Positions 1-39,304 of a DNA stretch of 39,304 nucleotides are shown in pieces; position 1 is the first letter of the stretch; each line of letters starts with the position of its first letter. The notes beneath the pieces were generated by a model. That model worked only from the letters and a program-made list of their open reading frames with translations, was not told the DNA's origin and ran no database searches. The position numbers and the translations under genes are program-made. The stretch is from Pirellulales bacterium (lineage in GTDB: Bacteria; Planctomycetota; Planctomycetia; Pirellulales; Thermoguttaceae): positions 1 to 39,304 of the forward strand of contig JAFGDS010000072.1 in assembly GCA_016931995.1 (NCBI GenBank), in the 5' to 3' direction.

Positions 1-144
1 AGTAGTTGTTCCGCGCGGGCCACCGCGTGGCGACTGATCCGCGCGAAGTCGGTTCCTTTGGGAAAGAACTGCCGAAGCAGTCCATTGATGTTCTCGTTCG
101 TGCCGCGTTGCCATGAAGCGTAGGGTTGGGCGAAGTAGACGTCC
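1..144 (-). pseudogene. IS30-family transposase, internal remnant
   Basis: Read on the minus strand, the frame encodes VYFAQPYASWQRGTNEN followed by NGLLRQFFPKGTDF. This matches the stretch of IS30-type DDE transposases around the last catalytic acidic residue (the E of GTNEN). The frame is open to the left edge, so the C-terminal end lies outside the window. The N-terminal side is lost: at about position 135-145 the homology stops and plus-strand sequence of an unrelated small gene takes over. No terminal inverted repeat is visible at that junction. What remains is an internal piece that cannot make an active enzyme from this end. It could also reflect a misjoined assembly rather than a biological rearrangement. 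Confidence 0.8.
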
Positions 145-326
145 AGCCGCACATGCCCAACCATGCGTGGCCCAGCTACGCGGCCGTGACCTATCCGAAG
201 CAGTACTCGCCGACCGCGTGGCCGTACATCGGCCCGTTCTATCCCTACCCGCAAGTCCCGCTCGGCTGGCGCAAAGTCACCCTGGAATGGGACGACGGGG
301 GGTGGATGCTCGACTTCAAGGACTGA
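126..326 (+). pseudogene. 3' end of a small conserved planctomycetal protein
   Basis: The frame from about position 147 reads PNHAWPSYAAVTYPKQYS, then a Trp/Tyr/Pro-rich stretch (WPYIGPFYPYPQVPLGW) and the tail RKVTLEWDDGGWMLDFKD before TGA. I remember this tail from short planctomycetal proteins, some of which carry the automatic name 'probable calmodulin-binding protein'; that function is not supported by anything seen here. The first residues (from the TTG at 126) lie in DNA that also encodes the IS30 remnant on the other strand. The true N-terminus is therefore probably missing, although an ATG at 153 could still start a 57-residue peptide. A strong terminator follows 36 bases after the stop, as expected for a real gene end. 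Confidence 0.55.
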
Positions 327-362
327 GAGCCCCCACCAAAGACCACTCCGACCCGACACCCG

Positions 363-401
363 ACACCCCCGCGAACGCGAGTTCGCGGGGGTGTTTTGTT
401 T
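363..401 (+). terminator. Strong rho-independent terminator
   Basis: A perfect 14-bp stem (363-376 with 381-394, arms ACACCCCCGCGAAC and GTTCGCGGGGGTGT, loop GCGA) is followed directly by TTTGTTTG. It lies downstream of the small planctomycetal gene ending at 326 and should end its transcript. Confidence 0.85.
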
Positions 402-423
402 GCGCCCGTCGGGCTCCGCGCGT

Positions 424-527
424 GTGCCACTGGCTTTGCCAGTGCGCGTGAGGACGGGACATCTCGATTGCCGGGCGGCGATGGTCAAACCTGCGATTGA
501 CGGTCGCACTGGCAGAGCCAGTGGCAC
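424..527. repeat. Inverted pair of 22-bp palindromic repeats (family A)
   Basis: Two copies of a near-palindrome with core CACTGGC-NNN-GCCAGTG lie at 424-445 (loop TTT) and 506-527 (loop AGA). Flanks and loops show they are in opposite orientation, 60 bases apart. Other copies occur at 12845, 12887, 29627, 31693 and 31736. The rest of 402-720 holds no gene I can support; open frames across it have no recognisable protein features. Confidence 0.85.
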
Positions 528-720
528 ACGGCAGGCCGTGCCGCTTCCACGCCCATTGGACACCGGAGCCATGCCTTAGAAAATCCTGCGGCGAAGCCGC
601 ACCGATATCACGTCACGTCGAGCGAACATCCCCCCACTTGTGGCAAGATACGCATCCGGTTATGTTGACGGTATGGGTGTCCCCAAATGAGTTCACCTTT
701 GGGTGGCCCGATTACGAACG

Positions 721-939
721 ATGTCGGACTTCCAGGATTTCATCCATTCTCGAGTTCTCCGACACCCGACAACGTGGATCGTCGCGGTGGTTGGTGGCAT
801 CTACGGTGGACTTGGGATGTACGGAATTCGCGAGGTTTGGATCATCGCTGGATTGCTTGAAAACGCGAACGTGTGGATTCGACAGGTCACGTTAGTTGCC
901 TTGTATCTCGGTATCAACTGGCTCACGCAGTGCCTATGA
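721..939 (+). CDS. Small membrane protein, function unknown
   Basis: I do not recognise this 72-residue protein. From the ATG at 721 it begins MSDFQDFIHS and contains two hydrophobic segments, about residues 19-40 (WIVAVVGGIYGGLGMYGI region) and 48-70 (IRQVTLVALYLGINWL region), so it is probably a small inner-membrane protein. A GTG at 703 would add six residues but has no better context; no clear ribosome-binding site precedes either start. Its TGA overlaps the ATG of the next gene (ATGA at 936-939), which suggests translational coupling and a joint role. Base composition here is clearly less GC-rich than in the genes from 1410 on, which may indicate acquired DNA. Confidence 0.6.
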   Translation: MSDFQDFIHSRVLRHPTTWIVAVVGGIYGGLGMYGIREVWIIAGLLENANVWIRQVTLVALYLGINWLTQCL

Positions 940-1331
940 CTGCACGATTCGACTGGTGGCCGCGCGGAGGGATTGGCCTCCTTGCCGTCTGCTTCATTGT
1001 TGCGTCGATCGGCTTCCTCATCATGGATGGCAATACTTGGTATACGCGCTGGGTCTGCCCATTCTTCTTGCCACTCGGGGTTGGGCTCCTGCTCCGACAA
1101 TCCTGGGCTCGTTGGGTCACCTTTGCATTCTTCGTAGTGATTGCGGTTCTGGTGGCAGTGTTGATGGCCCGCGATGGACTCACGCTCCGCAGTATTGTCC
1201 GCGTGGTGATCGTTGCGAGCAGTCTGGTGGCTCTTTGGAGGTGGAACGTCTATCCCGAGGACGAAGAATCAGATGCGGATTTGTCCTTGATGCTGGAAGA
1301 TGACGAAAGGGAAACCGAACCATTGCCATGA
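936..1331 (+). CDS. Small membrane protein coupled to upstream gene
   Basis: This 131-residue protein is not recognised. The start at 936 is chosen because it overlaps the preceding stop codon (ATGA). The sequence shows four likely membrane segments: about residues 12-30 (GIGLLAVCFIVASIGFLIM), 40-53 (CPFFLPLGVGLLL), 59-77 (WVTFAFFVVIAVLVAVLMA) and 84-100. A strongly acidic C-terminal tail follows (EDEESDADLSLMLEDDERE). With the 72-residue partner it forms a two-gene unit. The lower GC content is shared with the partner and not with the following DUF58 gene, so the pair is unlikely to be the missing MoxR-type partner of the DUF58/transglutaminase genes. Confidence 0.65.
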   Translation: MTARFDWWPRGGIGLLAVCFIVASIGFLIMDGNTWYTRWVCPFFLPLGVGLLLRQSWARWVTFAFFVVIAVLVAVLMARDGLTLRSIVRVVIVASSLVALWRWNVYPEDEESDADLSLMLEDDERETEPLP

Positions 1332-1409
1332 TTTGGCAAGTCGCACATCGTTGACGGCTAGGTCAATAAAACAACCGTATTATCTGTTAGCCAGGCAAGA
1401 GTTGCCCCC

Positions 1410-2618
1410 ATGCACCTCCCCTTCCCCCTCCCACGCCTGCGACGCTTCGCCATCTGCCCCGAGGCGGGGTATTTCGTCGTCGTGTTCGGCGTGGCGCTGG
1501 CCGGCGCGATGTTGAAGGAGGTGAATCTGCTGTTCGTGCTGGCGGGCATGATCCTCGGGCCGGTGGCGATCAACGCGTGGTGGGTGGTCCGGTCGCTTCG
1601 GCGTCTCGCGCCGCGGCGGCGGATGCCCCGGAGCGTCTGCGCGGGCGACCTGTTGGTCGTCCAGGTCGAGATGGAAAACAACCGGCGAAGGCAAAGCAGT
1701 TGGGCCGTCGTCGTCGAGGACCAAATCCGCCGCGCGGGCGAGCCGACGCTCCGGCCGCGGGTCTACTTTCCACACGTCCGCCCGGGGCAAACGGGCGAGA
1801 CCGCGTATCAGGGACGACTCGTTCGCCGTGGGCGGTACGACGTGGGGCCGTTTCGCGTGTCCACGCGGTTTCCCTTCGGCGTCGTGCGTTACACCGTCAC
1901 GCTGGGCACGGCGCAGACGCTTCTGGTTTGCCCGCGGCTGGGCCGGCTCGCCCGAGGGTGGCTCGGCCGCCAGCGCGAGGCCTTCGAGGGCGCGCAGCGC
2001 CGCCAAGCGCGCACGAGCCGCGTCGAGGGCGAATTCTTCGGCGTGCGGGATTGGCGAGACGGCGACGGCAAGCGAGCCGTCCACTGGCGCAGCTCCGCCC
2101 GGCGCGGAGGGCTGGTCGTGCGGCAGTTCGAACAGCCGCACAGCCGCGATGTGGCCGTGCTCGTGGAACTCTGGCAGCCCTCGCCCGCGCCGGGTCCCGC
2201 CGAGCGGGACGCGGTGGAGCTGGCCGTGAGCTTCGCCGCGACAGCGGTGGCCGACGTGTGCCGGCAAGGCGGCGCGGAGCTTCTGGTGGGCACGACCGCG
2301 GCCCCGGCGGCGCCGCTGGCCGGCCCGGCCTCCGCGGCGCTCGTACAAGAGGTCATGGAGCACCTGGCCCTGGCCGACGCCCAACCCGAGGATCGTCTGC
2401 CCGCGCTTTTGGCCGGCGCGCTCGACGAAATCGCCAATGGCACGGACATCATCCTGATATCGACGCGGCCGGTGGATCTGGACGATCCGGGGCGATTCGC
2501 CCGCGTGTGGAGCGACGGGAGTCGCCGCGCGAAACGCCGCCAGATCCGCCTGGTGGACACCAGCGGCGACCAGTGGAACGAGTACTTCGAGATCGACGCC
2601 CCGGGAGCGATGAGTTAG
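1410..2618 (+). CDS. DUF58 domain-containing membrane protein
   Basis: This 402-residue protein has two N-terminal hydrophobic segments (about residues 18-35 and 40-57) and then a soluble region. The DUF58 signature is visible near residues 207-240: FFGVRDWRDGDGKRAVHWRS followed by SARRGGLVVRQFE. The later part resembles a von Willebrand-like fold (VAVLVEL, then a long helix-rich stretch, then DIILISTRPVD). DUF58 proteins are usually encoded beside a MoxR AAA+ ATPase and a membrane transglutaminase, and are thought to act in assembly or maturation of envelope proteins. Here the transglutaminase follows 97 bases downstream, but no MoxR gene is present upstream within the window. The exact substrate cannot be inferred. 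Confidence 0.9.
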   Translation: MHLPFPLPRLRRFAICPEAGYFVVVFGVALAGAMLKEVNLLFVLAGMILGPVAINAWWVVRSLRRLAPRRRMPRSVCAGDLLVVQVEMENNRRRQSSWAVVVEDQIRRAGEPTLRPRVYFPHVRPGQTGETAYQGRLVRRGRYDVGPFRVSTRFPFGVVRYTVTLGTAQTLLVCPRLGRLARGWLGRQREAFEGAQRRQARTSRVEGEFFGVRDWRDGDGKRAVHWRSSARRGGLVVRQFEQPHSRDVAVLVELWQPSPAPGPAERDAVELAVSFAATAVADVCRQGGAELLVGTTAAPAAPLAGPASAALVQEVMEHLALADAQPEDRLPALLAGALDEIANGTDIILISTRPVDLDDPGRFARVWSDGSRRAKRRQIRLVDTSGDQWNEYFEIDAPGAMS

Positions 2619-2715
2619 CGCGGTAGCCAGTTAGGTAGGCAGTAGGCGGTAGGCAGAGAGCGGCTCAATCTCGAATTTCAGATCTCATATCTCGAATCCC
2701 CAATCCCCAGCCCCC

Positions 2716-5073
2716 ATGTCCTACCCTCGTCTGCTTCCCATCCTGACGGCGACGCTGGCGGTGCTCAGCACGATGCTGTTGGGGTTGGGACAGCTTTTGG
2801 GCGTGGGCCAAGGCGGGGCGGGGCTGCCGCTGCTCGTGTTTGCCGCCGCCGTGCTGTCGGTCTGGCTGACCGATCTGGCCGGCTGGTTTCGGCTCCACCG
2901 GATGGTCGCCGGGGGCATGGCGCTGATCGCGTTCGTCATCGCCATGGTCGAAGCGTGGCCGCTGGCGAGCGTCATGTCCATCTTGCCGATCGCCCGGCTG
3001 TTGGTTTACATCCAGATTATCCTGTTGTTTCAGGCGAAACACATCCGGCTCCATTGGCAACTGGTGACCGTGAGCCTGTTGCAGGTGTTGGTGGCGGCGA
3101 TCTTCAACCAAGGGGCGCTTTTTGGGTTGTTGATGGTCGCGTACCTGTTCGTCGCCCTGGCGGCGATGACGCTTCTGTTCCTTTCGCGCGAGGCGAGCGC
3201 GTTTACCCCGCCGCCGGCCGAGTCGGCGCCGACGGCGACCAGCGGCCGGCGGTGGCCCTTGGCCGATTTGCGTCCGGCGTTTGTCGGCGCGAGTCCGCGG
3301 CGGACGGTCGGATCGCGCGCGGGGCCCGAGCTGGCGCGGCGGATCGCGTCGATGGGCGTGGCCACCCTCTGCCTGACGGCCGTGGCGTTCTTTTTGCTTC
3401 CGCGACTGGGGCGGCCCGCGTGGCGCGGGCTGACCGTGCAGCCGCGGCGGATGGTGGGCTACTCGGGCAGGGTCGAACTCGGGTCGTTGGGCGCCGTGAT
3501 CCAAAGCCCCCAGGAGGTCGCCCGCGTCGAGCTGACCGATCCGGCCACCGGCGAGATCGTTCGGCTGGACGAGGCGATCTATCTGCACGGCACGGTCCTT
3601 ACGGAGTACCGCGACCGCGCGTGGAGTTACCCGCACGCCGAGCGCCTCCGCGGCGTGCCGGCGACGGAGGGTCCGCCAATCGTCGGAGCGGTCCGACAGC
3701 GCATCACGATGGAGCCGACCGACCATCGCGAGATATTCTACGCGCGGCCGATGGTCGCCGCGCGGCCGCGCGGGGCCGCCGAGAAGGAGCCGGGGCTCCA
3801 ATTCGACCGCCGGTCCGAACGGCTGCTGCGCGACGAGGAATTGTGCGCGAAGCGGTCCGAGCACGTCGTCGAGACGTCCTCCATTGTCGTCACCAAACAG
3901 AAGCCGCTCGTGCCCGCCGCGGCGCGGCCCAACCTGGCGGCCCTGTGCGAACTGCCGCGCGAGGCCGTGCCGACCGTGGCGCTTCGCGCGGAACAATGGT
4001 TGACCCGGGCGAACATCCCGCCCGAGCGCCGGCTCGACCGGGCGCGCCATCTCGAGTATCAGCTTCGCGACACCGGGCAGTTCACGTACAACCTACGCGC
4101 CGCGCGGCAGGATTTCGAGATCGACCCGATCGAGGACTTCGTGGCCAACCGGCCCGAGGGCCACTGCGAATACTTCGCCACCGCGCTGGCCCTGATGCTC
4201 CGCGGCCAAGGGATTCCGTCGCGATTGGTGGTCGGGTATTGCTGCGACGAGTACAACCCGCTGGGCAGATTCTATCAGGTTCGCCAGCTCCACGCGCACA
4301 CGTGGGTCGAGGTGTATCTCGAACCTGACCAACTCCCCGGCAACATGGGCCAGGACCCGATCTGGAGCCGCGGCGGCTGGTTCCGTTTGGACGCGACGCC
4401 CAGCGCCTCGGACCGACCCACCGGCGTGGTCGGCGCGGTCCTTGCGCCGGTGGGCCGCGGCGTGAGTTGGCTGGAGTACCTCTGGAACAACTACGTGATG
4501 GAGATGGATCGCTCGCGACAGCGGCGCGCGATCTACGAACCGCTTGTCGAGGCCGTCAAGGACGCGTACCGCCGCGCGACCGACCCCGTCTTTTGGCGCG
4601 AGCTGGGCGATGGAATTCTCCGCGCGATCAACCCGCGGAATTGGAACGTCTCGCAGTGGTTCAGTTGGCGCGGCGGGCTGGCGACGTTTTTGATCGGCGT
4701 ACTCCTGGTTTTGATCTACCGGGCGTGCCGGCTCCTGGTTCGCGCGGCGCAAGGTTGGATACGGCGCCTGCGGCGACGCACGACGGCGGCGCGCGTCGAG
4801 GTCGAGTTCTACCGGCGTCTGGGACGCGTCCTGGCCCGGGCGGGGATCGTCCGTCGTCCGAACCAGACCCCGCGGGAATTCGCCGCGCTGGCCGGCCAGC
4901 GGATTGCCCCGCCCCGGGAGGACCCCGACGTGGGCGGGCTTCCCGCGCGGATCGTGGAAGCCTTCTATCAAGTCCGTTTTGGCCGAGAGCCCCTGGACAA
5001 TCAAGCGGCTTTGGCGGTAGAACAAGCGTTGGTCCGGCTCGAAGCCGCCCTCGTTCCGACGAAGCGGCGGTGA
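2716..5073 (+). CDS. Membrane transglutaminase-like protease (TgpA type)
   Basis: This 785-residue protein has the TgpA layout. It has about six hydrophobic segments in residues 1-230, an exported region with a transglutaminase core, one more membrane segment near residues 653-672 (ATFLIGVLLVLIY), and a C-terminal DUF4129-like cytoplasmic tail. The catalytic triad is visible: Cys484 in EGHCEYFATALALMLRGQG, His528 in HAHTWVEVYLE, and Asp559 in GWFRLDATPSA. Such enzymes act on proteins at the outer face of the cytoplasmic membrane, as proteases or crosslinkers. Pairing with the DUF58 gene upstream is the standard arrangement. The 97-base gap between them contains simple-sequence and inverted-repeat filler. 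The start is the first ATG, and the following hydrophobic helix supports it. Confidence 0.92.
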   Translation: MSYPRLLPILTATLAVLSTMLLGLGQLLGVGQGGAGLPLLVFAAAVLSVWLTDLAGWFRLHRMVAGGMALIAFVIAMVEAWPLASVMSILPIARLLVYIQIILLFQAKHIRLHWQLVTVSLLQVLVAAIFNQGALFGLLMVAYLFVALAAMTLLFLSREASAFTPPPAESAPTATSGRRWPLADLRPAFVGASPRRTVGSRAGPELARRIASMGVATLCLTAVAFFLLPRLGRPAWRGLTVQPRRMVGYSGRVELGSLGAVIQSPQEVARVELTDPATGEIVRLDEAIYLHGTVLTEYRDRAWSYPHAERLRGVPATEGPPIVGAVRQRITMEPTDHREIFYARPMVAARPRGAAEKEPGLQFDRRSERLLRDEELCAKRSEHVVETSSIVVTKQKPLVPAAARPNLAALCELPREAVPTVALRAEQWLTRANIPPERRLDRARHLEYQLRDTGQFTYNLRAARQDFEIDPIEDFVANRPEGHCEYFATALALMLRGQGIPSRLVVGYCCDEYNPLGRFYQVRQLHAHTWVEVYLEPDQLPGNMGQDPIWSRGGWFRLDATPSASDRPTGVVGAVLAPVGRGVSWLEYLWNNYVMEMDRSRQRRAIYEPLVEAVKDAYRRATDPVFWRELGDGILRAINPRNWNVSQWFSWRGGLATFLIGVLLVLIYRACRLLVRAAQGWIRRLRRRTTAARVEVEFYRRLGRVLARAGIVRRPNQTPREFAALAGQRIAPPREDPDVGGLPARIVEAFYQVRFGREPLDNQAALAVEQALVRLEAALVPTKRR

Positions 5074-5128
5074 GGCCGCTTGCGTCATTCTGAGCGAAGC
5101 GAAGAATCTGGAGTCCCCTCACCCCCTG

Positions 5129-5154
5129 CCCCTCTCCCGCTTGCGGGAGAGGGG
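5129..5154. repeat. Palindromic repeat (family B)
   Basis: The arms CCCCTCTCCCGC and GCGGGAGAGGGG around a TT centre form a 26-base near-perfect palindrome. Further copies lie at 29577-29602 and 29658-29681. Immediately upstream (about 5081-5110) lies the unrelated string CATTCTGAGCGAAGCGAAGA, another sequence I remember as dispersed in many bacterial genomes. Any start codon taken from within this stretch for the next gene would be spurious. Confidence 0.8.
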
Positions 5155-5175
5155 AGACAAGATCGTCATACGGAC

Positions 5176-6210
5176 ATGAAAATCGGACTGGTCGGCTATC
5201 AGGGTTCGGGCAAGAGCACGCTCTTCGAGTGGCTCACTGGAGTTGCGCCCGATCCGGCGCACGCGCACTCGGGTCAGACGGCGATGGCCGAGATCCGCGA
5301 TCCGCGGATGGATCAGATGGCCGCCATCTACCATCCGAAGAAGATCCAACACGCCGCGATCGAGCTGGTCGATACGCCCGGCTTGAGCCGCGACCACCAC
5401 GGCAACGCCCCGCGGCTGGCCCTGCTCCGCGAGGCGGGCTGCCTGGTGCTGGTCGTGGCCGCGTTCGACGGCTCCGATCCGATGGCCGATCTTGTGTCGT
5501 TCGACGAGGATTTGCTTCTGGCCGACATGGAGATCCTGTCCGGGCGGTTGGAGCGGATCGCCCAAACGCTGACCAAGCCCGTTCCCCGGCCGGAGCGCGA
5601 GGCGCTCGAACACGAGCGGCACGTGGTTCAGTTGGTGTTGGACGCGATGGAAGCCGGCCGGCCCCTGCGCGAGGGCGACATGACGGAGGAACAGCGCAAG
5701 GTGACCCGGGCGTTCCGGCTTTTGAGCGAGAAGCCGCGCATGATTGTCGTGAACACGGCCGACGACGAGGCCCATCCGGAGCGATTCACCGAGGCGTCGA
5801 CCGACGCGCTGCCGGTCGTGGCGCTGCCGGCCGGGTTGGAATTGGAATTGGCGCGGATGTCGCCGGAGGACCGCGCCGAGTTCGAGGCCGAGATGGGCGT
5901 CGGCGGGTCGGATCGCAATGGGCTCGTGCGCCGGCTGTTGGACGCCTCGGGCTCGATGATCTTCTTCACGGCCGGGGAGAAGGAAGTCCGCTCCTGGCTC
6001 TTGCCGCGCGGCGGCACCGCGCTGGACGCCGCCGACGGCATCCACAGCGATCTGGCCCGCGGCTTCATCCGCGCGGAGGTGATGACCTGCGCCGACCTGG
6101 TGCGGCTGGGCAGCGAGCGCGAGGTGAAGGCCCAGCATCTGGTGCGCCAGGAACCCAAGGACTACGTCATCCAGGACGACGACATCCTTCTGATTCGATT
6201 CAGCGTTTGA
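5176..6210 (+). CDS. YchF/Ola1-like P-loop NTPase
   Basis: This 344-residue protein starts MKIGLVGYQGSGKSTLFEWL, with the P-loop at about residues 7-14 (GYQGSGKS) and a G3 motif DTPGL. A helical insert follows, and the C-terminal region matches the TGS-like/DUF933 end of YchF (GEKEVRSWLLPRG, AADGIHSDLARGFIRAEVM, KDYVIQDDDILLIRF). The usual G4 NKxD is replaced by NTADDE, fitting the YchF group, where nucleotide specificity is relaxed or shifted to ATP. YchF proteins bind ribosomes and respond to stress. This shorter version is probably a planctomycetal paralogue rather than the housekeeping copy. The ATG at 5176 is chosen because the upstream extension falls in repeat DNA. It is the first gene of a three-gene operon with a sigma factor and a kinase. 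Confidence 0.85.
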   Translation: MKIGLVGYQGSGKSTLFEWLTGVAPDPAHAHSGQTAMAEIRDPRMDQMAAIYHPKKIQHAAIELVDTPGLSRDHHGNAPRLALLREAGCLVLVVAAFDGSDPMADLVSFDEDLLLADMEILSGRLERIAQTLTKPVPRPEREALEHERHVVQLVLDAMEAGRPLREGDMTEEQRKVTRAFRLLSEKPRMIVVNTADDEAHPERFTEASTDALPVVALPAGLELELARMSPEDRAEFEAEMGVGGSDRNGLVRRLLDASGSMIFFTAGEKEVRSWLLPRGGTALDAADGIHSDLARGFIRAEVMTCADLVRLGSEREVKAQHLVRQEPKDYVIQDDDILLIRFSV

Positions 6211-6216
6211 GCCGCG

Positions 6217-6912
6217 ATGAATTCCCAGACGGAGCCAACGTTTTTGGATCGCCTGCGGGACGGAGCCGATCCCTTGGCGTGGGACGAGTTCTTCGAGCGT
6301 TACGGGCGGATGGTCTTTGCGTTCGCGCGGCGGCGCGGCTGCGCGGAAGACACGGCCGAGGAGATCGTGCAAGAGGTCATGCTCGCCGTGTTCCAGCAGC
6401 GAAACGTCTTCCGCTACGATCCGTCGCGAGGACGGTTTCGCGACTGGCTCGGCGCGGTCGTGCGGAATCAGGTCGCCCGGCGGCGACGCCGCCCGGAGAG
6501 GCGCATCCGCCCCGGCGCGAGCGACCGGCCGCCCGAGCCGGCCGACGACGCGCCCGACGCCGAGGCCGCGTGGCAGGCCGCGTTCGAGGAGGCGCTGCTG
6601 GGAGTCCTCTTGGACGTGGTCCGCCAGGAAGTCAATCCGCGGACGTATCAGGCGTTCGAGCTGACCGCGTTCGAGGGTCTTTCGGGCAGGGAGGCCTCGC
6701 GTGTGACGGGGCTGTCGACCAACGCGGTCTACCTCGCCCGCCGCGCCGTCACGAGGCGACTCGCGCAATTGGCCGGCGGCTACCGCGACGACGGGCGCTT
6801 GGGCGCGCGGCTCCGCGAGGCGCTGGGCGATGGGCCGTCGCCCCGGGCGCAGCGGGCCCTGACCGAACGGCTCACCGGCGGCCGCGGCGCCGGCGGAGGG
6901 CCCGCATCGTGA
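6217..6912 (+). CDS. ECF-type RNA polymerase sigma factor
   Basis: This 231-residue protein shows sigma region 2 at about residues 20-90 (WDEFFERYGRMVFAFARRRG, then EDTAEEIVQEVMLAVFQ and GRFRDWLGAVVRNQVARRRRR). A Pro/Asp/Arg-rich linker follows. Region 4 is at about 140-190 (YQAFELTAFEGLSGREASRV, then GLSTNAVYLARRAVTRRLAQL), the helix-turn-helix that reads the -35 element. A 40-residue Gly/Arg-rich tail is added at the C-terminus. It starts six bases after the YchF-like gene, and its stop overlaps the kinase start by four bases (GTGA). Planctomycetes have many ECF factors encoded beside Ser/Thr kinases, with control thought to run through the kinase instead of a classical anti-sigma factor. 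No anti-sigma gene is seen here. Confidence 0.92.
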   Translation: MNSQTEPTFLDRLRDGADPLAWDEFFERYGRMVFAFARRRGCAEDTAEEIVQEVMLAVFQQRNVFRYDPSRGRFRDWLGAVVRNQVARRRRRPERRIRPGASDRPPEPADDAPDAEAAWQAAFEEALLGVLLDVVRQEVNPRTYQAFELTAFEGLSGREASRVTGLSTNAVYLARRAVTRRLAQLAGGYRDDGRLGARLREALGDGPSPRAQRALTERLTGGRGAGGGPAS

Positions 6913-8063
6913 GCCCGTCCACGCCCGACCGCGCGCCGCCCGAGCTGCCCGATTTCAACCTGTTGCGCCGGGTGGGCCGCGGAGGATTCGGCGAAGTGTG
7001 GCTCGCGCGGAATCGCGCGACGGGAGGGCTGCGGGCGGTGAAGCTCATCCCGCTGGACCAGCCGGGACACGCCGATCCCGCCGGACGCGAGCTGGCCTCG
7101 CTGGCGCGGCTCGAGCGCGACGTCCCCCGCGCGGGCGAACATCTGGTGGAGATCCAGCACGTCGGCCGGACGGACGACTATCTTTATTACGTGATGGAAC
7201 CCGCCGACGACGCGTCGGGCCAGGCCGCCTCCGACTCGCCCGACTATCGCCCCGCCACGCTGCGCAATCTTCTCGATTCCGGTCCGCTGCCGCCGGACGT
7301 CTGCTTGCGGTGGACGCGGCAATTGCTCGAAGGGCTCGCCGGGCTCCATGCGGCGGGCATGGCGCACCGCGACGTGAAGCCGTCGAACTGCCTGCTGGTC
7401 GATGGACGGCTGAAGCTGGCCGACTTCGGGCTCCTGACGCGCGCGGAGCCGCTGGTCTCCCGGTTGGGCACCCAGGCGTACATGCCGCCCGACGGCCGGA
7501 TGGACGCCCGGGCGGACGTCTTCGCGGCGGGGCTGGTGATTTACGAATTGATCACGGGCCAACCGGCCGAGCGGTTTCCCCACTTGGGCCCCGTCGCGGC
7601 GTCCCTTTCCGGTGATCGCACGTGGGCGGCGCTCAATCGCGTGGCCCTGCATGCGGCCCAGCCCGCGCCCGCCGATCGATACCCCGACGCCGGCGCGATG
7701 TTGGCCGATCTGGCGCGGCTGGCATCGCCCGCGCCGCGACCGCGGCGCCGGCGGCGTTGGATCGGCGCGGGCGTCTCGCTCTTCTTGGCGGCCGCGGTGG
7801 TCTGGGGAGCCATCGTTTTCTGGTCCCGGCAGCGGGTACCCGTGAATTTCGTCACCGAGCCGTTCGAGGCAACCATCTGGCTCGACGACCGGCGGCTCGA
7901 TCAGCCCGACGGCGAGCCCTACACGACGCCATGCACCGTGCCGGACGTTCCGGCGACGGAGGCCGAGGTGGTCTTCCGCGTCCCGGGGTTGCCCGATCTG
8001 GAAGCAGGCACGTTTGACTTCCGCGCCATCCGCGAGGTCGAAGCCCGGTGGAGCCAGCGGTGA
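6909..8063 (+). CDS. Membrane Ser/Thr protein kinase with PEGA-like ectodomain
   Basis: This 384-residue kinase starts at a GTG overlapping the sigma gene stop. The catalytic domain covers about residues 17-270: glycine loop VGRGGFGEVWL (22-32), Lys45 in AVKLI, HRDVKPSN with Asp155, and DFG at 172-174. The usual APE is replaced by PPD in GTQAYMPPDGRMDARADVF. A basic stretch and one membrane helix follow near residues 283-304. The outer part reads NFVTEPFEATIWLDDRRLD and PYTTPCTVPDVPATEAEVVF, the pattern of a PEGA domain. The kinase is probably cytoplasmic with an envelope-facing sensor, and most likely controls the sigma factor or its regulon. It ends about 100 bases from the convergent ftsQ gene. 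Confidence 0.92.
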   Translation: MSPSTPDRAPPELPDFNLLRRVGRGGFGEVWLARNRATGGLRAVKLIPLDQPGHADPAGRELASLARLERDVPRAGEHLVEIQHVGRTDDYLYYVMEPADDASGQAASDSPDYRPATLRNLLDSGPLPPDVCLRWTRQLLEGLAGLHAAGMAHRDVKPSNCLLVDGRLKLADFGLLTRAEPLVSRLGTQAYMPPDGRMDARADVFAAGLVIYELITGQPAERFPHLGPVAASLSGDRTWAALNRVALHAAQPAPADRYPDAGAMLADLARLASPAPRPRRRRRWIGAGVSLFLAAAVVWGAIVFWSRQRVPVNFVTEPFEATIWLDDRRLDQPDGEPYTTPCTVPDVPATEAEVVFRVPGLPDLEAGTFDFRAIREVEARWSQR

Positions 8064-8066
8064 GCC

Positions 8067-8140
8067 GGGGATCGGGATTCGGAGGTCGGAAGTCGGAACG
8101 ATCCCCGAATCCAGATCCCCGACCTCCGACTACCGACCTC
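8067..8140. repeat. Inverted-repeat filler between convergent genes
   Basis: Segment 8067-8082 (GGGGATCGGGATTCGG) is complementary with one mismatch to 8105-8120, and 8083-8096 (AGGTCGGAAGTCGG) pairs with 8126-8139 with one mismatch. It separates the convergent kinase and ftsQ genes and could act as a bidirectional terminator, though no T-tract is present. A related string of short ATCTCGAATCCCCAATCCCC type lies at 2690-2712 before the transglutaminase gene. Confidence 0.6.
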
Positions 8141-8166
8141 GACAGCCGCTTGCGGCTTCGCATGGA

Positions 8167-9060
8167 TTATCGCGCGGCGACCGGCGGGCTTTCCGGTCGG
8201 CTCACGTCGAGCGGTCCCAGGCCGTCGAGCGATCCGTGCTCGGTAGCTAGACGCACCAGCCGGGCAATTTTCTCTTTGGCCGGGATCTCATCGCGGGCGC
8301 GCGTGCTGGGGGCGCGGCCCCAACGGATCGGCGTGCGGCCTTGCGTGAGCAGCAGATAGGTGTATTCGGGTCGGTGGCCGGAGACAACGCGCCCCTCGGG
8401 CACGATTCGGTACAACCGCAGCTCGCGCCACGCCGGGCCGAACGCCGCCGCGATCTCGGCCGCGCCCACCACCCGCTCGTCGCCCCAGCACGTGCCCTCC
8501 GGCCCCAGCGGCATCGTGTCCACGCCACTGAGGCGCGGATAACGCGTGCTCGCCTCGTAGGGGTCAAACCCGGCGACGGGCAGCCGCACGCCCCGCGCGT
8601 CGACCGGATAGAGCCCTCCGGTCACCTCGACCATGCAGACCGGCCGGCGATACTCCAGGGCCACGCGGATCCGCGCCGGGTGATGCTTGGTGACTTTGTA
8701 GACCCGGGCTACCCAGGGATGCAAGGCGAAGGCGTCCGACACCCGTTTGACCGCATCCGGCGCGAGTACCGACAGCGGCCCATCCATCAAGAGGTCGCGA
8801 CAGACCTCGTCGCGGATGTCGGTGGGAACCCAGCGTGGCGGCGGGGTCACATCGAGGCTTTCCGCGGTGACCACGTATTGGTCGGAGCCCAACACCCGAT
8901 CGCGGACCATCCGCCACAGGCCGAACCACAGTCCCCCGAGGATCAACGTCACGCCGAGAACCGCAACCGCCGGCCTGCCCGGCCCTCGGCCGAACCGGAC
9001 CACCCGACGTACCCAGGGCGGCAATACGGGATGCGCGGCTTTGGCGTTTTTCTTTGCCAT
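8167..9060 (-). CDS. ftsQ: Cell division protein FtsQ/DivIB-like
   Basis: This 297-residue protein begins with a short basic cytoplasmic tail (MAKKNAKAAH...) and one membrane helix at about 28-48 (RPAVAVLGVTLILGGLWFGL). A periplasmic region with the FtsQ POTRA pattern follows: LHPWVARVYKVTKHHPARI, then VALEYRRPVCMVEV, then LYPVDARGVRLP. FtsQ links the early and late divisome in most bacteria. Its place after murB at the end of a wall-synthesis block is the usual dcw position. The ATG at 9060 is preferred because it gives the normal basic N-terminus; an in-frame start at 9126 would add 22 residues without support. Planctomycetes lack FtsZ, so its partners here are uncertain. No ftsA or ftsZ follows; the next gene is a convergent kinase. 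Confidence 0.8.
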   Translation of the reverse strand: MAKKNAKAAHPVLPPWVRRVVRFGRGPGRPAVAVLGVTLILGGLWFGLWRMVRDRVLGSDQYVVTAESLDVTPPPRWVPTDIRDEVCRDLLMDGPLSVLAPDAVKRVSDAFALHPWVARVYKVTKHHPARIRVALEYRRPVCMVEVTGGLYPVDARGVRLPVAGFDPYEASTRYPRLSGVDTMPLGPEGTCWGDERVVGAAEIAAAFGPAWRELRLYRIVPEGRVVSGHRPEYTYLLLTQGRTPIRWGRAPSTRARDEIPAKEKIARLVRLATEHGSLDGLGPLDVSRPESPPVAAR

Positions 9061-9239
9061 GGTGACGGAACCCACGCAGTTGCGGACCATCGGATCGAGA
9101 TGCATCGATCGCCCCGGAGCGACCAACCCACATCCGGATTATCGACGCGCCGCCCGACATGGCGCAAATGGGATTGGCCCTGCCGGAATGGTCCAACCAG
9201 GCGTACCCTCTCGCACGGGGGGGTCTGGCGAAAAAGAAC

Positions 9240-9287
9240 AGGGGACTGATCCTGTCATCCCAACTGGGAAAACAGGATCGTCCCCTT
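9240..9287. repeat. Palindromic element between ftsQ and murB
   Basis: The arms 9240-9255 (AGGGGACTGATCCTGT) and 9272-9287 (ACAGGATCGTCCCCTT) are complementary except for one inserted base, with a 16-base loop. It sits in the 319-base gap between ftsQ and murB, where many dcw clusters carry ddl. The remaining sequence of 9061-9379 holds no gene I can support. Confidence 0.75.
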
Positions 9288-9379
9288 CCGCTTAACGCCG
9301 CGTTCGCCGCAACGCCCGACTATCGTTTGACGGCGACCGTATCGGTCGCGGACTCGGTTCCGGCAACCCTCATTTCGGG

Positions 9380-10258
9380 TTACCAAACCTCGATCTCCCG
9401 CTCCAGCACGACCTCCATCCGCTGTTCCACCTGGTCGCGGACCAGGTCGATCAGGCGCAGCACGTCCTGAGCGGTGCATTCGGGCTCGGCAATAATGAAA
9501 TTGGCATGCCGCTCGCTCACCACGGCGCCGCCTATCCGGGTGCCCTTCAGGCCGGCCTGGTCGATCAATTGGCCCGCGTGCATCCCCTCCGGGTTCTTGA
9601 AAATGCAGCCGGCGCACTGATGGCCCATCGGCTGCTTCGCCTTGCGGATGATCCACTGCTTCTGGAGCCGCTTGGCAAGATGGTAGGGGTCGTCCTCCTC
9701 CAATTCGAGGCAGACGGACAAGAGTACGGGCTCGTCGAGACTGCTCTGGCGGTAACCGAAGACCAGTTCCTCGCGCTCCCGCTGGACGACCTCGCCGGCA
9801 TCATTCAGAGCGGTCACGCGGTTGGTCCACTGGCCGATGTCGCTGCCGTGGGTGCCGGCGTTCTGGCGCAGCGCCCCGCCGACTGTGCCGGGGATGGCCA
9901 CGAGTTCCTCCAGGCCGCCCAGCCCGGCGCGAACCGCCGTGGTGACCACACGGCCGAGCCGAGCCCCCGCGCCGGCGGTGATCGTCGTGCCGGCCACGTC
10001 GATCGCGCCGAACGCGGGCTCGCTCAGACGAATCACCACGCCCCGGATGCCTTCGTCGCGCACCAGCAGGTTGGAGCCGCGCCCCAGGATGCGGATTACC
10101 AGGTCCTCATCGCGAGCGCGGCGGACCACGGCCACGAGCTGATCGAGGTCGCCCGGTTCGGCGAAGAACTCGGCCGGTCCGCCCAACTGGAACCACGTGT
10201 GCATGGCCAGCGGCTCATCCCGCCTCACGAACGACTCGAAGCCCGTCAAGAAACCCAT
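9380..10258 (-). CDS. murB: UDP-N-acetylenolpyruvoylglucosamine reductase (MurB)
   Basis: This 292-residue FAD enzyme reduces UDP-GlcNAc-enolpyruvate to UDP-MurNAc with NADPH in the cytoplasm. The FAD-binding part shows LAMHTWFQLGGPAEFFAEP, GRGSNLLVRDEGIRGVVIRL and a Gly/Ala-rich stretch ending IPGTVGGALRQNAGTHG. The C-terminal substrate domain has FGYRQS (Arg170) and CAGCIFKNPEG. In the last motif the residue that is Ser in E. coli MurB (GSxFKNP), the proton donor to the enol intermediate, is Cys218. HANFII follows as expected. The length and lack of an extra insertion fit a type II MurB. The start overlaps the end of murC by 44 bases, so the two are probably co-translated. Confidence 0.96.
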   Translation of the reverse strand: MGFLTGFESFVRRDEPLAMHTWFQLGGPAEFFAEPGDLDQLVAVVRRARDEDLVIRILGRGSNLLVRDEGIRGVVIRLSEPAFGAIDVAGTTITAGAGARLGRVVTTAVRAGLGGLEELVAIPGTVGGALRQNAGTHGSDIGQWTNRVTALNDAGEVVQREREELVFGYRQSSLDEPVLLSVCLELEEDDPYHLAKRLQKQWIIRKAKQPMGHQCAGCIFKNPEGMHAGQLIDQAGLKGTRIGGAVVSERHANFIIAEPECTAQDVLRLIDLVRDQVEQRMEVVLEREIEVW

Positions 10259-11678
10259 CGCAGATCCTTCGAATGTCTCCGGCCCCCAGTGTCACCAACA
10301 CGTCGCCCGCAGCCAGACAGTTTTCCAGTTCCCGGCCAATGGCCTCGATGGCGTGAACGTCGCCGGCGCGACCCCCCCGTTGGCGAACCCGCCGGACCAG
10401 ATCGGCCGCCGTGGCCTCGCCGGCCTGGGGCGCGCCCTCGCGGGCACGGAACACGTCGGCCACCCAAAGCTTGTCCACATTCTGAAGGCTTCGGGCCAAT
10501 TCGTCCAGTAACCGGCCCGTCCGCGAGGCCTGATGGGGTTGGAAGACGCAAACCAGCCTCCGGGCCGGGTACATCTGCCGCACGGCACGAAGGGTGGCGC
10601 ATACTTCCGTTGGGTGGTGCGCGTAATCGTCCACATAGACCACGCCCGAACGAACGCCCACGATCTCCTGGCGGCGGTGCAGCCCGGCGAACGCGCCGAG
10701 CGACCGGGCGATCCGGGCGGGCGCCACGCCCGAATGCCACGCCAGCGCCGCCGCGGCCGTGGCATTGCGCACGTTGTGGACGCCCGGCATTCGCAGCGCG
10801 ACCTCGCACAGTTCCTCGCCCCACCGGGCGAGCACAAACCGGTATCGCCCCAACCGGTGGTCCACGATTCGGGCCGTCCAGTCGGCCGGCTCGTCCGCGC
10901 CGAGCAAGCCAAAAGTCTCGACCGGGCACGCCGCGCCGGCCGCCAGATACTGCGTCACCGGGCAATGCCCCGCGGCCAGGAGCAGCCCCTCGGCGGGCAG
11001 GCGCGCCACAAATCGGCCGAACGCCTCGTTGAGCGCGTCGGATGTATCGAAGCAATCGAAGTGGTCCGGCTCGACGCCAAGCAACACGGCGTGCGCCGGA
11101 TGCAGTTTCAGGAAGTTTTCGCGGTATTCGCAGGCCTCGACGACGACCAGACGGCCCGAGCCGGCGCGGCCTCCGTCGGACCGGCCGCGGGGCGCCGCGC
11201 CGCACAAGACGGTCGGATCGAGCCCGGCGTCGACGAGCACGTGCGCGGCCATTGCCGTGGTGGTCGATTTGCCATGTGTGCCGGCCACGGCCAGCGCGCG
11301 GCCTTCGGCGGTGAGTTGGCCGGCGACGTCGAAGTAGCTCTTGGCGGGGATTTCCCGCCGCCGCGCCTCGGCCAGTTCGGGATTATCGTGCCCCACGGCG
11401 TCGCTAAAGACCACCAATTGCACGTCGGGCCGCACGTGCCCGGCGACGTGACCGCGATAAAGGGGCACGCCCTCCGAGGCGAAGGCCGCGGCGCCCTCCG
11501 GCGCGAGATCCGAACCCGAGAGAACGCACCCGCGCTCCAACAGCACGCGGGCGAGGCTTCTCATGCCCGCCCCCGCAATGCCGATCAGGTGCGCCCGGAC
11601 GCCGGCGGGGACATGCTCGGAACGGCTTCGGCCGACCGCCACCGTGCGGTCGGTTGTTGGTGGACTTCCCTTTCCCAT
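10215..11678 (-). CDS. murC: UDP-N-acetylmuramate--L-alanine ligase (MurC)
   Basis: This 487-residue Mur ligase adds L-Ala to UDP-MurNAc using ATP. The N-terminal substrate domain has LIGIAGAGMRSLARVLLERG, with GSDLAPEG just after. The ATP loop is GTHGKSTTTAMAAHVL, and the ligase core shows GVEPDHFDCF and HNVRNATAAAALA. The C-terminal domain contains VYVDDYAHHPTEVCATLRAV, a MurC hallmark, and RLVCVFQPHQASRT. The chosen ATG places 94 bases inside the end of murG. A later non-ATG start (for example the GTG codon at about residue 13) cannot be excluded because residues 1-25 show no family motif. The 3' end overlaps murB. It belongs to the same minus-strand operon. Confidence 0.95.
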   Translation of the reverse strand: MGKGSPPTTDRTVAVGRSRSEHVPAGVRAHLIGIAGAGMRSLARVLLERGCVLSGSDLAPEGAAAFASEGVPLYRGHVAGHVRPDVQLVVFSDAVGHDNPELAEARRREIPAKSYFDVAGQLTAEGRALAVAGTHGKSTTTAMAAHVLVDAGLDPTVLCGAAPRGRSDGGRAGSGRLVVVEACEYRENFLKLHPAHAVLLGVEPDHFDCFDTSDALNEAFGRFVARLPAEGLLLAAGHCPVTQYLAAGAACPVETFGLLGADEPADWTARIVDHRLGRYRFVLARWGEELCEVALRMPGVHNVRNATAAAALAWHSGVAPARIARSLGAFAGLHRRQEIVGVRSGVVYVDDYAHHPTEVCATLRAVRQMYPARRLVCVFQPHQASRTGRLLDELARSLQNVDKLWVADVFRAREGAPQAGEATAADLVRRVRQRGGRAGDVHAIEAIGRELENCLAAGDVLVTLGAGDIRRICDGFLDGLRVVREAG

Positions 11679-12838
11679 GGGAGGCGATGATACGCCACGG
11701 GCGGCTTGCCGTCAATGGAAGGCGCGTGCGCGACGTATCCCGCGGCGGCCAGCAGCCCGCGCACCAACTCGGCCACGGCGCGCGTGGCCTCGGGCCGACC
11801 AAGCCGGGAGACCGTGTGGCTGATCCGCGCGCGGCGGGGGGCATCGGCCAGCAGTTTTTCCAACGCCTCGGCCAGCGCCTCGTCGAGCCGGCCATCCACG
11901 TCGCGTTCGTCCACCAAAGGGCATCCGCCGCGGCGGCGGAACAACTCGGCGTTGGTCCGCTGATGGTCGGCCGTAGCGCGGGGATAGGGCACCAGCACGG
12001 CCGGCACGCCCACCGCCGCCAATTCGGCCAGAGTCGATCCCCCGCATCGCGATACGACCAGATCGGTCCGGCTGAGCACGCGGGGCATGTTGCGCACGAA
12101 CGGCACCACCAGCGGCGCGAGGCCGAACTTGCCGTAGAGCGTGCGGGTGGCCTCGACCGCGCCGTCGCCCGCCTGATGCACGATCTCCCAGCCGGCCAGA
12201 TGTCGGCGAACCTGGTAGAGCGCGCGGGGTACGCTCTGGTTGAGCGAGGCCGCTCCCTGGCTGCCGCCGAGCACCAGGAGCCGAGACGCATCGCCGCGCT
12301 GGGCCCGCTCGAAGCCGGACCGAAGCGGCGTGCCCGTCACGTGGACGTGAGTCCCACGCGGCAGCCGTCCGGCCGTTTCCTCGAAGGCGACGTAGACGGC
12401 ATCGGCGCGGCGGGCGAGCCAACGCGTGGCCCGACCCGGCTCGACGTTTTGCTCCAACAACACCAGGCGCACGCCGCATCCGCTGGCCGCGCGGGCCACC
12501 GGCACACTGGCGTAGCCGCCCAGACCCACGACCAGATCCACCCCCTCGCGCCGCAACAGCCGGCGCGCGGTGGCAAGGCCAAGCACGTGATGAACAAGGA
12601 AGCTGGGCACGTGCCAGGGCCGCCGGGGCGCGGGCCGGCAGGCGATCGCGCGGTAGGCAAAGCCCGCCGCCGCGACCTGTCGCTCTTCGAACCATTTGCC
12701 CGAGCCGACGAACGTGACGCGGATCGACGGAAGCCACTGCCGTAGCGTCTCCGCCACGGCCAGCCCCGGGAAGAGGTGGCCGCCGGTGCCTCCGCCGGCA
12801 AACACGACATGGGGAACGCTGGTGCTCATATTCTCCAT
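11585..12838 (-). CDS. murG: Lipid II synthase glycosyltransferase (MurG)
   Basis: MurG moves GlcNAc from UDP-GlcNAc onto lipid I at the inner face of the cytoplasmic membrane. The protein has 417 residues, about 50 more than usual. The N-domain shows HVVFAGGGTGGHLFPGLAVA near residues 10-29 and VGLGGYASVPVARAA. The C-domain has LLVLGGSQGAASLN and SRCGGSTLAELAAVGVPAVL, followed by PYPRATADHQRTNAE. Family homology fades after about residue 370 (VAELVRGLLAAAG). The remaining tail is unlike MurG and overlaps murC by 94 bases, so it may be the result of a lost stop codon. Upstream, the 412-base gap to mraY contains repeats where ftsW is normally found. Confidence 0.95.
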   Translation of the reverse strand: MENMSTSVPHVVFAGGGTGGHLFPGLAVAETLRQWLPSIRVTFVGSGKWFEERQVAAAGFAYRAIACRPAPRRPWHVPSFLVHHVLGLATARRLLRREGVDLVVGLGGYASVPVARAASGCGVRLVLLEQNVEPGRATRWLARRADAVYVAFEETAGRLPRGTHVHVTGTPLRSGFERAQRGDASRLLVLGGSQGAASLNQSVPRALYQVRRHLAGWEIVHQAGDGAVEATRTLYGKFGLAPLVVPFVRNMPRVLSRTDLVVSRCGGSTLAELAAVGVPAVLVPYPRATADHQRTNAELFRRRGGCPLVDERDVDGRLDEALAEALEKLLADAPRRARISHTVSRLGRPEATRAVAELVRGLLAAAGYVAHAPSIDGKPPVAYHRLPWEREVHQQPTARWRSAEAVPSMSPPASGRT

Positions 12839-12844
12839 CGTTGA

Positions 12845-12908
12845 GCGCCACTGGCTCTGCCAGCGCCGTGTGATCCCGGGATTAGGGCACTGGCAGAGCC
12901 AGTGGCAC
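12845..12908. repeat. Inverted pair of family A palindromes
   Basis: Two copies of CACTGGC-NNN-GCCAGTG type lie at 12845-12866 (loop TCT, one arm changed to GCCAGCG) and 12887-12908 (loop AGA), in opposite orientation and 20 bases apart. They start seven bases upstream of the murG start codon, so they lie within the transcript leader of murG. Confidence 0.85.
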
Positions 12909-13087
12909 TCACGACCGACCTCCGGAAGGATGTCTCAACATCCGCAACTCAACTGGGTTTCCAATAAGACGCAGCCGCCCGATGAATCGTTCACGGACAA
13001 TCTCAATTTCTAGTTCATTCGTTCCAAACCCCGAAATCTTTCGGGAGTTCCGCACGCAAGTGTCTTGACGGCACGAAGGCGAGCTTT

Positions 13088-13236
13088 CCAAAGAGGGGGT
13101 CTCTTTGGGAGTGCGGCGACTTGTCGCCGCTTTCCTCCGTCGAGCTATCCTATTTGGCGAGTTGGCGTTCGGTAAATCCGAGCCGCGGCCGGTCCCTTCA
13201 CAAGAACGCGGCGAAAGCGGCGACAAGTCGCCGCAC
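13088..13236. repeat. Hairpin and long inverted repeat between mraY and murG
   Basis: A perfect 8-bp hairpin lies at 13088-13108 (CCAAAGAG/CTCTTTGG). Then 13111-13133 (GTGCGGCGACTTGTCGCCGC plus TTT) and 13214-13236 are perfect inverted copies of each other, 80 bases apart; each copy is itself partly palindromic (GGCGAC-TT-GTCGCC). The gap 12839-13250 otherwise holds only a minus-strand open frame at 12909-13241 that begins inside this repeat, which I do not accept as a gene. Its last residues (about 12909-13020) are unlike the repeat and might be a gene remnant that I cannot identify. No trace of ftsW or murD is recognisable. Confidence 0.8.
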
Positions 13237-13250
13237 TCCACAGGGGCGTC

Positions 13251-14399
13251 CTACCGGATGGTGTCCCCCGGTTGGGACGCGATTTCGAGGGGGGAGGATT
13301 CAAGGCGGGGGGGTTCGTCCACGGAAAGCTTCAGAGCTGCCGCGCCCACCAGCGCGCACAACGCCGAGGCGATCCAAAACCGCGCCACGATGCGGCTCTC
13401 CGGCCAACCCAACAGTTGAAAATGATGATGAATTGGCGCGCAACGAAACACGCGTCGGCGACGCCAACGGTAGACAATCACTTGGATGATCACGCTTGCG
13501 GCTTCCACGACGAACACCCCGCCAATAAGGACCAGCAACAATTCCTGTCGCGCGGCCAGGGCGACGAGTCCCAACAGACCTCCCAAGGGAAGCGAGCCGG
13601 TATCGCCCATGAACACTTGAGCCGGATGACAATTGAACCAGAGGAATCCCATCAGCCCACCGACCATGGCCCCGGCCAGCACGGCCATTTCGCCGGCGTC
13701 GGCGACGTGGGGGATGCCCAGATACGCGGCCCATTGGGCGTGTCCCGCGGCATGGGCCACGAGGCCCATGGCCGTCGCGGCGCACACCAAACACCCGCCG
13801 GCCAACCCATCCAGCCCGTCGGTCAGATTCACGGCGTTGCTCGATCCGACCAGCACGAGCACGGCCAGGGGAATGAACCCCAGCCCGAGCGGCCACGTAA
13901 CCTGGGTCAACGGCACGTGCATCGCGAGCCCGTCGAGCGAGCCCGCGTGGTGTTGATACAGCATCGCGGCGGCGACCGACGCGACGACGAGTTGCGCCAG
14001 GAACTTCGCTCGGGGTGAAAGCCCGTTGGCCTCGCGGCGGAGCTTGGCCAGGTCGTCGACCGCGCCGATGGCCGCCAGACCGAGCGCGAGCAGCAGGGCG
14101 ATTTGGATGAACGGATTGGCCAGATCGCCGAAAACCACGAGGCCCGACACGAGCCCCGCGACGAGGAAGAGCCCTCCCATCGTGGGCGTGAGTTGTTTGG
14201 ACTGATGCAGGCGTTGGACCTCGGGCGAGTCGCACTTGATCGGCTCGCGGAATCGCTGGCCGAGCCACCCGATCAGGCGCGGCCCCAGCGCCAGCGCGAG
14301 CGCGCACCCGACCATGGCCGCCAGCGACGCGCGGAGGGTGATTTTCTCCCACGCCGCGCCGGTCCAGTCGGGATGGCGTTCGATAAACCAGAGGAACAT
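13251..14399 (-). CDS. mraY: Phospho-MurNAc-pentapeptide translocase (MraY)
   Basis: MraY transfers phospho-MurNAc-pentapeptide onto undecaprenyl phosphate to make lipid I. This 382-residue integral membrane protein shows about ten hydrophobic segments. The family motifs are clear: TPTMGGLFLVAGL, the Asp pair in IGAVDDLAKL (about residues 114-115), SSNAVNLTDGLDGLAGG, GFLWFNCHPAQVFMGDTGSL, and the His-rich loop APIHHHFQLLGWPE. The C-terminus carries a polar tail of about 30 residues after the last membrane segment. It follows murF in the usual dcw order. The stop is adjacent to the repeat-filled gap before murG. Confidence 0.96.
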   Translation of the reverse strand: MFLWFIERHPDWTGAAWEKITLRASLAAMVGCALALALGPRLIGWLGQRFREPIKCDSPEVQRLHQSKQLTPTMGGLFLVAGLVSGLVVFGDLANPFIQIALLLALGLAAIGAVDDLAKLRREANGLSPRAKFLAQLVVASVAAAMLYQHHAGSLDGLAMHVPLTQVTWPLGLGFIPLAVLVLVGSSNAVNLTDGLDGLAGGCLVCAATAMGLVAHAAGHAQWAAYLGIPHVADAGEMAVLAGAMVGGLMGFLWFNCHPAQVFMGDTGSLPLGGLLGLVALAARQELLLVLIGGVFVVEAASVIIQVIVYRWRRRRVFRCAPIHHHFQLLGWPESRIVARFWIASALCALVGAAALKLSVDEPPRLESSPLEIASQPGDTIR

Positions 14400-14628
14400 G
14401 GCAGATCCCTGAGTCGCCGGAGCGGCGCACGCGCGCCGCCCCGGCGCTCAGTCCAAAGCCCCGTCGTGAAGCGCTTGCCGGAGCGGTTGACCCAGTAACC
14501 GCGCGATCCGGCAAGGTGATGCTCCTACCCAGGAGGGAGGGCAGTGTCGCGGTTCCCGCAAACCCGACACGGCGACGGGGCTTCCACTAGACGCGTTGTT
14601 TTGGGGTGACTCCTCGTGGAGGTGAAAT

Positions 14629-14757
14629 GGCCAATGACCAAATCGCAATGCCCAACAAATGTCCCAAGTGCCAATGCTCAAAGATGTCTGGGATGTGTTT
14701 TTCCCGTTTTCGATAGTAGTCCCTCTTTGGTCATTGGTGCTTGGTCATTGGTCATTC
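14629..14757. repeat. Imperfect long inverted repeat upstream of mraY
   Basis: GGCCAATGACCAA at 14629-14641 is mirrored by two TTGGTCATTGGT-type units at 14728-14757. The 365-base gap 14400-14764 between mraY and murF contains this element and no gene I can support. A 77-residue minus-strand frame at 14448-14681 lacks any domain or ribosome-binding site. The large gap within a cell-wall operon suggests that mraY may have its own promoter or that the operon has been invaded by repeats. Confidence 0.6.
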
Positions 14758-14764
14758 CTTGCCT

Positions 14765-16150
14765 CTACGCACTCCTCCGCTGCGGGTATCTCCGCAGCGC
14801 TTCGACGACGTTTTCCATTCCCATTTGGCGCGAGCCTTTCACCAGCACGGCGTCGCCCGGCAGGATCGTCTGCCCCAGGAAGGGCATCGCCTCGTCCGTG
14901 TCGCGGCAGGGAATGGTCCGCGCCGGGGACATGCCGGCCGCGCGGGCGCCTTCGACCACCGATCGGGCGTGCCGACCGCAGGCGATCACGAGGTCCGCGC
15001 CGCAGGTCTCGACGATCTGGCCGCCCAGGGTAAAGTGCAATTGCGCCGACTCCTCGCCCAATTCGGCCATGTCGCCGCAGATGACCACGCGACGGCCCGG
15101 CACGTCGAAATCGCGCAATAGCTCCAGCGCCGCCCGCATGGCCGTCGGGCTGGCGTTGTACGTGTCGTTGATGATTGTCGCCCCGCGGACCTCGATCACC
15201 TCGCACCGCATCGGCAGCGGCGCGAATTGGCCCAGGGCCGCGGCGATCGCCGCCAGGTCCAATCCATGGAGCCGCCCCACCGCCACGGCCGCCAGCGCCG
15301 CGTTGAGGTGATGCCTACCCCACACCGGCACGCGGAATTCCTGCTTTTCGACGCGAAACCGCAGCCAGCCGCCGCCGCTGGCGACGTCGTCGGCCACCAG
15401 GTCGCACGCGCCGGCGCGCCCCACCCACGTGATCGGCGCCTTGCAGTACGAGGCGATCCGCCGGATCCAGGGATCGTCCACCAGAACGGCATGCCCATCC
15501 TCCGGCAGCGCCGCCAGCAGCTCGGCCTTGGCCCGGGCGATGCCGGCGCGGCTGCCGAACCCGCCCAGGTGCGCGTCGCCGATGTACGTGATCACGCCCA
15601 CCTTCGGACGGCACAATCCGGCCAGGGCCGCGATTTCGCCGGGGCCGCTCGCGCCCAGCTCGAGCACGGCGTAGTCGTCCTCGGGGGCCAGCGCCATCAT
15701 GCTCAAGGGAACGCCGACGTGGTTGTTGTAGTTGCGCGGGCTGGCGGTGCCCCGCAGGCGGCTGCCCAACACCGTGTGGATCATTTGCCGCGTGGTCGTT
15801 TTGCCCACGCTGCCGGTCACGGCGACCACCGTGCCGGTGAACCGACGCCGGCGCCACGCCGCCCATTGCCACAGGGCTTGGGACGTGTTGTCCACGATCA
15901 GAGCCCAGCGTCCGGCGGGCACGGTCGCCGGCCGTCCGGTCACCGCGCCGTTGGCCTGGCATCCGAAGGCTTCCTCGACGAAGTCGGCCCCGTCGTGGTT
16001 CGGTCCGCGAATCGCCCAAAAAACGTCGCCCTCGTGGACCGCGCGGCTGTCGGTCACCACGGGGCCAAGTTCCCGGTCCAGCGCCATCGCGGCCGGCTCG
16101 ACCTGTCCGCCGATGGCATGGTGCAAGTCTTGGAGCGTGGCGCGGGTCAT
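14765..16150 (-). CDS. murF: UDP-MurNAc-tripeptide D-Ala-D-Ala ligase (MurF)
   Basis: MurF adds D-Ala-D-Ala to UDP-MurNAc-tripeptide using ATP. From the ATG at 16150 the protein has 461 residues. It begins MTRATLQDLHHAIGG and has a substrate domain with TDSRAVHEGDVFWAIRGPN. The ATP loop is AVTGSVGKTTTRQMIHTVLG. Then come SPRNYNNHVGVPLSMMAL, the Glu-containing YAVLELGASGPGEI and HHLNAALAAVAVG. The C-domain shows INDTYNASPTAMRAAL, GDMAELGEES and the end motif VLVKGSRQMGMENVV. The frame is open for more than 1.6 kb upstream, but that part is the opposite register of murE and not coding. The start lies 35 bases after the murE stop. Confidence 0.96.
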   Translation of the reverse strand: MTRATLQDLHHAIGGQVEPAAMALDRELGPVVTDSRAVHEGDVFWAIRGPNHDGADFVEEAFGCQANGAVTGRPATVPAGRWALIVDNTSQALWQWAAWRRRRFTGTVVAVTGSVGKTTTRQMIHTVLGSRLRGTASPRNYNNHVGVPLSMMALAPEDDYAVLELGASGPGEIAALAGLCRPKVGVITYIGDAHLGGFGSRAGIARAKAELLAALPEDGHAVLVDDPWIRRIASYCKAPITWVGRAGACDLVADDVASGGGWLRFRVEKQEFRVPVWGRHHLNAALAAVAVGRLHGLDLAAIAAALGQFAPLPMRCEVIEVRGATIINDTYNASPTAMRAALELLRDFDVPGRRVVICGDMAELGEESAQLHFTLGGQIVETCGADLVIACGRHARSVVEGARAAGMSPARTIPCRDTDEAMPFLGQTILPGDAVLVKGSRQMGMENVVEALRRYPQRRSA

Positions 16151-16185
16151 GGTAAATCTTGCGGGCTTGTTGCCTTGGCCGCGCG

Positions 16186-17673
16186 TCAGTCGGCGGCGGT
16201 GGGTTGGTTCTCGTAAAGCCAGTCGGCGGCAATCTCCAGGTCGTTCATCGCGATCCGCTCGTGCCCGAGAATTTGGTGGCTCTCGTGCCCCTTGCCGGCG
16301 ATGAGCACGCAATCGCCCGGCGCGGCCGACGCCAGCGCCTGGCAGATGGCGTCGCGGCGATCGAGCACGACCCGGACCCGTTCGGGATGCTCGAAGCCGC
16401 CAAGGAGGTCGGCGGCAATCGCCCACGGGTCTTCGGTCCGCGGGTTGTCGTTGGTCAGGAAGACCACGTTGGCGCCGGTCTCGACGGCGCGGCCCATCAA
16501 GGGACGTTTCTGGCGGTCGCGGTCGCCCCCGGCGCCGAACACGCAGATGACCCGTCCGGCCGTCACGTCGCAAAGCGTCTGGAGGCAGCCTTCCAGGGCG
16601 TCGGGCGTGTGGGCGTAATCGACGAACACGCCAAACGGCTGGCCGCACTCGATCCGCTGCAGCCGGCCCGGGATGTATTCGACCGCCTCGAGCGCGCGGA
16701 CAATCGTCGGCAGATCCAGCCCGTAGGCCAGGCCCACCGCGGCTGCTTCCAAACAGTTGTAGATATGGTGCGTGCCAATCATCCTCGTCCGCACGGGCAC
16801 GGTGTCGGTCCCGGCGGTCATGAGGAACGTCTGTTCGCTCAAATGATGTTCGACCGGCACGGCCGTGATCTCGGCCGCCGAACGGATCCCGATGGTCAGC
16901 ACGGGGCCGTCGAGCTTCCGCAGATAGGATGCCGACGTGGGATCGTCGGCATTGACCACGGCGAATCCTTCGGGCGAGAGGTATTCCATCGCCCGGGACT
17001 TGGCCAGGCGGTAGTCGTCCAGCGTGCGGTGGTAGTCGAGATGATCCCGGCGCACGTTGGTCACGCAAAGCGCGTCCAGCGTCACCCCGGCCAGCCGCGA
17101 CTGATCCAAGGCGTGGCTGGAGACTTCCATCACGGCGTGCGAGCACTCGTTTTTTGCCATCCGGGCGAGATAGCGGGCCAACTCGTCCGCCGGCGGCGTG
17201 GTCCAACTGGCCTCGTCGTAGCGCAGACCGTCGAAATAGCCCAAGGTGCCCAAAAGCCCCGTGCGATAGCCCACGCGGGCAAGCATTCGGGCGATGAGGC
17301 ACGAGGTGGTTGTCTTGCCGTTGGTGCCGGTCACGCCGACGACCCTCAGCCGGCGGCTCGGCTCGCCGGAGAGCGTCTGACAGATTTGGGCGAAGGCGGC
17401 GCGGACGTCGGAAACGAGGCACACCGGCACGTTCACGTCGTCCACCGGCCGCTGGGCCAGGATGGCGCTGGCGCCCCGGCCAATCGCGGAGGCGATAAAG
17501 TCGTGGCCGTCGTGGATTCCGCCGGGCAAGGCGGCGAACAGATCGCCCGGGCGAAGCCGCCGGGTGTCGCAGGCGCAGGAGCCGACTTCGATGTCGCCGG
17601 CGCCGTGGAACTCGGCGCCCGGAAACAACTTGCGAAGACTGATCCGGCATGCCCGATCGGGGCAAACCCGCAT
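16186..17673 (-). CDS. murE: UDP-MurNAc-L-Ala-D-Glu--meso-DAP ligase (MurE)
   Basis: MurE adds the third residue of the stem peptide. This 495-residue protein has the substrate domain (SCACDTRRLRPGDLFAALPG), the ATP loop VVGVTGTNGKTTTSCLIARM, the motif EVSSHALDQSRL, and HHIYNCLEAAAVG. The C-domain has GVFVDYAHTPDALEGCLQTL and CVFGAGGDRDRQKRPLMG. The specificity motif is DNPRTEDP, the DNPR form typical of meso-diaminopimelate enzymes. AGKGHESHQ closes the domain. The start ATG has a good ribosome-binding site (GGAGG about nine bases upstream). It is the first gene of the minus-strand wall operon in this window, with no mraZ, rsmH, ftsL or ftsI before it. Confidence 0.96.
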   Translation of the reverse strand: MRVCPDRACRISLRKLFPGAEFHGAGDIEVGSCACDTRRLRPGDLFAALPGGIHDGHDFIASAIGRGASAILAQRPVDDVNVPVCLVSDVRAAFAQICQTLSGEPSRRLRVVGVTGTNGKTTTSCLIARMLARVGYRTGLLGTLGYFDGLRYDEASWTTPPADELARYLARMAKNECSHAVMEVSSHALDQSRLAGVTLDALCVTNVRRDHLDYHRTLDDYRLAKSRAMEYLSPEGFAVVNADDPTSASYLRKLDGPVLTIGIRSAAEITAVPVEHHLSEQTFLMTAGTDTVPVRTRMIGTHHIYNCLEAAAVGLAYGLDLPTIVRALEAVEYIPGRLQRIECGQPFGVFVDYAHTPDALEGCLQTLCDVTAGRVICVFGAGGDRDRQKRPLMGRAVETGANVVFLTNDNPRTEDPWAIAADLLGGFEHPERVRVVLDRRDAICQALASAAPGDCVLIAGKGHESHQILGHERIAMNDLEIAADWLYENQPTAAD

Positions 17674-18009
17674 GGCCCTCGGCCTCCTTGCCTTGCCACG
17701 CCCAACCCAACGGGGTCGGAGGGGATGGATGGTTTTCAGGGCGAGCCGCCCGGCCTTGGCGGGGAGGAACGTCCCTGTTCACCCTCGCAAAGGCGGCCGG
17801 ATTGTCTCGATTTTGCCCGCCGCGTCAAGGCCGGATTCCGCGCCCCCGACCGGCGCGCCGTCCGGCTCGCGAGCACAACCGAAAAGCGCGTGCAACCGCG
17901 CTGCGGCCCTGAAGTGGGGGCGTAATACGAATACCCCCTTGTGGCAAACCCCTTTCCGGGCGACAATGACTCGCACCACTCCTCTTCTCCTCCGCGTTCA
18001 GGAGCCTCC
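17674..18009. other. Divergent intergenic region without gene
   Basis: This 336-base region separates murE (minus) from the metallo-hydrolase gene (plus) and must carry both promoters. I see the murE ribosome-binding site at its left end and AGGAG just before 18010. A GGGGG/CCCCC arm pair surrounds an AT-richer core near 17916-17938 (CGTAATACGAATA). No convincing -35/-10 pair and no coding frame with protein-like features is visible. Confidence 0.5.
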
Positions 18010-18858
18010 ATGCCTGAAGATCTAAAGATCACGATGCTCGTGGACAATACGGTGTGCCGAGCCGACTTGCTGGCCGAGCACGGCCTGGCTTGCTGGATCG
18101 AAGCCGACGGGCATCGCGTGCTGTTTGACACCGGCCAGGGTCGAGTCCTTCGCTGGAACGCCCGACACCTCGGCGTCGACCTGGCCACGACGGAGGCGAT
18201 CGTGCTGAGCCACGGGCATTTCGATCACTCCGGCGGACTTCGGAGCGTGTTGGAGCAGGTGGCCCGGTGCCCCGTGTTCCTCCACCCAGCCGCCACGCAA
18301 ACGCGCTACTCCAGGGGAGCTAGCCCTCCGCACCGCGGGATCGGTCTGTCGAGCTACGACCACCACGCCCTGACCCAACGCCAGCGAGACCTGGTCTGGA
18401 CGTCGAGCCCGACCGAAGTGGTCCCCGGCGTTTGGGTAACCGGCGAGATCCCTCGCCGCAACAACGTCGAGGACGCCGGGGGGCCGTTCTTCCTGGATCC
18501 CGAGTGCACCCAGCCCGACCTCCTGCCGGACGATCAGGCTCTCTACATCGAGACGCCCCAGGGCACGGTGGTCGTGTTGGGCTGCGCCCACGCCGGCGTG
18601 GCCAACACATTGGATTATGTGTCGGAACTCGCCGGAGGGCGACCGCTTTGCGCGGTGATCGGCGGGCTGCACATGGCCAAGGCGTCGCCCAACCGAAAAC
18701 AGGCTGCCGTCGAGGCCCTGCTGCGACACCCCCTCCAACTGGTTGCGCCGGCTCACTGCACCGGTCTGGACGCCCAGGTTGAACTCCAGGCGGTCTTGGG
18801 CCCCCGCTGGCGGGCCTGCACCGTGGGTGACGTTTTCACCTTCGGGCGCAACGAGTAG
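18010..18858 (+). CDS. Metallo-beta-lactamase-fold hydrolase
   Basis: This 282-residue protein has the metal site motif LSHGHFDHSGG with His68, His70, Asp72 and His73. Asp39 in VLFDTGQG lies in the preceding strand. Further histidines occur in VVLGCAHAGVANTL, VIGGLHMAKAS and LVAPAHCTGLDAQ, so two metal ions (probably zinc) are expected. The C-terminal pattern (GGLHM, then PAHCTG) fits the subgroup often annotated as dihydropterin ribofuranosylaminobenzene phosphate synthase-like. The real substrate cannot be read from sequence. The ATG at 18010 is preferred over an in-frame GTG at 17941 because AGGAG lies five to nine bases before it. It stands alone, divergent from murE and followed by a hairpin. 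Confidence 0.88.
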   Translation: MPEDLKITMLVDNTVCRADLLAEHGLACWIEADGHRVLFDTGQGRVLRWNARHLGVDLATTEAIVLSHGHFDHSGGLRSVLEQVARCPVFLHPAATQTRYSRGASPPHRGIGLSSYDHHALTQRQRDLVWTSSPTEVVPGVWVTGEIPRRNNVEDAGGPFFLDPECTQPDLLPDDQALYIETPQGTVVVLGCAHAGVANTLDYVSELAGGRPLCAVIGGLHMAKASPNRKQAAVEALLRHPLQLVAPAHCTGLDAQVELQAVLGPRWRACTVGDVFTFGRNE

Positions 18859-18937
18859 CCGCGGCAAGCGGCCGTCCTTCCCGAGCCCGGTGTACTATTC
18901 TTTTCAAGAGCCCCGAGAGGCCGCCGCCAGAACCTCC

Positions 18938-18967
18938 TCCTGACTCCCACGGAAGAGGGAGTCAGGA
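18938..18967. terminator. Perfect 11-bp hairpin after the metallo-hydrolase gene
   Basis: TCCTGACTCCC (18938-18948) pairs perfectly with GGGAGTCAGGA (18957-18967) across an 8-base loop. It lies 79 bases after the hydrolase stop. No T-tract follows, so it may be a non-canonical terminator, a transcript-stabilising hairpin or another dispersed palindrome. Confidence 0.6.
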
Positions 18968-19023
18968 CTGGTCGGCAATCCACCAATAACTGCATGTGAC
19001 CGCACACATTTATGAAATGTAAT

Positions 19024-19063
19024 TATAATTCCACTTGACATAAGTTTATCTAATGATAAGAAT
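19024..19063 (+). promoter_or_regulatory. AT-rich promoter region of gltBD
   Basis: In otherwise GC-rich DNA, about 19005-19066 is strongly AT-rich. It contains a perfect TATAAT at 19024-19029, a perfect TTGACA at 19035-19040 with TAAGAA 16 bases later, and a small palindrome TTATC-TAAT-GATAA at 19046-19059 that could bind a regulator. The TATAAT lacks a good -35, and the TTGACA has a weak -10, so which element is used is uncertain. The gltB start is 72 bases downstream. Confidence 0.5.
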
Positions 19064-19135
19064 CCCCAAAGACCCGCGGCTTCGGATGAGGGCGTCCGCG
19101 GACGTGCGGTCCCACGGCGATCGCGAGAAGAACGG

Positions 19136-22100
19136 ATGAGATCGACTCCTCCCCCGGCCCGTGGTCTTTACGACCCGGCCCACGAACACGATGCCTGCGG
19201 CATTGGCGCGATCGTCAATATTTCGGGACGGCGCGAGCACGCGATCGTGGACTATGGGCGGCAGGTGCTTTTGAACCTGCTGCACCGCGGGGCGGCTGGC
19301 GCGGATGAGTCGACCGGCGACGGGGCGGGGATCCTCATGCAGATTCCCCACGAGCTGCTCGCCGCCGAGTGCGATCCGCTGGGCTTCGCGCTGCCTGCGC
19401 CGTTGGAATACGGCGTGGCCATGGTCTTCCGGCCCCAGAAGGCCGAGCTGCGCCGCCGCTGCGAAGAGATCCTGGTCGAGACGGTCCGCGCAGGCGGACT
19501 CTCCGTGTTCGGATGGCGCGACGTGCCCACCGACAACACGTGCCTGGGCCAAATCGCCCGGGCGGCCGAGCCGGTTGTCGGCCAGCTCTTCGTGGGCGGC
19601 GGGGGTCTGCGCGACGAGGTCTTGGAACGGCGGCTCTTTGTCGTCCGCAAGCGGGCCGAGCATCGCGCGCGGCGCGAGCTGGGGCCCGAGGCCGCCGATT
19701 TCTACGTCTGCTCCATGTCGTGCCGCACGATCGTCTACAAGGGCATGTTCTTCGCGCCGCAGCTTTGGGGTTACTACCCGGATCTCTCCGACGAGCGCGC
19801 GGCCACGGCCCTGGCCATTGTTCACCAACGATACAGCACGAACACGTTTCCAAGCTGGCGGCTCGCGCAGCCGTTCCGGATGATCGCCCACAACGGCGAG
19901 ATCAACACGCTGCGCGGCAACGCGCACCGGTTGCAGGGTTACGAGAAGACGATGCGCTGCCCGGCCTTGGCCGAGGATCTCTCGAATCTGTTTCCGATCC
20001 TCGAGCCGGGGGCGAGCGACTCGGCGTCGTTCGACAACGCGATGGAGCTCCTCGTGCGCGCCGGCCGCTCGGCGCCCCACGCCCTGATGATGATGATTCC
20101 CGAGGCGTTCGGGTCGCGCTACCACATCAGCACGGACAAGCGGGCGTTCTACGAATACCACGCGGCGATCATGGAGCCCTGGGACGGGCCGGCGGCCATG
20201 GTCTTCAGCGACGGCCGCCTGGTGGGCGGAACGCTCGACCGCAACGGCCTGCGCCCCTGCCGGTATCTCGTGACCACGGACGACCTGGTGGTCATGTCGA
20301 GCGAGGCGGGCGTGATCGAGTTTCCGCCGGATCGCATCCGCCTGAAGGGCCGACTTCAGCCCGGCCGCATGTTCCTGGTGGACACCCGCGAAGGTCGGAT
20401 CGTCGTCGATAACGAGATCAAGGGCAAGATCGCCCGGCAGAAGCCGTATCGCCGCTGGCTGGACGCGAACCGGATCGAGCTTCGGGGGCTCTTCCAGCCG
20501 TCGCACGCCGCGCAGATCGACGCGACCACGCTGGCGGACCGGCTGCGTTGCTTCGGCTACACCCGCGAACACCTTCAGACCATCGTGGCCCCCATGGCGG
20601 CCAACGCGCAGGAGCCGGTCGGGTCGATGGGCACGGACACGCCGCTGGCGGTGCTCTCCAACCGGCCGAAGCTCCTGTTCGACTACTTCAAGCAGCTCTT
20701 TGCCCAGGTGACCAACCCGCCCATCGACCCGCTGCGCGAAGGGCTCGTGATGTCGCTGATGTCGTTCACGGGCAAGCAGCGGAACCTGTTGGCCGAGACG
20801 CCGGAGCACTGCCGCCAGTTGAAGCTCTCCCACCCGATCCTAACCAACGAAGACGTCCAGCGGCTCTGCGCCGTGGATCGCGCGGACTTCCGCGTGGCCC
20901 GGCTTTCGGCCCTGTTTGACGCCGACCACGACAACCCTGGCGAGGCGCTGCGCCGCGCGATCGACGAGCTGGTCGAGTCGGCCGAGCGGGCAATCCGCGA
21001 CGGGGCTTCGCTTTTGGTGGTGAGCGACCGGGACGTGACCGCGCGACAGGCGCCCATCCCGAGTCTTTTGGCAACCGGCTCGCTGCAGCACGGTCTGCTG
21101 GCGCGGCGGCTGCGGGGCGAGGCGGGCCTGGTGATCGAAAGCGGCGAGCCCCGCGAGGTGATGCACTTTTGCCTGCTTTGCGGTTACGGCGCCAACGCGA
21201 TCAATCCGTACATGGCGTTCGAGGCAATCCAGAAGCTGCACGCCGACGGCGTGCTCCCGCAAGAGGTCGATCTCGATCAACTCACCGATCAATACATCAC
21301 GGCGGTGAAAAAGGGCATCCTCAAGACGATGTCCAAGATGGGGATCTCGACGCTGCGGAGCTACCATTCCGCGCAGCAGTTCGAGGCGATCGGGCTGGCC
21401 CGCGAGTTGGTGGACGCCTATTTCACGGGCACGGCGTCGCGGATTGGCGGGGCGCGGCTGGACGTGATTGCCCGCGAGACGCTTGCCCGGCACGCGGCGG
21501 CGTATCGCCCCCGGCCGGCTGGCGAGTTGGATCTGGACTTCGACGGCGAATACACTTTCCGGTTGGATGGCGAGAAGCACCTGTGGAATCCCGCCACGGT
21601 GACGCACTTGCAGCAGGCCGTGCGGCGCGACGACGCGGCCGAGTACACGCGATTCGCCGAGGCGGTGAATCGCCAGGACCGCGACCTGTGCATGCTGCGG
21701 GGGCTGTTCGAGTTCGTGCCGGGCGCGCCGGTTCCGCTTGAAGAAGTGACACCGGCCGCGGAGATCCGCAAGCGGTTCTACACCGGCGCGATGTCGCACG
21801 GCTCGATCAGCAAGGAAGCCCACGAAACGATGGCCATTGCCATGAACCGGCTGGGCGGGATGTCGAACACGGGCGAGGGCGGCGAGGACCCGCGGCGCTA
21901 CCAGCCAAGCCCGGACGGCGACTCGGCCAACTCGAGCATCAAGCAGGTGGCCAGCGCGCGGTTCGGCGTGACGATCGAATACTTGTCGCAGGCGAAGGTG
22001 CTCCAGATCAAGATGGCCCAGGGCGCCAAGCCGGGCGAGGGCGGCCAACTGCCCGCCCACAAGGTGACCGACGAGATCGCCCGGCTGCGGCATTCGACGC

Positions 22101-23695
22101 CCGGCGTGTCGCTCATTTCGCCCCCGCCGCACCACGACATCTACTCGATCGAAGACCTGGCCCAATTGATTTACGACCTGAAGGCGGCCAATCCCGGCGT
22201 GAAGGTCTCCGTGAAGCTGGTGTCCGAGGTGGGCGTGGGCACGGTGGCGGCGGGCGTGGCCAAGGGTAACGCCGACGAAGTGCTCGTAAGCGGCCACGAC
22301 GGCGGCACGGGCGCGAGCCCGCTGTCGTCCATCAAACATGCCGGCGCCCCCTGGGAGATCGGCCTGGCCGAGACCCAGCAAACGCTCGTGCTCAACGGCC
22401 TGCGCGACCGGATCCTCGTGCAGGTGGACGGGCAGCTTCGCACCGGACGCGACGTCGTGATCGGGGCCCTCCTGGGCGCGGAGCGGTTCGGCTTCGGCAC
22501 GGCCGCGCTCGTGTCGCTCGGCTGCGTCCTCATGCGCAAGTGCCACCTGGGCACGTGCCCCGTGGGCATCGCCACGCAGGACGAGGAACTGCGGGCCCGC
22601 TTTGCCGGCAGGCCGGAGCATCTCACGCGGTATCTCACGTTCGTGGCCGAGGACGCGCGGCGAATCATGGCCGAGCTGGGATTCCGCGATTTCGACGAGA
22701 TGGTCGGCGCGGTCGACCGGCTCGATTGCCGCAAGGCCGTCGAGCACTGGAAGGCCCGCGGGCTGGATTTCTCGGCCCTGTTTGCGCCGCCGGACGCGTC
22801 CAACGGCTGCGCGCTAAGGTGCGTCCGCCCGCAGACCGACACGCACCAGGACCACTTGGATTGGCGAATTCTCGAAGAACTCGGCGACGCGATCGCGACG
22901 AAGAAGCCCACGCGGATCGAGATCCCCGTGCGGAACATCCACCGCGCGGTCGGGGCGATTTTGAGCAACCGGATCGTGCGGGCGCACGGCGCGGCGGGAC
23001 TGCCCGGGGAAACCCTCACGATCACCTGCCGCGGCTCGGCCGGCCAAAGCTTCGGGGCGTTTCTCGCCCCCGGCGTATGGCTGCGTCTGGTGGGCGAGGC
23101 GAACGACTACCTGGGCAAGGGGCTCTCGGGCGGGCGGATCAGCGTCGAAACGCCCGACGGATCGCCTTTCCTGGCCATGAACAACGTCATTGTCGGCAAC
23201 ACGCTCCTCTACGGCGCCACGGCCGGCGAGGTGTACATCAACGGGCTGGCCGGCGAGCGGTTCGCCGTGCGCAACAGCGGCGCGGTCGCCGTGGTGGAGG
23301 GCGTCGGCGATCACGGCTGCGAATACATGACCGGCGGAACCGTCGTGGTGATCGGACGCACCGGGCGCAACTTCGCGGCGGGCATGAGCGGCGGCGTGGC
23401 CTACGTGCTCGACGAGCATCAGCTCTTCGACACGCTGTGCAACCTCGACATGGTGGACCTCGAGTCGATCTGGCAGGAGGAGGACCGCCGGCTGCTGCAC
23501 GATCTGATCGAGAAGCACGTGCACTACACGGGCAGCCGGCAGGCACGGCGGATCCTGGAGAAGTGGGAGGAGATGGCCGGCCAGTTCGTCAAGGTGATGC
23601 CGACCGACTACCGCCGGGCGCTGGCGAAGCTCCGCGAGCGCGAGCAGGTGGGCGACGAGATGACGCCCGCCACGGAGGAGGTCTACCATGGCTGA
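19136..23695 (+). CDS. gltB: Glutamate synthase large subunit
   Basis: This 1519-residue subunit releases ammonia from glutamine and uses it to aminate 2-oxoglutarate. The class II glutamine amidotransferase domain starts at Cys21 in HEHDACGIGAIV, so a 20-residue propeptide is expected to be removed. It is followed by the central domain and the FMN-binding synthase domain (KRFYTGAMSHGSISKEAHE and GHDGGTGASPLSSIKHAG). The 3Fe-4S cysteines are Cys1130, Cys1136 and Cys1141 in GCVLMRKCHLGTCPVG. The C-terminal GXGXG helix region (GGTVVVIGRTGRNFAAGMSG) ends the protein. Length is normal. A GAGAAG precedes the ATG. Its stop overlaps the gltD start by eight bases, and GGAGGAG inside gltB serves as the gltD ribosome-binding site. 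Confidence 0.98.
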   Translation: MRSTPPPARGLYDPAHEHDACGIGAIVNISGRREHAIVDYGRQVLLNLLHRGAAGADESTGDGAGILMQIPHELLAAECDPLGFALPAPLEYGVAMVFRPQKAELRRRCEEILVETVRAGGLSVFGWRDVPTDNTCLGQIARAAEPVVGQLFVGGGGLRDEVLERRLFVVRKRAEHRARRELGPEAADFYVCSMSCRTIVYKGMFFAPQLWGYYPDLSDERAATALAIVHQRYSTNTFPSWRLAQPFRMIAHNGEINTLRGNAHRLQGYEKTMRCPALAEDLSNLFPILEPGASDSASFDNAMELLVRAGRSAPHALMMMIPEAFGSRYHISTDKRAFYEYHAAIMEPWDGPAAMVFSDGRLVGGTLDRNGLRPCRYLVTTDDLVVMSSEAGVIEFPPDRIRLKGRLQPGRMFLVDTREGRIVVDNEIKGKIARQKPYRRWLDANRIELRGLFQPSHAAQIDATTLADRLRCFGYTREHLQTIVAPMAANAQEPVGSMGTDTPLAVLSNRPKLLFDYFKQLFAQVTNPPIDPLREGLVMSLMSFTGKQRNLLAETPEHCRQLKLSHPILTNEDVQRLCAVDRADFRVARLSALFDADHDNPGEALRRAIDELVESAERAIRDGASLLVVSDRDVTARQAPIPSLLATGSLQHGLLARRLRGEAGLVIESGEPREVMHFCLLCGYGANAINPYMAFEAIQKLHADGVLPQEVDLDQLTDQYITAVKKGILKTMSKMGISTLRSYHSAQQFEAIGLARELVDAYFTGTASRIGGARLDVIARETLARHAAAYRPRPAGELDLDFDGEYTFRLDGEKHLWNPATVTHLQQAVRRDDAAEYTRFAEAVNRQDRDLCMLRGLFEFVPGAPVPLEEVTPAAEIRKRFYTGAMSHGSISKEAHETMAIAMNRLGGMSNTGEGGEDPRRYQPSPDGDSANSSIKQVASARFGVTIEYLSQAKVLQIKMAQGAKPGEGGQLPAHKVTDEIARLRHSTPGVSLISPPPHHDIYSIEDLAQLIYDLKAANPGVKVSVKLVSEVGVGTVAAGVAKGNADEVLVSGHDGGTGASPLSSIKHAGAPWEIGLAETQQTLVLNGLRDRILVQVDGQLRTGRDVVIGALLGAERFGFGTAALVSLGCVLMRKCHLGTCPVGIATQDEELRARFAGRPEHLTRYLTFVAEDARRIMAELGFRDFDEMVGAVDRLDCRKAVEHWKARGLDFSALFAPPDASNGCALRCVRPQTDTHQDHLDWRILEELGDAIATKKPTRIEIPVRNIHRAVGAILSNRIVRAHGAAGLPGETLTITCRGSAGQSFGAFLAPGVWLRLVGEANDYLGKGLSGGRISVETPDGSPFLAMNNVIVGNTLLYGATAGEVYINGLAGERFAVRNSGAVAVVEGVGDHGCEYMTGGTVVVIGRTGRNFAAGMSGGVAYVLDEHQLFDTLCNLDMVDLESIWQEEDRRLLHDLIEKHVHYTGSRQARRILEKWEEMAGQFVKVMPTDYRRALAKLREREQVGDEMTPATEEVYHG

Positions 23696-25115
23696 TCCCC
23701 GCGGATTTCTGACCTACCCCCGCGTCTCGCCCGGCTACCGCGGCGTCGCCGAGCGCGTGAAGGACTTCGCCGAGGTGGACGCGCTCCTGCCGGTCGAAAC
23801 GCTCCACCAACAGGCGGCGCGGTGCATGGATTGCGGAATCCCCTTCTGCCACGCGGCGGGCTGCCCCGTGCTCAATCGGATCCCCGAGTTCAACGATCTG
23901 GTGTATCAGGGACGGTGGCGCGAGGCGGCGGACAATCTGCACTCGACGAACAACTTCCCGGAAATCACCGGCCGCGTGTGCCCCGCCCCCTGCGAGCCCG
24001 CCTGCACGCTGGCGATCAACGCCGATCCCGTGACGATCAAGCACATTGAACTGCAAATCGCCGAGCGGGCGTTTAACGAGGGCTGGATCGAGCCGGCCGC
24101 GATCGGCGCCCGCACGGGCCGGCGCGTGGCGGTGGTGGGCTCCGGGCCCGCCGGCTTGGCCGCCGCGCAGCAGTTGGTCCGAGCCGGCCACAAGGTCGTC
24201 GTCTTCGAGAAGGACGACCGGGTGGGTGGGCTCTTGCGGTACGGCATCCCCGACTTCAAGCTCGATAAAGACGTGCTCGACCGTCGGTTGGCGCAGATGA
24301 TCGTCGAGGGCGTGAAGTTTGAAACCGACGTGAACGTCGGCATCGACGTCTCGACGCGCTATCTCCGCAAATCGTTCGACGCGATCTGCCTGTGCCTGGG
24401 CGCCGGCGAGCCGCGGCCGCTCGAGGCGCCCGGCGCCGAGCTGGGAAGCGTCCACTTCGCCATGGACTTCCTCCGGCAGCAAAACCGCACGATTGCCGGC
24501 GACGATCTGGCCCGGCGCGGCGAAACGTTGATCCACGCCGCGGGCAAGCACGTCGTCGTGATCGGCGGGGGCGACACGGGCAGCGACTGCGTCGGCACGT
24601 CCATCCGCCAAGGCGCCGTCTCGGTCACCCAACTCGAGATCCTCCCCAAGCCGCCCGAGGGCGCGAACCCGGACACGCCCTGGCCCGCCTGGCCACGGAT
24701 TCTGCGGACGTCCAGCTCGCAGGAAGAGGGCTGCGCGCGGCGGTGGAGCGTCCAGACCCGCTCGCTCACCGGCGAGTGCGGCCACGTGACCCATCTGCAC
24801 GGGTGCGAGGTCGAGTGGACCCGCGGCCCCAAGGGCTGGCAGATGCGCGAGCGGCCGGGCAGCGATTTCACGATCAAGGCCGATCTGGTGCTCGTGGCGA
24901 TGGGCTTTCTGCACGTCGTTCACGCTGGCTTGGTCAACCCGATGGGCATCACCCTTGACGGTCGCGGCAATGTGGCGGTGGCCAACCACGCGACCCACCT
25001 CGAAGGTGTCTTCGCCGCGGGCGACGCCGTCCGGGGAGCCTCGCTCGTGGTCCACGCCATCCATGCCGGCCGGCAAGCCGCCCGGGCGATCAACGCCTTT
25101 CTGGCGTCGAAATAG
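23688..25115 (+). CDS. gltD: Glutamate synthase small subunit
   Basis: This 475-residue subunit passes electrons from NADPH through FAD and iron-sulfur clusters to GltB. The N-terminal cluster domain has CMDCGIPFCHAAGCP and CPAPCEPACTLAI. The FAD-binding motif is VAVVGSGPAGLAAAQQLVRA, with GGLLRYGIPDFKLDK following. The NADPH-binding motif is VVVIGGGDTGSDCVGTSIR, and the end motif is GVFAAGDAVRGASLVVHAIH. All features of the usual bacterial GltD are present at normal length. The start overlaps the end of gltB, indicating co-translation of equal amounts of both subunits. Confidence 0.98.
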   Translation: MADPRGFLTYPRVSPGYRGVAERVKDFAEVDALLPVETLHQQAARCMDCGIPFCHAAGCPVLNRIPEFNDLVYQGRWREAADNLHSTNNFPEITGRVCPAPCEPACTLAINADPVTIKHIELQIAERAFNEGWIEPAAIGARTGRRVAVVGSGPAGLAAAQQLVRAGHKVVVFEKDDRVGGLLRYGIPDFKLDKDVLDRRLAQMIVEGVKFETDVNVGIDVSTRYLRKSFDAICLCLGAGEPRPLEAPGAELGSVHFAMDFLRQQNRTIAGDDLARRGETLIHAAGKHVVVIGGGDTGSDCVGTSIRQGAVSVTQLEILPKPPEGANPDTPWPAWPRILRTSSSQEEGCARRWSVQTRSLTGECGHVTHLHGCEVEWTRGPKGWQMRERPGSDFTIKADLVLVAMGFLHVVHAGLVNPMGITLDGRGNVAVANHATHLEGVFAAGDAVRGASLVVHAIHAGRQAARAINAFLASK

Positions 25116-25144
25116 GCCTCGCCATTGCCCGATCCGCCCGACGA

Positions 25145-25173
25145 TTGACAACCGGCCGGCGACGGCTTAGACT
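25145..25173 (+). promoter_or_regulatory. Likely sigma-70 promoter before the SHD1 gene
   Basis: TTGACA (25145-25150), a 17-base spacer, and TAGACT (25168-25173) make a good vegetative promoter 90 bases before the SHD1-domain gene. It lies just after the gltD stop, so this gene is probably transcribed separately from gltBD. A GGAGG eight bases before the ATG provides the ribosome-binding site. Confidence 0.6.
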
Positions 25174-25263
25174 CCTTTCTCGGGGGCATCGCAATGCCCT
25201 TCGCCATGGGTAGTCCTGGGCGCGGATCCTCCTTTTCTCTTTTGGCTGGGTGGAGGCGGAAAA

Positions 25264-27477
25264 ATGGTCGGGCATTCCTCTTTCGGCGGTCGTTCGATCC
25301 GTGTGGCTTCTCTCTTGGGAGTCGTGGCGACTTTGGCCGCGTTCGTCCTGACGAGCTGGGCGGCCGAGTGGAAACCCGTCACGGAAAGGACCAAGCTGAA
25401 GCGGGGCGATAAGGTGCAGGTGCAACGGCTCGGTCAGTGGGTCGATGGCGTGGTCGTCGGCGTGAACCAATCGGGCTGGATCGGGGTGCGCTTCCGGGAC
25501 GAACACTTCGGCGGCAGGGAAATGACCCTGACGCTGCCTCGCGATCATTTCCGTATTCCCGCCGCGCCCCGCCGGCCGCGGAATCTGGTTCCGGCAAACG
25601 AGAACCCCTTCGAGCCGGCGAAGAAGACGCGGACGTGGTCGGACAACACGGGCAAGTTCAAGATCGAGGCCGAGCTGGTCGAGGTGCTCGAAGACGCCAT
25701 TCGCCTGAAGCGGCCGGACGGCCAGGAGATGACCGTGCCGCGGGCCCGCCTGAGCCGCGAGGACCGCGAGTATCTCAGGAGCCTGCAACAGGCGGACGAT
25801 GAAGACGACGACCGTTTTGGCCAGGATGACGAAGAGGATGACTCCGGTTTTCCGATGAAGGACGCCGACGTGAGCGGCGCGACGGTGGTCATGCTTGCCC
25901 AGGCGCCGAAGCCGGAGAATCTGGCCCCCGACGCGGTCGCGCCGCCGAAGGAGCCAAACGCGCGGCCCGTGGCGCTTCCCGCCAAGGGGGACTTCTTCGA
26001 GCAGATGGAGGGGTTGCTCGTGGCGGCGTCCGATCCGAAGAGGGCGGTGCTCGTCTTCGAGAATCGGCACCACAACTACACCCGCCACGTCCTGGCGACG
26101 CTCGCGCCGGGCAGCCGCGCGTCGGCCGCGCTCGAGGGGGCGGACGGGATGAAGGCCATCGACCTGTCGCCGGCGGGCGACCTCCTGCTGACGGTGCCCG
26201 CGGGCCGATTCCACGACCGGACCAGCCGCGTCGACGTGTGGCGCATCGCGGGCACGAAGCTCGAACACGTCGTCGGCTGGCAGCCGTATGCGGCCGGAAC
26301 GCGCGGGTTCCGCGGTGTGGAATGGGGCGCGTTCGTCGACGCGGATCACGTTCTGACCGGCGACCTCCAAGGCAGGCTCGTCCTGTGGAAACTGCCGGAG
26401 GTAAAGGCCGTGTACACCTGCGAAGGCCGGTTCAACATGGCGCCCGCGCTGAGCGCCGGGCGGAAATACCTGGCCGTTTCGACGGCGGAAGGCGTCGCCG
26501 TGCTCGACGCGAAGTCGGGCGAGACGCTGGGCGGGTACCGCGGCCCAAACGCCTGGGGCACGCTCAGCTTCCGCCCCGACGGCAAGCAGATCGCGCTGGT
26601 CTCGGCCAACCGGCTCACGGTTTGGGACTTTTCGACGGGCGAGCTGTATCGCGACATCGGCCTTTCGGTTGGCCCATGGCACGGCGGCGGCATCGCCTGG
26701 CCGTCGCCGGGCTACTTGCTCGTGGGCAACAAGTATTTGATCGATCTGGAGCACTACGTGCCCTTGTGGGAGTATCGGCCGGCCCCGGGCGCGCACGGCG
26801 GCGCGATGGCGTTCGACATCGGCGGGCAGTTCTGGTATCTCCTGCCGGGGACGGGAGGACAGGCGCTGCTGCCGCTTTCGCTGCCCCACGACGAGGCCAA
26901 ACAGGTCGCCGCGCAGCTCGACGCCAGCAAGCTCCTGGCCGTCCGGCCGGGCATGACGGTCACGCTCGAAGTGAACGTGTCGGCCCAACCCAACGAAATC
27001 CAACAAGTCACCGACCATCTCACCCGCCTTCTGACGGCCAACGGCCTGAAGGTTGCCCCGGGCCAGCCGGTCAAGCTCGTGGCACAGACGCGGCCGGGTG
27101 AAGCCACCGACGAGACCTACGGCCCCTTTGGTCCGTTCTCCCGCAGGCAAAAACAGACCGTCCAATTCCAGGAGCACGTCAGCGAGGTGGCCTTCGTCGT
27201 CGCCGACAAGAAGGCGTGGAGCGTCTCGTCGCTGACGCAGGCGCCGCATTCGCTTCACCTGCAGGAGGGCGAGACGTTGGAACAGGCGCTGGCGAAGTAC
27301 GCGCAACCCAACGTCCAGTTCTTCCAGAAAGTCAACCTTCCGCAGTGCATCGCATGGCCGCGGGAGCAGGACGTCTACGGCGCCACGGAGATCTCGCCCC
27401 AGGGGCTGCACCCCGCGGCCGTACGGCCCAAGGCGCCGAAGACGCCCCAACCACCCGGCAGCGACCTGCGGACGTAA
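25264..27477 (+). CDS. Exported SHD1-domain and WD40-like protein
   Basis: This 737-residue protein begins with an apparent signal peptide or anchor (hydrophobic residues 15-33, ending SWAAEW). An SH3-like segment follows at about 35-90 (KLKRGDKVQVQRLGQWVDGV). Next is an SHD1 domain at about 120-170 (TRTWSDNTGKFKIEAELVEV, then RLKRPDGQEMTVPRARLSRE), a module found in many planctomycetal proteins. A very acidic stretch near 178-196 (DDEDDDRFGQDDEEDD) leads into a degenerate beta-propeller of WD40-like blades at about 235-480 (GRLVLWKLPEV, GVAVLDAKSGETLGGYRG, RLTVWDFSTGELYRDIG). The last 200 residues are not recognised. Function is unknown; a scaffold or sensor role at the cell envelope is only inference. 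Confidence 0.8.
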   Translation: MVGHSSFGGRSIRVASLLGVVATLAAFVLTSWAAEWKPVTERTKLKRGDKVQVQRLGQWVDGVVVGVNQSGWIGVRFRDEHFGGREMTLTLPRDHFRIPAAPRRPRNLVPANENPFEPAKKTRTWSDNTGKFKIEAELVEVLEDAIRLKRPDGQEMTVPRARLSREDREYLRSLQQADDEDDDRFGQDDEEDDSGFPMKDADVSGATVVMLAQAPKPENLAPDAVAPPKEPNARPVALPAKGDFFEQMEGLLVAASDPKRAVLVFENRHHNYTRHVLATLAPGSRASAALEGADGMKAIDLSPAGDLLLTVPAGRFHDRTSRVDVWRIAGTKLEHVVGWQPYAAGTRGFRGVEWGAFVDADHVLTGDLQGRLVLWKLPEVKAVYTCEGRFNMAPALSAGRKYLAVSTAEGVAVLDAKSGETLGGYRGPNAWGTLSFRPDGKQIALVSANRLTVWDFSTGELYRDIGLSVGPWHGGGIAWPSPGYLLVGNKYLIDLEHYVPLWEYRPAPGAHGGAMAFDIGGQFWYLLPGTGGQALLPLSLPHDEAKQVAAQLDASKLLAVRPGMTVTLEVNVSAQPNEIQQVTDHLTRLLTANGLKVAPGQPVKLVAQTRPGEATDETYGPFGPFSRRQKQTVQFQEHVSEVAFVVADKKAWSVSSLTQAPHSLHLQEGETLEQALAKYAQPNVQFFQKVNLPQCIAWPREQDVYGATEISPQGLHPAAVRPKAPKTPQPPGSDLRT

Positions 27478-27532
27478 GGCGCCCACCAGCACGCCGTGCC
27501 GGGCGAAGCGAGGCGCCCTGGGAGAACGCATC

Positions 27533-29557
27533 ATGAAGCGATTCATCAAATTGGTTGGCGCGGCATTCGTCATGGCGACCGGTGTCGGCGCCGGCTTGGG
27601 CGCGGAGCCGGCCGAGGGGAAACCCCTCGCGATTCGCGTCGTCGTTACGGCCGACGAGCTGGCCGATGCGCCGGCCAGTCCGATGATCTGCGGCAACTTC
27701 ATCGAGGCGGGCTTCGGCCGGCAGACGGAGGGGATGTGGGCCCAAATGCTCTTCAACGGGAGCTTCGAGGAGATCCCGCCGTACACGGCCGCGCTTTACG
27801 ATACGCTCGGGCACGGGCCCAAGGACGATCTCGCCGCCCAGCCGTGGTGGCACAGCGGATACGAGGAAAACCCGTGGGAACTGGCCCCCGGCAACGACGA
27901 GGCGAAGTGGCGCCGCGCCGACCACGTCGGCTTCTGGCGGGGCCAATGGGGCGGGTGGCTCGCCAACCCGAGCAAGACCCGCTGGGCCGCCGTGATCCAA
28001 CGCGGCCTGTATCTCCGCAAGGGCGAGACCTACCGGTTCACCAGCATGTTGCGGACCGGCCGGTACCCCTGGGACCTTGCCTCCGAGGACGTGTCGATCC
28101 AGGCGGAGCTTCGGCTGTATCCCGAGGGCGGCGGCGCCGTCGAGCCGATCGCGCGCAAGACGATCGACGGCATTGGCAAAGGGCTGTCGCCCAAAAGCTG
28201 CACGATCGCCAACGCCGACCACGAGGGTCGCGCCACGTTCGGCCTGTGGATACCGCCCGAGACGAACCTGGGCATGGACGACCTGTCGCTCATGCCGGCG
28301 TCGAACGTCCAGGGATGGCGCCGCGACGTGATCGAGCTTTCCCGGCGACTCCGCCCGCCCATCGTCCGCTGGCCGGGCGGCTGCTTCGCCTCGTTTTACC
28401 ACTGGCGCGACGGGATCGGTCCGCGGAGCGAACGCCGGCCCGTGACGAGCTGGTTCTGGGGCGGCCTGTACGACAACGACGTGGGCACGCCGGAATTCGT
28501 CCAGTTCTGCCGCCTGATCGACGCAGCGCCGCTTCTTTGCGTGAATATGATGACCGGCAGCGCCGACGAGGCGGCCGATTGGGTCGCCTACTGCAACGCC
28601 CCGGCGGATCATCCCGTGGGACGTCTGCGGGCGCGGGACGGCTTTGCCGAACCGTTTCGCGTGAAGTATTGGGAGCTGGAAAACGAGCCCTATCGGCGGT
28701 TCACGCCCGACGAGTACGCCCAGCGCTGCGCGGAGTTCGCCCGGCAGATGCGGGCGGTCGATCCGACGATCGAATTGGCCGTGGTGGGCTACGATCCCTT
28801 CCGGCCCCACGTCGGCGAGATCTTGGAGATCTGCGGCCAACACGTCCAATACGTCATTGACCGGGCAACGGACGAAGAAACGCTCCGCGGCGTGCTGGAC
28901 GCGGTCCGCGACTACAATAAGAGACACGGCAGACGCGTGCGCCTGTGCAACACGGAGTGGCCGGCCCCGGAATGGGAGCGGCCCGCCAACGTCGACGAGG
29001 CCGCGCTGGCCAAGATCCCCAACGTCAAAGGTCGGCAGCGATGCTGGTACAGCGCGCTGAACGTGGCGCGGATCCTCCTAACGTTCCAGCGGCTCGGCGG
29101 GGACCTCGCTTTCTCGAATTTCAATAACTTCGCCAACACCTGGGGCCAGAACGCGATCGAGTGCCCCAAGGAGACAACGTATCTCGCGCCGGTGGGCGAG
29201 GTGATGGAGCTGTTCGTCAGGTCGCCCGCGGCGTGGCCGCTGGCACTCTCTGTCGACGACAAGCCGGAGGGCGTCGAGATTCAAGCGGCTTGGAACGCCG
29301 ACCGCACGGCGCTGTGCGTCAACGTAATCAACTACCGCGACGACGCCGTGACGCTGCGGTTTGACCTTGGCCGGCTGCGCCGGAAGTTCGCCCAATGTGA
29401 TGCCACGGTTCTTTGGGCGGACTCGCTTACCAGCTACGCCACGCCCGAGCGGCCCAACGTGGTCCAGCGCGGCCAGTCGAAGGAGAAGTTGTCCGACGGC
29501 GCCGCGTTGGACCTTTCCGTGCGGCCGTACGCGCTCGTCCACGCAGTGCTCGAGTGA
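27533..29557 (+). CDS. Exported GH51-like alpha-L-arabinofuranosidase
   Basis: This 674-residue protein has a signal peptide (residues 1-24, ending GAGLGA). A carbohydrate-binding-like beta-sandwich covers roughly 100-265. A GH51/clan GH-A barrel follows with RPPIVRWPGGCFASFYHWRD. The likely general acid/base is Glu385 in YWELENEP (Asn-Glu pair typical of the clan) and the likely nucleophile is Glu475 in LCNTEWP. A C-terminal beta domain ends the protein. GH51 enzymes remove terminal arabinofuranosyl groups from plant arabinans and arabinoxylans; a few act on other glycans, so specificity is not certain. The start is preceded by GGGAGA. It converges with a DUF2961 gene that may also act on arabinofuranosides. 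Confidence 0.82.
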   Translation: MKRFIKLVGAAFVMATGVGAGLGAEPAEGKPLAIRVVVTADELADAPASPMICGNFIEAGFGRQTEGMWAQMLFNGSFEEIPPYTAALYDTLGHGPKDDLAAQPWWHSGYEENPWELAPGNDEAKWRRADHVGFWRGQWGGWLANPSKTRWAAVIQRGLYLRKGETYRFTSMLRTGRYPWDLASEDVSIQAELRLYPEGGGAVEPIARKTIDGIGKGLSPKSCTIANADHEGRATFGLWIPPETNLGMDDLSLMPASNVQGWRRDVIELSRRLRPPIVRWPGGCFASFYHWRDGIGPRSERRPVTSWFWGGLYDNDVGTPEFVQFCRLIDAAPLLCVNMMTGSADEAADWVAYCNAPADHPVGRLRARDGFAEPFRVKYWELENEPYRRFTPDEYAQRCAEFARQMRAVDPTIELAVVGYDPFRPHVGEILEICGQHVQYVIDRATDEETLRGVLDAVRDYNKRHGRRVRLCNTEWPAPEWERPANVDEAALAKIPNVKGRQRCWYSALNVARILLTFQRLGGDLAFSNFNNFANTWGQNAIECPKETTYLAPVGEVMELFVRSPAAWPLALSVDDKPEGVEIQAAWNADRTALCVNVINYRDDAVTLRFDLGRLRRKFAQCDATVLWADSLTSYATPERPNVVQRGQSKEKLSDGAALDLSVRPYALVHAVLE

Positions 29558-29576
29558 GGCCGCGGTGACGGCGCCT

Positions 29577-29681
29577 CCCCTCTCCCGCTCGCGGGAGAGG
29601 GGCCGGGGGTGAGGGGATCTGGCGAAGCACTGGCAAAGCCAGTGGCACGCTACGCCACCCTCTCCCGCTCGCGGGAGAGGG
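29577..29681. repeat. Array of three palindromes between convergent glycosidase genes
   Basis: The 128 bases between the two convergent stop codons consist largely of repeats: family B at 29577-29602 (CCCCTCTCCCGC arm and its complement), a family A copy at 29627-29648 (CACTGGC-AAA-GCCAGTG), and family B again at 29658-29681. All can form strong hairpins in either transcript, so the array probably acts as a bidirectional terminator even without T-tracts. Confidence 0.8.
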
Positions 29682-29685
29682 GCTA

Positions 29686-31641
29686 TTACGGCGCCGGTTC
29701 GTAATAGAACGCGGCGCTGCGGTAGTCGGCGGGCACGCGGTTGTCGGCGCCGTGCTCGATCTCGGCGCGGATGGTCGAGTCGTAGGGCACCGGATCGGTC
29801 AGGTGCCAGCGGAACGCCGAGGCCTGGTTCCGCTCGCCCACCAGGCGGTAGACGGGAAACCCATGCAGCGGCTGGGCCCCGGGCCCGTTGAGCCGGCCGG
29901 GAAGGGCGTACCAACCGCAATTGAAATAGTCTTCCGAGCCGGTCCCGTGGATCGCGAGCCGGCCGTCCACGGTGAACCGCTCGTCGCCTTCGAGCCACAG
30001 CGGCAGCTTCTCCTTCGTCTGGCCCTCGGTGACCAGATAGGTCCCGACGTAGTGGCCCGTGCCCTTGCGATCGAGGAACGGATGGTACACGTCGGGCTTG
30101 GTGGGCACGCTCTCGTTGTAGGCCGTGTGCAGGTAGCCCCATGTTTCTATCGCGCCTCCGGTCACCCCCGTGAGGATCCGGAGTTTCGCCTTGATCGGCT
30201 TGTCGGTCGAAACCGTGACTTGCGCCGATTGTCGGTACGGCATCGGCAGAAAGTTGTACCAGCCGGCGTCGTTCGTGCCGGTCAGAAGCGCGCGGTAAGG
30301 CGGCGCGTCCTGCGCCTGGCAGAAGAGGAACTCGGCCGGCAGATCAACGGCGGGTTCCTTGGCCCCGTCCCAGCGGATTTGGATCCGGGCTTTCGCGGCC
30401 GCTTTGAGTTCCTCGGGCGTGCCCTCCAGCAGGATGGCTCGGACCATGCGCGACCCCTTGGGCAGGTCCGCCCGGCGGGATTCGCGCTCTTCGAGGTTCA
30501 AGTCAACGACGGTTTCCTCCACGTTGGCCAACCCCAACGCGTCTATCTCGCCCGGCTTCGACCAAAGCCGCACGGCGGCGTCGAGCGCTTCCTTGCGCTG
30601 GGGCGACATATCCATCGTGAAGCTGCGCACGTCTGGGGTGGTCCAGAACGTGCGGTACGTGATCTGGAAGAACCGCACGCCCGTGCCCTCGACGAGGATC
30701 TTGCAGCCGTCGCGATAGGCGATGGGCACGTAGCAGTAGAAGCCGCCCTGTCCCTCGCCCACCAGCGGCCTGGGAAACCGCGCGAGTGCGCCGCTGAATA
30801 TGTCCTCCAGCGGCACATCCAGGGCCGGCTCGTCGCGGCCGTCGACGTAGATCTTCAGGTGTTCCTTTTTGTAGTTGAGCAGGCCCGGCCTTCCCGTGGA
30901 ATGGGTGAACCAGATCCGTTCGATCGCGCCCGCGTCGCGCATGACGGCCAGGACGCTGTTGCCGTCCTCGATCCAGAGCTTCGAGTACGTGCCGCCGAAT
31001 CCGTCGTTGTTCCCGCCCGTGCGGTCGTAGCTACTGAACATCCGGCAGCTCTCGTCCTGTCGCAGCTCGGTCAATCGCCCGAGATCGTGGAGACGGGCCC
31101 AGAGATCGACCTCGCCAGGCGAGGCGGGATCCACCTCGACAGGCGGCGCGGCCGCGCGGAGCGTGATCCGGTCGATTCCAAATCGCGTGCCCTGCGACTC
31201 CTTGTTCTTGCCGACGATTTCGACCATCAGGACGTGCTCGCCCTCCTGCAAATCATGTACGCCCAAGGGCACGGGCGGGGTCAGGCCGACCCACGGGCTC
31301 CACAGGTCGATCCGGCCGCCGACCTTGCGGCCGTCGAGCGAGAACTGCACGATCCCGTAGTCCGGCGCTTTGGTCAGCGTGACGGCCAGGTGTTGCCGGC
31401 CGGACCGCTTCACCGGCACGAACAGCTCGATCTGGTCGCCGGGCTTGGCATCCTTCCAAAAGAGCTGATCGTTGTTATCCCACTTGCCCAGCGGAAAGCC
31501 CTCCATCGTCTGAACCGTGACCGGCCCGCCGGGCGCCGAAACCACCAGAAAGCCAGCCACAGTGCGAAGGTTCTTGTCGGCCGCGACCGCGGGCAAGGCA
31601 AGGCAGCACAACAATAGCAACGTGGGCGTGAAGCGTTTCAT
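29686..31641 (-). CDS. Exported DUF2961 (GH172-like) glycosidase
   Basis: From the ATG at 31641 this 651-residue protein starts with a clear signal peptide (MKRFTPTLLLLCCLALPAVA). A jelly-roll-like region follows at about 25-150 (QHLAVTLTKAPDYGIVQFSL, then GVHDLQEGEHVLMVEIVG). The DUF2961 part shows NNDGFGGTYSKLWIEDG, ERIWFTHSTGRPG, and near the C-terminus the conserved GTGSEDYFNCGWYA and QPLHGFPVYRL. DUF2961 now includes glycoside hydrolase family GH172, whose characterised members act on difructose anhydride or on D-arabinofuranosides. The upstream extension to 31719 lies in repeat-containing DNA and is rejected; AGGA precedes the chosen start. It probably works outside the cytoplasm alongside the GH51-like enzyme. 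Confidence 0.82.
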   Translation of the reverse strand: MKRFTPTLLLLCCLALPAVAADKNLRTVAGFLVVSAPGGPVTVQTMEGFPLGKWDNNDQLFWKDAKPGDQIELFVPVKRSGRQHLAVTLTKAPDYGIVQFSLDGRKVGGRIDLWSPWVGLTPPVPLGVHDLQEGEHVLMVEIVGKNKESQGTRFGIDRITLRAAAPPVEVDPASPGEVDLWARLHDLGRLTELRQDESCRMFSSYDRTGGNNDGFGGTYSKLWIEDGNSVLAVMRDAGAIERIWFTHSTGRPGLLNYKKEHLKIYVDGRDEPALDVPLEDIFSGALARFPRPLVGEGQGGFYCYVPIAYRDGCKILVEGTGVRFFQITYRTFWTTPDVRSFTMDMSPQRKEALDAAVRLWSKPGEIDALGLANVEETVVDLNLEERESRRADLPKGSRMVRAILLEGTPEELKAAAKARIQIRWDGAKEPAVDLPAEFLFCQAQDAPPYRALLTGTNDAGWYNFLPMPYRQSAQVTVSTDKPIKAKLRILTGVTGGAIETWGYLHTAYNESVPTKPDVYHPFLDRKGTGHYVGTYLVTEGQTKEKLPLWLEGDERFTVDGRLAIHGTGSEDYFNCGWYALPGRLNGPGAQPLHGFPVYRLVGERNQASAFRWHLTDPVPYDSTIRAEIEHGADNRVPADYRSAAFYYEPAP

Positions 31642-31692
31642 GGGATTTCCTCGTTTGCGGGTGTGGGTGGCGGACGTCGCGCGTCGGGCAGA

Positions 31693-31757
31693 GTGGCACT
31701 GGCTCCGCCAGTGTGTCAACAGTCCAGCCGAACAAGCACTGGCAAAGCCCGTGGCAC
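31693..31757. repeat. Inverted pair of family A palindromes
   Basis: Copies lie at 31693-31713 (loop TCC) and 31736-31757 (loop AAA, one mismatch in the arm), in opposite orientation, 22 bases apart. They are within the 331-base region between the divergent DUF2961 and LarA-like genes, 52 bases upstream of the DUF2961 start. The rest of that region (31758-31972) has no gene I can support and no clear promoter. Confidence 0.85.
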
Positions 31758-31972
31758 GCGGACTGGATCGTCGGCCAAGTAGGGGTCAATGACGAAACGG
31801 ATCGACCACCAGCCTACCGTCCGGCGTGTCGTTTTTCCACCCCCCCAGGTTTGGATTCCGTCAACCGCCGAGGGGCGGCCGTTGCCGTGCGGGCCTTGTC
31901 GGAAAGGCCGTGGCGCGGATAGGCTGGTGTAGTAATTCACGCTGTTGGGGTCTTATCCAGCGAGTACCACCC

Positions 31973-33250
31973 ATGACCACGTATTTCGCCGAAGGATCGC
32001 CGGCGCGCGACCTCTCGACCGACGACCTGCGGGCCGCCTTGGACCACTGCTTCGCGCGGATCGGGCCGCGGGAGAAGGTGCTGGCGATTCCGCCCGACTT
32101 CACCCGGGCCAACAGCATGGCCGGGCCGCTCGTGTGCATGGTTTACGACCACTTCGGCCCGCGGCTGGCCGACGTGATGCCCGCCCTGGGCACGCACAAG
32201 CCGATGAGCCGCGAGCAGCTTCGCCACATGTTCCCCACGCTACCCATCGAGCTGGTCCGCGAACACGACTGGCGGCGCGACGTGGTCACGATCGGCGAGG
32301 TGCCGGCCGACTTTGTCGCCCAGGCGACCGAGAGCATCTGGACCCGCCCTTGGCCCGCCCAACTCAACCGGCTCGTCTGGCAGGGCGGCCATGACCTCAT
32401 CCTCTCCATCGGCCAGGTCGTCCCGCACGAAGTGATCGGCATGGCCAATTACAACAAAAACCTCTTCGTCGGCACGGGCGGGGCCGCCGGCATCAACGAA
32501 AGCCACTTCATCGGCGCCGCCTACGGCATGGAACGCATGATGGGCCGCGCCGATACGCCCCTGCGGCGGATCCTCAACTACGCCCAGGACCACTTCTGCA
32601 AGCACTTGCCGGTCGTGTTCATTCTGACCGTGATCGGACCGCGCGAGGACGGAACCCTTGCCGTGCGAGGGCTGTTCGTCGGCGACGACGCGGACTGCTT
32701 CCAACGGGCGGCCGCGCTGTCCGTCGAGGTGAATTTCACCGTCCTCGACGAGCCGCCGCGGACGATGGTCGTCTATCTCGATCCCGAGGAGTTTCAAAGC
32801 ACCTGGCTGGGCAACAAGGCGATCTACCGCACGCGGATGGCCATCGGCGACGGCGGCGAGCTGATTGTCCTGGCGCCGGGCGTGGAGACCTTTGGCGAGG
32901 ATCCCGAGATCGACCGGCTCATCCGCAAGTACGGCTACCGCGGCACGCCCGAGACGATGCGCGCCGTCCGCGAGACGGACGACCTGCCCAAAAATCTCTC
33001 GGCCGCCGCGCATCTAATCCACGGTTCATCCGAGGGCCGTTTTTCGATCACGTATTGCCCTGGGCGGCTCTCGCGCGAGGAGATCGAGTCGGTCGGCTAC
33101 CGCTGGGCGGACTTGGCCGAGATGACCCGCCGCTACCCGCCGGACCGGCTTCGCGACGGCTGGAACACCCTGCCCGACGGCCAGCGGGTCTTCTTCATCC
33201 GCAACCCCGCCCTGGGTCTCTGGGCGTCGCGGGCGCGGCTCGGCGGATAA
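31973..33250 (+). CDS. LarA-like (DUF2088) nickel-pincer racemase/epimerase family protein
   Basis: This 425-residue protein has the N-terminal DUF2088 pattern: IPPDFTRAN (the DxTR motif), and His75 in ALGTHKPMSREQL. Next come His152 and Lys162 in VVPHEVIGMANYNKNLFVG, and His177 in INESHF. In lactate racemase LarA the equivalent His, His, Lys and His hold the nickel-pincer nucleotide and do catalysis; the His-to-Lys spacing (10) is identical, and the next His is 15 instead of 16 residues on. The residues for cofactor binding therefore appear intact. The substrate is unknown; LarA homologues act on various 2-hydroxy acids. No larB, larC or larE is present in the window. A GTG/ATG extension to 31826 is rejected as non-coding. 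Confidence 0.8.
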   Translation: MTTYFAEGSPARDLSTDDLRAALDHCFARIGPREKVLAIPPDFTRANSMAGPLVCMVYDHFGPRLADVMPALGTHKPMSREQLRHMFPTLPIELVREHDWRRDVVTIGEVPADFVAQATESIWTRPWPAQLNRLVWQGGHDLILSIGQVVPHEVIGMANYNKNLFVGTGGAAGINESHFIGAAYGMERMMGRADTPLRRILNYAQDHFCKHLPVVFILTVIGPREDGTLAVRGLFVGDDADCFQRAAALSVEVNFTVLDEPPRTMVVYLDPEEFQSTWLGNKAIYRTRMAIGDGGELIVLAPGVETFGEDPEIDRLIRKYGYRGTPETMRAVRETDDLPKNLSAAAHLIHGSSEGRFSITYCPGRLSREEIESVGYRWADLAEMTRRYPPDRLRDGWNTLPDGQRVFFIRNPALGLWASRARLGG

Positions 33251-33326
33251 GCGCGAAAGACGGTCGGAGGAGGCTTCGCCGCTCGCGGATCACGATGTTC
33301 GTTGCCCCTCATCTCGGGGGGCTGCC

Positions 33327-33355
33327 TTCTAACTATCGTCAGGATGCGATAGACT
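33327..33355 (+). promoter_or_regulatory. Possible promoter of the lipoprotein/ABC operon
   Basis: TTCTAA (33327-33332), a 17-base spacer and TAGACT (33350-33355) resemble a vegetative promoter with a weak -35. The same TAGACT -10 with the same spacing occurs before the SHD1 gene at 25168. It lies 73 bases before the start codon at 33428. Confidence 0.4.
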
Positions 33356-33427
33356 GAGATCTTTGGTCGACTGGACGTGGCACCCCACAACTTATTCGGG
33401 ACAGCCTCGCGCGTTTCGAGGAACAGA

Positions 33428-36022
33428 ATGGGGCCGGATCGAAGCGATCTTAGCACATGCCGCCGACGGCGCTCGGGTCCCCGCTGGCTGCTCTGGGGAC
33501 TGGTCTGCCTCGCGTCTCTTCTTTCCGTGACGGGCTGCGGCGGGTGCCGGCAAGACGAAAAAACCGAGGCCGAGAAAGAGGCCGAACGCCGGGCCAAGGA
33601 AGAAGAGGCCAAAAAGCCCGACTTCGAGTTCGGCAATCTCGTGGCCCAGCCGCTGGACCAGTCGAGCGAAAAGAACCGGACCGTGCTGTGTTTCTACAAG
33701 CCCGGCCACTGGACGAGCACGCTCCTGCCGGCCAAGGCCAACAAGGAGGACTTCGTCGGCCAGTTGAACGTCGAGGTCACACGGCGAAGCGAATCCGGCG
33801 GGGCCACCCGCGAGCCGATGCCCCTGCCGGGCGTCGCGTACACGATGACCCAATCGCGCGACGTGGCTCTTCCCAAGGGCCAGCCCAAGCTCTTGAGCGG
33901 CTACCTCTTCGTCCCCCCTTCCACGAAGGACGAGCAGGCGTCCGCGCGGCTCACGCTGGCCACGCGCGGCGGAGGGAACACCCGTGCGGAAGTGCCCACG
34001 CTGCTGACCCGGATGCCCGCCCATCAATACCACTTTGTCGTCCTCGCCCGCGGCCCGAATCGATATCAATACCTCAAGTCGCTCGACTCCGTTTGCCCTC
34101 CGGCCGACGCGATGATCAACCAGCTCCAGCGGCGGCACTACCAGGTGTCGCTCCTGAAAGCCGGCTCGCGGCTGCCGCTTCCGACCGACGCCCTGTATTG
34201 GACGAGCATCGCCTACGTGCTCTGGGACGACGCCGACCCGCAGTCGCTTAGCGTCGATCAGCGCCAGGCCCTGGTCGATTGGCTCCATTGGGGCGGACAG
34301 CTCATCGTCAGCGGCCCGGACACGCTGGACACGCTTCGCGGCGACTTCCTGGACGACTACCTGCCCGCCACGGCCGCCGGCGTGTGGGAACTGGCCGCGG
34401 CCGACTTCGACGAGCTGAACGCCCGGCTGGCCCGGCCGGGCCAGCCGGCGCTCAAGCCCACCGGACACTGGACCGGCGTGAAGCTCGCGCTGGCGCGGGA
34501 CGCCCAATTCGTGCCGGGCACGGGCAAGCTCCTGGCCGAACGCCGCGTCGGCCGAGGGCGGATCGTCGTCTCCGCCCTCAGGCTGAGCGACCGCAACCTC
34601 ATCACTTGGGCCGGGTTCGACGGGCTGGTGAATTCGTGTCTTCTTCGCCGACCGCCGCGGAAGTATCACGCCGGCGAGTTCGGCGACGTGGAACTCCGTT
34701 GGGCCGACGAGAAGGCCGATTCCCATGACGCCGGGCGCACCTGCTCGCTGCGCTACTTCAGCCGCGACGCGGGCGTGGCCCGAGGCCAATACACGCGGGG
34801 ATTCGTCCCCGAGCAGGCCGTGGCCGAGCCCACGGCGACGATGGCCTATCCCACGGGCATGGGCGAGCCGGCGCCGGATCTCGCGGACGATACGTCCAAG
34901 ACCGCCGGGCCCGGCGTGGCCGCGTGGTGCGACTTTGGCCCCGTGCCCTCCGCCGCACGCGAGGCGCTGGCCAACGCCGCCAGCGTCGAGGTCCCCGGCC
35001 GCTGGTTCGTCGTCTGGATCGTCGCCGCCTACCTCGTCGTGCTCGTACCGCTCAATTGGCTCGTCTTCACGGCGCTGGGGCGCGTGGAATGGGCCTGGGT
35101 CGCCGCGCCCGTGATCGCGGTGGCCTACACCGTCGTGGTCATCCACATGGCCCAATTGGACATCGGCTTCGCCCGCTCGGAGACCAACGTCGGCGTGCTG
35201 GAGATCCAATCGGGCTACGCCCGGGCGCATCTGACCCGCTACACCGCGCTGTATACCTCGCTGACCACGTATTACCGCGTCGAACACGAGGACCCCGGCG
35301 CGATCGCCCAGCCGTTTTCCGAACTGGAAGACCCGCGCGAGTTCAAACCGCTTTCCTGGCAGCGGTACGACACGCTCACGTATCATCACGGCAAGGAGTC
35401 CCAGCTTGCCGGCCTGCTCGTGGCGTCCAACTCGACCGACTCGGTCCACACCGAGCAGATGGTCGCGATGGAGGGTAAGCTCGACTTGATGAAGGACTCC
35501 CGCGGGCGGTGGCAATTGCTCAACCGCACCGGGTTGCCCCTGTTCGGCGTTGGCATCTTGCATCGCGCGGACGACGGCCGAATCGAGACGGCCTGGGTCG
35601 GATCGCTCGGGCCGTTTTTCAGCGCGTCGCTCGACTTCGCGCGGGCGGCCGACCAGGACGGTCCGTGGTGGCCGGACCAGCGCGACGCCGAGCCGCAGAC
35701 CGCCGCCGAGCCCACCCGGGGCGTCTGCAACATCCGCAAGATGATGGACCTGGCCGAAAACCCGGCGGAACTTCGACCGGGTGAGTTCCGGCTTATCTGT
35801 TGGACGGATCGGCATCCGCCGGGCGTCGAGGCGCGGCCCGCCGCGCCGCAGTCGCAGTCGGCCGTGCTGGTGGTGGCCCACCTGCGCTTTGCCCCGCCGC
35901 CCGCGCCCGAGCCCGACGCGAATACGAAGGAGTCGTTCGAGAAGGCCGACCGGCGGGTCGGGCCAGAGGACTTTTTGGACGAGGACGCCCTGCCCAACGG
36001 CCCGAATCCCGCGGTACAATAG
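33428..36022 (+). CDS. Large lipoprotein with membrane segments, ABC-associated
   Basis: This 864-residue protein starts with a basic stretch and a lipoprotein signal ending SLLSVTGC (Cys37). A charged helix follows (EKTEAEKEAERRAKEEEAKK). The main part contains YVLWDDADPQSLSVDQRQAL and WLHWGGQLIVSGPDTL, the glutamine-amidotransferase-like pattern seen in large planctomycetal envelope proteins of this kind. Two hydrophobic segments lie near residues 525-576 (VVWIVAAYLVVLVPLNWLVF and VAAPVIAVAYTVVVIHMAQL). The rest is probably a beta-rich exported domain. It ends seven bases before an ABC ATPase, so the two are one operon, similar in layout to Gld-type or polymer-export clusters. The ATG at 33428 is used instead of an upstream GTG at 33377. 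Function is unknown. Confidence 0.75.
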   Translation: MGPDRSDLSTCRRRRSGPRWLLWGLVCLASLLSVTGCGGCRQDEKTEAEKEAERRAKEEEAKKPDFEFGNLVAQPLDQSSEKNRTVLCFYKPGHWTSTLLPAKANKEDFVGQLNVEVTRRSESGGATREPMPLPGVAYTMTQSRDVALPKGQPKLLSGYLFVPPSTKDEQASARLTLATRGGGNTRAEVPTLLTRMPAHQYHFVVLARGPNRYQYLKSLDSVCPPADAMINQLQRRHYQVSLLKAGSRLPLPTDALYWTSIAYVLWDDADPQSLSVDQRQALVDWLHWGGQLIVSGPDTLDTLRGDFLDDYLPATAAGVWELAAADFDELNARLARPGQPALKPTGHWTGVKLALARDAQFVPGTGKLLAERRVGRGRIVVSALRLSDRNLITWAGFDGLVNSCLLRRPPRKYHAGEFGDVELRWADEKADSHDAGRTCSLRYFSRDAGVARGQYTRGFVPEQAVAEPTATMAYPTGMGEPAPDLADDTSKTAGPGVAAWCDFGPVPSAAREALANAASVEVPGRWFVVWIVAAYLVVLVPLNWLVFTALGRVEWAWVAAPVIAVAYTVVVIHMAQLDIGFARSETNVGVLEIQSGYARAHLTRYTALYTSLTTYYRVEHEDPGAIAQPFSELEDPREFKPLSWQRYDTLTYHHGKESQLAGLLVASNSTDSVHTEQMVAMEGKLDLMKDSRGRWQLLNRTGLPLFGVGILHRADDGRIETAWVGSLGPFFSASLDFARAADQDGPWWPDQRDAEPQTAAEPTRGVCNIRKMMDLAENPAELRPGEFRLICWTDRHPPGVEARPAAPQSQSAVLVVAHLRFAPPPAPEPDANTKESFEKADRRVGPEDFLDEDALPNGPNPAVQ

Positions 36023-36029
36023 ACGCGCC

Positions 36030-36956
36030 ATGATCGAACTCATCAATTTCACGAAGCGCTACGGCGACCTGACGGCGGTGGACGGACTCAATCTGAAGAT
36101 CGAGCCGGGGGAAACTTTTGGCTTCATCGGGCCCAACGGGGCCGGTAAAAGCACGACGATCCGCTTTCTGGCCACGCTTCTGAGGGCCACCGGCGGCGAG
36201 GGAATCGTCAACGGCCACCGCGTCACCCAGGCGCCGCTGGAGGTCCGCCGCAGCGTCGGCTATATGCCCGACAGCTTCGGCGTCTACGACGGCATGAAGG
36301 TCTGGGAGTTCCTCGATTTCTTCGCGGTGGCCTATCAGATCCCCAAGGCGCGGCGCAAGGCGGTCATCGGCGACGTGCTGGACCTGTTGGATCTGACGGG
36401 CAAGCGGGACGACTTCGTCAACAATCTCTCCCGCGGCATGAAGCAGCGGCTGTGCCTGGCTAAAACGCTGGTGCACGACCCGCCCGTACTGATCCTCGAC
36501 GAGCCGGCCAGCGGCCTGGACCCCCGCGCGAGAATGGAGGTCAAGGCGCTTCTTAAGGAGCTGCGCCGGATGGGCAAGACCATCCTCATTTCCAGCCACA
36601 TCCTCACCGAGCTGGCCGACTGCTGCACGTCGATCGGGATCATCGAGCGGGGGCGGATGCTGATGCACGGGCCGATCGACCAAGTGTACCGTCAGATCCG
36701 CCGCAACCGCGTCGTGGTGATCAAGTGCCTTGACAAGGCCGACATCGCCGCGTCGATCGTCCGCAGCCTGCCCGAGACGCAGCAAGTCCAGCTCGACGGC
36801 GCGACCCTGACCGCCGAACTGGCCATGGACGATCAGCAAGCCGCCGCCCTTTTGGAGCGCCTCGTGGCCCAAGGCGTCCGCATGCGGAGCTTCGCCGAAA
36901 AAGAGCCGACGCTGGAAGACGTCTTCATGCTCGTCACCAGGGGCGCGGTGGCGTAG
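36030..36956 (+). CDS. ABC transporter ATP-binding protein
   Basis: This 308-residue ATPase has Walker A GPNGAGKST (residues 34-42), signature LSRGMKQRL, Walker B VLILDEPASGLD and switch His in ISSHILTEL. A C-terminal extension of about 90 residues ends EPTLEDVFMLVTRG, typical of export-type ATPases of the NatA/CcmA/GldA group. It must pair with a membrane permease, yet no permease gene follows: the next gene is a small minus-strand membrane protein, then a recombinase remnant. The lipoprotein upstream has only two central membrane helices and is not an obvious permease. The start ATG at 36030 is set by the family N-terminus (MIELINFTKRYGDLTAVDGL). Confidence 0.95.
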   Translation: MIELINFTKRYGDLTAVDGLNLKIEPGETFGFIGPNGAGKSTTIRFLATLLRATGGEGIVNGHRVTQAPLEVRRSVGYMPDSFGVYDGMKVWEFLDFFAVAYQIPKARRKAVIGDVLDLLDLTGKRDDFVNNLSRGMKQRLCLAKTLVHDPPVLILDEPASGLDPRARMEVKALLKELRRMGKTILISSHILTELADCCTSIGIIERGRMLMHGPIDQVYRQIRRNRVVVIKCLDKADIAASIVRSLPETQQVQLDGATLTAELAMDDQQAAALLERLVAQGVRMRSFAEKEPTLEDVFMLVTRGAVA

Positions 36957-36967
36957 GCGCCGGCACG

Positions 36968-37381
36968 TCATTGCGGCCAAAGCCGCCGTGACTCCTCGTC
37001 GCTGTAACAGGCGGTCACGGTATGCGTCCCGTCTGAGTCTCTTTGAATGACGAGCATCGTGTGATCGAAGCCGCTGGCCCACACGAACGAAACCGTGTGG
37101 GGTGGTGCCACGTAGACGTGCTGTATCTTCAACGCCTTCAGGTCGTCCGGGGCAGGTAGGGCCGCGCCTTGGGGCGAGGCGGCAAGCAGGCGCTCGGCGC
37201 GGTCAATCCACCGCGGCATATCCTCCGCCGTCAATGAGTCCATGAACTCGCGCCCAGCCCTCATCCGCGGGTGAAACTCGAAGAAGACCACCAACCCGGG
37301 CAGGCAACAGGTGAAGACCGCCGCCACCGCGAGCGCCAGCAGGCCGCCGACGGCAATTAGAAGTCGAACTCTCGGCGTCAT
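36968..37381 (-). CDS. Small membrane-anchored protein, function unknown
   Basis: This 137-residue protein is not recognised. From the ATG at 37381 (preceded by GGGGAGAAGGG, a good ribosome-binding site) it begins MTPRVRLLIAVGGLLALAVA and has one long hydrophobic segment to about residue 33 (CCLPGLVVFFEF). A soluble domain of about 100 residues follows with several Asp/Glu/Arg pairs and Trp residues (SFVWASGFDHTMLVIQRDSD). It is convergent with the ABC ATPase, 11 bases away, and lies directly downstream of the recombinase remnant. A longer frame up to 37810 overlaps the recombinase coding register and is rejected. Confidence 0.65.
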   Translation of the reverse strand: MTPRVRLLIAVGGLLALAVAAVFTCCLPGLVVFFEFHPRMRAGREFMDSLTAEDMPRWIDRAERLLAASPQGAALPAPDDLKALKIQHVYVAPPHTVSFVWASGFDHTMLVIQRDSDGTHTVTACYSDEESRRLWPQ

Positions 37382-37989
37382 CCCTTCTCCCCGGGTCGAT
37401 AGCCGACTCGAATTGAGTCTCTCGGCAGCATAGTCGGGCAACCACAATGCCGCAAGCGACCGTCTCGCCAAGCCCCGATCGAGATCCCCGCGCCACTCCC
37501 TCTGCGTCTCGGCGTCTTGGCGCGAGCAATCCGTATCGGTTTTTCTCGCGCCAAGACGCCGAGGCGCCTGTTCATTTGGAGAGAATCTGATTCGGGAAAG
37601 GAAAGGGGCTGGATAGCCCCGTCCTCCGCAGCATGGATGTCGATGGACTTGAGTGTACACCGCTTGCCGGAACGGGAGAAGTGACAGACGATGCGGTCTA
37701 CGACGGTTTTGAGGGCCTCGGCCTTCTGGCGAAACCGGCTCTCCTGGTTCAGGATGGCGGTAGCCCGCTCCAGGGCCTCCTGGCGGGCCTTGAGGTTGGT
37801 CTGGAGCCACTCCCGAGGGACGCGGAGGTCCACCAGGTCACGCTGGAGACGGTCGATCTCCTTCTGGATCGCCTCGCCCCGTTGGTTGGCTCGCTCCTTG
37901 AGTTTTGGGGAGAGTCCCGAAAACCCATCCAGGAGGGTCTCCAATTCGGCTTCTTTCTTGGCGATGGCCTTCTCGATCTCGGGTTTCAT
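37378..37989 (-). pseudogene. Serine recombinase C-terminal part, after an in-frame stop
   Basis: This 203-residue frame continues the recombinase in the same reading frame after its TAG at 37996-37998 (codons GGC AAG then ATG). Residues 1-105 form the coiled-coil and helical tail usual after the zinc ribbon of large serine recombinases (AIAKKEAELETLLDGF, EIDRLQRDLVDL, QKAEALKTVVDRIVCHF). After about residue 130 the sequence runs into a dispersed inverted repeat (37508-37563) and becomes unlike any recombinase, so the natural end is lost. The fragment alone has no catalytic function. Without an amber suppressor this is a broken gene. Confidence 0.7.
37508..37563. repeat. Perfect 19-bp inverted repeat
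   Basis: CTCGGCGTCTTGGCGCGAG (37508-37526) and its exact complement (37545-37563) are separated by 18 bases, including CGGTTTTT. It lies within the 3' part of the recombinase remnant and appears to have replaced its original end. The TTTTT just before the second arm is inside the loop and is not a terminator tract. Confidence 0.85.
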
Positions 37990-37995
37990 CTTGCC

Positions 37996-39030
37996 CTAAA
38001 GAACATCGTAGAGGCGTTCCACCGACATCTTCTTCACAGCCTTGCGGTGAGCCTTGCTCGGGAGGCATCTCTCGGAGAACACGGCCATGTCGAGCCAGGC
38101 GAAATCCAGGTCGCGCTTCGTTTCAAACAAAGCCTTCAAGAGCGGCCGGGCCGTTTCCAGGTCGTTGGCGTCGGTGGCGTCCACGAAGGTCTGCAACTGT
38201 GGCACGACCTCGGCGAGGTAGTCGCGGACCAGCGTTTCGACTAGATCGTGTTCGACGCGAAAATGGCCGCACCCGTGCGGGGCACGCGAACCCCATCGCC
38301 CGTATTCGGCGCAGATGTAGCCGGGGGCCAAGCCGTTCCTCTCGTTACCGGATTGTGCCCGCATGGGCTTGCCGCACCTTGAGCACACAAGAAGACCCTT
38401 GAGCCAAAGGTGGGCGTTCTTCGGGGCGCGGTAGACACGCTTCTTCGTGGCGGCCAGCTTCGCCCGCGCCTTCTCGAATACCTCGGGGGCAACGACGGGT
38501 GGGAATTCCTCTTTATCTGGCGCTATCTGATCGGCCTTGTCGCGGGGCCGGTCGGTCTTGCGTGCGGCCGTTCTGACCTGCCCGTTGCTGAATTCCATGA
38601 AACGACCGCCGCTTTCCTTGTTGTACGTGGGGCGGCCGAGATAGACCGGGTTTGTCAGAAGGTGCTTGATCGTGTTCTGATGCCAAAGCGGTCCGTAAAC
38701 GGTCGAGACGCCCAGATCGTTCAGCCGCACGGCAATCTGCCCGGCGCTGATTGACTCGGTGGTGAACCATTTGAAGATCCGCTTCACGTACTTGATCCGC
38801 TCGGCCACGATCGACGGCCGGTACTTCAATGTCTCGTGCAGGGCCTTCGGCGGGACGTTACGCTTGCCATCGAAACGCTCTCGGCGGCCCTCTGGATAGA
38901 CTCTGACCCGCTTGTTATGTCCTTCATAAACGCATCGCCATTGTTCCTTGCCCTCGACATCGAAACACACGATGTCCATCCCATGGGGCACGAGTCCGCC
39001 CAGAAAATGCCCCTTGCGGGCGAGTGTCAC
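37996..39030 (-). pseudogene. Large serine recombinase, recombinase and zinc-ribbon domains only
   Basis: The 344 residues from the GTG at 39030 show the recombinase domain (ARKGHFLGGLVPHGMD; IFKWFTTESISAGQIAVRLN; WHQNTIKHLLTNPVYLGRPT) and a zinc beta-ribbon with CSRCGKPM and later Cys residues (YICAEYG, HGCGHF). The reading frame ends at TAG (37996-37998) exactly where the coiled-coil tail should continue, and the tail does continue in frame beyond it. Upstream, the frame is open only to a TAG at 39178-39180. That stretch reads as Pro/Arg-rich sequence with no trace of the serine-containing catalytic domain. The protein therefore lacks the active site and is likely a decayed integrase of a mobile element. 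Confidence 0.75.
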
Positions 39031-39119
39031 CTTGCTTGTGAGAACGCGCCCGGCCCTTTCCTTCTGCTCGCGCGTGCTGGTGCGGCGGCCCAGGATTGAC
39101 GGATTCCTGGCGGGGCGTG

Positions 39120-39251
39120 GTTTACGCCGCCGTGGCCGGGGCGTGTTCGGCTTCGTAGGTGTCGGGGGAACGGTAGCCTACTGGCTCATCCCACTTGAGT
39201 TGACGTGTTTTTCGATTCTCCGAGGCTGTGATTTTTTCCGAACTCGGCTTT
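39120..39251 (-). other. Unassigned open frame at right edge
   Basis: One minus-strand frame between a stop near 39251 and a TAA at about 39122 encodes a tail ending WDEPVGYRSPDTYEAEHAP. It recalls the GYRSPxxYE ending of some IS3-type transposases, but there is no start codon and no other family motif. It may be the 3' end of a neighbouring mobile-element gene that was fused or frameshifted next to the recombinase remnant. I cannot assign a function. Confidence 0.25.
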
Positions 39252-39304
39252 TACGGTAATCGTCCTGGACAGGTTCGGGTCAGTCGATACAACACGGGTA
39301 TGAA

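Follow-up and report, generated by a model that had tools for sequence, protein, structure and literature searches.

Two neighboring genes with sugar-cleaving signatures converge in a Pirellulales contig (JAFGDS010000072.1, assembly GCA_016931995.1; the window is the whole stretch of 39,304 nucleotides analyzed), and the initial annotation had joined them, as a GH51-like and a DUF2961/GH172-like gene, into one possible arabinofuranoside system. The locus raises the question of whether the two genes do belong together and which sugar the GH172 protein acts on. P0001 (27533-29557, plus strand) and P0002 (29686-31641, minus strand) were confirmed as convergent neighbors with a gap of 128 bp. The open reading frame of P0001 encodes 674 aa, and that of P0002, beginning at the ATG at 31641, encodes 651 aa. 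The signal peptides annotated on both proteins do look like signal peptides, as judged by eye. All 20 genes called in the window were scanned for domain models; as annotated, there was no SusC, SusD or sugar transporter, the lone transporter part being a DrrA-type ABC ATPase (35781-36956). A promoter and terminator scan of positions 27400-32100 showed no excess over shuffled sequences (0 vs. 0.5; 2 vs. 3.8), and PADLOC found no match for two of the window's proteins.

P0001 consists of a signal-peptide-like N-terminus, a GH51 catalytic part and a C-terminal part. The GH51 call was borne out by Pfam ASD1_dom (32.2 bits, cut-off 22.2) and by GH51 structures, which were matched at E = 5.9e-43 over residues 255-423 by P0001 alone and at E = 2.5e-124 (3s2c) by a profile of P0001 and 10 relatives, the latter match reaching the C-termini of the GH51 chains. 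The only NCBIfam model matched was ArfA, far short of its cut-off (145.5 vs. 625). The acid/base position, Glu385 of the NEP motif (28685-28687, plus strand), and the nucleophile position, Glu475 of the TEW motif (28955-28957, plus strand), were invariant in 11 of 11 and 27 of 27 aligned sequences; the rows of the larger alignment were picked by motifs containing R..GG and NE, so the conservation of Glu385 there is partly a matter of choice. Like the GH51 alpha-L-arabinofuranosidases 3ug3, 3s2c and 1pz3, P0001 also keeps E58, R279 and N384 in the alignment, but it differs from them in an inserted region (approximately residues 70-250) that interrupts the catalytic part and in lacking the His that ends strand 5, a pocket residue of GH51 enzymes. 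This His was present in all 26 other aligned relatives (26 rows from 34 loci, plus P0001); it is not a criterion of the GH51 family, but P0001 was classified as divergent. P0001 may be an alpha-L-arabinofuranosidase or a related enzyme whose specificity has changed. A plasmid search with P0001 gave identities of 25-28% in the 15 matches listed of 346 records.

P0002 scored 193.6 bits against PF11175 (DUF2961; cut-off 27) and also matched the GH172 structures 8ic8, 4kq7, 7v1v and 8ah3; its family assignment stands. In the predicted model, residues 354-651 resembled 8ic8 (Z = 29.2) and residues 370-651 resembled 7v1v, alphaFFase1 (Z = 26.5); the model also resembled 4kq7 (Z = 28.3). Four parts were distinguished on the minus strand: an N-terminal carbohydrate-binding-like module closest to MiXBM (residues 27-165; 31147-31563); JR1a with N211 and D213 (approximately residues 183-342; 30616-31095); JR1b without the N/D motif (approximately residues 370-495, borders by our own reading; 30157-30534); and JR2 (approximately residues 500-651; 29689-30144). 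The modeled binding module superposed on 7ehg (Z = 15.1, 2.3 Å over 125 residues, 27% identity) and was also found by sequence search (E = 4.4e-8). The extra JR1 copy was evident from two DUF2961 stretches, the profile alignment and two structure models; for JR1a, residues 4-163 of a sub-model fitted the first jelly roll of 8ic8 with Z = 11.1 and that of 7v1v with Z = 10.5. Taken together, JR1a and JR1b failed to superpose on a chain with a double jelly roll (rmsd 14-15 Å), so the ring geometry of P0002 is hypothetical. In JR2, E551 (acid/base; 29989-29991, minus strand) and E570 (nucleophile; 29932-29934, minus strand) aligned with E270 and E291 of alphaFFase1, the catalytic roles of which are given in PMC8605356, and were conserved in all 50 aligned relatives. 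The Ca-site residues N211 and D213 were present in 49 of the 50, the remaining row being truncated. F324 paired with Tyr187 in a hand alignment. P0002 is, on these models and alignments, a secreted-looking GH172 of the 1.5-DUF2961 type, with a binding module ahead of three predicted jelly rolls. The phrase "triple jelly-roll" was not found in any paper covered by our literature search; the PDB title of 4ind uses the name for a viral turret protein. Both proteins of the pair were placed inside their families, GH51 and GH172, and the catalytic glutamates were lost in neither.

The architecture of P0002 is already known from DgGH172b (HMPREF9455_02471, Dysgonomonas gadei PUL42), which has 1.5 DUF2961 domains and forms a dimer of 146.5 kDa according to PMC10115798. 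Its probable counterpart in our set is a protein of another Dysgonomonas (L128; 73.8 kDa including a signal-peptide-like start). In a midpoint-rooted FastTree phylogeny (44 loci minus L155, L156 and L159, plus eight proteins), the P0002 clade, with the motif WLEGDE, was separate from the DgGH172b-like group, with FFEGDD, and from L128 itself (branch support 1.00); P0002 was therefore classified as sharing the architecture of DgGH172b and not its clade. Alignments A2 and A4 omit seven of the 44 loci (L121, L123, L151, L154, L155, L156 and L159), which were truncated, fused, near-duplicate or odd. To our knowledge, no member of the P0002 clade has been tested experimentally. Our literature search found no paper joining GH172 with planctomycetes; DUF2961 and planctomycetes appear together in one, PMC8812541.

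The substrate was approached through the relatives, in whose loci genes were called with a simple script of our own. One member of the P0002 clade (L124) stands in a series of genes on one strand that includes two further GH172 genes, a ribulokinase gene (NF003154, 644 bits, cut-off 428) and a divergent FucI-family gene, weak but above the Pfam cut-offs (36 bits; NCBIfam fucI, 46.7 vs. 850); another (L153) lies near a GH116 gene and three more DUF2961 genes. P0002-type genes (more than 270 bits) and DUF4185/GH183 matches (E up to 1e-30), with thresholds set after the score gaps had been seen, were each found in eight of 396 genomes, five of them in common (Fisher's P = 4e-8, which takes no account of kinship among the genomes); the totals of 60, 392 and 396 genomes used here include that of the window. 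They occur in two parts of the tree built from rpoB, which covers 25 genomes of the 30 requested and includes two with partial proteins. At E = 1e-30, three of the eight P0002-type genomes (G010, G104 and G318) gave no DUF4185 match, and among the eight DUF4185 matches that of G151 is partial. The genome of the window itself encodes a GH183-like DUF4185 protein (L172:9056-10417, contig C38), in which D107 and D124 occupy the nucleophile and acid/base sites and the third catalytic Glu was located by manual count. The same genome holds 23 DUF2961 genes on 18 contigs, for which reason the co-occurrence may mirror the whole GH172 expansion.

Two other markers were discarded. Some FucI match at E = 0.001 occurred in 47 of 60 genomes and is uninformative; the best one in the window's own genome is partial (33.8 bits, cut-off 29.3) and of a kind common to most relatives, and this search found no clear isomerase there. 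DUF6786, seen in the L128 and L124 loci, is shared by 117 of 396 genomes and is absent from that of the window. The window scan found no GH183 or GH116 gene, and the window is thus not a D-arabinan utilization locus, in which GH172, GH183, GH116 and isomerase genes stand together; the genome's GH183-like gene and its GH116 genes (contigs C83 and C17) lie away from the window contig. Overall, the evidence, which is indirect, favors D-arabinofuranosides as the substrate of P0002. The D-arabinan target proposed by the initial annotation hence gained independent, indirect support for P0002 alone and not as a target of the pair, and nothing among the results obtained pointed to L-arabinan for P0002.

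We consider it somewhat probable that P0002 is an exported retaining exo-alpha-D-arabinofuranosidase beside an unrelated GH51 gene. It would be exported and would trim D-arabinofuranose from D-arabinan or other D-arabinofuranosylated glycans, with E551 and E570 acting as in alphaFFase1. By analogy with the dimer reported for DgGH172b (PMC10115798), P0002 may form a dimer in which the JR2 active site of one chain is completed by JR1a of the other, and it possibly acts alongside the GH183-like enzyme, whose gene lies on another contig.

As an alternative, it appears improbable that the two genes make up a small system for arabinan degradation in which the GH51 and GH172 enzymes attack the same L- or D-arabinan. 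Arabinofuranosidases occur in both families, both proteins look exported by eye, and the adjacent genes are alike in G+C (0.67 for P0001 and 0.657 for P0002); however, the genes are convergent and not one operon, and their linkage is not conserved. In the regions flanking 44 named loci of P0002 relatives, some of them truncated at contig ends, tblastn gave no P0001 match at E = 1e-8 (0/44), and among the matches listed for 60 genomes, inspected by eye, the two types lay within 20 kb of each other only in the window. Across 391 further genomes of the phylum, a single match to P0001 (38% identity) had an E value of 1e-52 or lower, and the nearest genome in the rpoB tree (G027), which has a P0002 orthologue, showed no P0001 match at E = 1e-10 among those listed. 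The single-system reading was rejected on these grounds: P0001 and P0002 are real genes but probably do not share one system, and P0001 would be a separate enzyme adjoining P0002, outside any conserved system.

It is rather unlikely that P0002, helped by its binding module, cleaves a different alpha-furanoside, for instance alpha-D-fructofuranosides or some other furanose of an exopolysaccharide. GH172 does include an alpha-D-fructofuranosidase, alphaFFase1 (PMC8605356), the module resembles MiXBM, which is of xanthan-degrading origin, the pocket motif is unlike the Dysgonomonas type, and the 23 paralogues suggest a wide use of such sugars; the isomerase-family and ribulokinase genes of L124 and the co-occurrence with GH183 point instead to a pentose. 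Still less credible is a role in sugar-acid metabolism together with the divergent neighbor of P0002, a LarA-family nickel-dependent putative hexonate epimerase (NPN_18; 31973-33250, plus strand, start chosen by comparison with L069; 642.9 bits, cut-off 500). The divergent arrangement recurs in G027 (L116), but that genome and the window's own (G000) are mutually nearest in the rpoB tree (support 0.71), so shared ancestry can explain it. Moreover, G010, G033 and G034 carry the two types on separate contigs, and the epimerase exceeds its cut-off in 42 of 60 genomes, whereas P0002-type genes are in at least five of 60. Common only to G027, this linkage is weakened as a candidate. In one case, a Phycisphaeraceae metagenome-assembled genome with a P0002-clade gene (L127), gltD and gltB lie nearby, as in the window.

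A broader reading is offered tentatively: this Pirellulales lineage may hold a dispersed capacity for D-arabinofuranoside degradation (23 GH172 genes with GH183- and GH116-type genes), including a clade of three-jelly-roll GH172 proteins that would pair into rings and hold two active sites, with JR2 and JR1a of each site contributed by different chains. If so, environmental planctomycetes would graze on actinobacterial D-arabinan or on an unknown D-arabinofuranoside polymer. D-arabinan degradation genes were first reported in 2023, according to PMC10115798 and PMC10509167; if the P0002 clade is active on D-arabinofuranosides, that capacity reaches planctomycetes and a clade whose pocket motif differs. 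PMC8812541 relates this jelly-roll fold to viral double-jelly-roll capsid proteins, and the three-jelly-roll form bears on how lobe number can change while the active site stays between lobes.

Compared with known systems, P0002 has the 1.5-DUF2961 architecture reported for DgGH172b (PMC10115798) but differs from it in its pocket motif and clade, in the N-terminal position of its binding module and in lying outside any polysaccharide utilization locus. It is 33% identical to L128, with the catalytic and Ca-site residues kept. With ExoMA1 (8ic8) and alphaFFase1 (7v1v), P0002 shares the fold and both catalytic glutamates; these two are reported to be double jelly rolls in trimer-based assemblies, whereas P0002 adds a third jelly roll and a binding module, and in the alignment Leu548 stands where alphaFFase1 has Trp267. 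The DUF4185 protein encoded on contig C38 matches the GH183 endo-alpha-D-arabinanase EndoMA1 (8hhv; PMC10509167) only at E = 1e-12 but keeps the three catalytic acids.

The GH51 gene (P0001; window 27533-29557, + strand, 674 aa) and the DUF2961/GH172 gene (P0002; 29686-31641, − strand, 651 aa) are convergent, with a gap of 128 bp, in a genome (G000) of 5.43 Mb, 153 contigs and 99% completeness. Glutamate synthase genes lie nearby (19136-25115), and an SHD1-domain protein is encoded 55 bp upstream of P0001. Other neighbours are a gene for a DrrA-type ABC ATPase, a protein with a DUF4350 match below threshold and, divergent from P0002, a putative nickel-dependent hexonate epimerase of the LarA family (NPN_18; 31973-33250), which scored above cut-off in 42 of 60 genomes. 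The window also holds peptidoglycan synthesis genes of the planctomycete host (9383-17673: MurB, two Mur ligases, a GT28 MurG-like and a GT4 MraY-like protein) and, at its end, a serine-type recombinase (PF07508) with a zinc ribbon (37996-39030, − strand), adjoined by a 280-aa frame with no Pfam match.

P0001 is a divergent GH51 protein. At E ≤ 0.001 it was matched by 17 PDB sequences, which carry the names arabinofuranosidase, arabinosidase or MgGH51. When 10 relatives were added to make a profile, the matches (best E = 2.5e-124) extended as far as the C-termini of GH51 structures, in agreement with the family assigned in the initial annotation. The loss of catalytic Glu residues, which that annotation had named as grounds against its arabinofuranoside proposal, was not observed: the acid/base (E385) and nucleophile (E475) positions were kept in all 11 aligned proteins. 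Strand 5 ends in a His in all 26 other members of a second aligned set, but not in P0001. No close relative was found in 60 genomes, own included (best other match, 186 bits; self, 1602 bits); matches at E ≤ 1e-10 occurred in 32 of these, and a search of another 391 genomes from the phylum gave one match reaching E = 1e-52 (38% identity). Two more GH51-like genes of G000 lie on contigs C136 and C75. Beside the C136 paralogue, a 1066-aa frame (L074:251-3451) has a start that, by eye, resembles a Cas9-type RuvC motif.

Both genes are real and their families correct. Their proposed union in one arabinofuranoside system was not supported, and a system of two was rejected for lack of a recurring pairing in the loci and genomes covered. 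The flanks of the 44 named loci with P0002 relatives, some of which end at contig ends, gave no hit to P0001 at E = 1e-8, and among the matches listed for 60 genomes only the window had both genes within 20 kb. On C136, a GH51 and a DUF2961 gene are 37 kb apart. The LarA-family gene was the sole window neighbour of P0002 recurring by a close orthologue, in G027, which the rpoB tree places closest to G000 (support 0.71). In a Phycisphaeraceae MAG (L127:9001-18277), a gene of the P0002 clade is separated from gltD/gltB by a single called gene, an arrangement similar to that of the window.

Behind a signal-peptide-like start, residues 27-165 of P0002 form a carbohydrate-binding-like module (Z = 15.1 to MiXBM, 7ehg); in many relatives, unlike P0002, such a module is C-terminal to the catalytic part. 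Three predicted jelly rolls follow (JR1a, JR1b and JR2). Pfam gave a full DUF2961 match at 417-647 and a second, partial stretch, which the genome search placed upstream (approximately residues 259-333). Two stretches appear because the alignment of jelly roll 1 begins in JR1a and then jumps to JR1b: in the profile alignment with solved GH172 proteins, jelly roll 1 started on JR1a in three of four cases, jumped to JR1b and ran on through JR2, the JR1a pieces being weak by themselves (E = 0.0003 to 0.1). The AlphaFold2 model of the whole protein (mean pLDDT 82, pTM 0.74) showed three successive strand sets, which we read as jelly rolls; residues 180-500 alone gave pLDDT 90 and pTM 0.86. In the models, residues 354-651 superposed on the GH172 double jelly roll of ExoMA1 (8ic8; Z = 29.2, 2.6 Å, 280 aligned), and JR1a alone on jelly roll 1 of 8ic8 (Z = 11.1, 3.1 Å, 142 aligned) and of alphaFFase1 (7v1v; Z = 10.5, 3.2 Å, 146 aligned). 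JR1a and JR1b jointly did not superpose on a double-jelly-roll chain (rmsd 14-15 Å over approximately 235 residues).

In the alignment with 7v1v, P0002 E551 and E570 correspond to alphaFFase1 E270 and E291, for which PMC8605356 gives the roles of acid/base and nucleophile, respectively; both were found in 50 of 50 aligned proteins. N211 and D213 align with N31' and D33', which in the same source bind Ca from the neighbouring protomer; both were kept in 49 of 50 proteins, the remaining row being truncated. By hand alignment, F324 occupies the place of Tyr187', where Phe reportedly preserves activity (PMC8605356). Since all three of these residues, on the partner side in alphaFFase1, fall in JR1a and not, as far as it can be aligned, in JR1b, the active site would combine JR2 from one chain with JR1a from a second.

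Full DUF2961/GH172 genes in G000 number 23; they are spread over 18 contigs and include two adjacent pairs (examples of the genes are L176, L177, L178 and L181-L191). First-look DUF2961 candidates were similarly numerous (36-54) in G010, G027, G033, G034 and G389.

Plausibly, P0002 is an exo-alpha-D-arabinofuranosidase of a reported type. Of 396 genomes of the order, own included, P0002-type genes (above 270 bits; next score, 250) were present in eight, and DUF4185/GH183 at E ≤ 1e-30 also in eight (seven full-length, G151 partial); five genomes had both (G000, G027, G033, G034 and G389; Fisher P = 4e-8, without correction for kinship). In the rpoB tree, P0002-type genomes fell in two parts, the second also with genomes without the gene, and DUF4185 was found in both. 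The GH183-like protein of G000 (L172:9056-10417) matched structures of the endo-D-arabinanase EndoMA1 (E = 1e-12); it retains the Asp residues that serve as nucleophile and acid/base and, by our count, the third catalytic Glu. Among P0002-clade loci, L153 carries one GH116 gene, one GH43-like gene and three additional DUF2961 genes. In L124, a regulator of AraC type that has a sugar-binding-protein domain precedes a one-strand run of three GH172 genes, a divergent FucI-family gene (three Pfam domains at 36, 34 and 27 bits, each above cut-off; 46.7 for NCBIfam fucI, cut-off 850), a ribulokinase (NF003154, 644 bits, cut-off 428; TIGR01234, 557, slightly below cut-off) and DUF6786. The whole compact set, regulator included (L124:7443-18853, Sedimentisphaerales MAG), is well suited to testing for D-arabinose use. 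By eye, GH116 lay 0.6-2.5 kb from another three-jelly-roll-type match in six genomes, G001, G010, G013, G016, G023 and G027; by score these matches are not P0002 orthologues. Against the D-arabinofuranoside reading we counted the absence from G000 of DUF6786 and of a strong fucose isomerase (best 33.8 bits, partial, like many relatives), its GH116 genes being on contigs other than the window's, its many DUF2961 genes, and the lack of strong DUF4185 matches in three of the eight P0002-type genomes.

In the family tree (FastTree, 50 sequences), the P0002 clade was marked by W549-L550 (support 1.00), apart from a Phe-Phe group (support 0.84), and comprised proteins of Pirellulales, Sedimentisphaerales, Hydrogenedentota, Sumerlaeota, Phycisphaeraceae and Zhouia. 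The Phe-Phe group contains the Dysgonomonas L128 protein, whose locus (MFS transporter, further DUF2961, GH116, DUF6786 and a full fucose isomerase) resembles the published descriptions of the D. gadei D-arabinan locus. The mass of the L128 protein (73.8 kDa, or 71.4 kDa minus 20 residues) was set against half of the 146.5 kDa stated in PMC10115798 for DgGH172b, and we infer that it is the DgGH172b counterpart. The 1.5-domain form and its dimer are already described for DgGH172b in the same text and are not new, and the P0002 clade comprises candidate members of this reported GH172 type.
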